The notes beneath the pieces were generated by a model. The model saw only the letters and a program-made list of their open reading frames with translations, made no database searches and was not told where the DNA came from. A stretch of DNA of 64,000 bases, from the NCBI RefSeq assembly GCF_001658005.1, contig NZ_CP015986.1:744001-808000 (forward strand), given 5' to 3'. This document shows positions 1 to 64,000 of this stretch, piece by piece. Source of the DNA: Sphingobium sp. EP60837 (GTDB taxonomy: Bacteria > Pseudomonadota > Alphaproteobacteria > Sphingomonadales > Sphingomonadaceae). The first letter of the stretch is position 1. Each line of letters opens with the position of its first letter. The position numbers and the translations under genes were made by a program.

Positions 1-1486
1 CGCGCTCGCTGTGGCGCAGCAGCTTCGAACAGAGCATCGGCGCGAGGCTCAAGGAGATGAAGCCGGAAAAGGCGATGGCAGCGATCATCGCGATGGCGAG
101 TTCGCGGAACAGGAGCCCCGTCTGGCCGGCGAGGAACATGACCGGCACGAACACGGCACAGACGACCAGCGTGGTCGAGATGATCGCAAAGCCGACCTGC
201 CGGGTGCCGCGATAGGCGGCAAGCAGCGGATCTTCGCCCTGTTCGATCCGGTGATAGACATTTTCCAGCACCACGATCGCGTCATCGACGACCAGCCCGA
301 TCGCCAGCACGAAGGCGAGAAGCGTCAGCAGGTTGATCGACAGGCCGAGCAGCCACATGACGGCGCAGGTCGCGAGCAGGCAGATCGGCACGGTGATCGA
401 CGGGATGATGGTCGCGCGCAGTGATCCGAGGAACAGGAAGATAACAAGGATGACCAGGATCGCGGCTTCGAGCAGAGTGTCATAAACATTGTCGATCGCG
501 CGGCTGATGAAGAGGGATTCGTCTGAGCCGATATTGACGCTCATCCCCTGCGGCAGGTCCGGCCGTAATTCTTCGATCAGCGCCTTGGCCCGCTCAGCGA
601 CTTCCAGCGTATTTGCGCCGGACTGGCGAACGATGCCGACGCCGATGCCGGTGCCGCCATTGGAGCGAAAGGAGGTATAGGGATTTTCGGCGGCCTGTTC
701 GATCCGGGCGACATCCCCAAGCTTTACCTGATAGCCGTCCTGCCCGCGCCCAACGACAAGCTGCGCGAACTGCTCGGGCGTTGAAAAAGCACGCTCTACG
801 CGAAGGGTCTGGTTCTGATCCTTCGATTCAAAACGGCCCGCAGGCAGTTCGACATTCTGCGCGCGCAGGGCGTTTTCAATGTCGGCGGGCGTCAGGGCGA
901 AGGCCGCAAGCTTCTCGGCATTAAGCCATATCCGAGTGGCAGGCCGCTCATCCCGGCCGCCATTGACGCGGGCGACGCCGTCAATGGCGGAAAATCGGTC
1001 GATGACGTTGCGGTCAAGATAGTCGGCGATCTGGGTGGGGGTCCAGCCGGGGCGGGTAAAGACGATGAACAGGATCGCGCGCGCGTCGGCATCCACTTTG
1101 CGGATTTCGGGGGCGAGCGCGTCTTCGGGCAGGTCTTCGGTGACCGATCCGACGCGGTCGCGCACATCATTGGCCGCGGAATCAATGTCGCGCGAAGGAT
1201 CAAATTCGATGCTGATCGCCGACGTGCCGTCACGCGAGGTCGAGCTGATAGTCTGGATGCCCTGAACGCCTGCTACCGCATCCTCTATGATCTGCGTGAT
1301 GCGCGTTTCCACGACAGAGGCCGCAGCGCCGGTGTAGTTGGTTTCCACCGAGACGATCGGGGGATCCGTGTCGGGATATTCGCGAACCGACAGGCTGAGA
1401 TAACCGACCACGCCGACGATGCAGAGCAGCACCGCAATGACCGCTGCGAAGACCGGGCGGCGGACGGAAAGGTCGGAAAGCTGCAT
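1..1486 (-). CDS. RND efflux transporter permease (HAE1/AcrB type), partial
   Basis: Inner-membrane proton-driven pump subunit of a tripartite efflux system. About 495 N-terminal residues are present; the rest lies beyond the left edge. The protein opens MQLSDLSVRRPVFA followed by a first membrane segment, then the periplasmic porter region, and near residue 400 has the TM4 motif GLVVDDAIVVLENV with the paired aspartates that carry protons in the AcrB family. It starts 12 bases after the stop of the adaptor gene on the same strand, so the two are probably co-transcribed. The drug or solvent substrate cannot be told, and no dedicated regulator or outer-membrane channel gene is visible in the window. 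Confidence 0.93.
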   Translation of the reverse strand, partial: MQLSDLSVRRPVFAAVIAVLLCIVGVVGYLSLSVREYPDTDPPIVSVETNYTGAAASVVETRITQIIEDAVAGVQGIQTISSTSRDGTSAISIEFDPSRDIDSAANDVRDRVGSVTEDLPEDALAPEIRKVDADARAILFIVFTRPGWTPTQIADYLDRNVIDRFSAIDGVARVNGGRDERPATRIWLNAEKLAAFALTPADIENALRAQNVELPAGRFESKDQNQTLRVERAFSTPEQFAQLVVGRGQDGYQVKLGDVARIEQAAENPYTSFRSNGGTGIGVGIVRQSGANTLEVAERAKALIEELRPDLPQGMSVNIGSDESLFISRAIDNVYDTLLEAAILVILVIFLFLGSLRATIIPSITVPICLLATCAVMWLLGLSINLLTLLAFVLAIGLVVDDAIVVLENVYHRIEQGEDPLLAAYRGTRQVGFAIISTTLVVCAVFVPVMFLAGQTGLLFRELAIAMIAAIAFSGFISLSLAPMLCSKLLRHSER

Positions 1487-1498
1487 CGCCCGCGCCGA

Positions 1499-2563
1499 TC
1501 AGGCGCCAGTGGCGGCGCGGTCCGCCATTTTGGCGGTGGGACCCGACTTGTCGCCAGGCAGGCGCACCGGGACGCCGTCAGTCAGCTTCACGACGCCGTC
1601 GGTCACGACCTTTGACCCAGGTTGCACGCCACCCAGGATTTCGACCAAACCATTTTGCCGGATGCCGGTTTCCACCTTCACCCGCTTGGCCTTGCGGTCC
1701 TGGACCAGGAACAGAAAGCGCTCCTCCCCGTCCCCGATCAGCGCCAGTTCCGGCGCGGCGAGAGATTGGCGCTGGCGGGCGATGACGCTGACGGTCAGCA
1801 GCATGCCCGGTTTCAAGGCGCGATCGGGATTGGGCAAAATCGCCCGCACCTTGACCGCGCGTGTGGCCGGGTCGATCACCGGGTCAATGGTGGCGATGGT
1901 GCCGGTGAATGGCCGGTCGGGATAAGCGGACGACACGGCCTTGATCGACTGCCCTTGGCGGATCATCGACAGCCGGGTTTCGGGCACCGTAAAATCCAGC
2001 TTTATCCGCGAAATATCACTGACCGTTGCGATCGCCGTCCCGGCCGAGACGATCGCGCCAGGCGAGACGGTACGCAGGCTGACCCAACCGGCAAAAGGCG
2101 CGCGAATAACCCGATCGCCGATCGAGGCGCGCGCCAGTTGCGCATTGGCGCGCGCCGAATTGGCGGCAGCGACCTGCTGGTCGAGACTGGCGCCGGTCGC
2201 GAAGCCGCGTTTCTTGAGCGCCTGTATCCGTTCGAGCTGCTGCGTGGCCTGCAAAGCCTGCGCTTCGGCCGCCGCGAGTTCCGCCCGTTCCTGCCCGACG
2301 GCCAGGGTGGCGATAACCTGACCGCGGCTAACGAAACCGCCATCGGCAAAGTTGATCGATGTGATCCGCTCCGTCACGGGCGCGGACAATATGACCTGTT
2401 CATTGGCGAGTGCGGTGCCGACGGCCTCCAGTTCATCGGTGAAGGTCGCAAGCCGGATCAGCGCAGCCTCAACGAGAGCGGGCGGGCGCGCTTTCTTCTC
2501 CTTTTCCGCGCCGCAACCGGCGAGCGTCAGCGCAAGAAGGCACAAGGTCAGGGATGAGCGCAT
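1499..2563 (-). CDS. RND efflux periplasmic adaptor (membrane fusion) lipoprotein
   Basis: 354 residues. It bridges the inner-membrane pump to an outer-membrane channel. The N-terminus is a lipoprotein signal with lipobox LAGC (cysteine 17), so it is probably anchored by lipid. Next come a lipoyl-like half domain with PVTERI and GFVSRGQVIATL, an alpha-helical hairpin rich in alanine (about residues 90-140), the second lipoyl half around IRAPFAGWV and a beta-barrel with the family-typical SRIKLDFTVPE. The gene lies directly upstream of the permease. A perfect 12-base palindrome sits 18 bases before its start codon. Confidence 0.93.
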   Translation of the reverse strand: MRSSLTLCLLALTLAGCGAEKEKKARPPALVEAALIRLATFTDELEAVGTALANEQVILSAPVTERITSINFADGGFVSRGQVIATLAVGQERAELAAAEAQALQATQQLERIQALKKRGFATGASLDQQVAAANSARANAQLARASIGDRVIRAPFAGWVSLRTVSPGAIVSAGTAIATVSDISRIKLDFTVPETRLSMIRQGQSIKAVSSAYPDRPFTGTIATIDPVIDPATRAVKVRAILPNPDRALKPGMLLTVSVIARQRQSLAAPELALIGDGEERFLFLVQDRKAKRVKVETGIRQNGLVEILGGVQPGSKVVTDGVVKLTDGVPVRLPGDKSGPTAKMADRAATGA

Positions 2564-2580
2564 GAGGAAGGGCTATCGGG

Positions 2581-2592
2581 CCTTTGCAAAGG
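2581..2592. promoter_or_regulatory. 12-bp perfect palindrome upstream of efflux operon
   Basis: CCTTTGCAAAGG reads the same on both strands and lies 18 bases before the adaptor ATG, within an 89-base gap after tlyA. Position and symmetry suit a repressor operator, but no regulator is encoded nearby and a 12-base palindrome can occur by chance. Confidence 0.25.
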
Positions 2593-2652
2593 ATACAATG
2601 GGGGCATTTGTCGCGAAATGTAACTGCACTCGGAATAACGAATGCGACGGCA

Positions 2653-3390
2653 TTATCCGCCAAGCGAGGCGTGGATCAAAAACTCGACATTGCCTTGCGG
2701 TCCGGTGATCGGACTGGTGGTCAGGCCGTTGACGGTCCAACCCTGCGCCGTCAGCCACTCACGCACTTCCTGACAGACCCGAGTATGAATAACGGGATCT
2801 CGCACGACGCCGCCCTTCCCCACCTCTTCCCGTCCCGCTTCGAACTGCGGCTTGATAAGGGCGACCAGATGCGCGCCGGGCCGGGCGAAGCTGATCGGCC
2901 GCTCCAGCACCTTGGCAAGCGAGATGAAGCTGGCGTCGCATACGATGATGTCCACCGGTTCCGGGATATGATCGGCGGTCAGGATGCGCGCACTCGTCTG
3001 TTCATGAACGATGACGCGCGGGTCCGATCGCAGCTTCCAGGCGAGCTGGTTGGTGCCGCTATCCACGGCATAGACGCGCACGGCGCCGTTGGTCAGCAGG
3101 ACGTCGGTAAAGCCGCCGGTCGAGCTGCCGACATCGATGGCGGTCATGCCGGTGACGTCCAGCGCGAAATCTTCGATGGCATGGGCAAGCTTGATGCCGC
3201 CGCGCGATACCCAAGGGTGATCCCGGCCCTTCACCTCCAGTTCCGCATCCTGCGCGACCTGCTGGCCAGCCTTGTCGATCTTCCTGTCGCCCAGGAAGAC
3301 GAGGCCGGCGAGGATCAGGGCCTGCGCCCGCGCCCGGCTTTCAGCGAGGCCGCTATCGACGAGCAGCTGGTCGGCGCGAATTTTCGCCAT
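2653..3390 (-). CDS. tlyA: TlyA-family rRNA (cytidine-2'-O)-methyltransferase
   Basis: 245 residues. TlyA proteins methylate ribose 2'-O positions of cytidines in 16S and 23S rRNA. An N-terminal S4 RNA-binding domain (RADQLLVDSGLAESRARAQ) is followed by an FtsJ-like Rossmann domain with the AdoMet motif AIDVGSSTGGFTDVLL and the later VALIKPQFE. The ATG at 3390 is chosen because it overlaps the stop of the upstream DsbD gene (ATGA) and matches the usual start M-x-K-x-RADQLL; a longer reading frame extends upstream but only inside dsbD. Cytoplasmic. Confidence 0.92.
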   Translation of the reverse strand: MAKIRADQLLVDSGLAESRARAQALILAGLVFLGDRKIDKAGQQVAQDAELEVKGRDHPWVSRGGIKLAHAIEDFALDVTGMTAIDVGSSTGGFTDVLLTNGAVRVYAVDSGTNQLAWKLRSDPRVIVHEQTSARILTADHIPEPVDIIVCDASFISLAKVLERPISFARPGAHLVALIKPQFEAGREEVGKGGVVRDPVIHTRVCQEVREWLTAQGWTVNGLTTSPITGPQGNVEFLIHASLGG

Positions 3391-5411
3391 CAGCGAACCA
3401 GCGCCGTGAGGGTGGAGACGGTCAGCAGTTGCGGCAATGTCTGCGGCTGTTTCCCCGGCGCGTACCAGAGATAGAGCGGCACGCCCGACCGGCCTTGCGC
3501 TTCCAGAAACCGGGTGATCGCCGGATCGGCGTTGGTCCAATCGCCGACCATCACCGTGACCCCCGCCTTGGCGAAGGTTTCGCGTGTCTCGGCGCGATCG
3601 ATGGCGGCGGCTTCATTCGCCTTGCATGTCAGGCACCAATCGGCGGTGAAATAGAGGAAGACCGGCTTTCCCGCCGCACGCAGGCTGGCGAGCCGGGCTT
3701 CGTCGAAAGGCACGGCCCCATCCTGCGCCTGGGCGACGCTGGCGGCACGCGCGGGCAGCAGGACCGCCCCTGCGCCGAGCAGAAGCAGCGAAAGTAGGCC
3801 CACGACACGCCCGCCCCGCTTGCCGCGATGCTGGCGCACGCCCAGCCACCAGAGCAACAACGCCAGCAGCAACGCGGCGCCCAGGCCGATCGTCATCGCC
3901 GCAACGCCCCGCTGCTGGCCGAGCAGCCAGGCGAGCCCAAGCGCGGTCAGGAACATGGGCAGGGACAGGATCTTCTGGAACGTGCCCATCCACGGTCCAG
4001 GAAGCGGCAGACGGGTGCGCAGTGCGGGAATGTAGGCGAGCAGCAGGAAGGGGAGAGCAAGGCCCAAGCCAAGGCCCGCGAACAGCGCAAGCGCGGCGGC
4101 GACCGGCAGGACCAGCGCCGCGCCCATCGCAGCGCCCATGAAAGGGCCGGTGCAGGGCGTCGCGACAAAGGCGACGAGAGCGCCCGTCCAGAATGCGCCC
4201 GTCACGCCCGCCTTGCCCGCGAGCTTCTCGCCGCCGCCAAAGACGCTCAGTTCGAACAGCCCGGCGAGGTTGAAGGCCACCGCCGTGACCAGCAGCAGCA
4301 GCAGCAGGATGACGCGCGGGTCCTGAAGCTGGAACGCCCAGCCCACGGCCACACCCGCCGCCCGGATGGCCAGCAGCAGCGCGCCAAGCGCTAGGCATGT
4401 TAGAATGACCCCGGCTGCATAGGCAAGCGCCTCCCGCCGGACGCTCCGCTCATCACCCCCCGCGCGTGCAAGTTTCAACGCCTTGAGGCCCAGGATCGGG
4501 AAAACGCAGGGCATGATGTTGAGCAGCAGCCCGCCAAGGATCGCGCCGCCCAAGGCGATCAACGTTGTCCGCAGCACTCGGCTATCCGCGGCATCGACCA
4601 CGCCGGGATCAGCCGTGAGCAGGAAGCCGACATGGTCGCCGGTGCGCAGAACCGCCTGCACTGCGCCGCCTTTGAAGCCCTGCCCTGCCTCGGTTTCTAT
4701 CAGCAGGCGATCGCCCTGGCGGCTGACGGTCTGCGGCGCAGCGTAGCGGGTTAAGCCTTCTTTCAGCGGGAACAGATGAACATCAGCCGCCGTAGCATCC
4801 GCAGGAAAGGGGACGGACAGCCGCAGCTTCCCATCCTTGATCGCGTAGCTCGCACGGCTGCCAAGCGGCCTAGGTAGATGGGCACGCCAGCCATCGAAAC
4901 GCGCTTGCGTAGCGGGCGTTATCACGCCATCGCCCGCCACCAGATCGAGCGAAAGGTCCGCGCTTTCCGGCACGCAGATCTTGTCGGTGCAGGCAAGCCA
5001 TTCCGCCCGCCCTCTTATGGGCAGACGCATGCCGTTCGCGACGTCCGGCGCGATCGTCACCGGCGCCAGGATCGCATAGGGGCCTTCATAGACATGGTTC
5101 ATCAGGCCCGAGATGAGCAACGTTTCGGGCACCGGATAGCGCAGTTCACCTATGCTGACGCCTTTGGGCAGCACCCATTTGACCGTCATGCCAAGCCCTG
5201 CGTCGCCGGGGTTCTGCCAATAGCCATGCCAGCCCGCTTCCGGGGTCATTGCAAAGGCGATGTTGATCGTCCGGCCAGGGGCAGGCGCATCGCTTTCGGG
5301 GACCAGCCGCGCGGCAATGTGTGGCGCGCCCGTTCCGAACGCCCCCTGGGCCTCTACGGCGGGCGCGAAAAAGAGCGCCAGCGTCATCAGAAAGGCATGG
5401 AAAATCCGCAT
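3390..5411 (-). CDS. DsbD-family thiol:disulfide interchange protein
   Basis: 673 residues. It passes electrons from cytoplasmic thioredoxin across the inner membrane to periplasmic disulfide proteins. In order: a signal peptide (to about residue 22), an N-terminal periplasmic domain with a CTDKIC pair, a multi-spanning domain carrying the two essential half-sites MPCVFPILG and ATPCTGPFMG, and a C-terminal thioredoxin-like domain with ADWCLTCK (the CxxC active site). All three thiol centres are present, so it should be functional. The N-terminal region is of the ScsB/DsbD type. Its stop overlaps the tlyA start by four bases. Confidence 0.92.
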   Translation of the reverse strand: MRIFHAFLMTLALFFAPAVEAQGAFGTGAPHIAARLVPESDAPAPGRTINIAFAMTPEAGWHGYWQNPGDAGLGMTVKWVLPKGVSIGELRYPVPETLLISGLMNHVYEGPYAILAPVTIAPDVANGMRLPIRGRAEWLACTDKICVPESADLSLDLVAGDGVITPATQARFDGWRAHLPRPLGSRASYAIKDGKLRLSVPFPADATAADVHLFPLKEGLTRYAAPQTVSRQGDRLLIETEAGQGFKGGAVQAVLRTGDHVGFLLTADPGVVDAADSRVLRTTLIALGGAILGGLLLNIMPCVFPILGLKALKLARAGGDERSVRREALAYAAGVILTCLALGALLLAIRAAGVAVGWAFQLQDPRVILLLLLLVTAVAFNLAGLFELSVFGGGEKLAGKAGVTGAFWTGALVAFVATPCTGPFMGAAMGAALVLPVAAALALFAGLGLGLALPFLLLAYIPALRTRLPLPGPWMGTFQKILSLPMFLTALGLAWLLGQQRGVAAMTIGLGAALLLALLLWWLGVRQHRGKRGGRVVGLLSLLLLGAGAVLLPARAASVAQAQDGAVPFDEARLASLRAAGKPVFLYFTADWCLTCKANEAAAIDRAETRETFAKAGVTVMVGDWTNADPAITRFLEAQGRSGVPLYLWYAPGKQPQTLPQLLTVSTLTALVR

Positions 5412-5486
5412 CGGGCCTCTGGTCGGGTGGATCAGAGCGGGCTAGGTCCGGCTGCACCCGCCGTCAAGGCATCAGAAGGGGTCGGA

Positions 5487-7139
5487 ATGATGTTCAAGAA
5501 AGCGCTCGCTGCCCTGATGCTGGCGGCACCGCTGACCGTACTGGCTCAACCGCCTGCTCCGGCGGCCTCGTCAGGGGCGGCACCCCGGCTGATCATCGCC
5601 ATTTCGGTCGATCAATTTTCCGGTGATCTATTCAATGAATATCGCCCCTATTATAGCGGCGGCCTGAAGCGCCTGAGCGAAGGCGCGGTGTTCCCGAGTG
5701 GCTATCAGAGCCATGCCGCGACCGAGACCTGCCCTGGTCATAGCACTATCCTGACCGGCAGCCGTCCGTCGCGCACCGGGATCATCGCCAACAGCTGGAT
5801 AGACCTGAACGCCGCGCGGGCGGACAAGATGATCTACTGCGCCGAGGATGAAAGCCATCCGGGCAGCAGCAGCGGCAACTATGTCGCCTCGCCAATTCAT
5901 CTGCGCGTACCGACGCTTGGCGGACGCATGAAGGCGGCCAATCCGGCGACGCGGGTCGTTTCCATCGCGGGCAAGGATCGCGCGGCGATCATGATGGGCG
6001 GCAGCAAGGCGGATCAGGTCTGGTGGCTGGGGCCGAAGGGCTATGTAAGCTATCCCAATGTGCCCACCCCGCCGCTGGTCGATCGCGTGAACCAGATTTT
6101 TGCGCAACGGCTCGCCACGACCAATCCGGGCTTTGACCTGCCGCAGCAGTGCGGACCGAAGGATTTCCCCGTCGGCACTGGACCAGGCAAGAGCGTCGGC
6201 ACTGGCCGCTTCGCCCGCCCCGCCGACAGTTTCAGCGCTTTTCGCGCCTCGCCCGAACAGGATGCGATGACGCTCGCCTTTGCCGCTGCGGCGATCGACA
6301 GCATGGGATTGGGCAAGCAGGGGCAGACCGACATTATTTCCATCGGACTTTCCGCCACTGACCTCATCGGCCATGCCTCTGGTACAGAAGGCACCGAAAG
6401 CTGCATCCAGATCGATCGGCTGGACCGGGAACTAGGGTCGTTCTTCGATCAGTTGGACAAGCAGGGCATCGACTATGTGGTTGTCCTCACCGCAGACCAC
6501 GGCGGCCATGACCTGCCCGAGCGGCACCGCCAAAATGCGATGCCGATGGAACAGCGGGTGGACCGCGCGCTGATGCCGCGCGCCTTGTCGGAGGCTGTTG
6601 CGGCACGGACTGGCATTGGCGGCAAGGATTTGATCCGGGGAGACGGCCCGGCGGGCGATCTTTATTTCGACCATAGCCTGTCCCGTGCGCAGCGCGCCAA
6701 GGTAGAGGCGGCCACGCTCGCCCTGCTGCGTGCGCATCCGCAGGTCGAAACGGTGTTCACCAAGGCGCAGATCGCGGCCGCCCCCTCCCCCTCAGGTCCG
6801 CCCGAAAGCTGGAGCCTGCTGCAGGAAGCGCGCGCGAGTTTTGATGCGGAACGGTCCGGCGATTTGCTCCTGTTGCTCAAGCCGCGCGTCACACCCATCG
6901 CTGACCCCATTAAGGGGGCGGTCGCTACCCATGGATCCCCCTGGGACACTGATCGCAGGGTGCCGATCCTGTTTTGGCGCAAGGGGCTCCGGCATTTCGA
7001 ACAGCCGCTTGGCGTGGAAACGGCCGATATCATGCCGACCCTCGCCGCGCTGATCCATTTGCCGGTTCCCAAGGGCGAGATTGATGGACGGTGCCTGGAC
7101 CTGATCGCGGGCGAAGGTGACAGCTGCGAAGGGAATTAG
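5487..7139 (+). CDS. Secreted alkaline phosphatase / phosphodiesterase (PafA-like)
   Basis: 550 residues, periplasmic or secreted, with a clear signal peptide ending near VLAQPP. It belongs to the alkaline-phosphatase superfamily branch containing PafA and nucleotide pyrophosphatases: the first metal aspartate is in IAISVDQF, the nucleophile region is ATETCPGHSTILTG, and later metal sites are DLIGHASG and TADHGGHDLP. It would hydrolyse phosphomonoesters or diesters. The start at 5487 follows a purine-rich site; ATG at 5490 is equally possible. It is divergent from dsbD. It is not next to the pho genes, which lie 48 kb away, and no Pho box is obvious upstream. Confidence 0.9.
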   Translation: MMFKKALAALMLAAPLTVLAQPPAPAASSGAAPRLIIAISVDQFSGDLFNEYRPYYSGGLKRLSEGAVFPSGYQSHAATETCPGHSTILTGSRPSRTGIIANSWIDLNAARADKMIYCAEDESHPGSSSGNYVASPIHLRVPTLGGRMKAANPATRVVSIAGKDRAAIMMGGSKADQVWWLGPKGYVSYPNVPTPPLVDRVNQIFAQRLATTNPGFDLPQQCGPKDFPVGTGPGKSVGTGRFARPADSFSAFRASPEQDAMTLAFAAAAIDSMGLGKQGQTDIISIGLSATDLIGHASGTEGTESCIQIDRLDRELGSFFDQLDKQGIDYVVVLTADHGGHDLPERHRQNAMPMEQRVDRALMPRALSEAVAARTGIGGKDLIRGDGPAGDLYFDHSLSRAQRAKVEAATLALLRAHPQVETVFTKAQIAAAPSPSGPPESWSLLQEARASFDAERSGDLLLLLKPRVTPIADPIKGAVATHGSPWDTDRRVPILFWRKGLRHFEQPLGVETADIMPTLAALIHLPVPKGEIDGRCLDLIAGEGDSCEGN

Positions 7140-7171
7140 CCAGCAACAGCCGGAATGGGTTGGATTGCCGC

Positions 7172-8170
7172 TCAGATATTCTCCGCAAACCCATCGCGCA
7201 GCGCATGGACGCGATGCGGGGCGGAGACCTCCACTCGGCTGGTTACTTCATATTGCGCCTTCGCCTGGCGCACATTGCTGTCGGCAGGCACGCTGTCCGT
7301 CAGCCAGACATTGCCGCCGATCACCGAACGGCTGCCGATGATGATGCGCCCCAATATGGTCGCGCCAGCATAGATGACGACATCATCCTCGATGATCGGG
7401 TGGCGCGGCAGGGCCTTTGCCAGTGCGCCCTTCTCATCGGCGGGGAAGCTTCGCGCGCCCAGCGTGACGCCCTGATACAGCCGCACCCTGTTCCCGACGA
7501 TCGCCGTTTCGCCGATAACGACGCCCGTTCCATGATCGACGAAGAAGCTGTGACCGATCCTGGCGCCCGGATGAATGTCGATGCCGGTGCGAGAATGGGC
7601 GATTTCAGATGTGACCCGCGCCACCAAAGGCGCGCCGAGTCCATAAAGCTGATGGGCGAGACGATGATGGATGATAGCCAGCATCGACGGATAGCATATC
7701 AGCACTTCGTCAACGCTGCGCGCAGCCGGATCGCCGAGGAAAGCTGCTTCCACATCGGTATCAAGCAGTTCGCGCACGCTAGGCAGGCTGCTGGCGAAAG
7801 CGCCGATGATGCGGGCGGCTTCCGCATCGACCTCTGCTGGCTGACTGTCATGCATGGCGTAGAGCAGTTCGAGGCGGATCTGGCCGTAAAGGCGGCTGAG
7901 CGCCGTCTGCAAGGTCTGCGTGACGAAGGCGTCCTCATTATGGATGCGCACGAAGCTCGGCCCCAGCCGCAGGGGAAACAGCGCGCCGCAGAGCGACGTC
8001 ATGATCTTCGTCAGATTGGCCCGCGAAGGAAAGCCTTCCGCTCCATATTCCGCATGATGCTGCTGGGCCTCCCGCCACCGGCCACGGACCGCGCCCAGAT
8101 CGCTCACCAGGCGGCCGATATCCCAATAGCCTTCCAGAAGCTGATCTTCGCCTTCACCGTCTGCCGTCAT
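7172..8170 (-). CDS. Serine O-acetyltransferase (EpsC/CysE type)
   Basis: 332 residues. It makes O-acetylserine from serine and acetyl-CoA, the first step of cysteine synthesis. The N-terminal half is helical; the C-terminal half is a left-handed beta-helix of hexapeptide repeats, with the catalytic region IDIHPGARIGHSFFVDHGTG and the following VVIGETAIVGNRVRLYQGVT. The C-terminus lacks an obvious regulatory Ile tail like that of E. coli CysE. It faces the phosphatase gene (convergent, 32 bases apart). There are no other cysteine-synthesis genes in the window. Confidence 0.93.
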   Translation of the reverse strand: MTADGEGEDQLLEGYWDIGRLVSDLGAVRGRWREAQQHHAEYGAEGFPSRANLTKIMTSLCGALFPLRLGPSFVRIHNEDAFVTQTLQTALSRLYGQIRLELLYAMHDSQPAEVDAEAARIIGAFASSLPSVRELLDTDVEAAFLGDPAARSVDEVLICYPSMLAIIHHRLAHQLYGLGAPLVARVTSEIAHSRTGIDIHPGARIGHSFFVDHGTGVVIGETAIVGNRVRLYQGVTLGARSFPADEKGALAKALPRHPIIEDDVVIYAGATILGRIIIGSRSVIGGNVWLTDSVPADSNVRQAKAQYEVTSRVEVSAPHRVHALRDGFAENI

Positions 8171-8281
8171 ATGCGCCTCTTGTTCAACGGGAAACCGGCA
8201 TAGACCGGCTTGGCGCCATCCGATAAACGAGTTTTGCTTGGACCCTGACAGTTTCTCTTTTGTCGGGTGTGTGGTGGCGGA

Positions 8282-9613
8282 TCAGCGCTTTTCCGCTGCG
8301 GGCGGGATATGAAGGCGGATTTCCACGCGCAGACCGCCCTCCGGACGGTTAGTCAGGGTCAACGCCCCCTCTTCCTGCTCCACCGCCTTTGCCACGATGG
8401 CGAGGCCAAGGCCCAGCCCGCGCGTATTCCGCTGTCTTGCTTCATCCAGGCGGGCAAAGGGCTTCAGCACTTCCTGCAACTTGTCGTCAGGAATGCCGGG
8501 GCCGTCATCCTCGACACAGATCAGCACCTCCCCACTGCGCCGCTCCACGCTCACATCGGCGCGATGACCATAGTGCAGGGCATTTTCGACAAGGTTCATC
8601 ACCGCGCGGCGAAGCAGCATCGGACGGGCGTCCATTTCCAGATGATCGGGCCCTTCATAGGTGACGTCCGCGCCTTGGTCCTGAAAAGCATCGACGACTG
8701 TCGCCACCGTCACCGCCACGTCGGTGCGAACGACAGGCTCGCCATTTTTCTCGCCGACAAGAAAGGCCAGAAGGGAATCGATCATCGCACCCATTTCGGC
8801 CAAATCTCCCGCCATGGCCTCCTGCGCTTCGGCATCGCCGATCCCCTCCAGCCGCAATTGCAACCGGGCGAGCGGGGTTCGCAGGTCATGCCCCACCGCC
8901 GCCAGCGTCTCGGTGCGCTCCGTGATCAGGCGGTGGATACGCTTCTGCATCGCGTTGAATGCGCGGATCAGGTCTCGCACGTCGCTGGTGCCGCCTTCCG
9001 CGACAATCACCTCGTCGCTTAGGCCGATATGCTCGGTGGCCTTCGTCAGGTCCTTCAGCGGCGCGAGCGTCCGCCGGATCAGCATCCCACCCGCCAGCAT
9101 CAGCGCGACGACGGGGATGAGCGCTAGGCCCATGCGGCCGATGGTGAAGGTCCATTGACCTCCGCTATGCCGCATGCCGAAATAGAGCCAGCTCCTGTCC
9201 GGCAGCTGCAACCCGCCATTGATTTGCGATACGCGTCCGGGCGAAGCGAGCCGCAGCCACAGCCGTGACCGTTCCAGGCTGGGTTCCCAAGTAATGATCT
9301 GCCGACGCATCCGCTCTAGTTCGGGAGCCAGCGTAGGTGGCGGCGGCGATGCCGGGGTCCAGTGGACATCGTAGCGATCGGTGGTCAGCTGGATAGCCAT
9401 CGCATGCCGGTCGCCTGCGGGCTGCTCCGCCACGAGCTTGCGTGCGATGACGAGATGCTCGGCGAGCCGCCGCGCTTCGTCATCCTGCAAGGAGAGATGG
9501 CCCGCACGCTCATAGATCAGCGTGCCGACCGCAAATTCCAGGGTCAGCGCGAGCAGCAGGATCGCCAGCAGCCGGCCGACCAGACCCAGCGACCGGCTGA
9601 CATGCAATCTCAA
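8282..9613 (-). CDS. Sensor histidine kinase (EnvZ-like)
   Basis: 443 residues, inner membrane. There are two membrane segments (about 13-33 and 160-180) around a periplasmic sensor of about 125 residues rich in prolines near residue 90, a HAMP linker, then the phosphorylated histidine in GHDLRTPLARL (His242), and an HATPase domain with NLVENALHYG, DDGPGIP and RGLGLGLAIV. Its start overlaps the end of the response-regulator gene by four bases, so the pair is translationally coupled. The nearby TorF porin gene, transcribed the same way just upstream of the pair, is a plausible target, but this is inference. Confidence 0.93.
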   Translation of the reverse strand: MRLHVSRSLGLVGRLLAILLLALTLEFAVGTLIYERAGHLSLQDDEARRLAEHLVIARKLVAEQPAGDRHAMAIQLTTDRYDVHWTPASPPPPTLAPELERMRRQIITWEPSLERSRLWLRLASPGRVSQINGGLQLPDRSWLYFGMRHSGGQWTFTIGRMGLALIPVVALMLAGGMLIRRTLAPLKDLTKATEHIGLSDEVIVAEGGTSDVRDLIRAFNAMQKRIHRLITERTETLAAVGHDLRTPLARLQLRLEGIGDAEAQEAMAGDLAEMGAMIDSLLAFLVGEKNGEPVVRTDVAVTVATVVDAFQDQGADVTYEGPDHLEMDARPMLLRRAVMNLVENALHYGHRADVSVERRSGEVLICVEDDGPGIPDDKLQEVLKPFARLDEARQRNTRGLGLGLAIVAKAVEQEEGALTLTNRPEGGLRVEIRLHIPPAAEKR

Positions 9614-10320
9614 GCGCGGCTGACTTCTGCGTTGAACATGTAGCCGACGCCGCGCACCGTCGTGATCGGCGCTGACTTGCCCTCGGTCGAAAGCTTGCGG
9701 CGCAGGCGGCTCACCAGCACATCGATGCTGCGGTCGGAGCTGTCGCCCATGCGCGTGCGCGACAGTTCGATCAGCCGCTCGCGGGCGATGACGCGCTGCG
9801 GGTGGCTGAGGAAGGAGCCGAGCAGATCGAACTCCGCGCCGGTGAGGTCCACGATCGCGCCGGTGGGCGAACGCAGCTCACGGCGGGGAAAGTTGACGAT
9901 CCACCCGTCGAAGCGAGCCTCATTTTCCCGATGGTCGTCGGGCCCGCGCTCCACGCCGACACGACGCAGGATGGCGCGGATGCGGGCAATCAGTTCGCGC
10001 GTGCCGAAGGGCTTTGGGAGATAATCGTCGGCGCCCAGTTCCAGGCCGACGATCCGGTCGGTTTCGCTGCCCTTGGCGCTGATGAAGATGATCGGGACGT
10101 CGCTGTTGCGCCGGATCTGACGGCAAAGGTCGATGCCGTTGGTGCCAGGGAGCATGACGTCGAGTACGACAAGGTCAACCGGGCCAGCATCGAACGCGAC
10201 CCACATTTCCGGCCCCGATGAAGCGGGCCGGACCTGATAACCATGTTCCTGAAGCGCCCGCGCCGTCAGCGTGCGCAGCGGCGGGTCGTCCTCTACCAGG
10301 ATGATCGTGGGAGCGGTCAT
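9610..10320 (-). CDS. OmpR-family response regulator
   Basis: 236 residues. The receiver domain has the acidic pair in LVEDD, phospho-acceptor Asp54 (VVLDVMLPG), the switch serine in FISAKG and Lys in PKPF. The winged-helix DNA-binding domain ends with SIDVLVSRLRRKL and TVRGVGYMF. The ATG at 10320 is preferred over a TTG 18 bases upstream because it begins directly at the receiver beta-strand. It is the partner of the histidine kinase that follows with a four-base overlap. Confidence 0.93.
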   Translation of the reverse strand: MTAPTIILVEDDPPLRTLTARALQEHGYQVRPASSGPEMWVAFDAGPVDLVVLDVMLPGTNGIDLCRQIRRNSDVPIIFISAKGSETDRIVGLELGADDYLPKPFGTRELIARIRAILRRVGVERGPDDHRENEARFDGWIVNFPRRELRSPTGAIVDLTGAEFDLLGSFLSHPQRVIARERLIELSRTRMGDSSDRSIDVLVSRLRRKLSTEGKSAPITTVRGVGYMFNAEVSRA

Positions 10321-10477
10321 CCCAGCAATTTCACGCAACGAAAACAGCTCATGTGTCGCGGGATAAGGGGGGCTGATGGAAGGGTCAACCGGACGTTGCC
10401 ACAGAAACCCGTTGAAACCAGATCAGCAACAATTTGTCATGCGAGGGACAATCCGGGGCTCTCCCCAGCAAGATTGT

Positions 10478-10510
10478 CATGCCGGGCCCGGCGTAGCGAG
10501 GCCCGGCATG
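10478..10510. terminator. Inverted repeat between porin and regulator genes
   Basis: An 11-bp perfect stem (CATGCCGGGCC with GGCCCGGCATG) and an 11-base loop, placed seven bases after the TorF porin stop. There is no T-run, so it may be a dispersed REP-like hairpin acting as a weak terminator or a 3'-end stabiliser. Similar CATGCC-type hairpins occur elsewhere in the window. Confidence 0.5.
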
Positions 10511-10516
10511 ATCAAC

Positions 10517-11365
10517 TTAGAAAGCAGCCGTCAGAGAGAAGACCACCTGACCGCGCGCGATCGATTCACCGAAGTCATCGGCATCCTGAACCATGAAGTT
10601 CGGACGGATGTAGGTTTCGTCCGAACGCTTGATGTCGGTATCGACATAGGCGACGCCCAGGGTCAGCGGCGTGCCCGGGATCGCAACGTCCGCGCCCACC
10701 AGCCAGTCAAGATATTTGCCGGTCGGAGCGACCGAGGTGCCGTTCGGGCCAAGGCCGGGGTTGCCGTCCGAATAGCCCAGATGGGCCTTCAGCGAAACCG
10801 GGGTTCCAGGCACAGCGCCGCTCACATCGCCCCAGATATAAAGGTTATCTTCCTTATCGCCCGGACGATCAGGGATGCCGGTCGCATTGCTGGCTGCAGT
10901 GCTATACCAGTTGCCCAGAGCCTGCTGCTTGGGCGCATAGGCGACGCCGAGCAGACCCTTGACCGGACCGAATTCGCTCGACAGCTTCACATAGGGTTCG
11001 GCGAAGTCGGTCTTGTCCGCGCCCGACGGGTACATGTACCAGGTAAGGCCGACGTCCAGCGTCGCGCCGCCCAGCGGGATGGCGTAACCGGCGAACAGGT
11101 CGAGTTCCATGTTGGAGCCGCCGAACTGGCCCCAGCCAGCCAGGTTCGAAGCCCAGGTGCCCGCATAGAGGCCGCTTTCATGCGTGGCGGTGATGCCGCC
11201 CTGAATGGCCATGCCCTTGTCGGTCTGCGACACGCCGCGGAAACGGTAGTCGGAAACCAGCGCGACGCTGCCCGATACGGTGACGGGACCTTCGGCTTCT
11301 TCCTGAGCGAATGCCGGCGCGCTCGACATCAAGGCGAGGGCAGCACAGGCGATCTGATATTTCAT
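10517..11365 (-). CDS. TorF-family putative outer-membrane porin
   Basis: 282 residues. A signal peptide (MKYQIACAALALMSSAPAFA) is followed by an amphipathic beta-barrel sequence opening VSGSVALVSDYRFRGVSQTD, the hallmark of this family (TIGR02001 type), and ending in aromatic phenylalanine (FSLTAAF) as outer-membrane proteins do. The substrate is unknown. A purine-rich ribosome site lies just upstream. The 234 bases between this start and the SulP terminator hold no gene and presumably contain the promoter. A strong hairpin follows the stop codon. Confidence 0.88.
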   Translation of the reverse strand: MKYQIACAALALMSSAPAFAQEEAEGPVTVSGSVALVSDYRFRGVSQTDKGMAIQGGITATHESGLYAGTWASNLAGWGQFGGSNMELDLFAGYAIPLGGATLDVGLTWYMYPSGADKTDFAEPYVKLSSEFGPVKGLLGVAYAPKQQALGNWYSTAASNATGIPDRPGDKEDNLYIWGDVSGAVPGTPVSLKAHLGYSDGNPGLGPNGTSVAPTGKYLDWLVGADVAIPGTPLTLGVAYVDTDIKRSDETYIRPNFMVQDADDFGESIARGQVVFSLTAAF

Positions 11366-11599
11366 GAAACATTCCCCTTATTGGTAAGAATGTTCCGTCC
11401 TGCGTCCGCGCCGGCTCGAAGGTCTGTGCGCCTTCGATTACCCGCGGATTGAGCCCAAGCTATGGTGCGCCTGCACAAAGAGAAATGGGCTTTTGCCGCA
11501 AGTGCGAAGGCGACCTGCAGGCTGTGCCGTGCAGGCCACGGTTATTGTCTAAGTGACTTCCAGATGTGTCTAATTGATTTCCAATTTGGGAATGAACGC

Positions 11600-11640
11600 A
11601 AAAAAGAGCCGCCGCGCCATCGGGAACTGGCGCGGCGGCT
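11600..11640 (-). terminator. Rho-independent terminator of carbonic anhydrase-SulP operon
   Basis: On the minus strand a 13-bp perfect stem (AGCCGCCGCGCCA with its complement), an 8-base loop and a run of T follow the SulP stop codon by about 25 bases. Confidence 0.88.
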
Positions 11641-11665
11641 CACGTCGCCTGGAGGGGATTAGGGA

Positions 11666-13162
11666 TCAGGCGACGAGGTTGCGTAACCGTCCTGTGGCGC
11701 CCGACAGCTCAACGCTGACGCCTGTGCCGCGACGGCGGTCGATCCACTCCCGCACCATCTCGGCGCAGGTATGGTCGATATGGGATAGCCGCTCGACATT
11801 CAGGATTACCCGGCGCTCGGCGGGAACCGATTCCAACTTTGCCGATAATTTGGGCAGGGTGAGGAAGGTGGCGGTGCCATGCAGCGCCACTTCATGGGCA
11901 TCGTCGCGATGATCTTCGTCGAGACCCAGCCCAAGACGGCGCGCATGGGGCACGAGTTCGAGCAGCGACAGGCCGATGCCGACCAGGACGCCGGTGAGAA
12001 GATCAGTGGTCACCACCATGATCAGCGTCACCGCCCACACTACGGCCGGGAGCGGGCCGTAACGATGCAGCAGATGCTTTACATGATCGACGCTGACCAG
12101 CCGCACGCCGGTCACGACTAGAATGCCCGCCAGAGCCGCCATCGGAATCTCGCGCAGTAGCCAGGGCAGCAGCGCGACGAAGCCCAATATCCAGATGCCG
12201 TGCAGGATGGCGGACAGACGCGTCTTCGCACCCGCTTGGACGTTCGCGGAACTGCGGACGATAACGCCGGTCATCGGCAGCGCACCGGCAAAGCCGCAAA
12301 GCAGATTGCCGACGCCCTGGGCGCTCAATTCCCGGTTGTAGTTGGTGCGCGCACCGTCATGCATCCGATCGACTGCTGCCGCCGACAGCAATGTTTCGGC
12401 GCTGGCGATGAAGGCGATCGCGACGGCGGTGGTCAGGATGGCGGGATTCATCAGCTGCTGGAGCAATCCCTGTTCGGGCAAGGAGACCGCCGCAACGATG
12501 GACTCGGGCACCACGACACGCGCAACCGGCAGGCCCAGGATGAACGCCACCAGCGTCGCCAGCACGACGCCGACGAGAGCGCCAGGCAGTAACTTCATCG
12601 ACGCGGGCCGAAGCTTTTCCCAGCCCAGCATGCCGCCGATCGTGACAAGGCCGATCGCAAAGGCCGTCGCGGCATCCTGATTGCTAAGGCCGAAGATCTG
12701 CCCCGGCATAGCCAAAAGGTTCGCAAGACCGCTGGACAGCGGCTTGTCATCGAACAGCACATGGAACTGGCCGACCACGATCAGCACGCCGATACCGGCG
12801 AGCATGCCATGAACCACCGCGGGCGAGATGGCGCGGAACCAGCCGCCGACCCTCAGCAATCCCGCGACGACCTGGATCGCACCCGCCAGGATCAAGATAG
12901 GTCCGAGCGCGGAAAGCCCCTGTTCCCGCACGATTTCGAAGACGATGACGGCAAGGCCCGCCGCCGGGCCGCTGACCTGCAGCGGCGAACCAGCCAGGAG
13001 GCCAACAACGATGCCGCCGATGATGCCGGTGATCAGCCCCTTTTCCGGTGGTACGCCGGATGCGACGGCGATGCCCATGCAAAGAGGCATCGCCACCAGG
13101 AACACGACGATCGAAGCGGTGAAATCTCGGCTAAACGTGCCGCCGGAAAGCGCTTTCAACAT
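11666..13162 (-). CDS. SulP-family inorganic anion transporter
   Basis: 498 residues, inner membrane. About ten or more hydrophobic helices include the family-typical GIAVASGVPPEKGLITGIIGG and SGPAAGL near the N-terminus, and a cytoplasmic STAS domain closes the protein (RVILNVERLSHIDH). SulP proteins carry sulfate, bicarbonate or other anions. The carbonic anhydrase gene three bases upstream on the same strand argues for bicarbonate or CO2-related transport, as in BicA-like systems; this is inference from context. A strong terminator follows. Confidence 0.92.
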   Translation of the reverse strand: MLKALSGGTFSRDFTASIVVFLVAMPLCMGIAVASGVPPEKGLITGIIGGIVVGLLAGSPLQVSGPAAGLAVIVFEIVREQGLSALGPILILAGAIQVVAGLLRVGGWFRAISPAVVHGMLAGIGVLIVVGQFHVLFDDKPLSSGLANLLAMPGQIFGLSNQDAATAFAIGLVTIGGMLGWEKLRPASMKLLPGALVGVVLATLVAFILGLPVARVVVPESIVAAVSLPEQGLLQQLMNPAILTTAVAIAFIASAETLLSAAAVDRMHDGARTNYNRELSAQGVGNLLCGFAGALPMTGVIVRSSANVQAGAKTRLSAILHGIWILGFVALLPWLLREIPMAALAGILVVTGVRLVSVDHVKHLLHRYGPLPAVVWAVTLIMVVTTDLLTGVLVGIGLSLLELVPHARRLGLGLDEDHRDDAHEVALHGTATFLTLPKLSAKLESVPAERRVILNVERLSHIDHTCAEMVREWIDRRRGTGVSVELSGATGRLRNLVA

Positions 13163-13165
13163 GGC

Positions 13166-13864
13166 TTACTCCGCCGCCTGGGCGTAAACCGCTTCAGCAG
13201 CGAGGCGGCGGCCATGGGGCAGCGCGATCGGCATCGGCTGGCCTTCGCGCAGCGGCAGAAAGCGGCCGGTTTCGCCGTCGAGGCCGAGCACTTGACCTGC
13301 ATGGATATCGACATACCAGCCGTGCAGCGCGATTTCGCCGCGAGCGATGCCTGACGCGACCGAGGGGTGGGTGCGCAAATGGGCAAGCTGCGTAACGACA
13401 TTTTCCAGCGCCATGTTGCGCAGCTTTTCAGCGTCGGTGAGATCGTCGGGATAGCTTTCGCGGCAAACTTTCTGTGCGGCATGGCTGTGCCGCAACCAAG
13501 CCGCGACATTGGGCATGTTGGTCAGGTCGGCATTGGTGGACAGCGCCTTCATCGCGCCGCAGTCGCTATGGCCGCACACGATGATGTCGCGCACGCCCAG
13601 CACCATCACCGCATATTCGACGGTGGACGTTACCCCGCCATTCTGCGTGGCGTGCGGTGGCACGATATTGCCTGCATTACGGCAGACGAACAGGTCACCA
13701 GGCTGCGCCTGCATGATATGTTCCGGCACGATGCGGGAATCCGCGCAGGAGATCATCAGCGCCTTGGGGCTCTGACCATGGCTGGCCAGTTGATTGTAGA
13801 GCGCGCTCTCGTTCGGGAAGACCTGGGTCTCGAAGCTGAACACGCGACCGATAAGCTCGTTCAT
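13166..13864 (-). CDS. Beta-class carbonic anhydrase
   Basis: 232 residues, cytoplasmic. It interconverts CO2 and bicarbonate. The zinc ligands are visible as Cys40 and Asp42 in ISCADSRI, and His99 and Cys102 in CGHSDCGAMKA. The 3-base gap to the SulP transporter indicates one transcript. The ribosome site AAGGA lies 13 bases upstream. It probably supplies or consumes the bicarbonate moved by the adjacent transporter. Confidence 0.95.
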   Translation of the reverse strand: MNELIGRVFSFETQVFPNESALYNQLASHGQSPKALMISCADSRIVPEHIMQAQPGDLFVCRNAGNIVPPHATQNGGVTSTVEYAVMVLGVRDIIVCGHSDCGAMKALSTNADLTNMPNVAAWLRHSHAAQKVCRESYPDDLTDAEKLRNMALENVVTQLAHLRTHPSVASGIARGEIALHGWYVDIHAGQVLGLDGETGRFLPLREGQPMPIALPHGRRLAAEAVYAQAAE

Positions 13865-13992
13865 GGCTTCTCTATCCTTCTTGTTTCTCGCCGGTCAGGG
13901 GGCAGACCGGCCTGATCATGAAGGATAGGAAGTCGCTTTTGCTGCGTCGCAGCGGATTTGTTAAATAGTATGTCTGCTTGGTTTTTTTGGGC

Positions 13993-14703
13993 TTAGCGCC
14001 GTTCGACGGCTGCGCTCAGCATGTAACCCGCGCCGCGCACGGTGACGATCGGCGCGGCCCGCCCGCCCCGGCTCAGCTTTCGCCGCAGGCGGCTGACGAG
14101 CACATCCACGCTGCGGTCGGACGAAGGGGCGTCGCGAACGCCAGCCAATTCCATCAGCCGCGCGCGTGCGATCACCGTCTGGGCGTGATCCAGCAACACG
14201 GCCAGCAATGAAAACTCGGCAGCCGTCAGTTCGACAAGATCGCCTAGTTCGTCGCTCACCTCGCGCCGGGCGAAATCGACGCGCCAGCCATCGAACCGCG
14301 CCTCGCTGCGCGCGCGCAGTCCTATTGCCCGTTCATTTCTGCCGCGCCGCAGCACCGCGCGCAGCCGCGCGGCGAGTTCGCGATGGGAATAGGGCTTCGC
14401 GACGTAATCATCCGCGCCCAATTCCAGTCCGACGACGCGATCGACTTCACTGCTGTTGGCGCCGACCAGGATGATCGGCACGTCACTGCGCTCTCGCACG
14501 TCGCGGCACAGGTCCATGCCGTCCGGCCCGCGCAGCGCTGCATCGAGCACCAGCACGCCGACCGGCATGGCCTTAAGAGCATTCCATATGTCCGATGCCG
14601 AGGCGGCGGGGAGCGCGCGAAATCCGCTTCGCTCCAGATATTCGCGCACTTGATGGCGCAAATCCTGCTGTTCCTCGGCAATCAGGACCAGCGGTGGACT
14701 CAT
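13993..14703 (-). CDS. Orphan OmpR-family response regulator with atypical receiver
   Basis: 236 residues. The C-terminal winged-helix domain is standard (SVDVLVSRLRRKL, TVRGAGYML). In the receiver, Asp54 (LVLDAALRGPDG) and the switch lysine (AKPY) are present, but the usual acidic pair is Glu-Glu in LIAEEQQD and the conserved Thr/Ser of the switch is replaced by glycine in IILVGANSS. Phosphorylation may be weak or absent. There is no kinase gene next to it; its start overlaps the stop of a small secreted-protein gene (ATGA). It closely resembles in layout the regulator at 9.6-10.3 kb. Confidence 0.9.
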   Translation of the reverse strand: MSPPLVLIAEEQQDLRHQVREYLERSGFRALPAASASDIWNALKAMPVGVLVLDAALRGPDGMDLCRDVRERSDVPIILVGANSSEVDRVVGLELGADDYVAKPYSHRELAARLRAVLRRGRNERAIGLRARSEARFDGWRVDFARREVSDELGDLVELTAAEFSLLAVLLDHAQTVIARARLMELAGVRDAPSSDRSVDVLVSRLRRKLSRGGRAAPIVTVRGAGYMLSAAVERR

Positions 14704-15137
14704 CCGCCCTTCACGGCCAGGCTGTTGATCCCGTCCAGTTCGTTCAGCAGGACGGCGCGGTCCTGCTGCGCCACGCTCAGCGCTTCGCCCGAACGGGCGC
14801 TGGAATAGCGGGCGATCTCAGCGCTCACCTGGCTGCGTGCGGCTTCACAGGAGCCGGCATGGCTGCCCGCGATGGGTGCGAAACGATGGATGGGCTTGGC
14901 GACCGCTGCCAGCGGGCGACCCTGCGCCGTCACCCCGCGGTTGACCACGAGTTCCGCCTGCCAGCGGCAGACCGGCGTGGCGGGGCGATTCGCGAAACGG
15001 GGCTCGACCTGCTGGAAGCGCACGGTCGAAACAGTCTCATAGCTTGCCTGATAGGCGGTCGCGGCGTGGCTGAGTTCGGCGGTATGAACAGGCGCGGCGG
15101 CCGACAGGGTCGCGGCCGAGGCAATGATGAGGAACAT
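14700..15137 (-). CDS. Small secreted protein of unknown function
   Basis: 145 residues, not recognised. A signal peptide (MFLIIASAATLSAAAPVHTA) is followed by a region with two cysteines (PVCRWQAE and GSCEAARS) that could form one disulfide, and a helical C-terminus ending near the sequence LNELDGINSLA. The ATG at 15137 is preferred because it begins the signal peptide. The stop overlaps the start of the orphan response regulator, so the two are translated together; a role in the same response is plausible. Confidence 0.7.
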   Translation of the reverse strand: MFLIIASAATLSAAAPVHTAELSHAATAYQASYETVSTVRFQQVEPRFANRPATPVCRWQAELVVNRGVTAQGRPLAAVAKPIHRFAPIAGSHAGSCEAARSQVSAEIARYSSARSGEALSVAQQDRAVLLNELDGINSLAVKGG

Positions 15138-15214
15138 GGGAAGACGTCTCCTTCGCGTGCCAATGCACTGCGAAGGCTCTAGGCGCGACAAATGTCTCCG
15201 AAATTTGCCGGATG

Positions 15215-15778
15215 TTACAAATTATTGCTGAAGCCCATCGACGCCCGCTTACGCATCGCAGCTATCGGCAAGGCAGGCATGGCTTGCGCATCCCCTGCGA
15301 CATGATCGAGCAAGGCAGACAGCCAGGCGGCATCTGCAGCGGCCCGGTGACGTTCAGGATGACGAAGGTCCGCATATGCGACGGCCGAGGCGATGCGACT
15401 TTCGCCCGCGCCATGTTCGTTCAGCAGAATGGACACATGATCGATCATGAACGGAGCTTGCTCTCCGGCGGCTTGGGCCAGCGTTTCCAGCCAATATTGA
15501 TCGATGGTGCTGTCGGCGACCGCCCGGCGACCGTCCATTGCTGCAAACAGCCGGTCGAGCACGGCCTCCACGGGGAGCCCGTCGCGATAAAGCCTGTCGC
15601 GTGTGATGCCGTGCAATGCCTGAGCTTCGGCAGTCCAGTCCCATCCCGCCCAGCTTTCATGAGGACGGATGAGCCAGCTCTGGCTCCGGCCGAATGAAGC
15701 GACGCCTACCTCGATTGGGAAGGACCGCCCATGCCGGGGAAGGCACGACGCTTCGAAATCGATCGCCACGATGGTCAA
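15215..15778 (-). CDS. DEDD-family 3'-5' exonuclease
   Basis: 187 residues. DnaQ-like fold: motif I is IDFEAS (Asp7, Glu9), a motif II aspartate is likely in VADSTIDQYW, and motif III is in HRAAADAAWL, where the final histidine-aspartate pair belongs. It resembles the small stand-alone exonucleases of the DNA polymerase III epsilon superfamily. The substrate is unknown. It is divergent from the glycosyltransferase gene across 271 bases in which no other feature was recognised. Confidence 0.8.
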   Translation of the reverse strand: MTIVAIDFEASCLPRHGRSFPIEVGVASFGRSQSWLIRPHESWAGWDWTAEAQALHGITRDRLYRDGLPVEAVLDRLFAAMDGRRAVADSTIDQYWLETLAQAAGEQAPFMIDHVSILLNEHGAGESRIASAVAYADLRHPERHRAAADAAWLSALLDHVAGDAQAMPALPIAAMRKRASMGFSNNL

Positions 15779-16049
15779 GACATTCTCCTGCTTCTCATGA
15801 CCGTGTCCGCCCCCTTACCCGGACGCCCAGCCAGTTCGGAACGTCTATGGCGACCGACTATGTCACTTCAAAGTCAGGGCTCATCGGAAACGACACAAGC
15901 CGCTCCCCTCCGGCGACGGGCCGAGCTTTCGATCAAATTATCCCGGCAAGAGCGAAACTCATGCAACCGGATCATCATTTGCGTTTTTAACCCACGTCAG
16001 TCGCGCCCCGAGGCGATGGTGACGTCCAATCCTGGATGAGGATCGCTGC

Positions 16050-17150
16050 ATGAAAATCGCTCAAATCGCGCCGCTGGCTGAAAGCGTGCCGCCCAAGCTT
16101 TATGGCGGTACAGAACGTATCGTGTCTTATCTGACCGAGGCGCTCGTCGATCAGGGGCATGATGTGACGTTATTCGCCAGCGGGGATTCGGTCACCCGCG
16201 CGGAACTTGTCCCGGTGACGGAGATGGCATTGCGGCTCAACCCCAATGTGCGCGACCCGATCCCTTATCATGTGATGCTGCTGGAGGCCGTGCGGCGGCG
16301 GGCCGACGAGTTCGACGCTCTGCATTTCCACATCGACCTCATCCACATGCCGCTCGTCCAGGACATTATCGGGCGATGCGTGACGACGCTGCACGGGCGG
16401 CTGGACCTGCCCGATCTGCCCGCCTTCTATCGCACCTTCCCCCATCATAGCCTCGTCTCGATCTCCGATCATCAGCGTCTGCCGATGCCGCCGGTCAATT
16501 GGGCGGGCACTATCTATCATGGGCTGCCATCGGACCTGTTGCCGCCCCGGATCGGCGGGGACGAGGGTTATCTCGCGTTTCTCGGGCGCATATCGCCGGA
16601 AAAGCGGCCCGACCGCGCCATCCGCATCGCCGCCCGCTCGGGCAAGCCGCTCAAGATCGCCGCAAAGATCGACAATGTGGACCGGGACTATTGGGAGAAA
16701 GAGATAGCGCCTCTGATCAACCTCTATCCCAACATCGACTTCATCGGCGAAATCAACGAGGCGCAAAAGGCTGAGTTCCTGGGAGGCGCCAGCGCCCTCC
16801 TGTTCCCCATCGACTGGCCCGAACCGTTCGGCCTAGTGATGATAGAGGCGATGGCCTGCGCCACGCCGGTCATCGCCTTCCGCTGCGGATCGGTGCCAGA
16901 GGTCATAGATCATGGCGTCTCGGGCTTCATAGTCGATGGCGAAGACCAAGCTGTCGAAGCCGTCGCTCGCCTTGGCGATCTTGACCGCAGCCGGGTGCGC
17001 GCCGCTTTCGACGCACGCTTCACGGCAGAGCGGATGGCAGCCGATTATGTTGGGCTCTACCATGCTCTGCCCGGGGCCCGTACCGACGCGGCGCGGCTTC
17101 GACGCGAGCGCGGCGAAGAAAACGGGCTTCACCTGCAAGTGGTCGGATGA
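16050..17150 (+). CDS. Family 4 glycosyltransferase
   Basis: 366 residues, GT-B fold. The N-terminal domain opens MKIAQIAPLAESVPPKLYGG with the donor-side glycine loop and GTERIVSYL; the C-terminal nucleotide-sugar domain carries FLGRISPEKRPDRAI and the EX7E-type motif PEPFGLVMIEAMACATPV. The gene is followed ten bases later by a debranching-type glycoside hydrolase, so it probably acts in synthesis of an alpha-glucan or another storage or compatible sugar. The acceptor is not predictable. Confidence 0.9.
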   Translation: MKIAQIAPLAESVPPKLYGGTERIVSYLTEALVDQGHDVTLFASGDSVTRAELVPVTEMALRLNPNVRDPIPYHVMLLEAVRRRADEFDALHFHIDLIHMPLVQDIIGRCVTTLHGRLDLPDLPAFYRTFPHHSLVSISDHQRLPMPPVNWAGTIYHGLPSDLLPPRIGGDEGYLAFLGRISPEKRPDRAIRIAARSGKPLKIAAKIDNVDRDYWEKEIAPLINLYPNIDFIGEINEAQKAEFLGGASALLFPIDWPEPFGLVMIEAMACATPVIAFRCGSVPEVIDHGVSGFIVDGEDQAVEAVARLGDLDRSRVRAAFDARFTAERMAADYVGLYHALPGARTDAARLRRERGEENGLHLQVVG

Positions 17151-17160
17151 GGAGAGTCGC

Positions 17161-19380
17161 ATGACGGCGAGCCAGTTGAAGCCAGAAGCCCTGGCCACCG
17201 AACCGGCAAAGTCCCTGTCCCAGCAGCAGACTCAGTTTTTCATTCCGGCGACGGCGTCACTGCATGAGCGGCGTCCGCGGACGTTGAAGCATGGGGACAG
17301 CTTTGCGGTCTTCGACCATAGCGGCGACGCGATCGCGGGCCCCGGCAGTCCAGAGGGGCTCTATCATCGCGACACGCGACATTTGTCGCACCTTTATCTG
17401 ACGATCAACGGTTCCCGGCCCATCCTGCTCAGCTCGGCCTTGCGCGATGACAATGCCATGCTGACCTGCGACCTCACGAATCCCGATTTTGCGGGCGATG
17501 ACGGCCGGGTCGCAGTGGAACATGACCTTATCCACCTGCGGCGCACCCGTTTCCTTTGGGAAAGCGCGATCCATGAGCGGATCACCATCCGCAACTTTGA
17601 TACGGACTCCCGGACGGTAACGGTCAATATCGGCTTTGCCGCCGATTTTGCCGACCTGTTCGAAATTCGCGGGATGACCCGGCTGCGCAAGGGGGAAATG
17701 AAGACGCCGGTCATCGGCGCGACCGATGCGCTGCTGGCATATGAAGGCCGCGATGCACGCACGCGCGAGACCCATCTCTGCTTCGATCCCCCGCCGCAGG
17801 AGTTGACCGAAAGCCATGCGGCGTTCGAAGTCACGGTTCCCGCGGGTGAGCGGCGCACCCTCTATATGCGGATTGCGTGCGAACGGCTCGATCCCCAGCC
17901 CGGCCCTTTCTCGCGTCAGTTCCTGAAGGCTCTGCGCGAATCCATGCAGTCGCTGAAACAGGCGCGCGCGCGCGGGGCGACGGTGCGGTCGTCCAACCCC
18001 CTGTTCGATGAAGTGACGCGGCGGTCGGTGGCCGACATCACCATGCTATCGACCGACACCGAATATGGGCCCTATCCTTATGCGGGCATTCCATGGTTCA
18101 GCACCGTTTTTGGCCGCGACGCCATCATCACGGCGCTTGAGACGCTCTGGCTCGACCCTGCGATCAGCCGGGGGGTGCTAGGCTATCTGGCCGAACATCA
18201 GGCAACTGCGTTCGATCCGGCCGCAGATGCCGAGCCGGGCAAAATCCTGCACGAAGTACGCCATGGCGAAATGGCCGAATTGGGGGAAGTGCCGTTCCGC
18301 CATTATTATGGCAGCATCGATTCCACGCCCTTGTTCGTCATGCTTGCCGGGGCCTATCTGGAGCGGACGGCCGACACCGCTTTCATCACCAAATTGCTGC
18401 CCAATATCGACGCGGCGCTACGGTGGATTGACGAGCATGGCGACCGGGACGGCGATGGCTTCGTCGAATATGGGCGGCTGACCGATCAGGGGCTCGCCAA
18501 CCAAGGCTGGAAGGACAGCCATGACTCCGTCTTCCATGCCGATGGGTCGATCGCGCGCGGCCCGATCGCGCTCGCCGAAGTGCAGGCTTATGTCTACGGC
18601 GCGTGGCGAGCGGCCGAAGCCATCCATTGCACCTTAGGCGACGCGGCCCGTGGCCTGGACTATGGCGCGCGGGCCGACCGCTTCCGCGACCTTTTCGACG
18701 CCGCCTTCTTCGACGCGCAACTAGGCACCTATGTGCTGGCGCTCGATGGAGAAAAGAAGGCCTGCCGGGTGCGATCTTCAAATGCAGGCCATGTGCTCTT
18801 CACCGGCCTTGCACTGGCGAAGCGCGCGGAACCTGTCGTGCGCACATTGATGGCGCCTGCCTCTTTTTCGGGATGGGGCGTGCGCACCATCGCATCCACC
18901 GAGGCGCGCTATAACCCGATGAGCTATCATAATGGCTCGATCTGGCCGCACGACAACGCACTGATCGCGTCGGGCTTTTCGCGCTATGGCTACAGGAAGG
19001 AGGCGGCGAAGATTTTCGAAGGGCTCTTCGCAGCGGCCACCTATGTCGATCTCATGCGCTTGCCGGAACTCTTCTGCGGTTTCCCCCGGCGGCGGGCGCA
19101 GGGGCCGACATTCTACCCGGTTGCCTGCAGCCCGCAGGCCTGGTCTGCCGCAGCCCCGCTGTCGCTGATCCAGTCCAGCCTGGGCATCGGCTTCGACGTT
19201 GCGGCGGCGGAAATTTCCCTGTGTGAACCAGCGCTGCCCCGCTTCCTCGACGAATTGCGGCTCTATGGCCTCCGCGTGGGTGACGCGTCGGTCGATATCG
19301 CCTTTGACCGCATGGGCGACAAGGTGGTGGTGAAGCCGCTCGACCGGACCGGCTCGGCGCGGGTGGTTACGATCGCCTGA
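17161..19380 (+). CDS. Amylo-alpha-1,6-glucosidase / MGH1-like glycoside hydrolase
   Basis: 739 residues. The N-terminal domain (about residues 40-270, with HGDSFAVFDHSGD and GLYHRDTRHLSHLYL) is the type found in some glycogen debranching enzymes. The catalytic (alpha/alpha)6-barrel follows, with PWFSTVFGRDAIITALE, YGSIDSTPLF, DGDGFVEY and HNGSIWPHDNALIA. No signal peptide is seen, so it is cytoplasmic. The ATG at 17161 follows GGAG by five bases and is ten bases after the glycosyltransferase stop. It probably trims the product of the neighbouring transferase or an intracellular glucan. Confidence 0.88.
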   Translation: MTASQLKPEALATEPAKSLSQQQTQFFIPATASLHERRPRTLKHGDSFAVFDHSGDAIAGPGSPEGLYHRDTRHLSHLYLTINGSRPILLSSALRDDNAMLTCDLTNPDFAGDDGRVAVEHDLIHLRRTRFLWESAIHERITIRNFDTDSRTVTVNIGFAADFADLFEIRGMTRLRKGEMKTPVIGATDALLAYEGRDARTRETHLCFDPPPQELTESHAAFEVTVPAGERRTLYMRIACERLDPQPGPFSRQFLKALRESMQSLKQARARGATVRSSNPLFDEVTRRSVADITMLSTDTEYGPYPYAGIPWFSTVFGRDAIITALETLWLDPAISRGVLGYLAEHQATAFDPAADAEPGKILHEVRHGEMAELGEVPFRHYYGSIDSTPLFVMLAGAYLERTADTAFITKLLPNIDAALRWIDEHGDRDGDGFVEYGRLTDQGLANQGWKDSHDSVFHADGSIARGPIALAEVQAYVYGAWRAAEAIHCTLGDAARGLDYGARADRFRDLFDAAFFDAQLGTYVLALDGEKKACRVRSSNAGHVLFTGLALAKRAEPVVRTLMAPASFSGWGVRTIASTEARYNPMSYHNGSIWPHDNALIASGFSRYGYRKEAAKIFEGLFAAATYVDLMRLPELFCGFPRRRAQGPTFYPVACSPQAWSAAAPLSLIQSSLGIGFDVAAAEISLCEPALPRFLDELRLYGLRVGDASVDIAFDRMGDKVVVKPLDRTGSARVVTIA

Positions 19381-19479
19381 TCGCAATCCTCGCCGGCTGC
19401 CGGGAGGCCACCTGGCCATATTTGCTGAGACAGGGACACAGAACCGCACCGAACCGCGCGTTAGTCAAACGCTTGATTC

Positions 19480-19514
19480 AAAAAGCCCCGCCTCACTGAA
19501 AGGAAGGCAGGGGC
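19480..19514 (-). terminator. Hairpin with T-run at left end of repeat A
   Basis: On the minus strand GCCCC-TGCCT pairs with AGGC-GGGGC (one bulge) around an 11-base loop and is followed by five Ts. It would terminate minus-strand transcription of the repeat element. Confidence 0.6.
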
Positions 19515-19635
19515 AAGTTTGGGTCGCAATGCAGGAAACCTGCGAGTACATAAGCTGTGTCGCGGACGATGGTTGCGACCTACCCCTTTTGCCCATATCC
19601 TTACGAATTAGGGTTATACCTAAAGTTAGGTAGCG

Positions 19636-19666
19636 AAAAGCCCCGCGCCTGCCTGCAGCGCGGGGC
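19636..19666 (-). terminator. Hairpin with T-run at right end of repeat A
   Basis: A 9-bp stem GCCCCGCGC/GCGCGGGGC followed on the minus strand by four Ts. It would stop transcription entering the repeat from the right, leaving a unit of about 155 bases between two minus-strand terminators. Confidence 0.6.
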
Positions 19667-19669
19667 CTC

Positions 19670-20013
19670 CCCGGAGCTTTCGCTCTTGGCGCATTCAATG
19701 AACCAGACCGCGAGCGCGATCTATCCGGCAGCGGTAGTAATCCGGAATAGATAGATGATTTAACGCCGCATCCATGTTGCAGGGACAGCAGGAACGAAAA
19801 ATGGGAGGCACGGACGATACGGGGGCAGCCGCGCCGTCATCATGGCAGGGACAAGTATCTGAAATCTTTGCCAGTCCGAGCGGAGGCTTGCCAGTGGCGC
19901 GCCAATTACCGTAAGCTGTACGTTAGAATGCGGCAGCCTTTCAGCGGTGGTAGATCGATTTCCCGCCGCACCGTCGCGGTCGCTATCAGACGGTGCCCAT
20001 AGGAGAAAATCAC
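19670..20013. other. Gene-free stretch between repeat A and VOC remnant
   Basis: No supported gene or RNA was recognised in these 344 bases. The short reading frames lack plausible starts and family motifs. The segment marks the left boundary of the accessory region. Confidence 0.5.
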
Positions 20014-20278
20014 GTGCCCGAGTTGAGCCTGCCCCGGTTGGGATTCACGAAAATCATCGTGGCCGATGTTGATCGCGCATTCGATTTCTACGCGAGTGCT
20101 AGGGGTCGAGGAACGCAGCCGTGTGCGAGCAGGCGCGGGTGACGAAGCTCTAGAGGAGATTATCTCCCACCCGGTCGGCCATGCCGATGCACCGCGCGAC
20201 GCGCCAGAGCACGGCGTCCGCGTAGCCTTCCTCAAAGATGTAGAGGGACACATGATCGAGATCGTGCAACTAATTTAA
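20014..20278 (+). pseudogene. VOC/glyoxalase-family gene, internally deleted and frameshifted
   Basis: A good ribosome site (AGGAGA) precedes GTG at 20014, and the frame reads PRLGFTKIIVADVDRAFDFY, a typical first strand and helix of the vicinal oxygen chelate fold. After about 30 codons the frame shifts; the C-terminal part resumes one frame over as APEHGVRVAFLKDVEGHMIEIVQ, the usual VOC ending with its metal-ligand glutamate. The total is about 88 codons where a normal gene has about 130, so the middle is missing. It is a decayed dioxygenase or glyoxalase-like gene at the left of the accessory segment. Confidence 0.7.
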
Positions 20279-20339
20279 GTCCGACGCTGGTCGCGCCCCG
20301 ATCGGTGGCTGTCCCATTCATAGCACGCAGGAGCAACAA

Positions 20340-21098
20340 TTGGCCGAAATTGCACATGATGAGCCTGTTTTGGCGGCTCCCCGCCGCCGGGGCCGTCCCC
20401 GCCGCCTGTCGCGCGAAGCCGTCATCAATGCCGCGATCTCCCTTCTTAGCGAAGTCGGGTTGGAGGGTTTTTCCCTGGCACCTTTAGCCAAGCGGCTGGA
20501 GGCTGGCGTGATGTCGCTCTACACCTACTTTCCAAACCGCGAACTGCTGCTCCTTGCCGTTGCGGACGCTATCTACGCGCGGTTCGAACCGCCCGCGCCC
20601 GGCGCTGCCTGGCAAGACCAGCTTCGGGGTTGGATGTGGGCCGTCGTTGATCTGTTCGACCGTCACCCTGTCGCTGTCCAACTCAGCATGTGGAACGGCC
20701 ATGTATCGCCTGCCTGGCTGCGTACCTGGGCTCCGCTCGCCACGCTGCTGAGACAGCAGAAGTTAGAAGGTCAACGCCTCGCTTTTGCGCTAAGCTGGTT
20801 TACTACCGCAACCCTTGGCTTCATCTCATCGCAGCGGCAATCGCCTGAAAACCGCCGTGCAGAAACGCTTGCCCACGCCGCAACGCTTGAGCCTTCACTC
20901 CAGCAGCTCGCATCGGAGCTTTGGGCGGATTTCGAGTCAGTCGACAGGGATGCCGCACTGACATTCGGGTTCGACAACATCATCAACGGAATGGAGCGCC
21001 TCATTCGGTCGGACCAGGTCCCGTTGCCATCTCGTAGTGGCCGTTGGTCGGTGTCGGAACGCGCCGCTGCTGCTGGTCCCAAGATAGAAGGCGATTGA
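20340..21098 (+). CDS. TetR/AcrR-family transcriptional regulator
   Basis: 252 residues. The N-terminal helix-turn-helix reads LSREAVINAAISLLSEVGLEGFSLAPLAKRL then GVMSLYTYFPNRELL, the TetR pattern (shown here in parts), preceded by a basic arm (RRRGRPRR). The C-terminal ligand domain is helical and resembles TetR_C of the tetracycline-repressor type. The start is TTG at 20340, six bases after GGAG. It lies 107 bases before a D-aminoacylase-like gene on the same strand and probably controls it. No operator palindrome was recognised. Confidence 0.85.
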   Translation: MAEIAHDEPVLAAPRRRGRPRRLSREAVINAAISLLSEVGLEGFSLAPLAKRLEAGVMSLYTYFPNRELLLLAVADAIYARFEPPAPGAAWQDQLRGWMWAVVDLFDRHPVAVQLSMWNGHVSPAWLRTWAPLATLLRQQKLEGQRLAFALSWFTTATLGFISSQRQSPENRRAETLAHAATLEPSLQQLASELWADFESVDRDAALTFGFDNIINGMERLIRSDQVPLPSRSGRWSVSERAAAAGPKIEGD

Positions 21099-21205
21099 CG
21101 ACAAGCCTCAGTCCATCTATTTCCGTACGGCGCACCGGAATTAAAGCGGGCATCATGTGTCAGGTGCCAGCATCGCGCCTTGAACGCGGAGAGGATGGAT
21201 TGGCG

Positions 21206-22942
21206 ATGGCGCATGACCTGGTCATTCGTGGCGGCAAGATTGTTGATGGCAGCGGAACAACTATGTTCGACGGTGACGTCGCGATCGATGCAGGTGTTAT
21301 AGTTGCCGTTGGCACAGTCCCCGGCTGTGGGCGTGAAGAGATCGATGCATCCGGATGTATCGTCACGCCTGGCTTCGTCGATATTCATACTCATTATGAC
21401 GGCCAGGTCATGTGGGAAAACCGCCTGTCTCCTTCATCAGGACATGGCGTTACCACCGTCGTGATGGGGAATTGCGGTGTTGGTTTTGCTCCCTGCCGAG
21501 CCGACCACCGAGCCATGCTGGTTGAGGTGATGGAGGGGGTGGAAGACATTCCCGAAGTCGTGATGACCGAGGGCTTACCCTGGAACTGGGAGACTTTCCC
21601 CGATTATCTCAATGCGCTGGACGAACGTCAGGCAGATGTTGATTTTGCAGCGCAGGTCCCGCACTCGGCGATCCGGGTCTATGTCATGGGTAGCAGGGGC
21701 GCAGCGCGCGAGCCCGCAACTGCTGATGACCTCTCAGCGATGACGAACATCGTTCATGAGGCTGTTGAGGCGGGCGCGCTTGGCGTGACCACCTCCCAAA
21801 GCCATGGTCACAGGACTGTGGCAGGCGAATGGGCGCCGTCCATTGGCGCCGCAGCTGATGAATTGATTGCACTGGCTGAAGGGCTGGCCCGCGCCGAGGC
21901 CGGGGTGTTTCAAATCATCCCCAATTCTCATTATGGTTGTGACCCGCACGACGAGATGGCTCTTTTCCGCCGCATCGTGGAGACTTCGGGCCGGCCGCTG
22001 TCATTCAGTCTTTTGGAAAAAAAGTATAATCCCAGCTTGCCCCAAGTCATGCTCGAGCTGGTAGAAGAAGCCAATCGCGATGGTCTTCCCATTAAAGCGC
22101 AAGTCTTCCCGCGCCCAATTGGCATGCTGTTCGGGCTGGAACTGTCCTTCCATCCCTTCCGTTTTCATCCAAGCTTCCGGGAAATCGAGCATCTGCCTCT
22201 GGCTGATAAGGTGGCCCGGCTAGGGGACCCCCTATTCCGGACAAGGTTGCTGAGCGAGGAACCTGTCACGACCAACCCGCTGTATGAGACGCTGGCGCGC
22301 GATGTTGGTGATCTTTATCCGATGGGAGATCCACCAAATTATGAGCCTGATTCTGCCGCCCGCCTGGACTTGCGCGCCGCAGCAACTGGCCGCCAGGCTT
22401 CGGAACTGGCCCTTGACGCGCTCCTTGAGCGTGATGGGCGCGGCATTCTGATGATGCCCTCTTCCAATTATGTTCAAGGCGATCTTGAAAATGTGCGCCG
22501 CATGATCGCTGATCCGCATAGTCTGATCGCTTTGGGCGATGGGGGCGCTCATTACGGTCTTATCTGCGATTCCAGCTTCCCCACTTTCGTCCTAACGCAT
22601 TGGACCCGTGATCGAAGGGAAGGCCGGTTCCCCCTAGAATGGGCTATCGCCGAACTTAGCCGTAAACCAGCGCTCGCGGTGGGCCTTCATGATCGCGGGC
22701 TGGTGAGGCCGGGCTACAAAGCAGATATTAACGTCATAGACATGGACGCACTGCGGCTACACGCCCCTGAAATCGCCTATGATCTACCCGCAGGCGGGCG
22801 GCGGCTGAAGCAGCGCGCTGATGGATTTGCGGCTACAATTGTGAGCGGAACGGTGACTTATCGCGACGGGGTGGCGACTTCCGCGCTGCCCGGCCGCCTC
22901 GTGCGCGGCGCTCGCCAGGAGCCGGCAATCGCTGCCCTGTAA
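21206..22942 (+). CDS. N-acyl-D-amino-acid deacylase-like amidohydrolase
   Basis: 578 residues. It belongs to the D-aminoacylase branch of the metal-dependent amidohydrolases: a small beta domain opens DLVIRGGKIVDGSG, then the metal site FVDIHTHYDGQ, the bridging-cysteine region VMGNCGVGFAPC, and the late aspartate site LGDGGAHYG. Members hydrolyse N-acyl-D-amino acids, dihydropyrimidines or related amides; this one is longer than typical D-aminoacylase (about 480 residues), so the substrate may differ. The start at ATG 21206 is uncertain; TTG at 21200 has closer ribosome-site spacing. It is 29 bases before an unknown enzyme gene, probably one operon. Confidence 0.85.
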   Translation: MAHDLVIRGGKIVDGSGTTMFDGDVAIDAGVIVAVGTVPGCGREEIDASGCIVTPGFVDIHTHYDGQVMWENRLSPSSGHGVTTVVMGNCGVGFAPCRADHRAMLVEVMEGVEDIPEVVMTEGLPWNWETFPDYLNALDERQADVDFAAQVPHSAIRVYVMGSRGAAREPATADDLSAMTNIVHEAVEAGALGVTTSQSHGHRTVAGEWAPSIGAAADELIALAEGLARAEAGVFQIIPNSHYGCDPHDEMALFRRIVETSGRPLSFSLLEKKYNPSLPQVMLELVEEANRDGLPIKAQVFPRPIGMLFGLELSFHPFRFHPSFREIEHLPLADKVARLGDPLFRTRLLSEEPVTTNPLYETLARDVGDLYPMGDPPNYEPDSAARLDLRAAATGRQASELALDALLERDGRGILMMPSSNYVQGDLENVRRMIADPHSLIALGDGGAHYGLICDSSFPTFVLTHWTRDRREGRFPLEWAIAELSRKPALAVGLHDRGLVRPGYKADINVIDMDALRLHAPEIAYDLPAGGRRLKQRADGFAATIVSGTVTYRDGVATSALPGRLVRGARQEPAIAAL

Positions 22943-22971
22943 TCTTCATCATAAAGCCCAGGAGTACAGCG

Positions 22972-24027
22972 ATGACTGCTCATCCCATGACGCCTGTAAA
23001 ACCGCCGACTTATCTTACTGACATTTTCACCGAAGATGAGACCGCCCGTCTGTTTGGCGTTATGCGCAACAAGGGCCCTTGGCGGCTCATCGCAGGCATT
23101 TACTTCAAGTCGGTAGAGGAACTGCTTGCCGTCAGCGGCGGGAGCGGCGACAATGAGGAGGAACTTGATCTTTCAGACTTTCTCACGCCTGCATTTCGCG
23201 GCTTCTTCGGCAACAACGGAATAGTGTACGAAGAAACGGTTCACGACATATTCTACAGTAAAAAACTACTTGATCTCGTCAAGAGCATGCACGGCGCGCA
23301 ATATGGCGCTCCCTACCTGTTCCAGTTCAACATGCAGGGTCCATCGCCGGGCTACGACAATGGCCATTTCGATGGCCGCAGCTGGCGCGGCATGGACCCG
23401 ACGAACACCCCTGCCTGGCTGACGAGCATCATGGCGAAATCCGGGCTATTCGACGCTTGGGAAGTGAAGGCCGGACAGGTCATCACATATCATTATGATT
23501 CCGACATTGACGGTGGGTTCACCTATTGGCCGGACGGGCCAGACGCCCCGCCCAGCCGGTTTGCACCCCCATTTCGAAATTCAGGCATCCTCACCGATAA
23601 CCAGCGCATGTTCCATCGTGGCGAAGCCAGTGGGCCGCGCGACCGGCGGGGCGTTCCCGAAGGGATGGCGCTGCACTCGCTCCTCGAACCCGATGGGGAG
23701 GAAGACTGGAAGGTCACTACCGACGGCGTGGTGGTCAATCGCTTCAAGGCGAACGAGATGCGTGCCCTGTTCCATTACAGCGCCCATGTGTTCACCGACA
23801 TGGCTGATGTGAAACGCTATTATGATCACACGGATGACCTCGACCGTGATCGTGTCTTCGAGATGTTGATCGCAGATCTGAGGGGGCGTGGAGTAGTTTT
23901 TGAAGTGCCGACAGACCCGATCGCTGATCGCGCCTTCATCGCGACGCTCACGCGGACTTATGCGATGTCGCCTACCATTTTTCCTGAAGAGGCCCCCTTG
24001 GAGCGACGGCGTCGCGTCAGCGCTTAG
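22972..24027 (+). CDS. Unrecognised 351-residue protein, possibly a 2-oxoglutarate/Fe(II)-type oxygenase
   Basis: Not firmly recognised. AGGAG lies seven bases before the ATG. There is no signal peptide or membrane segment. GHFDG (His132, Asp134) looks like the H-x-D part of an Fe(II) facial triad, and His215 in QRMFHRGEA could be the distal histidine followed by arginine, as in phytanoyl-CoA-dioxygenase-like folds; TYHYDSDIDGG and FHYSAHVFTD are other conserved-looking segments. It sits directly downstream of the amidohydrolase, so the two probably act on the same compound. It could instead be a cupin-like or wholly different enzyme. Confidence 0.7.
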   Translation: MTAHPMTPVKPPTYLTDIFTEDETARLFGVMRNKGPWRLIAGIYFKSVEELLAVSGGSGDNEEELDLSDFLTPAFRGFFGNNGIVYEETVHDIFYSKKLLDLVKSMHGAQYGAPYLFQFNMQGPSPGYDNGHFDGRSWRGMDPTNTPAWLTSIMAKSGLFDAWEVKAGQVITYHYDSDIDGGFTYWPDGPDAPPSRFAPPFRNSGILTDNQRMFHRGEASGPRDRRGVPEGMALHSLLEPDGEEDWKVTTDGVVVNRFKANEMRALFHYSAHVFTDMADVKRYYDHTDDLDRDRVFEMLIADLRGRGVVFEVPTDPIADRAFIATLTRTYAMSPTIFPEEAPLERRRRVSA

Positions 24028-24187
24028 CTAAAGAGGAAACTATAGACCAAAGTGCCAGGCATTCTCGGCGGCCTGCCCCATGGCAGAAACGCGATCCTCA
24101 TTCGCGCTATCATGGAGGTCACCGAGCATCCGTTGTAGAGGCTCGAATACGACAAGGATCATGGCACAAGCGCTGGCGTCTGCTGCT

Positions 24188-24292
24188 TCATATGGAAGCC
24201 CAGCGTTGAGTCGCTTTAACGGCGACGTCCAGCCACCTGCCTGTCGGAGCAGTTCCGGCATTGTTTAGCAGAAAATCGATAGACCCAAGGGC
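24188..24292 (-). pseudogene. Short-chain dehydrogenase fragment at a recombination junction
   Basis: On the minus strand one frame reads LGSIDFLLNNAGTAP, which contains the NNAG motif of short-chain dehydrogenases, and runs into a stop at 24188. Only about 35 codons remain. Upstream of it the sequence becomes the reverse of a phage tail gene, so the fragment ends abruptly at about 24,290. Another minus-strand frame (24040-24261, 73 codons) is open but has no recognisable family. Identification rests on a single motif. Confidence 0.4.
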
Positions 24293-24865
24293 TTGGCGAC
24301 TTCGGTAACGGCATGGGCATGTTGTTGGCGGGCCTCATGTCGATGTTGGGCGGCGGCATGGGTAGCGGCGCGCCGGGGACCGGGATATTCGGAGCGCTTG
24401 GCAGCATCATCTCTGGCGAAAACGTGTTCAAGAGCATCTTGGGCAATGCCATGACCGGCCTTCAGGTTCTCGGCGGCGGCATGGGTGGCGGCATGGGCAA
24501 ATTGTTCGGCGGCGGTGCCAACATCATGCGGGCATCCAACGGCATCATGGTCAACCAGACGCGCATTCGCGGGGGCCTTTTCCGGGCTCCCCGGCTTCGC
24601 CAATGGCGGCACGATTGGCGGCTTTCCTGGAGTGGACCGCAATGTCCTGTCCATCAATGGAATCCCCCGCGTGCGGGTGAGCGCAAACGAGCGCATCCGC
24701 GTGGAGCCTAACGGTGCGGGCGGCCCACGCGCGGCCCCCGCGATCGGCAACCTTCAGATGACGTTCCCGGGCGTCACGAACGCCAGAGAGGCGCGCGAGG
24801 CTGGCAGGCAAGCCGCCACCGGGCTGCAAAACAAACTCGCAGCCGCCAAGAAACAAGGATATTGA
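24283..24865 (+). pseudogene. Phage tail tape-measure protein, C-terminal remnant with frameshift
   Basis: The first frame reads a Gly/Met-rich run (GMGMLLAGLMSMLGGGMGSG, FGALGSIISGENVFKSILG) as in the C-terminal region of lambda-like tape-measure proteins. Near 24,570-24,590 the reading shifts by one to continue GLPGFANGGTIGGFPGVDRN and ends KKQGY with a stop. The N-terminal several hundred residues are missing, starting just after an in-frame stop at 24280. The next small gene begins one base after its stop, as in tail gene clusters. This is a relic of a prophage. Confidence 0.7.
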
Positions 24866-24866
24866 A

Positions 24867-25091
24867 ATGCTGCTGATTCACCAAGGCATGGCCCAAACCG
24901 AACTGATCCGCACCCTGATCGCGGCGGGTGCGCAGACCATCCTCATTGGCCTGCCGCCAGAAATGGCAGCGGAGGCTTTGCAGGTGGCGGCCTCATCCAT
25001 CCATGAGCGCGGCCATGATCTTGAATGGTGCGCCACACGGGCGGCGCATCTCGGGCGCGCTGCAGGTCCCAAGCAGGCCAATGATGGATAA
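24867..25091 (+). CDS. Small phage-type protein of unknown function
   Basis: 74 residues. It starts one base after the stop of the tape-measure remnant. The sequence is mostly helical (AQTELIRTLIAAGAQTILIG) with one cysteine (EWCATRAAH), and ends in KQANDG. It has no recognised domain. Its tight spacing suggests it is carried over from a phage tail or accessory module; it may no longer be expressed because no promoter is evident. Confidence 0.5.
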   Translation: MLLIHQGMAQTELIRTLIAAGAQTILIGLPPEMAAEALQVAASSIHERGHDLEWCATRAAHLGRAAGPKQANDG

Positions 25092-25153
25092 GCGATCAGC
25101 AGGTGCAGGCAAGCGACATATTCGGATGCCAATCAGCATAAGCCGAAAAGCCT

Positions 25154-25435
25154 TCAGCGAGCTCCACCTACCGCCGCCAGAGCGAGCAGGCCCGCGATTA
25201 CTCGTTCCTGCCACGCAAAGCGCAGCGCCGTGTATAGACGCTTGCCGTTTAGGTAGGCGTTGCCCTCGTCATCGAGCCCTATCAGGGACAGCCCGTTTGC
25301 CGAGATCATTCTAACATTCTCAGGCCAGTGACGCGGCCAAATGTTGGTCCGCCAGTGTTTGAGGTCGGCGACAACCTCAGCCTCGGACACTTCATGAATC
25401 ACTAGAGCCGCCTGCTCTCCCGATTGCGTCACCAT
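25154..25435 (-). CDS. Hypothetical phage-accessory protein with C-terminal membrane segment
   Basis: 93 residues, not recognised by function. ATG at 25435 follows GGGGGA by six bases, better than an upstream alternative at 25489. The protein begins MVTQSGEQAALVIHEVSE, contains HWRTNIWPRHWPENV and a Gly-Asn-Ala-Tyr-Leu-Asn-Gly-Lys turn, and ends in a hydrophobic segment (VIAGLLALAAVGG). It is divergent from the HIRAN gene across 127 bases. It probably belongs to the prophage remnant. Confidence 0.6.
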   Translation of the reverse strand: MVTQSGEQAALVIHEVSEAEVVADLKHWRTNIWPRHWPENVRMISANGLSLIGLDDEGNAYLNGKRLYTALRFAWQERVIAGLLALAAVGGAR

Positions 25436-25562
25436 ATAGATCCCCCGTCCGATGCGGCAGCCTATAGCGCGCGCTGTGCTTAAACGCATCCTCTCGGGTA
25501 TTCCCGACGAACAATTGACTCTGCATCAGTGTGGCGAGACCCTGACCGCTAGGGAGAGCGCT

Positions 25563-25937
25563 ATGAGGTGGCTGAGTCGCTTGTTAGGTGGTGGCACGAA
25601 AGAGCCTAAGCCGTCATTTCGAACCTATACCTTGGGCATCGTCGGCGAGAGCCACAAAAATCCCGATGGGTCCTTTCAACAGGCTGAGATTAAGCGCTGT
25701 CGGGAAGGCGAAGCGGTGCAGCTGATTGCAGAGCCGCACAATCCCTCTGACCCCCTGGCTGTTGCCGTTCTATCCCGGCGGGGGACCTGCATCGGCTATA
25801 TCAGCCGGGAGCATAATGAGTGGATCAGCGAGAAGCTCGCCACTGATGGAATAGCATCAGCCTGCATTGACATGATTGTGGGCGGCGGACGCGACAAACC
25901 ATCCCGGGCCGTACTGCTCGAACTGAAGATGCTCTGA
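25563..25937 (+). CDS. HIRAN-domain protein
   Basis: 124 residues. The core (about residues 20-115) matches the HIRAN fold: FRTYTLGIVGESHKNPDG, EAVQLIAEPHNPSDPLAVAV and CIGYISREHNEWI. HIRAN domains bind DNA 3' ends and occur alone in phage and mobile elements. ATG at 25563 is chosen over the longer frame because AGGGAGAG lies just before it. It is the last gene before repeat B. Confidence 0.8.
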   Translation: MRWLSRLLGGGTKEPKPSFRTYTLGIVGESHKNPDGSFQQAEIKRCREGEAVQLIAEPHNPSDPLAVAVLSRRGTCIGYISREHNEWISEKLATDGIASACIDMIVGGGRDKPSRAVLLELKML

Positions 25938-26041
25938 CCGAGAGGGGGGCTGCGCGAGGGCCGCCTGCATAACGCTGATGGCACGACTGAATGATCGGAT
26001 CGCGGCAGCGTGGAACTGCCTGCCATTTCAGTAATTTAATC

Positions 26042-26075
26042 AAAAAGCCCCGCCTCACTCAAAGGAAGGCAGGGC
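26042..26075 (-). terminator. Hairpin with T-run at left end of repeat B
   Basis: An imperfect GCCC-TGCCT/AGGC-GGGGC hairpin followed on the minus strand by five Ts, equivalent to the left hairpin of copy A. Confidence 0.5.
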
Positions 26076-26194
26076 AGTTTGGGTCGCAATGCAGGCTAAC
26101 CTGCATAGAGATAAGCGCCTTCGCGGGCATTGGTTGCTGCAAACCAGTTTGCTGCGTCCCGATAGCAACTGGGGCTATACCTAAGTTAGACAGC

Positions 26195-26228
26195 AAAAGC
26201 CCCGCGCTGCTGTCGGAGCGCGCGGGGC
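26195..26228 (-). terminator. Hairpin with T-run at right end of repeat B
   Basis: A 9-bp perfect stem GCCCCGCGC/GCGCGGGGC with a 12-base loop, then four Ts on the minus strand. Confidence 0.6.
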
Positions 26229-26230
26229 TT

Positions 26231-26727
26231 CTCGCAAGGGGGGTGGCGAGAGGATCCTTTTACGCCTCCGCCGACGAGTCGCCCATTTACCAACGGGCAT
26301 ACTCCTGAAGAAACGCCCACAAAGGAGTGCTACCCACCACTCACCCTACCTTTTTCGACAACCTCTATCGGCAAAAATCGCGGGAGAGCCGCAGAAATTA
26401 TGGGCTTTCTGGCTGAAAGGCAGATCCGGCAGGTTGTGGTGGAGGGTAAGTAGCCGCCAATCATAGCATGCTGATCAGCGCAAACTGATCCAACACTCTT
26501 CCTGCATACTTCACGCAGTCTTCCTAGGCAGCGGAAGCTAAGCGTTTACGGGCTTTTGAAGGGCGATCCGGCCGATCCCATGTGGGATCCATGTGCCATG
26601 GAGCCGCCGACGCTCATAAGAAAAATGGCGGAAATGCTGGGGAAAACGCGTCACAAGAATGGCACACGGCTTCGCGGCGACATCGCGTCCGATGCGCCAC
26701 AAACCGTTGATACTTCAGGAGAAAAAA
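26231..26727. other. Gene-free stretch between repeat B and tRNA-Arg
   Basis: About 500 bases without a supported gene. One plus-strand frame near 26,395-26,450 ends with AAEIMGFLAERQIRQVVVEG and a stop, which may be the tail of a lost gene. No integrase or attachment-site repeat of the tRNA 3' end was found in the window. Confidence 0.5.
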
Positions 26728-26804
26728 TGGTGCACCCGACGGGATTCGAACCCATGGCCCTCAGATTAGGAATCTGATGCTCTATCCTGCTGAGCTACGG
26801 GTGC
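26728..26804 (-). tRNA. tRNA-Arg (anticodon CCU)
   Basis: 77 bases with encoded CCA. The acceptor stem is GCACCCG/CGGGTGC, the D-arm has AGCTC-GAGC, the anticodon stem-loop is TCAGA-TTCCTAA-TCTGA with CCT at the anticodon, and the T-loop is GGTTCGAATCCC. It reads rare AGG codons. Its 3' end faces the prophage remnant on the left, the usual geometry for elements that integrate into tRNA genes. Confidence 0.97.
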
Positions 26805-26838
26805 CCGGTGATGGCTCTATGCTGCGCGGCAGGCGTGG

Positions 26839-27315
26839 TCAATTCTTCGCTTCAGGGGGCACGACCGGAAACAGCAGCGGCGCGACCTCCACGCCTTCCG
26901 AAAGCAGCGCATGCGCTTCTTCGGGCGCCACTTCGCCATGGATGCTCGCTCGGTCCTTCTCGCCATAATGCATGGCGCGCGCCTGTTCGGCGAAGCCTCT
27001 GCCGACCCAGGTCGATTCTTCCAGCACCTTTGCCTGCGCCTGTGCGAGGGACTGCATGATCTCGCGCATCCGGGCCTCGTCTCCGGCGAGCGCGACCGGC
27101 GCGGTGGGCGCGGCGGCGGGAGGAGCCTCAACGGACCGCTGGTTGCCTTTGGCCCCGACGGCGGGAGCCATCACCGCCTTGGTGATATCCGGATCGCCGC
27201 AGATCGGACAGATCAACAAACCGCGCGCAGATTGGTCCTCATAGTCCGCACTTGAACCGAACCAGGCTTCGAACACATGCTCATGGGCACGGCATTTAAG
27301 GTCGAAAACAATCAC
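26839..27315 (-). CDS. DUF1178 family protein
   Basis: 158 residues. It opens MIVFDLKCRAHEHVFEAWFGS and carries a CPICG zinc-ribbon-like turn near residue 36, a proline/alanine linker, and the conserved ending WVGRGFAEQARAMHYGE...SIHGEVAPEEAHAL (in parts). The function of the family is unknown. Its start overlaps the nitrilase stop by four bases, and that gene in turn overlaps grxC, so the three form one transcript. Confidence 0.9.
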   Translation of the reverse strand: MIVFDLKCRAHEHVFEAWFGSSADYEDQSARGLLICPICGDPDITKAVMAPAVGAKGNQRSVEAPPAAAPTAPVALAGDEARMREIMQSLAQAQAKVLEESTWVGRGFAEQARAMHYGEKDRASIHGEVAPEEAHALLSEGVEVAPLLFPVVPPEAKN

Positions 27316-28151
27316 GAAAGCGTCACGTCCACAGGAAGGATGCGCCGGTTGGCGATCGCGGGCACCCGCCCGCGCACCTCCTCTACGCGCGACAGATCAA
27401 GTTCCGCAAGGGCAAGGCCAGCCTCCACCCCCATGTCCACCACTATCTCACCCCAAGGATCGACGATCAGGCTATGGCCGTAGGTTTCGCGCCCATCGTC
27501 ATGCCGCCCCGTCTGCGCCGCAGAGATGACGAAGCAGCCCGCCTCGATCGCGCGGGCGCGCAGAAGGATGTGCCAATGCGCCTGTCCGGTCGGCACGGTG
27601 AAAGCCGCTGGCATCAGCAGCACCGTCGCCCCTGCATTGGTGAGCGCGCGATACAAGTCAGGAAAACGCATGTCGTAGCAGACGGAAAGGCCCATCCTTG
27701 CCCAGGGCGTATCTACCGCCACCACCCGCTCGCCCGGGCCATAGACCGAGGATTCCCGCCAACTCTCGCCCGTGGCCAGATCGACATCGAACAGGTGGAT
27801 CTTGTCGTAACGGGCGCGAATGGCTCCGTCCGCGTCGATCATGAAGCTACGATTCGCCCATCGCCCGTCGCTGCGCTCATCCTTCAGCGGCAGCGATCCC
27901 AGATGCACCCAAAGTCCATGCTTCGCCGCCGCCTCACGCACCTGCGCAAGGACGGGATCGTCCGCTTCACAACGAAGGGTGGCCGCCGCGCGAGAACGGT
28001 CACGGTCCAGATACCCTGCCATTTCGGGGGTGAAGAGCATGTTCGCTCCCTCAGCCGTAGCACGCCCGATCATTTCCGCAATCGCTGCGCCATTGGTGGC
28101 GGGATCGATTCCGCTCGTCATCTGGAAGATTGCGGCCCGCATCTTGCTCAC
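27312..28151 (-). CDS. Carbon-nitrogen hydrolase (Nit2/omega-amidase-like)
   Basis: 279 residues, cytoplasmic. It has the nitrilase-superfamily triad: Glu43 in FTPEMAG, Lys117 in RYDKIHLFDVD and Cys158 in LSVCYDMRFPDLY. The sequence around the triad resembles Nit1/Nit2-type enzymes, which hydrolyse deaminated glutathione or alpha-keto amides; with a glutaredoxin gene overlapping just upstream, a link to glutathione metabolism is reasonable but inferred. Four-base overlaps exist on both sides. Confidence 0.9.
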   Translation of the reverse strand: MSKMRAAIFQMTSGIDPATNGAAIAEMIGRATAEGANMLFTPEMAGYLDRDRSRAAATLRCEADDPVLAQVREAAAKHGLWVHLGSLPLKDERSDGRWANRSFMIDADGAIRARYDKIHLFDVDLATGESWRESSVYGPGERVVAVDTPWARMGLSVCYDMRFPDLYRALTNAGATVLLMPAAFTVPTGQAHWHILLRARAIEAGCFVISAAQTGRHDDGRETYGHSLIVDPWGEIVVDMGVEAGLALAELDLSRVEEVRGRVPAIANRRILPVDVTLS

Positions 28152-28405
28152 AGGCCGAGCAACGGGTCCAGCTTGCCCTGGCGATCCAGCGCCGCCATGT
28201 CGTCGCTGCCGCCAATATGCCTGCCGTCGATGAAGATCTGCGGCACGGTCGTGCCGCCATTGGCGCGCTCCAGCATCTCGGTGCGCTGGGGCCCACCCAT
28301 CGTTATGTCATATTCGTCGAACGCGACGCCCTTGCTCTCCAGAAGCGCCTTCGCCCGCGAGCAATAGCCGCACCATGCCTTTGTGTAGATTTCGACCTTC
28401 GCCAT
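28148..28405 (-). CDS. grxC: Glutaredoxin 3
   Basis: 85 residues. A small glutathione-dependent oxidoreductase with the active site WCGYC (Cys12, Cys15), TVPQIFIDG with the cis-proline, and GGSDDMAAL for glutathione binding. The ATG at 28405 is chosen from a typical MAKVEIYTK start, with AGGAG-like purines upstream. The stop overlaps the start of the nitrilase gene. Confidence 0.95.
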   Translation of the reverse strand: MAKVEIYTKAWCGYCSRAKALLESKGVAFDEYDITMGGPQRTEMLERANGGTTVPQIFIDGRHIGGSDDMAALDRQGKLDPLLGL

Positions 28406-28449
28406 TACATACTCCTTGCGGGCTGAAATTGTGGCTGAGCCATGCTTTG

Positions 28450-29199
28450 TCAATCGATGCCTTCACCCCCCTCCGGCAAGGCCCGCGCCCAGCACATCAG
28501 GTGAACGCTGGAAGCGCCGCCCCGTTTCAGCACGCGCGCACGGGCGGCGGCCGTCGCGCCGCTGGTATGCACATCATCGATCAGCAGCACCGATCGTCCC
28601 TTCACCTGATGGCCGGGCGCCAGGGCGAAAGCGCCGCGCACCGCCTTTGCCCGCTGCCCCGCGTGCATGCCTCGTAGTGGCTGGGTCGCACGGGTGCGCA
28701 GCAACCCATGCTTATCCACTGCCAGTCCCGACGCTCGCCCCAGATGATCAGCGATCAACGCCGCCTGGTTGAAGCCTCGCCACCATAGCCGCCAGCGATG
28801 GAGCGGCACCGGCATGATCAGCGGCAGCGCTTCGAAGTCGGGCAGGCGTCTTGCCATATGCCGCGCGATCAGCCGGGCAAGTCCAATGCGCTTCCCATAT
28901 TTCAGCCGCAGAGCGACCTTGCGCGCGACATCGCCATAGGCAAGCACGGCCCGCGCACTGTCAAAGGGCGGCGGATCGGCAAGACAGGGGCCGCATGCCG
29001 CATCCCGGCCGCGGTCGTGGTCGAACGGCACGCCGCAGCGCGCGCAGCAAGGCTCGCTCAGAAAACGCATCCCGCCCCAGCACGAAAGGCAGAAAGCGTC
29101 GTCCGCTTCAACAATCGCGCCGCAGCCGGGGCAGCGCCGCGGCAGGGCGTAATCCAGCACGGAGCGTAATGCGCCCTTGAGAATGGTGGCAAGCGGCAT
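28450..29199 (-). CDS. ComF-family phosphoribosyltransferase-like protein
   Basis: 249 residues. The N-terminal part has zinc-finger cysteines (CPGCGAIV, CLSCW, CCARCGVPF, CGPC), followed by a phosphoribosyltransferase fold with PVPLHRWRLWWRGFNQA and the PRPP loop LLIDDVHTSGATAAARA. ComF proteins are implicated in DNA uptake or recombination. The ATG at 29199 (MPLATILKG) is preferred to one 36 bases upstream. It is divergent from a methyltransferase gene, 44 bases apart. Confidence 0.9.
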   Translation of the reverse strand: MPLATILKGALRSVLDYALPRRCPGCGAIVEADDAFCLSCWGGMRFLSEPCCARCGVPFDHDRGRDAACGPCLADPPPFDSARAVLAYGDVARKVALRLKYGKRIGLARLIARHMARRLPDFEALPLIMPVPLHRWRLWWRGFNQAALIADHLGRASGLAVDKHGLLRTRATQPLRGMHAGQRAKAVRGAFALAPGHQVKGRSVLLIDDVHTSGATAAARARVLKRGGASSVHLMCWARALPEGGEGID

Positions 29200-29243
29200 G
29201 ATCTCCCTTGTTCCCGTTCCGCCCCGGATGCACAAGGCCCGCC

Positions 29244-30092
29244 ATGACCCAGCCTGATATCTTCGATCGATCCCTGCGCGCCCTGCGACGGGACCGCATG
29301 ATGGCCAGATTTGCGGATCACGACTTCCTCTATCGGGCCATGCTGGACGAAATGCTTGACCGGCTGGCCGATGTTCAGCGCGAATTGCCGGAAGCGCTCG
29401 TCATCGGATGCCCCGACGCGACCGCCCGCGCCGCGCTGGAGGCGATGGGCAAGCGCGTCGCCTGCGTCGATCCCGGCTTTGCAGCCGCCCGCTTGCAGGG
29501 GGGCGTGCAGGCGGAAGAGGATGCGCTGCCCTTTGCGGACGACAGTTTCGACCTGGTGCTTGCCTGCGGAACGCTCGATAGCGTCAATGACCTGCCGGGC
29601 TCGCTCATTCTGATGCGGCGGGTCCTGCGACCTGATGGCCTGATGCTCGCCGCCTTCACGGGCGCAGGCACTCTGCCCCGTTTACGCGCCGCGTTAATGG
29701 CGGGCGAAGGCGACCGGCCACACCAGCATATTCACCCGCAGGTCGATGTGCGCGCGGCCGGCGATTTGCTGAGCAGGGCTGGCTTCGCCATGCCGGTGGC
29801 GGACAGCGAGACGCTGACCGTACGCTATGGCGACATGCTGCGCCTGATGCATGATCTGCGCGGCATGGGGGCGGGCAATATGCTTGCTTCGCACCCCCCT
29901 GCCCTGCGGCGCAATACGCTGATCGGCGCGGCCCAACATTTCGCCGCGGCCGCCGATCCCGATGGACGAACGGCGGAGCAGATGGCGATCCTTTACCTGA
30001 GCGGCTGGAAACCGGACCCGAGCCAGGCAAAGCCGGCGCGCCGTGGCAGCGCGACCGTATCGCTGGCCGAGGCGCTCAAACGGAAGGATTAA
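29244..30092 (+). CDS. Class I SAM-dependent methyltransferase (BioC/NDUFAF5-like)
   Basis: 282 residues. It opens DIFDRSLRALRRDRMMARF, the signature start of the NDUFAF5/BioC-like group found in alphaproteobacteria, followed by a diverged AdoMet-binding strand (EALVIGCPDATARAAL), DSFDLVLACGTLDSVNDLPG and RRVLRPDGLMLAAF. NDUFAF5 is a complex I assembly hydroxylase in mitochondria; the bacterial role is uncertain. The start at 29244 avoids a non-homologous N-terminal extension. Confidence 0.85.
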   Translation: MTQPDIFDRSLRALRRDRMMARFADHDFLYRAMLDEMLDRLADVQRELPEALVIGCPDATARAALEAMGKRVACVDPGFAAARLQGGVQAEEDALPFADDSFDLVLACGTLDSVNDLPGSLILMRRVLRPDGLMLAAFTGAGTLPRLRAALMAGEGDRPHQHIHPQVDVRAAGDLLSRAGFAMPVADSETLTVRYGDMLRLMHDLRGMGAGNMLASHPPALRRNTLIGAAQHFAAAADPDGRTAEQMAILYLSGWKPDPSQAKPARRGSATVSLAEALKRKD

Positions 30093-30192
30093 GGCCGCTC
30101 GTCATTCCAGCGACCCGAGGGCAGCGAGGCCAAGGCCGGAAGTCGAAATCCCAGTTCCGCAGCGGTGACGAACGAAATCGCTTACAGGGCGC

Positions 30193-31161
30193 TCAAGCGG
30201 CCAGCCGCAGGAACGGCACCGGCTCCGTCGATCGCAGCACGATCGGATTGCCTTCAGACGCCTCGAACAGTTCGCCGTCCAGGATGACGCTACTATGATC
30301 GCCTTCGATCCGGATGATGTCGCCCTGCTCCAGATGGACGCCTTGCACCTGCGCCTTGCCGACCCGGCGCGTAATGCTGGCCCAGCCAAGGCGCAGCAGC
30401 GCGGGTAGGCTCTGATCAACCGCCATCAGCTTCATGTTGCCCCGGCGGCTGTCGCCTGCCTGCACGCCCAAGAGCAGCCGGTCGAGCGTCGTTACTATCA
30501 GCACCGCAAAGCGCCCGGCGAGTTGTCCTTCGCGGATGAGGCTGATGCGCACCGGATGGCTCGACTGCGGAAGGAAGCGGGCGCGGATTCCGAAGATCAG
30601 CGACACCAGCACCGCGATCACCGTCAGGAAATGGCTGAGCCCATTGGACAGGCCGAGCGGATAAATCTGGTTCCGGCAATAGAGCATGTAATCGGCTAGG
30701 CCAGCGCCGCCCAGAAACATGCCCAGCACCGGACGCGATTCCGCCCGCCCATCCGACAGCGCGATCAGTTCGCGCGCGACCACATGATCATCGACACCGG
30801 CCTTGGCGATCTCGACGATCCTTTCCAGCGCCTTGATCGGATCGCCATGAATGCCAAGGTCCAGCGCGATCAGGTTCGTCTTGCCATTGGGCAGCACCGC
30901 GATCGGCGGCACGCGCCCGGTGAAATGTTCGCCCTGATAGAGTTCCGTCAGCGCGGCCTGCACCGTGCCATCGCCGCCATTGATGACAATGACGACCGGA
31001 TCGACGCGAGCGATGGTCTGCAGCGCCCGCCCGATCTGCTCGACATGCTCCACCTCATAATGGAAAATGTCGGGATTGCTGGCGCAATAGCTGCGCACGC
31101 GCGGAAGCGTCTGCCGGTTGCCCGTCGACTTGGGATTGGACAGGAGCGCGACGCGGACCAT
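30193..31161 (-). CDS. Diacylglycerol kinase / sphingoid-base kinase-like protein (YegS/LCB5 type), copy 1
   Basis: 322 residues. The catalytic-domain motif VIVINGGDGTVQAAL and the later VLPNGKTNLIALDLG define the DAGK_cat family, which phosphorylates diacylglycerol or sphingoid bases. The C-terminal part is the usual beta-rich domain with a final ...DGELFEASEGNPI segment. It follows the DUF2141 gene by four bases on the same strand. A second family member lies 5.5 kb away at 36632-37522. The 100 bases after its stop contain only a REP-like tract. Confidence 0.9.
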   Translation of the reverse strand: MVRVALLSNPKSTGNRQTLPRVRSYCASNPDIFHYEVEHVEQIGRALQTIARVDPVVIVINGGDGTVQAALTELYQGEHFTGRVPPIAVLPNGKTNLIALDLGIHGDPIKALERIVEIAKAGVDDHVVARELIALSDGRAESRPVLGMFLGGAGLADYMLYCRNQIYPLGLSNGLSHFLTVIAVLVSLIFGIRARFLPQSSHPVRISLIREGQLAGRFAVLIVTTLDRLLLGVQAGDSRRGNMKLMAVDQSLPALLRLGWASITRRVGKAQVQGVHLEQGDIIRIEGDHSSVILDGELFEASEGNPIVLRSTEPVPFLRLAA

Positions 31162-31165
31162 CGGA

Positions 31166-31663
31166 TCAGGACATATATTGAAGTTTGATGGTGATATGGG
31201 TCACGCCCGGCCCGACCTTGACCGCAGCCTTGTCTATCGACGGCTTGCCCAGGTTGAAGATGCTGATCGCCGGATTGTTGGAAAATCCGCCACCATCGTG
31301 CGAAATGCTGGTCTTGCCGTTGCCGTCGCGATCATGCCGCACCGCGATTGCATAGCGGCCCGGTTCAGGCACCGGCATGCAGAAACGCATGCCGCCATTG
31401 CTCGGCCGCACGACAGTATCGATGCGGTTGAGCCAGGCGCCCTTCGCCAGCCAGGCGCTCTTGGTAGCGGGATAGGATTGAACGCGCACCTTGCCGGTCG
31501 CGGCGGCAAAGCCACGCACATCGACCAGCAGCGCGGGGCCCTTGACCGATGCGCCGCACCGATCCAGATCGTTGCCGATTTCCTGTCCATGGGCCAACGC
31601 CGGAACAGCGGCAAACAGCGCCCCTGCCGACAACAGACCCATCGCAACTTTGAACATGACCAT
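31166..31663 (-). CDS. DUF2141 domain-containing secreted protein
   Basis: 165 residues with a signal peptide (cut near ALAHG). The mature part matches DUF2141: VRVQSYPATKS, a cysteine (RFCMPVPEPGRYAIAVRHDRD, in parts), DGNGKTSISHDGGGFSNNP and a final beta-strand. The function is unknown; similar proteins are often coded near lipid genes. The ATG at 31663 or 31657 could serve; both follow GGAG. It is the first gene of a pair with the kinase and divergent from lptF across 136 bases. Confidence 0.88.
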   Translation of the reverse strand: MVMFKVAMGLLSAGALFAAVPALAHGQEIGNDLDRCGASVKGPALLVDVRGFAAATGKVRVQSYPATKSAWLAKGAWLNRIDTVVRPSNGGMRFCMPVPEPGRYAIAVRHDRDGNGKTSISHDGGGFSNNPAISIFNLGKPSIDKAAVKVGPGVTHITIKLQYMS

Positions 31664-31799
31664 CCAACTCCGTGAAGCTATAGCCGCCCGAGAAAATCGG
31701 ACGGCGAGCCCCTGTTCGCCCCCGCGAACTTCATTTCCGTGATTCTGCTATGAGCGGGGTTTGCGGCCAAATCATGGTGATGGGACGACCACATAGAGA

Positions 31800-33011
31800 A
31801 TGCTGACCGCCACCGACCGATATCTCGCCCGCCTGATTGCGCTACCGATGCTCGGCACGCTGGTCATTTCCGCGATGCTGCTGGTGCTCGACAAGATGCT
31901 GAGCCTGTTCGACTTCGTGGCGGCGGAGGGCGGTCCCGTCAGCGTCGTGTGGCGCATGCTCGCCAACATGATGCCGGAATATCTCTCGCTCGGCATTCCG
32001 ATCGGGCTGATGCTGGGCATATTGCTGGCCTTCAGAAAACTCGCTCTGTCGTCCGAACTGGACGTGATGCGCGGGGTCGGCCTGTCCTACGGGCGGCTGC
32101 TGCGCGTCCCCTATATGTATGCCATCGCGCTGGCGCTGCTCAATTTCGGCATCGTCGGCTTCGTCCAGCCGCTGTCCCGCCATGCCTATGAAGCGCTCCG
32201 CTTTGAACTGCGATCAGGCGCTCTGGGCGCATCGATCAAGGTCGGAGAGTTCACCAGCCTCGGCAAACGCATGACGCTGCGGATCGAGCGTAGCCTGGAT
32301 GAAGGCCGGAACCTTCAGGGCATCTTCGTGCGCGCCGTTGGCAAAAACGGTCAGACCGTGGCTGTGACGGCGGCGCAGGGCAGCTTCCTTGCCACCGACG
32401 ATCCCGACACCATCATCTTCCGCCTGCGCGACGGAGTACTGGTGAATGACGCGCCTCAATATAAATCGCCGCGCATTCTGTCCTTCTCCAGCCATGACCT
32501 GCCGATTGACTTGCCGCAGATTGAGCGGTTCCGCGGCCGCAATGTCGATCGCGAAAAGACGATCCCGGAACTGGCGGTCATTGGCCATGATCCCTCCACG
32601 CCTGAAAAGCTGCGCAACGAGATTCGCGCCAATTTCCATTTCCGCATGGTCGAAGTGGCAATGATGCTGTTGCTGCCGCTGGCCGCGCTTGCCTTCGCCA
32701 TCCCGCCCAAAAGATCGACCTCGGCGCTGGGCGTCTTCCTGTCGATCGTCTTCATCGTGACCTATCACAAGATTAACGAATATGGCCAAGGCGTCGGTTC
32801 GCTGGGCAAGGTCGATCCGATCATCGCACTATGGGCGCCGTTCCTGCTGACCGCCGCGTTGATCTTCTGGATGTATCATGTCGTCGCGCACCGCCCGGGC
32901 GGACAGCCGATCGGCGCGCTGGAATACGCCTTCGCCAAGCTCGGAAAGCAGGTCGCGAAACTGCTGCGCTTCGGCCGGAAGCGCAGCCTGGCGGCGCAAG
33001 GAGCAGCCTGA
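31800..33011 (+). CDS. lptF: LPS export ABC transporter permease LptF
   Basis: 403 residues, inner membrane. LptF with LptG forms the transmembrane part of the LptB2FG complex that extracts LPS (or, in sphingomonads, probably glycosphingolipid or its equivalent) from the inner membrane. YjgP/YjgQ pattern: N-terminal helix DRYLARLIALPMLGTLVISA, then PEYLSLGIPIGLMLGILLA, a periplasmic beta-jellyroll (about residues 130-265), and three C-terminal helices including the PLAALAFAIPPKR loop. lptG follows after four bases. Confidence 0.95.
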   Translation: MLTATDRYLARLIALPMLGTLVISAMLLVLDKMLSLFDFVAAEGGPVSVVWRMLANMMPEYLSLGIPIGLMLGILLAFRKLALSSELDVMRGVGLSYGRLLRVPYMYAIALALLNFGIVGFVQPLSRHAYEALRFELRSGALGASIKVGEFTSLGKRMTLRIERSLDEGRNLQGIFVRAVGKNGQTVAVTAAQGSFLATDDPDTIIFRLRDGVLVNDAPQYKSPRILSFSSHDLPIDLPQIERFRGRNVDREKTIPELAVIGHDPSTPEKLRNEIRANFHFRMVEVAMMLLLPLAALAFAIPPKRSTSALGVFLSIVFIVTYHKINEYGQGVGSLGKVDPIIALWAPFLLTAALIFWMYHVVAHRPGGQPIGALEYAFAKLGKQVAKLLRFGRKRSLAAQGAA

Positions 33012-33015
33012 CCCC

Positions 33016-34116
33016 ATGCAGTTCGACTTCTTCCCCTCGCGCCAGATCAGCTGGTATATGGTGCGCCTGTTCCTGACGCGAACATTCGCGGTGCTGGCGT
33101 TGCTGGTGGTCGTGCTCCAGACGCTCGATCTGCTCGGCCAGTCCGGTGACATCCTTTCTTATCCAGGGAATGGCGACGCGCAGCTGTGGCATTATGTCGG
33201 GCTTCGCGTGCCGCAAATCGTCGCGCGCTTCCTGCCCTTCTCCGTTCTGCTCGGTACGCTGATCATGCTCGCCAGCCTCAACCAGAATAGCGAGATCATC
33301 TCGATGAAGGCGGCGGGTCTGTCCGCGCACCAGATATTGGCGCCCCTGATTGCGGCAGCGCTTGGCGTGGTGCTGGTGAGCTACGCCTTCAACGAACGGG
33401 TCGTCGCCCGCTCCACCGCAGCGCTCAGCGCCTGGCAGGCGGTAGATTATGGCCCCGTGCCACCCAACAGCGGCATCAAGGCCAATCCATGGGTGCGCGA
33501 CGGCAACAATCTTGTCACCGCCGCAATCGTCGCGGGCCGGGGCACCGCCGTGCAGTTACGCAAGGTCGAGATATTCAATCGCGTCAACAACAGCCTGACG
33601 ACAATCGTGCAGGCGCCCAAGGGCCATTATGATGCCGCCAATAAGAGCTGGCTGTTGGAAGATGCGCGCCAGTTCGATGTCGCCCGCGGGACCGAACGAC
33701 GGGTTGGCACTGTCCGTTTCGGCCATGCAATCCGGCCCGACCAGTTCACGTTGGCCAAGGTCGATCCCGACGCCATGACATTCAGCGAGCTGCGCGCCGC
33801 CATCAGCGACCTGCGCGACGCGGGTCGTCCGACCGCCGAGCTGGAAGGAAGCCTTTGGCATAAATTGTCCGGGCCGCTCTCTGCGTTGCTGATGCCGATC
33901 CTGGGCTCGGTCGCCGCCTTTGGCTTGGCCCGGTCGGGTCAGCTGTTCGTCAGGGCGGTGCTGGGCATGGCGCTGGGCTTTGCCTATTTCGTCGCCGACA
34001 ATTTCTCGCTCGCCATGGGCAATCTCGGCGCCTACCCGCCCATCCTCGCCGCCTGGGCGCCTTTCTTCCTGTTCCTGCTGGTGGGCGAGACGGTCTTGTT
34101 CCGGACGGAAGAATAG
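33016..34116 (+). CDS. lptG: LPS export ABC transporter permease LptG
   Basis: 366 residues, inner membrane partner of LptF. The first helix begins WYMVRLFLTRTFAVLALLVV; FLPFSVLLGTLIMLASLNQN, SEIISMKAAGLSAHQIL and the C-terminal helices SALLMPILGSVAAFGL and FAYFVADNFSLAMGNLG match the LptG branch. The jellyroll region lies between about residues 140 and 270. ATG at 33016 is four bases after the lptF stop. The operon ends before a REP-like tract at 34,150-34,200. Confidence 0.95.
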   Translation: MQFDFFPSRQISWYMVRLFLTRTFAVLALLVVVLQTLDLLGQSGDILSYPGNGDAQLWHYVGLRVPQIVARFLPFSVLLGTLIMLASLNQNSEIISMKAAGLSAHQILAPLIAAALGVVLVSYAFNERVVARSTAALSAWQAVDYGPVPPNSGIKANPWVRDGNNLVTAAIVAGRGTAVQLRKVEIFNRVNNSLTTIVQAPKGHYDAANKSWLLEDARQFDVARGTERRVGTVRFGHAIRPDQFTLAKVDPDAMTFSELRAAISDLRDAGRPTAELEGSLWHKLSGPLSALLMPILGSVAAFGLARSGQLFVRAVLGMALGFAYFVADNFSLAMGNLGAYPPILAAWAPFFLFLLVGETVLFRTEE

Positions 34117-34212
34117 ACCCTAATTTGCTCGTTACTCAGAAAGCGGGGGGTCGGAGGCCCGCAGCGTACGCCCTTCTAAGATTCCAGCCTGCGCTGGGAT
34201 GATAGGAGCGGA

Positions 34213-35280
34213 TCAGCGCCGCCCCATCGTACTCCGCGCGATCTTACCAACCAACGGCCACATGCCGGTATAATTCCCCCGGTGATAGGGCGACTCTTCA
34301 CCCAAAGCGGTGACCAACCGGGCGTGCGCCTTGCCCAGCGCATGATAGGGCACGCTCGGCAAAAGATGGTGCAGCGCATGATAGCGAAGGCCAACGGGCG
34401 CCCATATCGCCGCCAGCGGCGAGGGCGGCGGCACATTCACCGAATCCAGATATTGCGCCGTCACGGTCATCGCCTCGCCCTCATTCTCCCAAAGATGGGC
34501 GACCAACGTGCGCAGCTGGTTGATGACGGTCATCCCCGAATGCACTGCCATATAAACCAGCAGAGGCTTCCACCCGAGCAGGAAAACGCTTCCGACCAGC
34601 ATCAGCGCGAACAGGCAGGCTCCCGCCTCCTGCCACATCCATTGGCGGCGAAACGCACCTTCCGGCGCACGGCGGCGATAAGCGGGGTTGATCGACAGCG
34701 CGGAAAGCTCGGCCACGACCTTGCGCCGCAGCCCGGGCAGGATCAGGCTGATCGGCGTCAGTAAACCAAAGCGCAGGATCAATCCCACCGGCGCCAGCGC
34801 CGCGACCAGGATGAACAGCGGCAACGACCAAGGCTTCATCAGCGCCAACGGCAGATATTCCGGATCATTGGCGGTGCCATAGCGTGTCCGCGCGTGGTGC
34901 TGCGTATGCACATCCTCATACATGAAGGATGGGATCATCAGCGGAATCCCCACCATCAGGTTCCAGCCGAGCCGAAAACCGGGCAACGCATCCTTGCGGA
35001 TATGGGTCAACTCATGGATGAAGCTCGCCGCACGATACAGCGCCAACATCGCGACCAGTCCGCTGACGATCGCGAGCGGCACAGTGTCGATTAGAATTGC
35101 ACCGGCCAGCCCAGCATAACCGACCAGCGCCGACGCCAGCATGTCCGGCCAGTAGATTTTGGGATTTGCCACCGCATATTCGCGCGCCAGGTCCGCGGCG
35201 GCGCGCAGCATCGCCGTATCGTCGGGAATCGCGAAGCGCTTGGCGGCTGCGCCTGCAATGATGGGATCATGCACAGTCAT
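34213..35280 (-). CDS. Fatty acid desaturase family protein
   Basis: 355 residues, membrane bound. Three histidine clusters that bind the di-iron centre are visible: HELTH, HTQHH and HALHH. Two hydrophobic pairs of helices lie between them. This class introduces double bonds or hydroxyl groups into acyl chains or carotenoid-type rings; the substrate is unknown. It sits in a lipid-related stretch (LptFG, two lipid-kinase-like genes). It starts divergently from a GNAT-like gene at 35423. Confidence 0.9.
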   Translation of the reverse strand: MTVHDPIIAGAAAKRFAIPDDTAMLRAAADLAREYAVANPKIYWPDMLASALVGYAGLAGAILIDTVPLAIVSGLVAMLALYRAASFIHELTHIRKDALPGFRLGWNLMVGIPLMIPSFMYEDVHTQHHARTRYGTANDPEYLPLALMKPWSLPLFILVAALAPVGLILRFGLLTPISLILPGLRRKVVAELSALSINPAYRRRAPEGAFRRQWMWQEAGACLFALMLVGSVFLLGWKPLLVYMAVHSGMTVINQLRTLVAHLWENEGEAMTVTAQYLDSVNVPPPSPLAAIWAPVGLRYHALHHLLPSVPYHALGKAHARLVTALGEESPYHRGNYTGMWPLVGKIARSTMGRR

Positions 35281-35422
35281 GCGGCGCTCCTATACCGTAA
35301 TTGCGCTGAAATCGTGGCAGCGGCATGACAGGTCCGCCTTGGTCGCGCCAGAGGGCGAGGTCCCGATTGACAATCGCGAAACAAGCGCCGAACTGCTGCG
35401 ATCCATTACCGAAAGCTCTGCC

Positions 35423-36580
35423 GTGGCTCATTCCGATCTGGTAATCACCCCCGTCACCTCCAAGGCCGACCGCAAGGCGTTTGTCGAGTTGCCCTGGCGG
35501 CTTTACGCCAATGACCCCAATTGGGTGCCGCCGCTCAAGGATGAAGTGTACGGCCTCATCACCCCGGGCAAAAACCCCTTCTTCGGTCATGCAGAAGCGC
35601 AATATTTTCTCGCACGCCGGGGCGACCGGATCGTCGGCCGCATCTCGGCGCATATCGATCATCTGGCGCTCGCCCAGCCCGCAGGACAGGGCATGGGCCC
35701 AGGAACCGGCAATTTCGGCCTGTTCGAAGCGGAGGATGCGGATACTGGAAAGGCGCTGATCGGCGCGGCGGAAGCCTGGCTTCGCGCCAAGGGCATGACC
35801 CGCGTTCTCGGGCCCATCTCCCTTTCCATCTGGGAAGAACCCGGCCTGCTGATCGAAGGGCATGACCATCCACCCACGGTGATGATGGGCCATAACAGCC
35901 CCGCCTATCAGGCGATGGTCGAAGGGTCCGGCTATCAGCCGATCAAGCAACTCAAAACCTATGAGTTGGACATCACCAAGCCCTTCCCTCCGCTTATCCA
36001 GCGCATCATCTCCTCGGGTGAGAAGAGCGACCGCATCCGCGTGCGCAAGGTCGACAAGTCGAAATTCGATGCGGAGGCGGCGATCATCCTCCACATCCTC
36101 AACGACGCCTGGGGCAAAAATTGGGGGTTCGTGCCGATCACCGACGCGGAGATCGCCTTTATCGGCAAGAAGCTGAAACCGTTGGTGTTTGAAGACCTGA
36201 TCATGATCGCTGAACTGGAAGGCGAACCGGTGGCGTTCATGATGACGCTGCCCGACCTCAACGAAGCGACCGGGCCGCTTAACGGATCGCTCTTCCCCTT
36301 CGGCTGGGCGAAGCTGCTCTGGTGGTTGCGCAGGCCGCAGGTCCGCACCATGCGCGTGCCGTTGATGGGCGTCGTGCAGCGCCTGCAATCGTCCCGCATG
36401 GCGAGCCAGCTCGCCTTCATGATGATCGAATATATCCGTCGCAGGGCGACCGCCAACTATGGCGCGACGCGCGGGGAAATCGGCTGGGTGCTCGACGACA
36501 ATCAGGGCATGAACGCCATTGCCGACGCGATCGATAGCAAGGTGAACAAGGTCTATCAGATCTACGAGAAGGATCTTTAA
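35423..36580 (+). CDS. GNAT-like N-acyltransferase family protein
   Basis: About 385 residues. The body (VELPWRLYANDPNWVPPLKDE, PFFGHAEAQYFLARRGDR, VGRISAHIDH) is characteristic of a large bacterial family annotated as GNAT-related; later MVEGSGYQPIKQLKTYELDI, MIAELEGEPVAFMMTLPDLN and GEIGWVLDDNQGMNAIADAI are conserved. GTG at 35423 is chosen because homology begins there; the open frame extends upstream to the desaturase start at 35279, so a longer form cannot be excluded. Activity is unproven; lipid N-acylation would fit the neighbourhood. Confidence 0.75.
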   Translation: MAHSDLVITPVTSKADRKAFVELPWRLYANDPNWVPPLKDEVYGLITPGKNPFFGHAEAQYFLARRGDRIVGRISAHIDHLALAQPAGQGMGPGTGNFGLFEAEDADTGKALIGAAEAWLRAKGMTRVLGPISLSIWEEPGLLIEGHDHPPTVMMGHNSPAYQAMVEGSGYQPIKQLKTYELDITKPFPPLIQRIISSGEKSDRIRVRKVDKSKFDAEAAIILHILNDAWGKNWGFVPITDAEIAFIGKKLKPLVFEDLIMIAELEGEPVAFMMTLPDLNEATGPLNGSLFPFGWAKLLWWLRRPQVRTMRVPLMGVVQRLQSSRMASQLAFMMIEYIRRRATANYGATRGEIGWVLDDNQGMNAIADAIDSKVNKVYQIYEKDL

Positions 36581-36598
36581 GCCGATCCATAGCCACCG

Positions 36599-36625
36599 TC
36601 ACCCCCGCCTACGCGGGGATGATGG
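36599..36625. repeat. REP-like hairpin between convergent genes
   Basis: CCCCGC-CTAC-GCGGGG within a tract of the type GTCATCCCCGCG..., a common dispersed palindrome in alphaproteobacteria. It lies exactly between two gene ends and can serve both as a weak terminator. Confidence 0.6.
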
Positions 36626-36631
36626 CGCAAA

Positions 36632-37522
36632 TTACCCGGGCACAGCCACATCGATGGCCCCCGGCGCGACCGCGACGGTGACCGGGGTCTTGGCCAGCAC
36701 CTCGCCATCGATCGAAATCCGCTGCCGGGGCCGCGTCTCGATCCGAAAGGAGCGCCCCCGAAATTCCTCCGTCTGCCCATCACGGTCGCGCAGCTTGAAG
36801 AATTTCGCATACCAGTCCCAAGCGAGTCGCGCATGGCTCCTTCCCACCACCGCCTGTATCACCAGTTCACCGCTCTGGACGTCCGCCTGTTCTGACAGTT
36901 CCACCCCGCCATGATAGGAACCGTTCAATATCCGTACTTCGGTGGACCACATGCGGCGCTGGCTCTGTCCGTCATCGATCATCAACCGAAACGCGCGAAA
37001 TCCGATGGAGCATTTGACCGCCCAGATCAGATAGCCGATCCGCCCGAGATAGCGTTTCAGCTTGTGCGGCACTGTCCTGCCGATCATCGGCGACAGCCCC
37101 AGAGAGGCCGCGTTGACGAAATAATCATGGTCGATCACGCCAAGGTCGATACGCTGCCGCCGCCCCTTAGCGATCACCTCCACCGCACCTTCCAGATCGA
37201 GCGGGAGGCCAAGCGTGCGGGCAAAGCTGTTCGCCGTTCCGAGCGGCAGGACGCCGAACACGCAATTTTTCCCCACCAGTTCATCGACCGTTCCGGACAG
37301 CGATCCATCACCGCCGCCCACGATGACCATCGGCGCGCCGCTTGCCACAGCCTGGCGCACCAAGTCCTGCAATCGATCCGGGTCATGCACGGCATGGGCG
37401 GCGATCAACCGCACCCCGCCCTGCTCCAGCTTTTCCTTGGCCTGCGCGAATAAAGCCTCGCCCTTGCGGCTGTGGACATTGACGATCAGCACCGCCTCGC
37501 GCGGCAGGGGGTTTATTTCCAT
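36632..37522 (-). CDS. Diacylglycerol kinase / sphingoid-base kinase-like protein (YegS/LCB5 type), copy 2
   Basis: 296 residues. Catalytic motifs: IVNVHSRKGE, MVIVGGGDGSLSGTVDEL and GVLPLGTANSFARTLGLPLD; the C-terminal domain ends GRSFRIETRPRQRISIDGEV with the usual aspartate-glycine turn. The motif GGGDGS is closer to the LCB5/YegS consensus than in copy 1. The ATG at 37522 (MEINPLPREAVLIVN) is preferred; the long upstream open frame is antisense to the next gene. It is divergent from the metallophosphoesterase across 72 bases. Confidence 0.9.
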   Translation of the reverse strand: MEINPLPREAVLIVNVHSRKGEALFAQAKEKLEQGGVRLIAAHAVHDPDRLQDLVRQAVASGAPMVIVGGGDGSLSGTVDELVGKNCVFGVLPLGTANSFARTLGLPLDLEGAVEVIAKGRRQRIDLGVIDHDYFVNAASLGLSPMIGRTVPHKLKRYLGRIGYLIWAVKCSIGFRAFRLMIDDGQSQRRMWSTEVRILNGSYHGGVELSEQADVQSGELVIQAVVGRSHARLAWDWYAKFFKLRDRDGQTEEFRGRSFRIETRPRQRISIDGEVLAKTPVTVAVAPGAIDVAVPG

Positions 37523-37594
37523 GCCCCAACAACACGCCAGGGCTTCATCGGCTCCTGCCCGCAACAAATCGGGCATTGCGGTCGTTGAAAAGCC

Positions 37595-38476
37595 ATGGCC
37601 CGCATAGCTCACCTCTCCGACGTGCATTTCGGCGCGAATGACTCGAAGATCGTCTCCGCCACCGAAGCCTGGCTGCAACAGAGCCAGCCCGACCTCGTCA
37701 TCATCAGCGGCGATTTCACTCAACGCGCGCGTGTGGAGCAGTTCCGTGCCGCGTCCACCTGGCTGAACCGCTTGCGAGCCGCGGGCATGCGTCTGCTCGT
37801 CATTCCGGGCAATCATGACGTGCCGCTCTATGACGTAATGCGCCGCTTCGCCGCCCCCCTCGGCCGCTACAAACGCTATATCAGCAACGACCTGTGCCCT
37901 TGGTATGAGGACGCGGAAGTCGCCATCCTCGGCCTGAACACCGCGCGATCGCTGACGATCAAGGACGGCCGCATCAATCATGAGCAAATGCGCCTCCTGC
38001 GGGAGCGATTTGCCCTGGTCGCGCCAGACAAGACGCGCATCCTCGTCACCCACCACCCGCTGTTCGCCATGCCGATCGGCAAGGGTGGCGAACTGAGCGA
38101 GGCGGTCGGCCGCCATGAGGACGCGGTCGAAGCGGCTACCGATGCGGGCATCCACATCGCACTGGCGGGCCATTTTCACCGCACCTACGCCGAAGCGGCG
38201 CAGAAGATGGTCGCCGACGCGGGCGGCGCGTTGGTGATCCAGGCGGGCACGGCCACATCAACACGCCTGCGCAATGCGGAGCCGCAGAGCTTCAACTGGC
38301 TCCATGTGCATCGCAACGACCGGATAGAGCTGCAGGTCGTCGTATGGGACGGAGCCAGCTTTCAGCGCGGCCACCATGTCGAATATCGTCGCGACGCCGC
38401 CGGATGGCAGGCGCATGAACTGCCCGACGTCTCGGCCCGCCCCGGCATCCGCGTCGCGCAGGCCGCCCGCGCCTGA
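37595..38476 (+). CDS. Calcineurin-like metallophosphoesterase
   Basis: 293 residues, cytoplasmic. All metal-binding motifs are present in order: LSDVHFG (Asp9, His11), ISGDFTQRA, IPGNHDVPLYD, LVTHHPLF and LAGHFH. It is likely a phosphodiesterase or lipid pyrophosphatase-like enzyme; placed next to a lipid-kinase gene it might remove phosphate from a lipid, but nucleotide substrates are equally possible. Confidence 0.9.
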   Translation: MARIAHLSDVHFGANDSKIVSATEAWLQQSQPDLVIISGDFTQRARVEQFRAASTWLNRLRAAGMRLLVIPGNHDVPLYDVMRRFAAPLGRYKRYISNDLCPWYEDAEVAILGLNTARSLTIKDGRINHEQMRLLRERFALVAPDKTRILVTHHPLFAMPIGKGGELSEAVGRHEDAVEAATDAGIHIALAGHFHRTYAEAAQKMVADAGGALVIQAGTATSTRLRNAEPQSFNWLHVHRNDRIELQVVVWDGASFQRGHHVEYRRDAAGWQAHELPDVSARPGIRVAQAARA

Positions 38477-38480
38477 TCGC

Positions 38481-38990
38481 TCAGTCGAAGGCGGGGCTCG
38501 CCAGCGCCAGCGCATGTTCGCGAATGGCAGCGGGCCAGCCAGCCGTCTGCGCCTCGAACTGCGCACGATCCTTGGCATAAAGCGCTCGGATGGCCGCTTC
38601 ATAGCCCGGCCGGTCGCCTGCCATCACGGTCAGGAAATGATAAGCCGCGTCCATGGCAGCGCGCGGCGTGACCTGCCCTTCTGAAGCCTTGCGCGCCTGT
38701 TCGACTAACCGCCGCAACGTGGCGGACGCGCCACCTGCCTGCGTCGCGAGCCATTCCCAATGGCGGGGCAGCAGCGTGACCTCCCGCGCCTGCACGCCCA
38801 TCTTGGGCCGTCCTCGCCCCCGCTGCGCAGGTTCGCGCAGGTCAAGGTCGATCTGCCGGCCCGTCAGATCATCGAACAGCAGAAGATTTTGGGCATCATA
38901 ACCCATCGCCCGCAACGCCGCGCGCACTTCATCCTCGTCGCCGGTGGCGATCCAAAGCTCGCCTGAAAATGCCGTATATGTCCGCGCCAC
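38481..38990 (-). CDS. DUF2239 family protein
   Basis: 169 residues. Conserved features: TYTAFSGELWIATG, a DUF2239-type middle (LLFDDLTGRQIDLDLR), GRGRPKMGVQAREVTLLPRH (basic, possibly DNA-contacting) and WLATQAGGASATLRRLVEQA. The function is unknown. The start is GTG at 38990 because AAGGAG lies seven bases upstream and homology begins at ARTYTAFSG. Two copies of ACCCGGATAA lie upstream. Confidence 0.88.
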   Translation of the reverse strand: MARTYTAFSGELWIATGDEDEVRAALRAMGYDAQNLLLFDDLTGRQIDLDLREPAQRGRGRPKMGVQAREVTLLPRHWEWLATQAGGASATLRRLVEQARKASEGQVTPRAAMDAAYHFLTVMAGDRPGYEAAIRALYAKDRAQFEAQTAGWPAAIREHALALASPAFD

Positions 38991-39019
38991 GCCGAATCTC
39001 CTTCGACGCAAAGAATATT

Positions 39020-39054
39020 ACCCGGATAATATATAGTCAATAAGACCCGGATAA
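39020..39054. promoter_or_regulatory. Tandem 10-bp repeats upstream of DUF2239 gene
   Basis: ACCCGGATAA occurs at 39020-39029 and 39045-39054, 25 bases apart, in an AT-rich pocket (TATATAGTC) unlike its surroundings. On the minus strand this is just upstream of the DUF2239 start, so a promoter with a two-site operator is likely. The regulator is not identifiable. Confidence 0.4.
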
Positions 39055-39056
39055 AT

Positions 39057-39830
39057 TTATTCGCTCAGCTTCACCCAGGTCGGCGCATGGTCGCTCGCTT
39101 TTTCCCGCCCGCGGAAATCCTTGTCCACTTGCGCATCGACCAGGCGGTCGGCGGCCGCCGGGCTCAACAGCAGATGATCGATCCGAAAGCCCGCGTCGCG
39201 CGGCCAGGCGTTCATCTGATAATCCCAATAGGTCCACACCCCGCCCGCAGGATGGCGGCTCGCGATAGCGTCGGTCCAGCCATCGCCCAGCAAACGCCGG
39301 TAGGCCGCGCGGCTTTCCGGCTGCATCAGCGCATCGTTGGCCATGGCCTTCACGGCATAAACGTCCCGGTCACGCGGGATCACATTATAGTCGCCCGCAA
39401 GGATGGCAGGCACTTCCTCCGCCCAAATCTGCGAAGCCCGATCGCGCAGTCGCTTCATCCAGCGCAGCTTATAGTCGAATTTGGGTCCCGGCTGAGGATT
39501 GCCATTGGGCAGGTAAATGCTGGCAACGCGTACCCCTTTCACATCGGCTTCGATATAGCGGCTATGCTCATCCTCGGGCTCACCCTCCAGGCCGCGACGT
39601 ATCTCGGCAGGCGTTTCGCCGCGCGCCAATATGGCAACGCCGTTGAACCCCTTCTGCCCATGCCAGATCGCTCCATAGCCAACCTCCTCGATATCCTTGA
39701 TCGGGAAGGTTTCGTCGGAAGTCTTGATCTCCTGCAGGCAGGCGACATCGGGCTGCGTTTCGTTCAGCCATTCCAGCAGGCGGGGCAGCCGCGCCTTGAT
39801 GCCGTTGATGTTGAAGGTCGCGATGCGCAT
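39057..39830 (-). CDS. xth: Exodeoxyribonuclease III
   Basis: 257 residues. AP endonuclease and 3'-5' exonuclease in base-excision repair. Motifs: FNINGIKARLP, LQEIKTSDE (catalytic Glu34), RYIEADVKGVRVASIYLPNG, LAGDYNVIPRDRDV and KASDHAPTWVKL with the closing Asp-His pair. All catalytic residues are visible and the length is normal. Confidence 0.94.
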   Translation of the reverse strand: MRIATFNINGIKARLPRLLEWLNETQPDVACLQEIKTSDETFPIKDIEEVGYGAIWHGQKGFNGVAILARGETPAEIRRGLEGEPEDEHSRYIEADVKGVRVASIYLPNGNPQPGPKFDYKLRWMKRLRDRASQIWAEEVPAILAGDYNVIPRDRDVYAVKAMANDALMQPESRAAYRRLLGDGWTDAIASRHPAGGVWTYWDYQMNAWPRDAGFRIDHLLLSPAAADRLVDAQVDKDFRGREKASDHAPTWVKLSE

Positions 39831-39895
39831 GGCCGGTTCTCCTCCCGCGCATCCCTAGAGAGAAGTGCAGCCCTTCGACAAGGGAGGGCCAGAGA

Positions 39896-40222
39896 TTAAA
39901 TCGAAAAGCTGGACCCGCAGCCGCATCCGGCTGTCGCGTTGGGGTTCGTCACCTTGAACGCCGCGCCGCCCAAGTCGGACACGAAATCCACCGCCGCGCC
40001 GCGCACCAAGTCCAGGCTGACGTCATCCACCACCAGCGTCACGCCGTCACGCTCCACCGCCACATCGTCAGCTTCGACCGTCTCGGCCAGCCCGAAGCGA
40101 TATTGGAAGCCCGAACAGCCGCCGCCCTCGACGGCAAGGCGCAGGATCGCGGGTTTGCCCTGCTTGGCGGCAATGGCGGCGACCCGCGCGGCGGCGGAGG
40201 AGGTCAGGTCAATATCGGTCAT
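39896..40222 (-). CDS. erpA: Iron-sulfur cluster insertion protein ErpA (A-type carrier)
   Basis: 108 residues. The HesB/IscA fold with the three cluster ligands Cys36 (EGGGCSGFQY), Cys100 and Cys102 (AGCGCGSSF). It delivers iron-sulfur clusters to target enzymes. It lies between exonuclease III and the M23 peptidase on the same strand, but with 65-80 base gaps, so co-transcription is uncertain. Confidence 0.92.
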   Translation of the reverse strand: MTDIDLTSSAAARVAAIAAKQGKPAILRLAVEGGGCSGFQYRFGLAETVEADDVAVERDGVTLVVDDVSLDLVRGAAVDFVSDLGGAAFKVTNPNATAGCGCGSSFSI

Positions 40223-40243
40223 GATGCCTAGATAGGATCAAGC

Positions 40244-40278
40244 AAAAGGCCCGGCAACCCATGGGCGCCGAGCCTTTG
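40244..40278 (-). terminator. Terminator after M23 peptidase gene
   Basis: On the minus strand AAAGGCTCGGC pairs with GCCGGGCCTTT (11 bp, one G-U), with an 11-base loop, then TTTT. It lies 26 bases after the peptidase stop. Confidence 0.75.
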
Positions 40279-40303
40279 CAAAAGACGAACGGAGTGGGGT
40301 TGA

Positions 40304-41026
40304 TTATTCAGCCACCTTTTCCTGCGCCTTGGTCGGGCCGCCCATGGCAACGGGAGGCTTGGTGTTCATCGCCACCAGAACATCGGGACCGACAACGAAG
40401 GGGATCGGGTTGATCGCCTGACCATCGACGCGCACTTCATAATGAAGATGGCTGCCGGTGGAACGGCCCGTCGAGCCCATCAGGCCGATCAGCTGGCCGC
40501 GATGCACATAGCTGTTCGGGGCAGCAATCAGCTTCGACATATGGCCGTAGCGGGTTTCAAGACCGCCGCCATGTGAGATCTGGACGAGATTGCCATAGCC
40601 GCTCGCCCAACCGGCGCGGCTGACGATACCATCGGCGGTCGCATAGATCGGCGTGCCGACCGGACCCGGAATATCGATGCCCTTGTGCATCCGCGCGCCG
40701 CCGTTGAACGGATCGGAACGGACGCCGAAATTGGAAGTCAGGGAAAGCTTCTGAACGGGGCGGCCAGAGGGGATGTTGTTCTCAACCTTGGCGTCGCCGT
40801 CCAGCCGCTGCAGGCTGGAGAAGAGATTGGAAAAGCCCACATCGGCCGGGCCAAGCGCGCTGCTGTTGATTTCCGACGCGTCGCCATAAGGATCGTCGGC
40901 ATTATTTTTGGCCTGAGCCGGGACCGCGGCGCAAAGTGCGCCCGCCATGCCAACTACTCCCGCCATTTTAAACGCAGCCTGGAACCATCGCGCGCTGCGC
41001 GCATTCATTGAACGAAGAAACAACAT
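40304..41026 (-). CDS. M23-family metallopeptidase (murein endopeptidase-like)
   Basis: 240 residues, with a signal peptide to about residue 38 (AVPAQA). The LytM domain has the zinc ligands HKGIDIPG, RYGHMS and HLHYEV in order, preceded by LTSNFGVRSDPFNGGARM. All catalytic residues are kept, so it is probably an active cell-wall hydrolase acting in the periplasm. A palindrome GAGGCTT-T-AAGCCTC lies in its upstream region at 41049-41063. Confidence 0.92.
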   Translation of the reverse strand: MLFLRSMNARSARWFQAAFKMAGVVGMAGALCAAVPAQAKNNADDPYGDASEINSSALGPADVGFSNLFSSLQRLDGDAKVENNIPSGRPVQKLSLTSNFGVRSDPFNGGARMHKGIDIPGPVGTPIYATADGIVSRAGWASGYGNLVQISHGGGLETRYGHMSKLIAAPNSYVHRGQLIGLMGSTGRSTGSHLHYEVRVDGQAINPIPFVVGPDVLVAMNTKPPVAMGGPTKAQEKVAE

Positions 41027-41133
41027 GCCGACCCCGACTTATTCACCGGAGGCTTTAAGCCTCTCGGCGCTCCCCGTGTTGACCAATGCGACCACAAGTC
41101 GCCACCCGCATCACCAAAAGGACATCTCGCGCT

Positions 41134-41943
41134 TCATTGTGCAAGCGCGCTGTAAAAATCCAGCGTTAAACCGGCTTGCCGACGCGCCGAGTCGTTGAAC
41201 GGAGGCTTCAAGCCCCCGCGAAAATGGCGTTTTACAAGGATTTGGTAATGATTTGCGGCGTTCAGCCCGGCTCGGTTCGTGGCGTGGCTGAACCATGTCG
41301 TCCCGGCCAAAACATGCCGAATCTCATCTGTCATAATGCGCTGCAACATTCGGGCTGATTGCCTGTCCCCTGCCCCTTCGAAACGCTCGATCGTGGCCGG
41401 TGTGATGTCGAGCGCACGGGCTTCCAGCACCATCGGCACGATCGCCAGCCGCGCCATCGCGTCATGCGCCGTCTCGCTCGCCGCTTGCCATAGCCCGTCA
41501 TGCGCAGGCAGCGCGCCATATCCGCTACCCAGCTGCCGCAGCCGCCGATCCAGCAGCGCGAAATGCATCGCCTCTTCGGCGCCCACGCGCATCCAGTCAC
41601 TAGTAAAGTCGCGCGGAAATTCTGCGCCGAACCGCCCGATCAGGTCGAAAGCAAGATCGATGGCGACGAATTCGATGTGAGCGAGCGCATGCAGCATGGC
41701 GATCCGCGCTCGCTCGGAACCGATCTTGCCCCGCTTGGGCATCTGGTTCGGCGGCAGCAACAGCGGCGTGCCCGGCCGGGCCGGGCGGTCAGGCATGACC
41801 ACATCAAAGCGATGCGCAAGCCGCCCCTGCCGCCACGCACGCGCCACCGCGCGGGCCGCCATCAGCTTGGCCCGCGGGTCGGGCGTCGTCAGCACATGGG
41901 CGCAGGCTGCACCTACGCTTTCAATCTCATCCGGCAGGATCAA
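41134..41943 (-). CDS. DUF455 family ferritin-like protein
   Basis: 269 residues. The four-helix ferritin-like core is visible as AMLHALAHIEFVAIDLAFDL, VGAEEAMHFALLDRRLRQLG and RIMTDEIRHVLAGTTWF, giving carboxylate and histidine ligands for a di-metal site. The function of the family is unknown. The start is TTG at 41943, overlapping the peroxiredoxin stop (TTGA); there is no ATG nearby that keeps the N-terminal homology, so the start is moderately certain. Confidence 0.85.
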   Translation of the reverse strand: MILPDEIESVGAACAHVLTTPDPRAKLMAARAVARAWRQGRLAHRFDVVMPDRPARPGTPLLLPPNQMPKRGKIGSERARIAMLHALAHIEFVAIDLAFDLIGRFGAEFPRDFTSDWMRVGAEEAMHFALLDRRLRQLGSGYGALPAHDGLWQAASETAHDAMARLAIVPMVLEARALDITPATIERFEGAGDRQSARMLQRIMTDEIRHVLAGTTWFSHATNRAGLNAANHYQILVKRHFRGGLKPPFNDSARRQAGLTLDFYSALAQ

Positions 41944-42401
41944 AGCGCCTTCGCCGCCTCCAGCACTTCGGCGGCGTGCCCCTTCACCTTCACCTTGGGC
42001 CAGACCCGCTGGATCTTCCCCTCTCCGTCCGCCAGGAAGGTCGCCCGCTCGATGCCCATATATTTACGACCGTAGAGCGACTTTTCGACCCAGGTGCCAA
42101 AGGCTTCGCAAGCATCGCCCGGCTCGTCCGAAGCCAGGGTGACCGACAGACCATATTTGTCGGCGAACTTCTTCAGCTTGGCCGGCTTATCCTTGGACAC
42201 GCCGACCACCGGCACACCCAATGCAACGAACTCACTCGCCAATTCGGTGAAATCCTTCGCCTCATTGGTGCAGCCTGGCGTGTCCGCCTTGGGATAGAAA
42301 TAAACGACAATGGGCTTGCCGCGATAGCGCGCCAGCGTGAGATCGCCGCCGTCGGCATCCTTCAGCGCTACGTCGGGCAGCGTGTCACCGACTTCCAGCA
42401 T
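41940..42401 (-). CDS. bcp: Thioredoxin-dependent peroxiredoxin (BCP type)
   Basis: 153 residues. The peroxidatic Cys44 is in TPGCTNEAK. The resolving cysteine found five residues later in E. coli BCP is absent; the only other cysteine is Cys98 (GDACEAFG), which may be the resolver as in other BCP subclasses. The ATG at 42401 is chosen for its ribosome-site spacing, and lies inside the last 17 bases of glnE. It reduces peroxides using thioredoxin. Confidence 0.92.
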   Translation of the reverse strand: MLEVGDTLPDVALKDADGGDLTLARYRGKPIVVYFYPKADTPGCTNEAKDFTELASEFVALGVPVVGVSKDKPAKLKKFADKYGLSVTLASDEPGDACEAFGTWVEKSLYGRKYMGIERATFLADGEGKIQRVWPKVKVKGHAAEVLEAAKAL

Positions 42402-45105
42402 CATCTTCCTCCACATAGGGCGCGGCCAGCCCCGCCCAGGCATCTCGCACCCTTTGCCGGGCCTCGTCATAGCTTTCAAGCAGCGCGTCCCAGCTTTCGA
42501 CGCCACAGGCGCGCGCGACCACCGGCCGCGTGGCTTCCGGCGGTTCAGTGGATTTGGGCGACACCAGCCGCGACACGATCAGGAAGCGCGTGATCAGATC
42601 ATGCGCGGAGATCAGTTCTCCCGGCAAATGTCCCGCGGCCACCAATTGCTCCAGCGCGGCGCGAAGATCGGGGTTGAACGCCATATTGTGCCGGAACTGG
42701 GTCACATGGATCAGGAACTCCAGATCGACGAGCCCGCCAGGCACCATCTTGACGTCCAGCTCGCTGGCCGGCGGCTTGTGCTTGGCGATGTCGCCGCGCA
42801 TCTTCACCGCATTGCGCGCCAGCTCCGGAAAATCGCGCGACCGCTCCAGCGTCTCGGTCAGGATAGCGCCCAGCGCCGCGCGCGCCTTGGTCGATCCGAA
42901 TATCGGCCGCGCTCGCGTCAACGCCAGATGCTCCCAGGTCCAGGCTTCCTCGCGCTGATATTTGGCGAAGCTGTCCAGGCTGACCGCGAGCAAGCCCTGC
43001 GCACCCGAAGGCCGCAGCCGCGTATCCACCTCATATAGCGGCCCCGCAGCCGTCTGCACCGACAGCGCGTTGGTGATCCTCTGCCCCAGCCGGTTGAAAT
43101 ATTGCGTGGCGCCGAGTGGCTTGGGACCATCGGACTCGGTCAGGAAATCGCCGGTGAAGAGATAGACCAGATCCAGGTCCGACGCATGGGTCAGAACACC
43201 GCCGCCCAGCCGCCCCAGCGCCAATATGACCATCTCGCCACCTGACACCTTGCCATGCGCAGTTTCAAACTCCGCGATCGTCGCGCTGACCAGCGCCTCG
43301 ATCGCCGCTTCCGCCACGCGCGAATAGCCCCGCCCCGCTTCCAGCGGATCGCCGCCACGAATGATCTGCGCGCCCAACGCAAAGCGCCGATCATTCACCC
43401 GCTGCCGCACCCGGTCCAGCAGCGCCTGATAATCCTCACCCTTTTCGAGTTGAGAGAATTGCTCGGCCAGCTGCGCCACCGGCGGCGGCGGATCAAAGGC
43501 CGACGTATCGATCAGGCCGTCGAGCAGTTCCGCTCGCCGCCCCAGCGCATCGGCCAGCGTCGGCGCGTGACTGAGCAGTTCGACCATCAGTTCGGCCAGC
43601 CCCGGCCTCGCAGCGAGCAGCTTGAAAAAGTTGATCGCGCTCGGCAACCGCCCGATCAGGTCGTCCAGCCGGTTAAGCGCGCGCACCGGATCGGGCGCGG
43701 CGGCAAGCGTGCGCATCAGGCCGGGCAGTAATTCCTCCAGCGCCTCACGCGCTGCCGCGCTGCGCAGCGCCCGAATCTTGCCCGTGCGCCAGCCGCCTAT
43801 GCGCGCAACCGGCGCTTGCGGATCGGCGAAACCGATCTCGGTAAGCTGCTCCGCCAGCCGTTCCTCATCATGCGGAAGGGACTCGTCCTTCTCCGCAGGG
43901 GTCAATTGATCATAATTGGTCCCGACCCAGACGACATGCGGCCGCAACAGGTCAAGCAGCGCCGCGCCATCATCCAACCCATGCAGCCGCGCGACATTGT
44001 CCATCGCTTCGGCTGTCTTGGGCAACTCATGCGTCTGCCTATCCTCCACCATCTGAAGCCGGTGCTCCACGGTGCGGAACAGCACATAGGCTTCGTCCAG
44101 CCTGCGCGCCACATCCTCATCGAACACCCCCGCCGCCGCCAGCGCGCGCAACGCCTCGCGCGTGTTGCCCGACCTCAGCGCCGGATCGCGGCCGCCATGG
44201 ATCAATTGGTGCACCTGCGCGAAAAACTCGACTTCGCGAATACCGCCCCGGCCTCGCTTCAAGTCATATCCCGGCCCGAACGCCTGTCCCTGCGCATAAT
44301 GGTCGCGGATGCGGCGCGAAATATCGGTGATCGCATCGATCGCGCCAAAATCCAGACTCCGCCGCCAAACAAAGGGGCGAATCTGCTGCATGAAATAGTC
44401 GCCCAGGGCCAGGTCGCCCGCCGCCGGACGCGCACGGATGAAGGCCGCCTGCTCCCATCCCAGGGCCATCGTCTCATAATAGCCGATCGCCGCTTCCACC
44501 GGCAGCGCGATCGGCGTCGCTTCAGGAGAAGGCCGCAGCCGCAGATCAACGCGGAACACATAGCCGTCGCCATCGCGCGCGTTCAGCAATTCGCTGACCC
44601 GCCGCCCGATCCGCACCGCTGCGTCAGCCGGGTCCTCCCGCTCGCCATGCGGCAGGCTGGTAGGGTCGTAGAGCAGGATCGGATCGATATCGGATGAATA
44701 ATTCAGTTCGCGGCTGCCATGCTTGCCCAGCGCCAGCACGACGAACCCCCTGGGCTCGGCTCCAGGATAGCGTTCGGCAAAGGCCGCGCTTATCGCTTGG
44801 TCCAGCGCCTGATCTGCAAAGTCGGATAGCGTCCGCGTCACCCGGTCGAGATCCCACGCACCTGACAGGTCTGCCGCCGCCGTGACAAGCGCCAGCGCGC
44901 CTTTGCGCCGCCGCAGCGACTGTGCGATGCCGTCTTCCGGCGCAGCCACCGTGTGCGCGGCAGCCAGCGCTGCGTCGAAATCGCCGCTCGACAGCAGATC
45001 GGTGACTGCCGGAAAACGATCCATCTGCCTCGCGAGGAAAGGCGAATGCGCCCGTATCCGCCCCGCCACCGCCGTCCAGTCCGTCACGCCATTCTCTCCC
45101 GTCAT
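42385..45105 (-). CDS. glnE: Bifunctional glutamine synthetase adenylyltransferase/deadenylyltransferase
   Basis: 906 residues. Two nucleotidyltransferase domains are visible: the N-terminal one with NYSSDIDPILLYD (removes AMP) and the C-terminal one with THASDLDLVYLFTGD (adds AMP), separated by the linker that binds PII, with GRGGIREVEFFAQV and PGGLVDLEFLIHV as the paired helical motifs. It controls glutamine synthetase in response to nitrogen. Its length is normal. The NepR-like gene begins 68 bases upstream on the other strand. Confidence 0.95.
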   Translation of the reverse strand: MTGENGVTDWTAVAGRIRAHSPFLARQMDRFPAVTDLLSSGDFDAALAAAHTVAAPEDGIAQSLRRRKGALALVTAAADLSGAWDLDRVTRTLSDFADQALDQAISAAFAERYPGAEPRGFVVLALGKHGSRELNYSSDIDPILLYDPTSLPHGEREDPADAAVRIGRRVSELLNARDGDGYVFRVDLRLRPSPEATPIALPVEAAIGYYETMALGWEQAAFIRARPAAGDLALGDYFMQQIRPFVWRRSLDFGAIDAITDISRRIRDHYAQGQAFGPGYDLKRGRGGIREVEFFAQVHQLIHGGRDPALRSGNTREALRALAAAGVFDEDVARRLDEAYVLFRTVEHRLQMVEDRQTHELPKTAEAMDNVARLHGLDDGAALLDLLRPHVVWVGTNYDQLTPAEKDESLPHDEERLAEQLTEIGFADPQAPVARIGGWRTGKIRALRSAAAREALEELLPGLMRTLAAAPDPVRALNRLDDLIGRLPSAINFFKLLAARPGLAELMVELLSHAPTLADALGRRAELLDGLIDTSAFDPPPPVAQLAEQFSQLEKGEDYQALLDRVRQRVNDRRFALGAQIIRGGDPLEAGRGYSRVAEAAIEALVSATIAEFETAHGKVSGGEMVILALGRLGGGVLTHASDLDLVYLFTGDFLTESDGPKPLGATQYFNRLGQRITNALSVQTAAGPLYEVDTRLRPSGAQGLLAVSLDSFAKYQREEAWTWEHLALTRARPIFGSTKARAALGAILTETLERSRDFPELARNAVKMRGDIAKHKPPASELDVKMVPGGLVDLEFLIHVTQFRHNMAFNPDLRAALEQLVAAGHLPGELISAHDLITRFLIVSRLVSPKSTEPPEATRPVVARACGVESWDALLESYDEARQRVRDAWAGLAAPYVEEDDAGSR

Positions 45106-45140
45106 ATCGGCGCTATCGCTTGGGCGTGCGATGAACGCCA

Positions 45141-45165
45141 GAAACTTTTCCCTGATCCGCCCGTT
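45141..45165 (+). promoter_or_regulatory. Candidate EcfG-type (general stress) promoter
   Basis: GAAAC, 16 bases, CGTT closely matches the alphaproteobacterial EcfG sigma-factor consensus GGAAC-N16/17-CGTT with one mismatch. It lies immediately before the NepR-like gene; transcription would begin around the first ATG (45174), so a nearly leaderless message or the second ATG at 45180 would be used. Confidence 0.5.
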
Positions 45166-45173
45166 GTACGAGT

Positions 45174-45365
45174 ATGGAAATGCAGCGCAAATCGGTCGGC
45201 CGGTCGGCGGACAGGCGGGATGGTGCCCATCGTCGCCTGCTGACGGTCGGCTTGCCCCAGCCTTATGAAGGTGTTGGCAACGCGCTGCGATCCACTTTTC
45301 GCGCGGGGCGTGACAGTCTGCCCGACGACATGCTGGATCTTTTAAACCAGCTCGATGGCAACTGA
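45174..45365 (+). CDS. NepR-like anti-sigma factor
   Basis: 63 residues. The C-terminal half VGNALRSTFRAGRDSLPDDM then LDLLNQLD matches the NepR helix pair, in which NepR holds EcfG sigma factor and is taken away by PhyR under stress. The N-terminal third is basic and variable, as usual. No phyR, ecfG or sensor kinase gene is present in this window, so it is either a second, orphan NepR or one whose partners lie elsewhere. Start 45174 or 45180. Confidence 0.75.
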   Translation: MEMQRKSVGRSADRRDGAHRRLLTVGLPQPYEGVGNALRSTFRAGRDSLPDDMLDLLNQLDGN

Positions 45366-45431
45366 TAACCGCAGCATTTTATTTACCAGCCAATATTAGG
45401 ATCGGCGCGTCATTTTTCAGGATGCGTCCGC

Positions 45432-45767
45432 ATGCACTACAAGGCTTTCGCCGCCATCACCCTGATCGCCGCGCCTATTATCGTTCTGGCGGTTCAGGGT
45501 ATCGCCCCGCACGCGCCTGTGCAGCCTTCCGCCGCTCCTTCGGCTGTCCTCCCATCACCAGTGCAGGCGCCCCCCGTCGTGCAGCCCGCCCCCATGCCTG
45601 TCCCGGCTGCTCCGGAGCCCGATGCCGCCGCCTTCGGTCAGCCTATGCCCGACGCGGGGAAGCCCTTCCTCTCCCCCGGCAACGGCCTCCCGGCAGTCGC
45701 CGCTCCTGCTGCAGGCGCAAGCGGCGACGGCGCGGTCGAAGCAACTTCCGACAGCACGCCATCCTGA
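45432..45767 (+). CDS. Proline/alanine-rich exported protein
   Basis: 111 residues, not recognised. A hydrophobic N-terminal segment (AAITLIAAPIIVLAVQGIA) acts as a signal or anchor; the rest is a low-complexity Pro/Ala/Val tract (PVQAPPVVQPAPMPVPAAPE) ending DSTPS. It may be a periplasmic linker-like protein. It is separated from nepR by 66 bases and could share its transcript. Codon use is GC-rich, consistent with a real gene. Confidence 0.6.
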   Translation: MHYKAFAAITLIAAPIIVLAVQGIAPHAPVQPSAAPSAVLPSPVQAPPVVQPAPMPVPAAPEPDAAAFGQPMPDAGKPFLSPGNGLPAVAAPAAGASGDGAVEATSDSTPS

Positions 45768-45787
45768 TCTAGCCAGAACCCGCGTGC

Positions 45788-46663
45788 TTAACGCGCCGTG
45801 GCGAAGGTATCACATTGCGCCGGATCACCGGTCGCCAGCCCCTTGCGAAGCCAGATCATCCGCTGCTCGCTCGACCCATGGGTGAAGCTCTCCGGCACCG
45901 GTCGGCGGCCCGCCGCCTTCTGCAGGGTGTCATCCCCGATCGCCTGCGCTGCGGTCATGCCTTCCTCCAGGTCCCCTGCTTCCATAAGGCCGGTGCGCTT
46001 GGCCCAAACGCCCGCATAGCAGTCCGCCTGCAGTTCGACTCGAACCTGCATCGCATTGCCTTCTTCTTCACCAACGCTCCGCTGCCGTTGCTGCACCTTG
46101 CCCAGCGTGCCCTCCAGGTCCTGCACATGATGGCCGACCTCATGCGCAATCACATAGGCTTGGGCAAAATCCCCAGGCGCGCCGAAACGCTGGCGCAATT
46201 CGGTGAAAAAGTCGGTGTCCAGATAGACTTTCTGGTCATTGGGACAGTAAAAGGGCCCCATGGCGCTTTGCGCCGCGCCACATCCTGACGCGCCCGCCTG
46301 CGAATAGAAAGACAGGACCGTCGGCCGATATTGCTGGCCCGCTTCCTGGAACACCTGCCCCCAAACCCGCTCGGTCGAACCCAACACCTTGAGCGACCAA
46401 TGCTGGATTTCATTCAGCTTTTGCGGATCGCGATCGACCGAGACATTCTGTTGCGGCCCGCCACCGCCGCCTATCAGGCTCAGCGGATTGACCCCCATCA
46501 CCGCCAGGATGATCAGCGCCACCACGATTCCGCCACAGCCGAAACGGCTGCCGATGAAGGGCAGCAGCATGCCCAGGCCACCCCCCAGACCGCCGCCGAA
46601 ACCGCCGCCGCGGCCGCTCTGCACTTCAAAGTTGGAGCTTTCCCGTTCGTCGTCCAATCGCAT
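45788..46663 (-). CDS. Neutral zinc metallopeptidase (YpfJ/KPN_02809 family)
   Basis: 291 residues. It starts MRLDDERESSNFEVQSGRGGG, has a glycine-rich linker and one membrane anchor (GIVVALIILAVMG), then the peptidase domain with the zinc motif VIAHEVGHHVQDLEG and the conserved LQADCYAGVWA and FTHGSSEQRMIWL. The ATG at 46663 is preferred over one 27 bases upstream since it matches the family's start. It is probably anchored in the inner membrane facing the periplasm. The substrate is unknown. Confidence 0.9.
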   Translation of the reverse strand: MRLDDERESSNFEVQSGRGGGFGGGLGGGLGMLLPFIGSRFGCGGIVVALIILAVMGVNPLSLIGGGGGPQQNVSVDRDPQKLNEIQHWSLKVLGSTERVWGQVFQEAGQQYRPTVLSFYSQAGASGCGAAQSAMGPFYCPNDQKVYLDTDFFTELRQRFGAPGDFAQAYVIAHEVGHHVQDLEGTLGKVQQRQRSVGEEEGNAMQVRVELQADCYAGVWAKRTGLMEAGDLEEGMTAAQAIGDDTLQKAAGRRPVPESFTHGSSEQRMIWLRKGLATGDPAQCDTFATAR

Positions 46664-46808
46664 GGCGCTCTCGCTTTCCTCACCTGACATACCGCATGAG
46701 CGGGACGGTTGGAACGGTTGCGATATGGCATTGGTTGCCTCGGTTCGACCGATTGTTACAGCACATTAAGTTGGCACCCGCCGACACATCACTATATTGC
46801 ACTGCGTC

Positions 46809-47987
46809 ATGGCCGATATCGATCCCACCATCCCCCGTCGCGCGGGCACGCCGCTTCCCCTGCCGCGCGAAGTCGCATTGCTGCTGCAGGGCGGCGGCGC
46901 GCTCGGTTCCTTTCAGGCCGGTGTATATCAGCGCCTCGACGAACTCGGCATCGACGTCACTTGGGTTGCGGGCATTTCGATCGGCGCAATCAATGCCGCA
47001 ATCATCGCGGGCAACCCTCCGCACCGTCGCCTCGGTCGCCTCAAGAAATTCTGGCTCACGGTCTCGGGCGGGCTCCCCAATGTCATCCTGCCCGAAATCG
47101 ACCATATCCGCGAAGCCGCCCATCTGATGGCGGCAGGAGCCGTCGCGACCTTCGGCGTCCCCGGCATGTTCCGCCCGCGCCTCTGGCCCAGCATGATGAT
47201 GCCGGAGGGCTCGTCGGGCGCGATCAGCTTCTATGACAGCGCACCACTGAAGGACACGCTCAATGCCTGTGTCGATTGGGACCTGCTGAATGACGGACCC
47301 GTCCGGCTATCGGTGGGCGCGGTCGATGTGGAAAGCGGCAACTTCGCCTATTGGGACACGCGCGATCCCCACGGCCCCACCCGCATCGACGCGCGCCATA
47401 TCATGGCGTCGGGCGCCCTGCCGCCGGGCCTTCCCCCCATCGAGATTGACGGCCGCTGCTATTGGGATGGGGGCCTGGTGTCCAACACGCCGCTCGCCCA
47501 TGTACTGGAACATCAGACCGACGACATGCTGGTCTTCCAGGTCGATCTCTTCCCCGCCGAAGGTCCCAAGCCGCGCCAGATGACAGACGTTTATTCGCGC
47601 GCGAAGGACATCCAATATTCCAGCCGGACGCGTCAGGTCACCGACCAATATCTGCGCCTCCGCCGCGAGCATAAGACGATCAAGACCCTGCTCGACAAGC
47701 TGCCGCCGGACTTGAAGGATGATCCAGACGCCCAGCGCCTGCGCCAATATCTGGAGCGCGGCTCCATCAACATCGTCCACCTCATCTACCGCAGCCGCGC
47801 CTGGGAAAGCGGCGCGCGCGACTTCGAATTTTCCCGTTCCACCATGCTCGACCATTGGAGCCAGGGCCGAGATTCGGTGGAGGAAGTGATGCACAAGGGC
47901 GACCTTATCGCCCGCAACATCATGAATGGAAAAAGCGCCGCTTTTGACCTCGATGCGCCCGATCACCTCAAGGAGAAAAATGCATGA
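46809..47987 (+). CDS. Patatin-like phospholipase with C-terminal DUF3734
   Basis: 392 residues. The oxyanion loop is LLQGGGALGSFQAGVY, the nucleophile elbow GISIG (Ser57), and the catalytic aspartate is in YWDGGLVSNTP (about Asp220), followed by the C-terminal extension (QYSSRTRQVTDQYLRLRRE) typical of DUF3734. The stop overlaps the start of the 3-hydroxybutyrate dehydrogenase gene (ATGA), so the two are translated together, which suggests action on polyhydroxybutyrate or its granule lipids. Cytoplasmic; no signal peptide. Confidence 0.9.
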   Translation: MADIDPTIPRRAGTPLPLPREVALLLQGGGALGSFQAGVYQRLDELGIDVTWVAGISIGAINAAIIAGNPPHRRLGRLKKFWLTVSGGLPNVILPEIDHIREAAHLMAAGAVATFGVPGMFRPRLWPSMMMPEGSSGAISFYDSAPLKDTLNACVDWDLLNDGPVRLSVGAVDVESGNFAYWDTRDPHGPTRIDARHIMASGALPPGLPPIEIDGRCYWDGGLVSNTPLAHVLEHQTDDMLVFQVDLFPAEGPKPRQMTDVYSRAKDIQYSSRTRQVTDQYLRLRREHKTIKTLLDKLPPDLKDDPDAQRLRQYLERGSINIVHLIYRSRAWESGARDFEFSRSTMLDHWSQGRDSVEEVMHKGDLIARNIMNGKSAAFDLDAPDHLKEKNA

Positions 47988-48775
47988 GCAAGTCCCTCGC
48001 TGGAAAGACCGCCCTGATTACGGGCTCCACCTCCGGCATCGGCCTTGCCTATGCAAAGACGCTCGCGGCCGAAGGCGCGAACATCGTCATCAACGGCTTT
48101 GGCGATCCCCAGGCGGTCGAACAGGAACGGCAGGCGCTCGAACAGGCGAGCGGCGGGAAAGCCCTCTATAGCGGCCATGACCTGACCAAAGCCGTCGAGA
48201 TCGAGGCGATGATGAAGGAAGCCGCCGACGCATTTGGCGGCGTCGATATCCTCATCAACAATGCGGGCATGCAGCATGTCGCCCCGGTGGAAGATTTTCC
48301 GGTCGAGAAGTGGGACCTCATCATCGCGCTCAACTTGACGAGCGCCTTCCACACCTCCCGCTTCGCCGTGCCTTATATGAAGTCGAAAAAATGGGGCCGC
48401 ATCATCCAGACCGCCAGCGCCCATTCGCTGACCGCCTCGCCGTTCAAGAGCGCCTATGTAACCGCAAAGCATGGCCTTGCGGGCCTGACCAAGACACTGG
48501 CGCTGGAGCTCGCCACTTTCGGCATCACCGCCAACTGCATCTCCCCTGGCTATGTCTGGACGCCGCTCGTCGAAAATCAGATTCCCGACACGATGAAGGC
48601 GCGCGGCATGACGCGGGAGCAAGTGATGAATGATGTGCTGCTCGCCGGGCAGCCGACCAAGCAATTCGTGACGGTGGATCAAGTCGCCGCCATGGCATTG
48701 TTCCTTTGCAGCGATGCCGCCGCCAATATCACTGGCGCCAATATGAGCATAGACGGCGGCTGGACGGCCCAATAA
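47984..48775 (+). CDS. bdhA: 3-hydroxybutyrate dehydrogenase
   Basis: 263 residues, short-chain dehydrogenase. The NAD-binding motif is TGSTSGIG (14-20), NNAG is at 92-95, catalytic Ser145, Tyr158 and Lys162 (SAYVTAKHG), and the C-terminus is ITGANMSIDGGW. It matches the PHB-cycle type enzyme (LKTALITGSTSGIG pattern; GHDLTKA). It converts 3-hydroxybutyrate to acetoacetate. The gene is translationally coupled to the patatin. A GTGGCA-AATA-TGCCAC hairpin follows. Confidence 0.92.
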   Translation: MSKSLAGKTALITGSTSGIGLAYAKTLAAEGANIVINGFGDPQAVEQERQALEQASGGKALYSGHDLTKAVEIEAMMKEAADAFGGVDILINNAGMQHVAPVEDFPVEKWDLIIALNLTSAFHTSRFAVPYMKSKKWGRIIQTASAHSLTASPFKSAYVTAKHGLAGLTKTLALELATFGITANCISPGYVWTPLVENQIPDTMKARGMTREQVMNDVLLAGQPTKQFVTVDQVAAMALFLCSDAAANITGANMSIDGGWTAQ

Positions 48776-48780
48776 GCAGC

Positions 48781-48796
48781 GTGGCAAATATGCCAC
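48781..48796 (+). terminator. Hairpin after bdhA
   Basis: GTGGCA-AATA-TGCCAC, a perfect 6-bp stem five bases after the bdhA stop, followed by a T-rich tract (CTTTTGTTTTATT) about 12 bases on. Confidence 0.5.
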
Positions 48797-48808
48797 GCCC
48801 GGAAGCTT

Positions 48809-49117
48809 TTGTTTTATTGGACGGAAACTATCCCCTGCGGCTCCATTTTCCTCGGGCAACTTGAAACAAGGCCGTTTCGGCGCGCGCGTTGGGGAAAGCA
48901 GCATGATCTTCGCGTCGGCTGCTATCAGTGGGTCAATGGTAAGCAAGGCTGGCCCAACCGCAAGGACTGGATGTACGGCGCTGGCGTGGAAGTCGGTCCC
49001 AAGGACATTGGCCTTGGCGGCATCATCGGCAACAGCGGCATCCGCTTGCGTTTTCAGACTGAAACCTATGATTTCGACAGCTTCCGTCCGACCGCTGGCG
49101 TAATCTTCCACTTCTAA
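48809..49117 (+). pseudogene. Truncated outer-membrane beta-barrel protein (C-terminal end only)
   Basis: The last 60 or so residues (DWMYGAGVEVGPKDIGLGG, GIRLRFQTETYDFDSFRPT, GVIFHF) form alternating beta-strands ending in phenylalanine, the outer-membrane signature. The N-terminal part of the frame is not coherent, there is no signal peptide, and the only in-frame start is a poor TTG at 48809. A strong terminator follows the stop, showing that a complete gene once ended here. Alternatively this is a short, real peptide of unknown type. Confidence 0.45.
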
Positions 49118-49140
49118 TCCTCCCATAGCGATCAGGGGAA

Positions 49141-49172
49141 AGCGTCCGTCCTGCACGGGACGGACGCTTTTT
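49141..49172 (+). terminator. Strong rho-independent terminator
   Basis: An 11-bp perfect stem AGCGTCCGTCC/GGACGGACGCT, 6-base loop and a run of five Ts, 24 bases after the truncated outer-membrane gene. Confidence 0.9.
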
Positions 49173-49284
49173 CGTTGCCGGAACATCGGCCCATTGCGGC
49201 CTGACCCTGAATTTCCCGTTCGCCCAGAGCTTCTCGAAGGACATTCCTCTCTCCAAACCCGTTCGGTCGAACGCGCCTCCGTCA

Positions 49285-49302
49285 TGCCAGCAAAAGCTGG
49301 CA
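49285..49302. repeat. REP-like hairpin
   Basis: TGCCAGC-AAAA-GCTGGCA preceded by GTCA, of the same class as the GTCAT-type palindromes at 36.6 kb and 10.5 kb. It lies between the terminator and the M20 gene. Confidence 0.5.
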
Positions 49303-49380
49303 CCTCGGCCCCCATCAGACACCCCCTTAACAGCCGGAAAATTCCCCCTATGCTCCCCTGCATAACAGGGAGAATAGCCA

Positions 49381-50736
49381 GTGCGTCACGCGTTGTGGAT
49401 TATCATGGCCGCCGCCAGCCTTTCGTCCGCCGCCACGGCGCAGACCGGAACTTCGTCCGTTCCGGCTGCTGCCCCTGCGTCCTCCAGCGAAATCGCCGCC
49501 ACCATCGCGCGCGACATGGATGGCATGATGGCGCTCTACCGCGATCTTCACGCCAATCCTGAATTATCAGAGCAGGAAAGCGCAACCGCCGCCAAGCTCG
49601 CCCGCCGGTTGAAGGCCCTGAAGTTCACCGTGACCGAAAAGGTCGGCGGCAACGGCGTGGTTGCCGTGATGAAAAATGGCGATGGGCCCGTCCTCCTCAT
49701 CCGCGCCGACATGGACGGCCTTCCCGTCACCGAAGAGACCCGCCTTCCCTTCGCGTCGAAGGTCCGCACCAAAACGGCGGGTGGCGTGGAAACCGACGTC
49801 ATGCACGCCTGCGGCCACGACACGCACATGACCGCCTTCATCGAAACCGCCCGCCTCCTCTCCTCGATGCAGGATCGGTGGCGGGGCACGCTCGTCATGA
49901 TCCTTCAGCCTGCGGAGGAAGTCGGCCGCGGGGCGCGCCTGATGCTGGAGGATGGCTTATACACGCGCTTTCCCCGCCCCACCCATGCGCTCGCCTTCCA
50001 CGACGCCGCTAATCTGGAGGCGGGCGTGATCGGCTACACGCCGGGTTACGCCCTCGCCAATGTCGATAGCGTGGACATAGTAGTGCGCGGCACCGGCGGC
50101 CATGGCGCCTATCCGCAGACCGCGAAGGACCCGATCGTGCTGGGCGCGCGTATCGTTGGCGCGCTGCAAACCCTGGTCAGCCGCGAACAGGACCCGCTCG
50201 ACCCTGCAGTGGTAACTGTCGGCAGCTTCGTTGCCGGGGCCAAGCACAATATCATCCCCGATGAGGCGAAGCTGCTGCTCACCGTCCGGAGCTATTCGGA
50301 CGAAACCCGCGAAAAGCTGATCCGGGGCATCGAACGCATCGCGCGGGGCGAGGCGATTGCCGCTGGCGTGCCTGACGATCGCATGCCCGTCATATCGGTG
50401 AAGGATGAATTCACCCCCGCCGCCTACAATCCGCCCGCTTTCGCCAACCAGATGGCCGCCCTTCTCACGACCCATTTCCCCGAAGGCCGGGTGGTTGAGG
50501 CCAAGCCCTCCATGGGCGGCGAAGACTTCGGCCGCTACTATCGGGCGGACAAGAGCATCAACAGCTTCATCTTCTGGGTCGGCGGCGTCCCGCCAGACCA
50601 GATGGCAAAAGCTGCCGCTGGCCAACTTACCCTGCCCTCACTTCACAGCCCCTTCTGGGCGCCTCAAGCGGACAAAGTCATAGCGACCGCCAGCGAAGCG
50701 ATGACGGTTTTGGCGCTGAATATATTGGAGCGGTAA
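49381..50736 (+). CDS. M20-family amidohydrolase (aminoacylase/IAA-amino acid hydrolase-like), exported
   Basis: 451 residues. It starts with GTG at 49381; the ribosome site GGGAG lies upstream. A signal peptide (MRHALWIIMAAASLSSAATA) directs it to the periplasm. Metal ligands and motifs: HANPELSEQE, IRADMDGLP, HACGHDTHMTAF, QPAEEVGRGARLM, and the dimerisation domain with GTGGHGAYPQTAKDP. It cleaves N-acyl or amino-acid conjugates. The next gene, a GNAT acetyltransferase, begins 21 bases after it. Confidence 0.92.
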   Translation: MRHALWIIMAAASLSSAATAQTGTSSVPAAAPASSSEIAATIARDMDGMMALYRDLHANPELSEQESATAAKLARRLKALKFTVTEKVGGNGVVAVMKNGDGPVLLIRADMDGLPVTEETRLPFASKVRTKTAGGVETDVMHACGHDTHMTAFIETARLLSSMQDRWRGTLVMILQPAEEVGRGARLMLEDGLYTRFPRPTHALAFHDAANLEAGVIGYTPGYALANVDSVDIVVRGTGGHGAYPQTAKDPIVLGARIVGALQTLVSREQDPLDPAVVTVGSFVAGAKHNIIPDEAKLLLTVRSYSDETREKLIRGIERIARGEAIAAGVPDDRMPVISVKDEFTPAAYNPPAFANQMAALLTTHFPEGRVVEAKPSMGGEDFGRYYRADKSINSFIFWVGGVPPDQMAKAAAGQLTLPSLHSPFWAPQADKVIATASEAMTVLALNILER

Positions 50737-50757
50737 TCAACGGCGGGGCAGATAGGG

Positions 50758-51330
50758 ATGCTGACGATACGCAAGGCCGTTGTGGAGGATGGCGCGACCC
50801 TCGCGGCGATCTATGCGCCCTATGTCTCGCAAACCGTGATCTCGTTCGAAACCGTGCCTCCTACCGCAGAAGAGTTCAGTGCCAGGATCGCCAATTGCCT
50901 CCCCGCCTACCCCTGGCTCATCGCCGAGATGGGCGGCCAGACGGTCGGCTATGCCTATGCAGGACCACATATTGGCCGCGCGGCCTATAATTGGTCGGCG
51001 GACATATCGGTCTATCTCGCTGCCGATCATCACCGCCAGGGCATCGGCCGAAATTTGTACGACGCCTTGATCGCTCTATTGCGTCATCAGGGCTATCATG
51101 CGCTGTTCGCAGGCATAACCCTGCCCAACGAGGCGAGCGTCGCCATCCATAGCGCTATCGGCATGCGGGAAGTCGGCATTTATCGGGAAGTCGGTTTCAA
51201 ATTCGGCCAGTGGCATGATGTGATGTGGATGGGCATGACCATCTCACCGCCCGCTCGACCCACGGCTCCGCCCACGCCCTTCTCGGCGCTGGCCAACATT
51301 CAGGACATCGTTCCCCATCTGGCCGGTTAA
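50758..51330 (+). CDS. GNAT-family N-acetyltransferase (phosphinothricin acetyltransferase-like)
   Basis: 190 residues. It shows the phosphinothricin/methionine-sulfone type layout: IRKAVVEDGATLAAIYAPYV, the helix SFETVPPTAEEF, acetyl-CoA loop HHRQGIGRNLYDAL and ITLPNEASVAIHSAIGMREVG. The C-terminal tail after residue 163 is proline-rich and not part of the domain. It probably acetylates small amines or amino-acid analogues. Confidence 0.88.
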   Translation: MLTIRKAVVEDGATLAAIYAPYVSQTVISFETVPPTAEEFSARIANCLPAYPWLIAEMGGQTVGYAYAGPHIGRAAYNWSADISVYLAADHHRQGIGRNLYDALIALLRHQGYHALFAGITLPNEASVAIHSAIGMREVGIYREVGFKFGQWHDVMWMGMTISPPARPTAPPTPFSALANIQDIVPHLAG

Positions 51331-51399
51331 GGTGCTTCCGTTTGCCCTGAGCTTGTCGCGGGGGTGCTCACCAACCCCGCCTTAAGGCCCGGCACCATC

Positions 51400-52386
51400 C
51401 TAAACCGGCCGGTGCCCCTTGCGCCATTTCGTCACTAGATGCCGCGCCAGCATCATCGGCGGCATCCGCAGCCAGTGCGAGCGCACATAGAAGGCAAAGC
51501 GCAGCAGCTTGCGCGTCTCGCGCCCCCACCCATCCCGAGCGAGCAACCGCCACATCACCACATGATCCCAAAGCGTCAGCCGCTCACCCCGCTCGCGACC
51601 ATAAAGCACCGCCGCCAGCCGCCGCGCCTGCGCAACATGGCGGCTGATCCCATGCCGCTCCGCCCGCTCTTCCAGCCGCCCCAGGTCCGCCTTCTCCAAG
51701 AGGCAATGGATATCCCACAGGTTCCGCAAGCCGCCCGCCATATCCCCATCCGCGAGCAGATGCGCGACCGAATGGCAGACCATGTCCTCGGGCGACAAAA
51801 TAGATAATCGTTCTGTTATCGAAACGGAATCGGCCAACATCGCCTCGGCATCGGGGCTCTGCCGCGCCGTCAGCGGCAGGATCGTATGATGCACATCGAT
51901 CATCCGGTCCCGCTCCCGATGGATCATCGGCGGCAGTTCATGCATCCACTGCCGGTAATAGGCATCGTCATAGGCATCCTCCTTTACCCATTCCCAGCCC
52001 GCCGCCTTCAATCTTTCCTCTATTTCATTCATCATTTCGCGGGGCGCCAGGATATCAAGGTCGCCAATGAACCGCCCCTCGCCCGCCGTCAGCCCCGCCG
52101 CAACATATGCGGTCCCTTTGAGCAACAGCACCGGCGCACCCAGCGCTTCGGCGGCTCGGTCAGCCTCCCACAATGCCTGCCGCGCTTCCCGCTCCGCATC
52201 CAGCCGCGCATCCGCCAGTATCGGCCGGACCGCTTGGGGTGCCTGCGCCGCATCAACCCTCACCGCCAGCGTTCCGATCAAGCGCTCCGCCCGCGCCGCC
52301 GCGATCAGCGCATTCCACGCCGTCGCATCCAGCCTGGCCACCGTTACAGGCTCCCGCAAAGCGCGCACCAGCGCCGCCCCGCTCAT
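51400..52386 (-). CDS. Nucleotidyltransferase family protein of HPr-rel-A-like cassette
   Basis: 328 residues. It resembles the NTP_transf_5 family: LLLKGTAYVAAGL (Lys90) and FIGDLDILAP with Asp109 and Asp111 as probable metal ligands, and VHHTILPL further on. The C-terminal part is helical and basic. Such proteins accompany PqqD-like and HprK-related proteins in an uncharacterised sphingomonad system and in lasso-peptide-like clusters. The start overlaps the kinase stop by four bases. It may transfer a nucleotide or sugar-nucleotide moiety to the product; this is unproven. Confidence 0.85.
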   Translation of the reverse strand: MSGAALVRALREPVTVARLDATAWNALIAAARAERLIGTLAVRVDAAQAPQAVRPILADARLDAEREARQALWEADRAAEALGAPVLLLKGTAYVAAGLTAGEGRFIGDLDILAPREMMNEIEERLKAAGWEWVKEDAYDDAYYRQWMHELPPMIHRERDRMIDVHHTILPLTARQSPDAEAMLADSVSITERLSILSPEDMVCHSVAHLLADGDMAGGLRNLWDIHCLLEKADLGRLEERAERHGISRHVAQARRLAAVLYGRERGERLTLWDHVVMWRLLARDGWGRETRKLLRFAFYVRSHWLRMPPMMLARHLVTKWRKGHRPV

Positions 52387-53246
52387 GCAAGCTCCTCCCA
52401 AAGCCGTTCGACCATGGCGATCGCCGCATCCCCGGAAGGAAAATCGATCGCCCGCGCCGGAACGCCCTGTACGAAGCGAGTGAGTGCGCCAAAGCCCGCC
52501 TCTCCCAGCGCGACATAATTGGTGGACGCTTGAGTCAGCCGCATGAAGACTTCCCCCTGCCCGACCGGCCGCACGTCCGCGCCATGACCAAAACGGGGAA
52601 ACAGCAGCAGCGCAGGCTGCGCCCCTTCCCCCATCCGCCCCACCGCATCTGCGCGTGGCACGAGATGGCGTATGTCTCCCTTCGCCGTTCCGCCAAGCAA
52701 CGGCCCCATCCGCTTGTCAGGCGCCTCTGCCGCGATCACCCTGATCGCGCCATTCTTCAGCGATACAAGGCGGGGGAAAGGAAACACTGCCCCGCTAACA
52801 AGGTCCAGCAAGGCAAACTCGTCACCCATCAGCCGCCAGCCCCGCTCGCCCAATTGCGCCGCCAGAGTCGATTTGCCGGAACCCGATTCGCCGGTCATCA
52901 CCAGCGCGCGTCCGTCCTTCTCAACGCTCGACGCATGCAGCAGCAGATGCCGCCGCCACCCCAACGCCATCTGCAGGTTCATGCCCATCTCCGCCGCCAG
53001 CAGGCCATGGGCCAGGCTCATGGGCGCGGCATCGGCCAGGCCATGGTCGCCAGTGATGAAGATCGAAGGCCGCACCCACCGCCGCAGCAGGCTCGTCGGC
53101 TCCAGACGAACGGTAAAATCAGCCACATCGCCATCGACCTGGGGATAATCGTCATAAAGCGCCGCCAACAGCTCAACCGGCTGCCGCCAGGCGGAGCCGA
53201 TGCGGAAGGACGCAGGCCCGATCTTCAGGGAAAGCTGATGCCTCAT
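52383..53246 (-). CDS. HprK-related kinase A
   Basis: 287 residues. The P-loop MTGESGSGKST (Gly119 to Thr127) follows a LLLHASSVEKDG strand, as in HPr kinase, and GDEFALLD (Asp142) is a probable metal or base-catalysis site. The HPr-binding region of true HprK is missing and no HPr or PTS genes are present, so the protein probably phosphorylates something else. It matches the family I know as HprK-related kinase A (TIGR04352 class). Four-base overlaps with the genes on both sides show strict co-expression. Confidence 0.85.
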   Translation of the reverse strand: MRHQLSLKIGPASFRIGSAWRQPVELLAALYDDYPQVDGDVADFTVRLEPTSLLRRWVRPSIFITGDHGLADAAPMSLAHGLLAAEMGMNLQMALGWRRHLLLHASSVEKDGRALVMTGESGSGKSTLAAQLGERGWRLMGDEFALLDLVSGAVFPFPRLVSLKNGAIRVIAAEAPDKRMGPLLGGTAKGDIRHLVPRADAVGRMGEGAQPALLLFPRFGHGADVRPVGQGEVFMRLTQASTNYVALGEAGFGALTRFVQGVPARAIDFPSGDAAIAMVERLWEELA

Positions 53247-53527
53247 GCGCGCCGCACAACACCAAGGGCCGTCAGTCCGGCCAGATGCGCTTCGATCTCT
53301 GCAATCGCCTGCTCCGGTTCGCCCAGGTCATAGCGCCGCTCCAGCCGCGCATGCACCTGCGCAGCCGTTACGGGGGAGTCATCCTCGCCCAGCGCGTCCA
53401 ATATCTCGGGAACCGGGCTGATCACCATATGCGTCTGCCCCGACGACCGATGGTAGAGGAGCGTGATATCCTCCAGCACGCACAAGGCGGCGTTGCTGTC
53501 CTGATGATAACGGCGCTCTGCGGTCAC
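53243..53527 (-). CDS. PqqD-family peptide chaperone of HPr-rel-A-like cassette
   Basis: 94 residues from GTG at 53527 (the ribosome site GGGCAGG lies upstream). The PqqD winged-helix fold is suggested by LEDITLLYHRSSGQTHMVIS, PEILDALGEDDSPVTAAQVH and LGVVRRA at the end. PqqD-like proteins bind the leader of ribosomal peptides and hand them to modifying enzymes. Its stop overlaps the kinase start by four bases. It belongs to the group named 'HPr-rel-A system PqqD family peptide chaperone'. Confidence 0.82.
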   Translation of the reverse strand: MTAERRYHQDSNAALCVLEDITLLYHRSSGQTHMVISPVPEILDALGEDDSPVTAAQVHARLERRYDLGEPEQAIAEIEAHLAGLTALGVVRRA

Positions 53528-53586
53528 GACCTGCCCTTAAACTATCTGGCGTCGCTCCGCTGTAGCGCGAAGGAGTAAGCAGGTGC

Positions 53587-54021
53587 CTAACGCGGCATTT
53601 GCAACGATGCGTAGCAGGTAAAGCCGCTCGTACCCGACTGGAGCCGCCGAATATAATTCAGATAGGCCTGATTCTGTTCGTAGCTTGTGCCGGGCAGCCG
53701 CCCGCCGCGCAGCGCTTGCTTGACCTGCTCACCAGTATAGCTGCGGCCTTGGGCCGGGAATGCCCCTGCCGTCCCCGCAGGAACCAGCTGTCCATTAGGC
53801 GCGACATAATTGCCCGCCCGGCCCTGATCCGGCACGGGAATGGTGCAGTTGAGAACGGACGCCGCCGTATTGGCCAGCGCGGGGCGAATGGACACGATCG
53901 CCGAAGCAGCGACGGCTCCACCCATCAGCAACTGGCGACGCGAGGGCGCGCCACCATAGTCTTCCCCCGCACCAGCAGCGGCGGGATCGGAAACATGCGG
54001 TTCTGGCAATTGCTCGCTCAT
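53587..54021 (-). CDS. Tat-signal protein, first gene of the HPr-rel-A-like cassette and candidate substrate
   Basis: 144 residues, not recognised. A twin-arginine signal at residues 27-50 (SRRQLLMGGAVAAS, then IRPALA) is preceded by an unusual acidic leader of 26 residues (MSEQLPEPHVSD, GAGEDYGG). The mature part has exactly two cysteines, Cys59 (LNCTIP) and Cys136 (GFTCYAS), and a proline/glycine-rich middle. It lies 59 bases upstream of the PqqD gene on the same strand. The long pre-signal leader and the adjacent leader-binding protein make it a candidate substrate; it could also be a plain exported protein. Confidence 0.7.
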   Translation of the reverse strand: MSEQLPEPHVSDPAAAGAGEDYGGAPSRRQLLMGGAVAASAIVSIRPALANTAASVLNCTIPVPDQGRAGNYVAPNGQLVPAGTAGAFPAQGRSYTGEQVKQALRGGRLPGTSYEQNQAYLNYIRRLQSGTSGFTCYASLQMPR

Positions 54022-54110
54022 ATCCTCTTGATCCGCTATCGCCCTTGCCAAAGCGTAAAGAATCCACGCTATTGCGCCAGCCATCGCAGCAAAGCGGCCA
54101 ATAATCCAGC

Positions 54111-55373
54111 ATGGTAACCATGAATCGACTGACCATTTCCCAAATCACCGCTTCGCTTGCCGTGCTGTTTCTGGCGACCGGAAGCGCGTTGCTGACAGGC
54201 GCAACCGTCTGGGCGATCGCCCTGCCTGTCCTCGCGGGACTGGCGATCCTCCTGATCACCTCGCAGGGGCCAGCGCCCAAGCCAAGCACGCCTTCGCCTG
54301 CTGAGGAGAGCGCGGACATCGTTGTCCACCCCGACTTTGCCGACCTGCTGGAGGGCATAGCCGATCCACTGATGCTGATCGAGCGCGGGCGGATCATCCG
54401 CGCCAACCGAGCCGCCCAACGGCTGCTCGGCGCGCATATCGAAGGGGAAGACGCACGCATCGCCATCCGCCACCCCGCCGCCGCCGAACGATTGGCGAGC
54501 CTCGCCCCAATGGCGGAGCCGGTGATGCTGGAGCTGGTGGGCCTGGGCACCCGCGATCAGCGTTGGCAGATGCGGATCGCGCCGGTGGGGAGCGACGGCT
54601 CCATTCGCCGCCTCGTCCACCTCGCCGATCATAGCGGCGCACATGCCGCCGAAAAAATGCGGGTCGATTTCGTCGCCAATGCCAGCCACGAACTGCGCAC
54701 ACCACTCGCCGGGATATTGGGCTTTATCGAAACGCTGGCCGACCCCGATCTCGGCCGCGACAACGAAACGCGCCAGCGCTTCCTGAAGATCATGGATGGG
54801 GAAGCGCGCCGGATGCAGCGACTGATCGACGACCTCATCTCCCTATCCCGCATCGAGGCGGAGAAATATCGTGTCCCCGACAGCCCGGTCGATCTGTCCG
54901 GGCTGGTGGCAGAAGTCGTCGGCGTGTTCCGCACCAGCCATGGCGATCGCGGCCGCGAGGTGGAAATGGAGATCGATCCCGCGCTCCCCTCGGTGGCCGG
55001 CGACCGGGCGCAGTTGTCGCAACTGCTCCACAATCTGATCGGCAACTCCGTCAAATATGGCAAGGCTGGCACGCCGATCCGCGTCAGCCTGACTGAAGGG
55101 CCAAGCGGCATGACCCGGCTCTGCGTCGCCGATGAAGGTGAAGGCATCGGACCGGATCACCTGCCGCGGCTGACGGAGCGCTTCTACCGCGTGGATTCGG
55201 GCCGCAGCCGCGCGATCGGGGGCACCGGACTCGGCTTAGCGATCGTCAAGCATATCGTGGAACGGCATCGCGGCCGGCTCGACATTGCCAGCATCTTGGG
55301 CAAGGGCACCAGCATCACCGTCCTGCTGCCGCCGATGGCCCCTGAAGAAAAAGTCGCCACATCAAAGCATTGA
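54111..55373 (+). CDS. phoR: Phosphate regulon sensor histidine kinase PhoR
   Basis: 420 residues. One N-terminal membrane hairpin (about 10-50), a PAS domain (about 75-180, with IADPLMLIERGRIIRANRAA), then the phosphorylated histidine in ASHELRTPLAG (His193) and the ATP-binding domain with NLIGNSVKYG, DEGEGIGPDHL and GGTGLGLAIVKH. It faces away from the cassette on its left and is followed by the pst operon and PhoB, so it senses phosphate through PstSCAB-PhoU. ATG at 54111 or 54120. Confidence 0.94.
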   Translation: MVTMNRLTISQITASLAVLFLATGSALLTGATVWAIALPVLAGLAILLITSQGPAPKPSTPSPAEESADIVVHPDFADLLEGIADPLMLIERGRIIRANRAAQRLLGAHIEGEDARIAIRHPAAAERLASLAPMAEPVMLELVGLGTRDQRWQMRIAPVGSDGSIRRLVHLADHSGAHAAEKMRVDFVANASHELRTPLAGILGFIETLADPDLGRDNETRQRFLKIMDGEARRMQRLIDDLISLSRIEAEKYRVPDSPVDLSGLVAEVVGVFRTSHGDRGREVEMEIDPALPSVAGDRAQLSQLLHNLIGNSVKYGKAGTPIRVSLTEGPSGMTRLCVADEGEGIGPDHLPRLTERFYRVDSGRSRAIGGTGLGLAIVKHIVERHRGRLDIASILGKGTSITVLLPPMAPEEKVATSKH

Positions 55374-55411
55374 CCAAAAATTTCCGCCTGCAGCCATGGC
55401 TCCAGGCCGCT

Positions 55412-55440
55412 ATGTCATAAAAGTGCAATTGGACTGTCAC
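55412..55440 (+). promoter_or_regulatory. Pho box: three 7-bp direct repeats at 11-bp period
   Basis: ATGTCAT, GTGCAAT and CTGTCAC are spaced by four bases each (AAAA, TGGA). The first and third match the PhoB half-site CTGTCAT closely; the 11-base period places them on one face of the helix. It lies 87 bases before pstS, so PhoB-phosphate should activate pstSCAB-phoU-phoB. The middle repeat is weak. Confidence 0.75.
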
Positions 55441-55526
55441 AAAGGCGCGATGTACCGCGGCTACGGCGCGTGCCCAGAGGGGGGCGGCGACTGCGAATCG
55501 CGGCCTTTTGACAAAGGAGATTACCC

Positions 55527-56585
55527 GTGAAGCATTTCGCCTTGCTCGCCGCGACCGCCGCGGCCGCACTCACGCTCGCCGGCTGCGGCGATCAGTCCTC
55601 TGGTGGCGGCGCTGGCGGCACCCGTGACCAGATCCGGGCGGTTGGCTCATCCACCGTCTATCCGTTCGCCACGGCGATCGCGGAGATGTTTGTGCAGGGC
55701 AATCCCGGCATGAAATCCCCAATCATCGAATCGACTGGCACCGGCGGCGGCATGAAGCTCTTTTGTGCGGGCGTTGGCGCTCAATATCCCGATATCGAGA
55801 ACGCCTCACGCCGCATCAAGAAGTCGGAGTTCGAGGACTGCCAGAAGAATGGCGTCAAGGACATCATCGAAATCCAGGTCGGCGTCGATGGCCTTGCCTT
55901 CGCCGAGGCGAAGAACGGCCCCGGCCTGAAGCTGACGCCCAAGATCGTCTATGAAGCGCTGGCCGCCAACCCCTATGGCAAGGGCCCGAACAAGGCAGAG
56001 ACTTGGAAGGATGTGGACCCCAGCCTGCCCGCCACGCCGATCAGCGTGTTCGGCCCGCCGTCCACCAGCGGCACCCGCGATTCCTTGGCCGAGTTGATCC
56101 TGACGAAGGGCTGCGAAACCGATCCGGCCATGAAGGCGCTCAAGGAAAAGAGCGAGGACGAGTTCAAGGCCACCTGCACCCGCGTTCGCGAAGATGGCAA
56201 ATATGTGGACTCGGGCGAGAATGACAATTTGATCGTCCAGAAGCTGGGCGCTAATCCCAACGCGCTCGGCGTCTTCGGATACAGCTTCCTGGAAGAGAAT
56301 AAGGACACGCTGAAGGACGTCACGATCAACGGCGTCGAAGCGACCTACGAAACCGTCTCCACCGGCAAATATCCCGGCGCGCGCGCGCTCTACATCTATG
56401 TGAAAAAGGCGCACATGACAGCGATCCCGGGTCTTCAGGCGTTCCTCAACACCTTCGCTTCCAACTGGAATCCCGATGGCGCGCTCACCAAGCGGGGCAT
56501 GGTCGCTGCGCCGGACGATGTTCGCAAGGCGAGCGCCGAAACGGTCAAGTCGCTTGCCGTTCTCGACGGTTCGCAGCTGAAATAA
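55527..56585 (+). CDS. pstS: Phosphate ABC transporter substrate-binding lipoprotein PstS
   Basis: 352 residues. A lipoprotein signal with LAGC (Cys20 in LTLAGCGDQS) anchors it to the inner membrane. Phosphate-binding motifs: AVGSSTVYPFATAIAEMF, TGTGGGMKLFC and PSTSGTRDSLAEL. It is of the larger alphaproteobacterial type. AAAGGAG precedes the start. It heads the pst operon downstream of the Pho box. Confidence 0.95.
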   Translation: MKHFALLAATAAAALTLAGCGDQSSGGGAGGTRDQIRAVGSSTVYPFATAIAEMFVQGNPGMKSPIIESTGTGGGMKLFCAGVGAQYPDIENASRRIKKSEFEDCQKNGVKDIIEIQVGVDGLAFAEAKNGPGLKLTPKIVYEALAANPYGKGPNKAETWKDVDPSLPATPISVFGPPSTSGTRDSLAELILTKGCETDPAMKALKEKSEDEFKATCTRVREDGKYVDSGENDNLIVQKLGANPNALGVFGYSFLEENKDTLKDVTINGVEATYETVSTGKYPGARALYIYVKKAHMTAIPGLQAFLNTFASNWNPDGALTKRGMVAAPDDVRKASAETVKSLAVLDGSQLK

Positions 56586-56594
56586 GAAAGACAG

Positions 56595-57989
56595 ATGACA
56601 GGTCCTGCAATCCTCCTGCTGCTGGCGGGCCTTGGCGCAATCGCCTGGGTCAGCGCCCGCGCCCGCGCGCTGCGGCTACAAACCGGAGCCCGGGCGTCCG
56701 GCCGCCGCGACGCCGTGCATAGCCTGCCAGGCTATCATGGCTGGTATGTCGCGCTGTGGACACTGATCCCGGCCGCCATTTTCCTGGCGGTCTGGGCGAA
56801 TGTCGCCCCCGGCCTCATTACCCAGGATGTGCTGAGCAGCCCGGCGGCGCAGAGCCTGCCCACCGATGATTTCTCGCGCTCCGCCATTCTGGGCGAGGCG
56901 CGGGCGATCGCGACGGGCAAGCAGGCTGGGGCGTTCAACCCGCTCTCGCAGGGCCTTGTTGATCCTTATAAAGCCGCCACCGGCAAATATGGCATGGCGG
57001 GCGCGGCCCTCGCGCTGGTCCTCGCCTTTGCCGGTGGCGCTTACGCCTTCACTCGGGTCCGTCCAGACTTTCGCGCCCGCACGCGGGTCGAGCGGCTCGT
57101 CATGGCGATGCTGCTGATCGCCTCGCTGCTCGCGATCATCACTACGCTCGGCATCGTCGCCTCGCTGCTGTGGGAAAGCTTCCGCTTCTTCTCGATGGTG
57201 AACCCCATCGACTTCCTCTTCGGCACCAAATGGAGCCCGCAATCCGCCGCCATGGGCTATGGCAATGAGGATGCGTTCGGTGCCGTACCGCTCTTCTGGG
57301 GCACGATCTTCATCGGCGCGATCATCGCCATGATCGTCGCCATCCCGCTGGGCCTCATGAGCGCCATCTACCTCACCCAATATGCGCAGCCGCGTGTACG
57401 CAAATGGATGAAGCCCATCCTTGAGGTGCTCGCGGGCGTACCAACGGTGGTCTATGGCTATTTCGCCGCGCTCACCATCGCGCCAGCCCTGCGCGACTTC
57501 GCCGTCGCCATCGGCATCCACAGCGCGAGTTCCGAAAGCGCGCTGGCCGCCGGTCTCGTCATGGGCGTGATGATCATCCCCTTCGTCTCCTCAATGGCCG
57601 ACGACAGCATCGCCGCCGTGCCGCAGTCCATGCGCGACGGCAGCCTCGCCATGGGCGCAACCACCAGCGAGACCATTCGCAAAGTCCTCATCCCCGCCGC
57701 CCTGCCCGGCGTCGTCGGTGGCGTCCTGCTGGCCGTCAGCCGCGCCATCGGCGAGACGATGATCGTGGTGATGGCTGCGGGCCTGTCCGCCAACCTCACC
57801 TTAAACCCCTTCGCCAGCGTGACGACGGTCACGACCCAGATCGTCCAGCTACTGACCGGCGACCAGGAATTCGACAGCGCCAAGACGCTTGCCGCCTTCG
57901 CGCTCGGCCTCGTCCTGTTCATCGTCACCCTGCTGCTCAACATCGTGGCCCTGCGGGTCGTGAAGAAATATCGCGAGGCTTACGAATGA
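56595..57989 (+). CDS. pstC: Phosphate ABC transporter permease PstC
   Basis: 464 residues, longer than E. coli PstC (about 320), with an N-terminal extension of about 130 residues containing two membrane helices, as in other alphaproteobacteria. The transport domain begins near residue 165 and carries [18 protein letters not shown] and the coupling helix [19 protein letters not shown]. It overlaps pstA by four bases. Confidence 0.93.
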
Positions 57990-59230
57990 CCGCCACCCGC
58001 ACCCCCACCGACTGGAAGTCGGACGCGATGCGCAAGCGGATCGCCCGGCGCTACGCCGCCGAGCGCCGCTTCAAGCTGGCCGGTCTCTTTGCCGTACTGC
58101 TCTCCGCCGCATTCCTGGCCTTCCTGCTCTTCACGATGCTGGGCAACGGCCTGCGCGGTTTTACTCGCACAGAGATCGCGGTGAAGATCGACTTCCCTGC
58201 CTCTCCGCTGCTGCTCGATCCCGACGCCATCACCGATCAGTCGCTCGCCAACGCGAACCTGCCGATGGTGACGGGCGAGACGGTAAAGAAGGCGCTGGGC
58301 GCGGACGCAGAGGAATGGGTTTCCTCCACCGCCTGGACCGTCCTGCGCGACAGGATCAAGGCGGACCCCAAGATCCTCTCGCGCACCGAAACGATCGCGC
58401 TGCCCGCTTCCACAGCGATCGACCTTGCCGCCAAGAGCAACGCGTCGCCGGAGGCCGAAGCTGCCGTGGATCGCCTCAACAAGGCTGGCCTGCTCTCCAC
58501 CGGGATCAACTGGAACTTCCTGTCCGCCAGCGACGGCACCGATCCGACCCAAGTCGGCATCTGGGGCGCGTTCAAGGGTTCGCTGCTGACGATGCTCGTC
58601 ACCCTGGCGCTCAGCTTCCCGATCGGTGTCGCGACCGCGCTCTATCTGGAAGAATATGCCCGCAAGAACTGGCTGACCGACATCATCGAAGTGTCGATCA
58701 ACAATCTTGCCGCCGTTCCCTCGATCATCTTCGGCCTGCTGGGGCTATCGATCTTCCTCAACTTCCTGCACCTGCCGCGCTCTGCGGCGCTGGTCGGCGG
58801 CATGACGCTGGCGCTGATGACCATGCCCGTGATCGTCATCGCCGGACGCAACGCCATCAAGTCGGTGCCGCCCAGTATTCGCGACGCTGCGCTCGGCATC
58901 GGCGCTTCGCCGGTTCAGGTCGTATTTCACCACGTCCTTCCCCTCGCCCTGCCCGGCATTCTCACCGGCACCATCATCGGCATGGCGCGCGCGCTCGGGG
59001 AGACGGCTCCGCTGCTCATGATCGGCATGCGCGCCTTCATCGCCACGCCGCCGGGCGGCATCACCGATCCTGCGACCGTCCTCCCCGTCCAGATCTTCCT
59101 CTGGTCGGACGAAGTCTCCAAGGGCTTCGTCGAAAAGACCTCCGCCGCCATCATCGTCCTGCTGGTGTTCCTGCTCGCGATGAACGGCCTCGCCATCTAC
59201 CTGCGCAACAAGTTCGAAAAACGGTGGTAA
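57986..59230 (+). CDS. pstA: Phosphate ABC transporter permease PstA
   Basis: 414 residues. After one membrane helix there is a periplasmic insertion of about 140 residues (58,150-58,560) not seen in the short form, then the permease domain with [16 protein letters not shown] and the coupling loop [20 protein letters not shown]. It is the partner of PstC. Both permeases carry extra periplasmic segments, a trait of this lineage. Confidence 0.93.
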
Positions 59231-59232
59231 AT

Positions 59233-60024
59233 ATGATGCACGAACCACAAACCCTGGTGCCTGCCACCGAAACCAAGATGACCGCGCGCGATGTAAAGGT
59301 CTTCTATGGCGAGAAACAGGCGATCAAGGGCGTCTCCATCGACGTCGATATGGACAATGTCACCGCCTTCATCGGCCCGTCGGGCTGCGGAAAGTCGACC
59401 TTCCTGCGCACATTGAACCGCATGAACGACACCGTGGCGAGCGCCCGCACCGAAGGCACGATCACGCTCGACGGCGAGGATATCTACGCCCCCAGCATGG
59501 ACGTGGTGCAACTGCGCGCCCGTGTCGGCATGGTGTTTCAAAAGCCCAATCCGTTCCCCAAGTCGATCTACGAAAATATCGCCTACGGCCCGCGCATCCA
59601 CGGCCTGGCCCATGGCAAGGCAGACCTCGACGTCATCGTCGAAAAGTCGCTCCGCCGCGCTGGTCTCTGGGACGAAGTGAAGGATCGCCTCCACGACAGC
59701 GGCACCGCGCTTTCGGGCGGCCAGCAGCAGCGCCTTTGCATCGGCCGCGCGATCGCGGTCGAGCCCGAAGTCATCCTGATGGACGAGCCCTGCTCAGCGC
59801 TCGACCCAATCGCAACGGCCAAGATCGAGGAACTGATCCACGAACTGCGCGGCCGCTACGCGATCGTCATCGTCACCCACAATATGCAGCAGGCCGCCCG
59901 CGTGTCGCAGCGCACGGCCTTTTTCCACCTGGGCGAACTGGTCGAATATGGCGTGACGTCGGACATCTTCACCAATCCGAAGCAGGAACGGACCAAGGAC
60001 TACATCACCGGACGCTACGGCTGA
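59233..60024 (+). CDS. pstB: Phosphate ABC transporter ATP-binding protein PstB
   Basis: 263 residues, cytoplasmic. Walker A is GPSGCGKST, the Q-loop is in [13 protein letters not shown], the signature is [14 protein letters not shown], Walker [14 protein letters not shown] and the H-loop VTHNMQQA. It powers phosphate import. Start at ATG 59233, with a second ATG three bases later; it begins two bases after the pstA stop. Confidence 0.96.
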
Positions 60025-60044
60025 TCGGAGCGGAGAGAAAAGAC

Positions 60045-60740
60045 ATGGCTGAACATACGATCAAGGCGTTCGACGAGGAAATCGACAAGCTGCGCGGCCT
60101 CATCGCTGAAATGGGCGGCCGCGCCGAAGCAGCCATCGAAAGCGCGATGCTGGCCCTCCAGCGCCAGGACAAAACCCTCGCCGCGCAAGTGGTGGCCGAC
60201 GACAAGCGCATCGACGCGATCGAGGCGGAGGTTGAAAAGCTGGTGATCCAAGTCATCGCCCTGCGCGCGCCCATGGCCAACGACCTGCGCGACGTGATCG
60301 CCGCGCTTAAGATCGTGGGCGTGGTCGAGCGGATCGGCGATTACGCCAAAAATATCGCCAAACGCGTACCGCTGATCACCGCCAATCAGCGCACGCTGGA
60401 GCCGGTCTCGCTTCTCCCCTCCATGGGGCAGGTCGCAGCCGAAATGGTGCATGACGCGCTCAACGCCTTCGCCGCGCGCGACGCCGATCTGGCGCTGGCC
60501 GTGATCGAGCGCGACACGGTCGTTGATGATTTCTACAATAGCGTCTTCCGCACGCTCGTCACCTATATGGTCGAAAATCCCAAGACCATCAGCGAGTGCG
60601 CGCACCTGCTCTTCGTCGCCAAGAATATCGAACGGATCGGCGACCACGCCACCAACGTCGCCGAGATGGTCTATTACGCCGCCACCGGCCAGACCGCGCC
60701 GGACCGCGAACGCGGCGGCTCCCAACCGCTGGAGGATTGA
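60045..60740 (+). CDS. phoU: Phosphate signalling accessory protein PhoU
   Basis: 231 residues. Two three-helix PhoU repeats: the first from about residue 10 with DDKRIDAIEAEVEKLVIQ and LRDVIAALKIVGVVERIGDY, the second with DTVVDDFYNSVF and VAKNIERIGDHATNVAEMVY. It links PstB to PhoR and holds PhoB inactive when phosphate is plentiful. GGAGAG lies 6-10 bases before the start. The phoB start follows its stop by two bases. Confidence 0.95.
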   Translation: MAEHTIKAFDEEIDKLRGLIAEMGGRAEAAIESAMLALQRQDKTLAAQVVADDKRIDAIEAEVEKLVIQVIALRAPMANDLRDVIAALKIVGVVERIGDYAKNIAKRVPLITANQRTLEPVSLLPSMGQVAAEMVHDALNAFAARDADLALAVIERDTVVDDFYNSVFRTLVTYMVENPKTISECAHLLFVAKNIERIGDHATNVAEMVYYAATGQTAPDRERGGSQPLED

Positions 60741-60742
60741 GC

Positions 60743-61444
60743 ATGGCGAGAGCCAAGATGCTTCTGGTCGAAGATGACGCGGCGCTCGCAGAACTTCTCA
60801 TCTGGCATTTCAAGCGAGAGGATTTCGAGGTCGCCCACACCGTCGATGGCGAGGAGGCTCTGCTCCTCGCCCAGGAAAATGTCCCCGACATCGTCCTGCT
60901 CGACTGGATGGTGGAAAGCCTGTCCGGCATCGAAGTCTGCCGCCGCCTGCGCCGCATGAACGGCACGGCGAACGTCCCTATCATCATGCTGACGGCGCGC
61001 GGCGAGGAAGAAGATCGCGTCCGCGGCCTAGAAACGGGCGCGGACGACTATGTCACCAAGCCATTCTCTCCCCGCGAACTCGTCGCCCGCGTCGGCGCGG
61101 TCCTGCGCCGCGTCCGGCCAGCCCTTGCTGGAGAAACGCTGACCTTCGCGGATGTCGAGATGGACACGGTAGGCCACAAGGTCCGCCGCGGCGGCCAGGT
61201 CATCCCGCTCGGCCCCACCGAATTCCGCCTGCTCAAACATTTCCTGGAGCATCCCGGCTGGGTCTTTTCGCGCGAGCGCCTGCTCGACAGCGTTTGGGGA
61301 CAGGATAGCGACATCGAGCTACGCACCGTGGACGTCCACATCCGTCGCCTGCGCAAGGCGATCAACGCGGACGGCAAATATCGCGACATCATCCGCACGG
61401 TGCGCTCGGCGGGCTATGCGCTGGATACGGATGGGGTGGGCTGA
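60743..61444 (+). CDS. phoB: Phosphate regulon response regulator PhoB
   Basis: 233 residues. The receiver has LLVEDDAALAELL, phospho-acceptor Asp in VLLDWMVESLSG, Thr in IIMLTARG and Lys in TKPFSP. The DNA-binding domain carries LGPTEFRLLKHFLEHPGWVF and VDVHIRRLRKAI. It is the last gene of the phosphate operon and the partner of PhoR; it should act on the Pho box before pstS. Confidence 0.95.
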   Translation: MARAKMLLVEDDAALAELLIWHFKREDFEVAHTVDGEEALLLAQENVPDIVLLDWMVESLSGIEVCRRLRRMNGTANVPIIMLTARGEEEDRVRGLETGADDYVTKPFSPRELVARVGAVLRRVRPALAGETLTFADVEMDTVGHKVRRGGQVIPLGPTEFRLLKHFLEHPGWVFSRERLLDSVWGQDSDIELRTVDVHIRRLRKAINADGKYRDIIRTVRSAGYALDTDGVG

Positions 61445-61504
61445 CTTGCCCTGCTCTTGAGGGAAAGGGAGCAGAGCCAGACTTAAATAAGCGGACATTC
61501 AGCT

Positions 61505-61530
61505 TCCCTCTCCCGCAGGCGGGAGAGGGA
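61505..61530. repeat. REP-like hairpin downstream of phoB
   Basis: CCCTCTCCCGC pairs with GCGGGAGAGGG with almost no loop, the common 'CTCCCGC-GCGGGAG' dispersed palindrome. It lies between phoB and the convergent def gene and may help end both transcripts. Nothing else was recognised in this 208-base gap except the next hairpin. Confidence 0.6.
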
Positions 61531-61622
61531 GGGGTCCGCCGCGAAGCGGTGGGAAGGTGAGGGTCGGTCACGCAGAACACCCTCGTGCAACTGCGCCTAG
61601 CCAGCAAGCTGGCAAGCTTCGT

Positions 61623-61650
61623 ATCCTTCTCCCGCCAGCGGAAGAAGGAT
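61623..61650 (-). terminator. Hairpin after def
   Basis: ATCCTTCT and AGAAGGAT form an 8-bp stem, with partial pairing inside, two bases beyond the def stop. There is no T-run. Confidence 0.4.
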
Positions 61651-61652
61651 GT

Positions 61653-62183
61653 TCAAGCCGCCTTGCGCGCCTTGCTCAGCTTCTTCAGCAGCATATCCCG
61701 CTTCAGCCGCGACAGGTGATCGACGAACAGAACGCCCTGCAAGTGATCCATCTCATGCTGCAGGCAGGTCGCGAGCAGGCCTTCCAGCCGCTCCTCATGA
61801 ATGCGCCCATCGCGGTCCATCCAGCTGGCGCGAATCGTCGCGGGCCGTTCCACCTCAGCGAACTGTTCGGGCACCGACAGGCAGCCTTCATTATAGACCG
61901 ACAGGTCTTCCGACGTTTCAAGAATTTCGGGATTGATGAACACCATCGGCTTCTTGACCCCCGGTGCGCCCTCTTCGTCCGATTCGGGTTCCTGCAGGTC
62001 GATCACGAGCACCCGCTTGGGAACACCAACCTGAATCGCCGCCAAACCAATGCCCGGCGCGTCATACATGGTCTCGAACATGTCATCGATCAGACGCTGC
62101 AGATCGTCGTCGATCGCCTCCACCGGTGACGAAATGGTACGCAGGCGCGGATCGGGCGCCTCTAGGATCGGAAGAATGGCCAT
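61653..62183 (-). CDS. def: Peptide deformylase
   Basis: 176 residues. It removes the formyl group from new proteins. The three class-I motifs are [19 protein letters not shown] (metal cysteine) and [10 protein letters not shown] (HExxH). ATG at 62183 ([15 protein letters not shown]) matches the family start; a longer frame upstream runs through the intergenic gap into recR and is rejected. Works with Fmt, coded 0.7 kb away on the other strand. Confidence 0.95.
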
Positions 62184-62214
62184 GACCGTAAAATAATCCG
62201 ACAGCGCCGAAAAT

Positions 62215-62811
62215 TCAAGCGACCGGGCGCCTGGCCCGCAATGCTTGCGCCAAAGTGCCCTCGTCCAGATAGTCCAACTCGCCGCCCACCGGCACGCCAT
62301 GGGCCAGTTGCGTCAGCCGCACCGGAAAACGCTCCAGCCGTTCGGCCAGATAATGCGCGGTCGTCTGCCCCTCCAGCGTCGCATTCATCGCCAGCACGAC
62401 CTCGTCGATCCCGCCCGCCTCAACGCGGGACACCAGCGCATCAATGCTCAAATCCTCCGGCCGCACGCCCTCAAGCGCCGACAGGCGACCGCCCAGCACA
62501 TGGAAGCGACCGGGGAACAGCCGCGATTTGTCCAACGCCCACAGGTCCGCCACATCCTCCACCACGCACAGCGCCCGTGCATCGCGGCGGGCATCGACAC
62601 AGATGCCGCAAGGATCAACCGTATCGACATTTCCGCATATACCGCATGTCACGAGCCGGTCATTCACCGCGTCCAACGCGCGCAGCAGCGGCTCCAGCGC
62701 GCTCTCGCGCTTCTTAAGCAGATGCAGCACGGCGCGCCGCGCGGAACGCGGGCCAAGGCCGGGCAGGCGGGACAGCGCCTGCGTCAGCGCTTCGATCTCG
62801 GGAGAAGCCAT
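62215..62811 (-). CDS. recR: Recombination protein RecR
   Basis: 198 residues. Helix-hairpin-helix [20 protein letters not shown], the zinc finger [16 protein letters not shown], and the TOPRIM domain with [14 protein letters not shown] and [19 protein letters not shown]. It works with RecF/RecO in gap repair. It lies 31 bases upstream of def on the same strand. Confidence 0.95.
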
Positions 62812-62928
62812 GGAACCGAGATAGGGGCTTGCAAGTCCGGGGTCAAAAGAGTTGAGAGACGTCCTTGGAAATACGCCTTAAGCCTATTCCCGAGGCGGCT
62901 CCGGCCGGAACCCAACAAAAGGCCCGCC

Positions 62929-63837
62929 ATGCGCATCATCTATATGGGAACCCCCGATTTCGCCGTCCCCGCGCTCACCGCGCTGGCAAAGGCTGGCCAT
63001 GAAATCGTGGCGGTCTATAGCCAGCCGCCCCGCCCCGCCGGACGCGGAAAGGCGCTGCGCCCCTCACCCGTTCACAGCCAAGCCGAACAGATGGGCATTG
63101 AGGTGCACACGCCGCTCTCCCTGAAAGACGCGGAGGTCCAGGCCGCCTTCGCCGCGCTCAAGGCCGACGTTGCGGTGGTCGCCGCCTATGGCCTGATCCT
63201 CCCCCGCCCGATATTGGAAGCGCCTCGCTTCGGCTGCCTCAACATCCACGCCTCCCTGCTTCCCCGCTGGCGCGGCGCAGCGCCGATCCAACGCGCGATC
63301 CTGTCAGGCGACAATCTTAGCGGCGTCACGATCATGGATATGGAAGCCGGGCTCGACACAGGCCCCATGCGCGCCAAGCATGTCACGCCGATCGAGGACA
63401 AGACCGCAGGCACGCTTACGGACGAACTGGCGCAGGCAGGGGCGAAACTGATGGTCGAAGTGCTGGAGGACCTTCCCGCCCATCCGCCCATGCCCCAACC
63501 GGAGGAAGGCGTCACCTACGCATCAAAGATCGACAAGGCCGAATCCCGCATAGACTTTACCCGCGATGCACATCAGGTCGAACGACAGGTCCGCGCCTTC
63601 AATCCCTTTCCAGGCGCCTTCTTCGAATATCGCGGCGAACGCTTCCGCATTCTCGCTGCTCATGTGGAGGAACATGGCGGCGCGCCGGGCGAATTGCTCG
63701 ACAACAGCCTGCTCATCGGCTGCGGCCACGGGGCCATCCGTCCCACCCTCATCCAGCGCGCAGGCAAGGGCGCAATGTCACCCGGAGAACTGCTCCGCGG
63801 TTATGACATGCCAGCGGGCAGCCGCGTCGATGGCTAG
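62929..63837 (+). CDS. fmt: Methionyl-tRNA formyltransferase
   Basis: 302 residues. It formylates initiator tRNA. Motifs: [33 protein letters not shown], the formyl-folate site [20 protein letters not shown] and [12 protein letters not shown]; the C-terminal domain has [11 protein letters not shown]. It is divergent from recR-def across 117 bases. A hairpin follows before truA. Confidence 0.95.
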
Positions 63838-63849
63838 CCCCTCAATAAG

Positions 63850-63873
63850 CCCCCTCCCTTTCAAGGGAGGGGG
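63850..63873. repeat. Hairpin between fmt and truA
   Basis: CCCCCTCCCTT/AAGGGAGGGGG, an 11-bp stem with a 2-base nominal loop, and GAAGGGGTGGGTGCGAGCG after it. It is of the REP-like class and lies 12 bases after the fmt stop. Confidence 0.5.
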
Positions 63874-63931
63874 AAGGGGTGGGTGCGAGCGCAGCGAGCC
63901 CAAACGCCAACAGCTTCACAAACATGATCAT

Positions 63932-64000
63932 ATGACCCGCTTCGCCTTCACCGTAGAATTTGATGGCCGCCCCTTCATGGGCTGGCAGCGCCAGGCGCAT
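63932..64000 (+). CDS. truA: tRNA pseudouridine synthase A, N-terminal part
   Basis: Only the first 23 codons are in the window: [20 protein letters not shown] continues to the right edge. The FxGWQRQ pattern is the typical TruA opening; TruA modifies U38-U40 in the anticodon arm. It follows fmt by 94 bases on the same strand. Confidence 0.85.

Follow-up and report, generated by a model that had tools for sequence, protein, structure and literature searches.

The window analysed here, a 64,000-nucleotide stretch of Sphingobium sp. EP60837 (contig NZ_CP015986.1), carries on its minus strand four genes that code, in order, for a protein with a twin-arginine (Tat) signal, a PqqD-like protein, an HprK-related kinase and an NTP_transf_5 protein (Table 1). 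The Tat gene ends 59 bases ahead of the PqqD-like gene, which overlaps the kinase gene by 4 bases, and the kinase gene overlaps the transferase gene by another 4; the order and the overlaps given in the preliminary description were thus recovered with all ORFs in place. The ATG of the Tat gene at 54021 is preceded by AAGAGGA, which by eye resembles a ribosome-binding site, and a second in-frame ATG lies at 54084. The neighbourhood within 49381-55373 includes amidohydrolase, GNAT and PhoR-like genes. The cassette is flanked directly by the GNAT and PhoR-like genes, with no leader peptidase or dedicated exporter beside it, and neither a macrolactam synthetase nor a B2 protease is found in the same interval, which bears out the earlier statement that a lasso-type protease and cyclase are lacking here. 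In all three Sphingobium relatives examined (L173, L174, L176), a GT4 glycosyltransferase gene sits between the Tat and PqqD-like genes. Compared with six relatives, the four cassette genes show dN/dS values of 0.08-0.60, which are rough ratios because dS is often about 1 or above.

Table 1. Genes of the cassette and features within them (window coordinates).
Feature	Positions	Strand	Basis
Twin-arginine-leader protein, 144 aa, class 1; candidate substrate	53587..54021	-	ORF and leader
Leader, residues 27-52 of the Tat protein	53866..53943	-	pN comparison with relatives
Ser55, four residues ahead of Cys59; alternative candidate acceptor	53857..53859	-	class-1 alignment
C-terminal motif T135-C136-Y137-A138-S139-L140; Ser139 the proposed phospho-acceptor	53602..53619	-	class-1 alignment and motif scan
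PqqD-like protein, 94 aa; proposed leader-binding RRE	53243..53527	-	TIGR04353, 61.6 bits
HprK-related kinase A, 287 aa	52383..53246	-	TIGR04352, 234 bits
Kinase P-loop, residues 119-127	52866..52892	-	aligned with HPr kinase GDSGVGKS
NTP_transf_5 protein, 328 aa; proposed phosphate-elaborating transferase	51400..52386	-	PF14907, 163.8 bits
Transferase D109-x-D111; putative nucleotidyltransferase-type active site	52054..52062	-	alignment and motif type

The kinase and the PqqD-like protein exceed the cut-offs of their HPr-rel-A models (200 bits for TIGR04352 and 35 for TIGR04353), and the transferase that of NTP_transf_5 (Pfam gathering score 31.2), which upholds the assignment to the HPr-rel-A system. 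The kinase is not a true HPr kinase, the outcome that the preliminary description had named as refuting, with only 21.9 bits against a TIGR00679 cut-off of 240; the HPr kinase structure PDB 1jb1 is a distant relative (E 4e-4). Residues H104, K125, D142 and E143 of the kinase are invariant in all 158 aligned kinases, and K90, R105, D109, D111, D164 and H166 of the transferase in all 149 aligned proteins, with D109-x-D111 presumably forming an active site of the nucleotidyltransferase type. The PqqD-like character of the small protein, likewise proposed before, is suggested chiefly by its TIGR04353 match: the Pfam PqqD model stays below its cut-off (E 0.024), and a search of the PDB with its profile has among its matches the lasso-peptide B1 proteins TfuB1 (E 0.0011) and TbiB1 (E 0.16), with two chains bearing design-type names ranking higher over a 30-residue stretch. 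At six loci of the phylum sample (L273-L278), the profile finds no PqqD-like protein, and a frame of 62-92 aa occupies its position.

The four-gene operon is widespread in bacteria (the named list comprises the best 80 of 177). In the window's family, 119 genomes were sampled and 38 have a kinase over the cut-off; 36 of these 38 carry the genes on a single strand in the order Tat-PqqD-HprK-NTase, one of them (L111) with broken frames, so that the set is not a chance arrangement of one genome. The Tat protein itself is present in 37/38 kinase-positive and 0/81 kinase-negative genomes of the family, and in the phylum sample a class-1 profile matches 50/61 kinase-positive genomes as against 8/337 others, all eight weakly; Fisher tests on these co-occurrences disregard the kinship of the genomes. 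Ten of the 11 kinase-positive genomes lacking a class-1 match have a different twin-arginine protein adjoining the kinase, and in the eleventh a contig end truncates the kinase. Across 159 kinase loci, drawn from two collections with at least one duplicate (L115/L186), 146 have a gene with a twin-arginine leader upstream of the cassette. Of the remaining 13, all but L224, at a contig edge, have such a gene in another position: it is at the locus though not upstream in L197, L211, L135 and L160, on the far side of the cassette in L230 (two genes) and L246 (one), truncated where the stretch ends in L089, and elsewhere in the genome in L073, L100, L183, L190 and L194. The class-1 profile (A4) has no match in the genomes of L211, L230 and L246. 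The Tat protein is retained though unlinked to the cassette in G040, G042, L183, L190 and L194.

A leader profile, run on the 16,619 frames of the cassette loci (whole genomes being covered by the class-1 profile alone), matches 161. Of these, 153 are upstream frames (1,270 in all); the other eight all belong to cassette loci earlier missed or split. Every match is in a locus with a kinase or PqqD-like match, the weak one at L169 standing beside a divergent kinase. The class-1 profile matches 58/398 genomes, with a single match in 55. On these counts, generic Tat similarity can be rejected as the source of the matches. Taken with the class distribution described below, these patterns strongly support the Tat protein as the dedicated substrate of the cassette and sustain the earlier proposal of a leader-guided modification of an exported protein, the reaction itself being suggested by the enzyme families and their published relatives.

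The window's Tat protein exceeds the cut-off of no TIGRFAM or Pfam family model, and none of nine substrate proteins scanned is over any family cut-off. It has the features of a Tat substrate, namely the twin arginines, a hydrophobic stretch and AxA, and TatC is encoded in the genome; its export is predicted. The second arginine is conserved in 103/105 class-1 and 48/48 class-2 aligned rows and the first in 83/105 and 47/48. Relative to L173-L176, leader residues 27-52 show a pN of 0.00-0.02 compared with 0.31-0.48 for residues 1-26; relative to the more distant L177 and L178, these residues give 0.15 and 0.18, values close to that of the mature part, and the extra conservation of the leader is confined to near relatives. 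The first mature cysteine is not that of a lipoprotein, a lipobox being found in 0/103 class-1 and 0/48 class-2 leaders. The RRE-binding motif of lasso and LPP precursors, [YW]xxP, occurs in merely 2/103 class-1 and 1/48 class-2 leader regions, so that contact between the PqqD-like protein and the leader would need another motif.

Behind the common leader, the mature parts fall into two main classes, both of which track the kinase tree: on a tree of 158 kinases, 145 of them labelled, the class label changes twice, with a mean of 39.7 changes after shuffling and 0/500 shuffles as low. In these class and tree counts, the class-2 label denotes merely the lack of the C-terminal motif (49/153, L117 and L169 among them), and the class alignments of 105 and 48 rows exclude L169 and L120 and add L101 and L089. 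A profile meant for class 2, run on upstream frames, drifted across both classes via the common leader, and its matches are consequently counted as leader genes and never as class 2.

Two serines are candidate acceptors. The C-terminal motif [ST]C[YFWLI]xS[LFIVM], which holds Ser139, is found in 77/78 profile-found class-1 proteins as against 11/13,210 other frames, a count less circular than the 105/105 of the class-1 alignment, although whole proteins went into the profile and only matches above 50 bits were taken. The one exception among the 78 is L111 (genome G007), where the Tat, kinase and transferase frames are all broken; it was kept unaltered. Class-2 proteins are devoid of the motif, and Ser139 therefore cannot be the universal site. 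The Ser55 column holds serine in 101/105 class-1 rows, and a serine between 6 residues before and 11 after the first cysteine is present in 101/103 class-1 and 47/48 class-2 proteins, although serine is common and this span wide. The candidate serines of class 2 occur in 46/48 and 47/48 proteins.

Outside the window's family, XrtA exopolysaccharide genes often adjoin the cassette. Its neighbours frequently include glycosyltransferase and polysaccharide genes. XrtA is over its cut-off in 34/38 kinase-positive genomes of the family versus 42/81 others, and in 25/61 versus 10/337 in the phylum sample, in which 36/61 kinase-positive genomes have no XrtA over the cut-off. This link, the kinase-tracking substrate classes, the C-terminal CxxS motif and the phospho-RiPP precedents go beyond the preliminary description.

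On the observed gene set, order, co-occurrence, kinase-tracking classes, conserved catalytic and candidate acceptor residues and genomic context, we place a chemistry modelled on published phospho-RiPPs. C-terminal serines of lasso precursors are phosphorylated by HprK-like kinases, and PsmN adds 1-2 hexoses to the phosphate (PMC8498205, PMC9266682); in LPP RiPPs, an RRE, an HprK-like kinase and an NTP transferase accompany a leader-bearing precursor phosphorylated on serine, and deletion of the NTP transferase caused no detectable change in a heterologous host (PMC13381572). By analogy, the operon's product appears to be one small exported protein that is phosphorylated, and probably given a further tag, before export. 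The PqqD-like protein would act as the RiPP-recognition element that binds the twin-arginine leader of the first gene's product; the kinase would phosphorylate a serine, most likely Ser139 or else Ser55 near the first mature cysteine; and the NTP_transf_5 protein may place a hexose or nucleotidyl group on the phosphate. The product would leave by the Tat pathway, which fits modification in the cytoplasm ahead of export, and could act at the cell surface with the XrtA-type exopolysaccharide. We put the probability that the operon is such a biosynthetic unit, with a leader-read, phosphorylated and then phosphate-elaborated Tat-exported protein, at roughly 0.6.

Tat substrates often bear cofactors, and enzymes of the CitX/MdcG type load carriers; an unlikely but credible alternative is that, in a comparable way, the kinase and transferase load the Tat protein with a nucleotide or nucleotide-linked cofactor rather than a sugar. 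The name of the NTP_transf_5 family and the conserved K90-G91, D109-x-D111 and D164 are of the nucleotidyltransferase type and agree with this, but hexose addition is the only published activity that we found for a kinase-associated member (PMC9266682, PMC8498205), and the frequent glycosyltransferase and polysaccharide neighbours also speak for a sugar. Somewhat less probable still is a small-molecule or polysaccharide-precursor target, with the Tat protein as a binding partner, sensor or delivery factor: the exopolysaccharide association would suit it, but the PqqD-type protein, the common leader on otherwise differing proteins, the correspondence of kinase clades with substrate classes and the lasso and LPP precedents all argue for a peptide substrate. 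The RRE-like, HprK-like and NTase genes shared with the paeninodin and pseudomycoidin clusters could also be read as a cyclised lasso-like RiPP cluster whose cyclase was lost or moved, which we consider very improbable given the absence of an adjoining macrolactam synthetase or B2 protease in the window, substrate frames mostly of 130-290 aa, and the identity of the asparagine-synthase-like neighbour at L153, the sole one scanned, which scores as an XrtA amidotransferase (831 bits, cut-off 817) and not as a lasso cyclase (257 bits, cut-off 525). Phosphorylation of HPr in a PTS-type regulation, for which the distant kinship with 1jb1 could be invoked, is the least probable of all, in view of the TIGR00679 score far under the cut-off and of a separate short HPr-kinase-like gene about 92 kb away (TIGR00679 84 bits, below 240), followed by RapZ-, EIIA- and HPr-like ORFs (by eye); the reported absence of PTS genes accordingly holds within the window but not genome-wide.

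The analysis thereby names for the HPr-rel-A system a defined family of candidate substrates, along with two candidate serines and an XrtA exopolysaccharide setting. It ties the phospho-RiPP chemistry of Bacillota to a large set of exported proteins of Pseudomonadota, both often near surface polysaccharide genes, and suggests that a Tat signal peptide can double as a modification leader. A more speculative reading, less likely than not, is that Pseudomonadota possess a whole superfamily of phospho(glyco)proteins guided by a signal peptide, in which one Tat-type signal would both direct export and be the leader recognised by a PqqD-type protein. The kinase and transferase would assemble a phosphate-linked sugar on the protein in the cytoplasm, making it, once exported, an anchor or primer for XrtA-type exopolysaccharide. 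The mature parts behind this signal, seemingly unrelated to one another, would number four or more: CxxS-tail class 1, SPGYW-type class 2, Cys-rich class 3 and Gly-rich class 4, the last beside type I secretion.

Among known systems, the cassette shares with the HPr-rel-A system its adjacent kinase and PqqD-family genes, to which the present analysis adds the twin-arginine substrate gene and its classes; the literature searched yielded no published substrate or function for that system. As with the Tat export chaperones (REMPs), a small protein would bind the Tat signal before export, but the one in the cassette is PqqD-like, and we know of no REMP family with that character. The phospho-lasso peptides (paeninodin, SyanA and pseudomycoidin) differ in their macrolactam synthetase and B2 protease, which the window's cassette lacks, its substrate being a twin-arginine protein; they share a nucleotidyltransferase-like protein, a PqqD-like B1 protein and an HprK-like kinase acting on a C-terminal serine, as proposed for the cassette. 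The LPP systems of Bacillota (PMC13381572) have a YxxP rather than a Tat-type leader and an SpI-like peptidase and MsbA-like exporter that do not adjoin the window's cassette, which belongs to Pseudomonadota and to a setting of XrtA-type polysaccharide genes; in common with it, they bring together a discrete RRE or RRE-like protein, an HprK-like kinase, an NTP transferase and a leader-bearing precursor with a conserved N-terminus and a variable C-terminus, and co-localise with polysaccharide loci.

The preliminary description proposed a leader-guided phosphorylation or nucleotidylation of an exported protein, and within the limits of sequence evidence this proposal is supported. The four minus-strand genes on which it was built are all present in the window where they had been placed, with the 4-base overlaps it reported at the PqqD-like/kinase and kinase/nucleotidyltransferase (NTase) junctions; the Tat gene lies upstream and ends 59 bases from the PqqD-like gene. 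Model searches recover the PqqD-like gene (TIGR04353, 61.6 bits against a cut-off of 35; NCBIfam), the HprK-related kinase (TIGR04352, 234 bits against 200; NCBIfam) and the NTase (NTP_transf_5, 163.8 against 31.2; Pfam), and since TIGR04352 and TIGR04353 are both over cut-off, we file the cassette as HPr-rel-A. The kinase lies outside true HPr kinase (TIGR00679, 21.9 bits of the 240 needed), and the window's Tat protein falls below every family cut-off in an NCBIfam and Pfam scan. Comparison with six related loci gives the Tat gene a dN/dS of 0.08-0.16; the PqqD-like, kinase and NTase genes range over 0.13-0.60, and since dS is 0.69-1.84, all these ratios are rough.

The catalytic residues of the kinase (H104, K125, D142 and E143) are conserved in 158/158 aligned kinases and align to the His, P-loop Lys and Asp-Asp of HPr kinase; a His-Lys-Asp-Asp set is reported as required in lasso-peptide kinases (PMC9266682). 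The NTase likewise retains K90, R105, D109, D111, D164 and H166 in 149/149 aligned proteins. Against the PDB, the PqqD-like profile matches lasso-peptide B1 proteins (TfuB1, E 0.0011; TbiB1, 0.16), outranked by two chains with design-type names, and the NTase and Tat profiles retrieve no convincing relative there (best E 0.93 and 0.07). At loci L273-L278, where kinase, NTase and a twin-Arg protein are present, no PqqD-like match was found and a 62-92 aa frame occupies that gene's place.

Among 119 sampled genomes of the Sphingomonadaceae, 38 have TIGR04352 over cut-off; the Tat protein was detected in 37, all belonging to these 38, and in 0/81 others (Fisher 4e-30, a statistic that ignores phylogeny). 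The Tat protein of the 38th kinase genome (G099), missed at first, was recovered by an iterated profile. In 36/38 kinase genomes the genes run Tat-PqqD-HprK-NTase on one strand, which places the gene set beyond chance in one genome; in G040 and G042, the loci are split, yet all four genes are present. At two Sphingopyxis loci (L183, L190) and one of a Sphingomonadaceae bacterium (L194), the Tat gene is distant from the cassette, elsewhere in the genome, and its retention despite unlinking argues for function rather than hitch-hiking. The Tat protein is part of the system. At one locus (L111 in G007), the Tat, kinase and transferase frames are all broken, through assembly error or decay.

The Tat proteins of cassette loci share a leader of the type RRxLLKG..A..PAIxTLxSGxALA and comprise class 1 (104/153, including the window's), defined by a C-terminal motif [ST]C[YFWLI]xS[LFIVM], and class 2 (49/153), defined by its absence. 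The motif occurs in the last 40 residues of 77/78 proteins found by a whole-protein profile at >50 bits, as compared with 11/13,210 other frames, and the distance of its Ser from the C-terminus is 1-16 residues, most commonly 6. Across 105 aligned class-1 rows (window numbering), C59 is present in all and S55 in 101, and C136 and S139 are found in 105/105, a figure that is partly circular as the motif defines the class. In class 2, two Ser downstream of the first mature Cys are near-invariant (46/48 and 47/48), and an SPGYW-like site has an aromatic residue in 47/48. As candidate phospho-acceptors, Ser139 in the motif and Ser55 before Cys59 are about equally likely, with Ser139 slightly ahead in class 1. 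Compared with L173-L176, the window's leader (residues 27-52) is almost frozen (pN 0.00-0.02, pS 0.39-0.52) and residues 1-26 are variable (pN 0.31-0.48); compared with the more distant L177 and L178, leader pN (0.15, 0.18) is close to the mature-part value (0.19, 0.18), and conservation is strongest over the last 30 residues (0.07, 0.05). This pattern would fit a leader read by a partner, short of proving it.

In a sample of 398 genomes from the phylum, TIGR04352 is over cut-off in 61 and TIGR04353 in 52 (49 in common); the class-1 profile A4 matches 58 (50 in common with TIGR04352), and the other 8 genomes give only weak A4 matches (E 8.8e-5 to 8.8e-4). Four of these 8 (G153, G181, G258, G289) yield a short, Cys-rich twin-Arg protein, constituting a third class, and their match sits ~2 kb away from an HprK-like gene of divergent sequence. 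At L269, L270, L271 and L272, from small genomes of one family, the encoded proteins are short and Cys-rich (GSCxPSACxPC) with a twin-Arg leader of like kind, a divergent HprK-like gene lies ~2 kb off, and 3/4 loci show a weak NTase match. Eleven kinase genomes lack A4: 10 have a different twin-Arg protein adjoining the kinase, and in the remaining one (G302) the kinase is cut by the contig end. Among the best 80 of 177 loci in a named-genome scan, hosts include Sphingobium, Sphingomonas, Massilia, Duganella, Thiobacillus, Gallionella, Methylomonas and Thioalkalivibrio. A leader gene lies upstream on the same strand at 146/159 loci with a kinase >250 bits, <=150 bases away or with overlapping frames at 134 of the 146. 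The remaining 13 loci have one in another place at the locus or in the genome, except for L224, which sits at a contig edge. As a control, the leader profile matches 161 of 16,619 frames of cassette loci; of these, 153 belong to the upstream set, and the other 8 all come from loci scored as misses or split. The system is general, with differing substrates.

Named relatives of class 1 (best 120 of 2,210) and of one class-2 protein (best 120 of 276) are hypothetical, uncharacterised or putative proteins. Nine substrate proteins (the window's, four class-2, two further class-1, one class-3 and one class-4) exceed no Pfam or NCBIfam cut-off, one class-1 being scanned in Pfam only and the class-3 in NCBIfam only.

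Mapped onto a 158-kinase tree (98 labelled class 1, 47 class 2, 13 unlabelled), the class label requires 2 changes, against a mean of 39.7 in 500 label shuffles, none as low as 2; L117 is the odd row. This shows that substrate and kinase lineages are linked and does not imply contact, because the shuffles test clustering alone.

The cassette's back-to-back neighbour is a PhoR-like histidine kinase gene at 61/72 family loci; a PstS-like gene occurs at 51/72 and a Pst-permease-like gene at 55/72. These are counts of homology clusters whose names were given by eye from the genes of the window, where PhoR itself scores 293 bits, under its 334 cut-off. A phosphate link is possible. Outside the family, the cassette frequently lies amid XrtA/PEP-CTERM exopolysaccharide genes: by model match on one representative per cluster, of 41 class-1 loci, 18 have a TIGR03087-type glycosyltransferase and 18 a TIGR03108-type amidotransferase, and of 49 class-2 loci, 16 have TIGR02917-type genes, 10 TIGR03027-type and 10 TIGR03007-type. 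The exosortase XrtA is over cut-off in 34/38 kinase genomes versus 42/81 others in the family, in 25/61 versus 10/337 in the phylum sample, and in 10/10 phylum genomes with a non-class-1 protein only. In the three Sphingobium relatives looked at, a GT4 glycosyltransferase gene separates the Tat gene from the PqqD gene; it is absent from the window's 59-base gap, and the window's genome has six matches to this enzyme (29-38% identical).

Small twin-Arg proteins like that of the second cassette of this genome (L286) were seen by eye near the kinase at L294, L295, L296, L297, L302 and L304, among 18 further loci and with a loose pattern that admits many chance frames.

Coordinates of the cassette and of features at related loci
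Locus	Positions	Strand	Feature
Window	53587..54021	minus	Tat gene
Window	53243..53527	minus	PqqD-like gene
Window	52383..53246	minus	HprK-related kinase
Window	51400..52386	minus	NTase
Window	50758-51330		Adjoining GNAT gene; NF040504 (ArsN1 family B arsinothricin N-acetyltransferase), 216 bits, cut-off 210
Window	54111-60024		phoR-, pstS-, pst-permease- and pstB-like genes (by eye), back to back with cassette
L173, L174, L176	~6480-7650		GT4 glycosyltransferase gene
L121	10813-12513		TPR-sulfotransferase gene, ~1.9 kb downstream of PqqD gene; cluster in 11/41 class-1 loci outside the family
L114	11146-11967		Trypsin/HtrA-like protease; cluster near 19/49 class-2 cassettes
L230	5689-7107		Two leader genes, both downstream of NTase
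L286 (G000 C1:1285000-1298000, beyond the window)	5051-11215		Second, divergent cassette: 100-aa twin-Arg Gly-rich protein, 385-aa PqqD-like/HprK fusion (PqqD-like part by eye), NTP_transf_5, HlyD, C39-domain ABC transporter

In the open-licence literature, we found no paper on HPr-rel-A, the HprK-related kinase or PF14907, nor on the combinations HprK + PqqD + nucleotidyltransferase and PEP-CTERM + HPr + PqqD. The linear polyphosphorylated peptides (LPP) of Bacillota are reported to use a set of RRE, HprK-like kinase and NTP transferase, the kinase placing <=4 phosphates on the precursor at core Ser3 and transferase deletion causing no detectable change in a heterologous host; LPP and paeninodin loci often lie beside capsular polysaccharide loci (PMC13381572). 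The main text of that paper makes no mention of Proteobacteria, Pseudomonadota, twin-arginine, exosortase or PEP-CTERM. Lasso kinases, including one from Sphingobium yanoikuyae, are reported to phosphorylate a C-terminal Ser, and PsmN to add one or two hexoses (PMC8498205, PMC9266682). Unlike these systems, the cassette revealed no leader motif, peptidase or cyclase of theirs when tested, and is for this reason filed as neither LPP nor lasso. We predict that the cassette works like a phospho-RiPP module.
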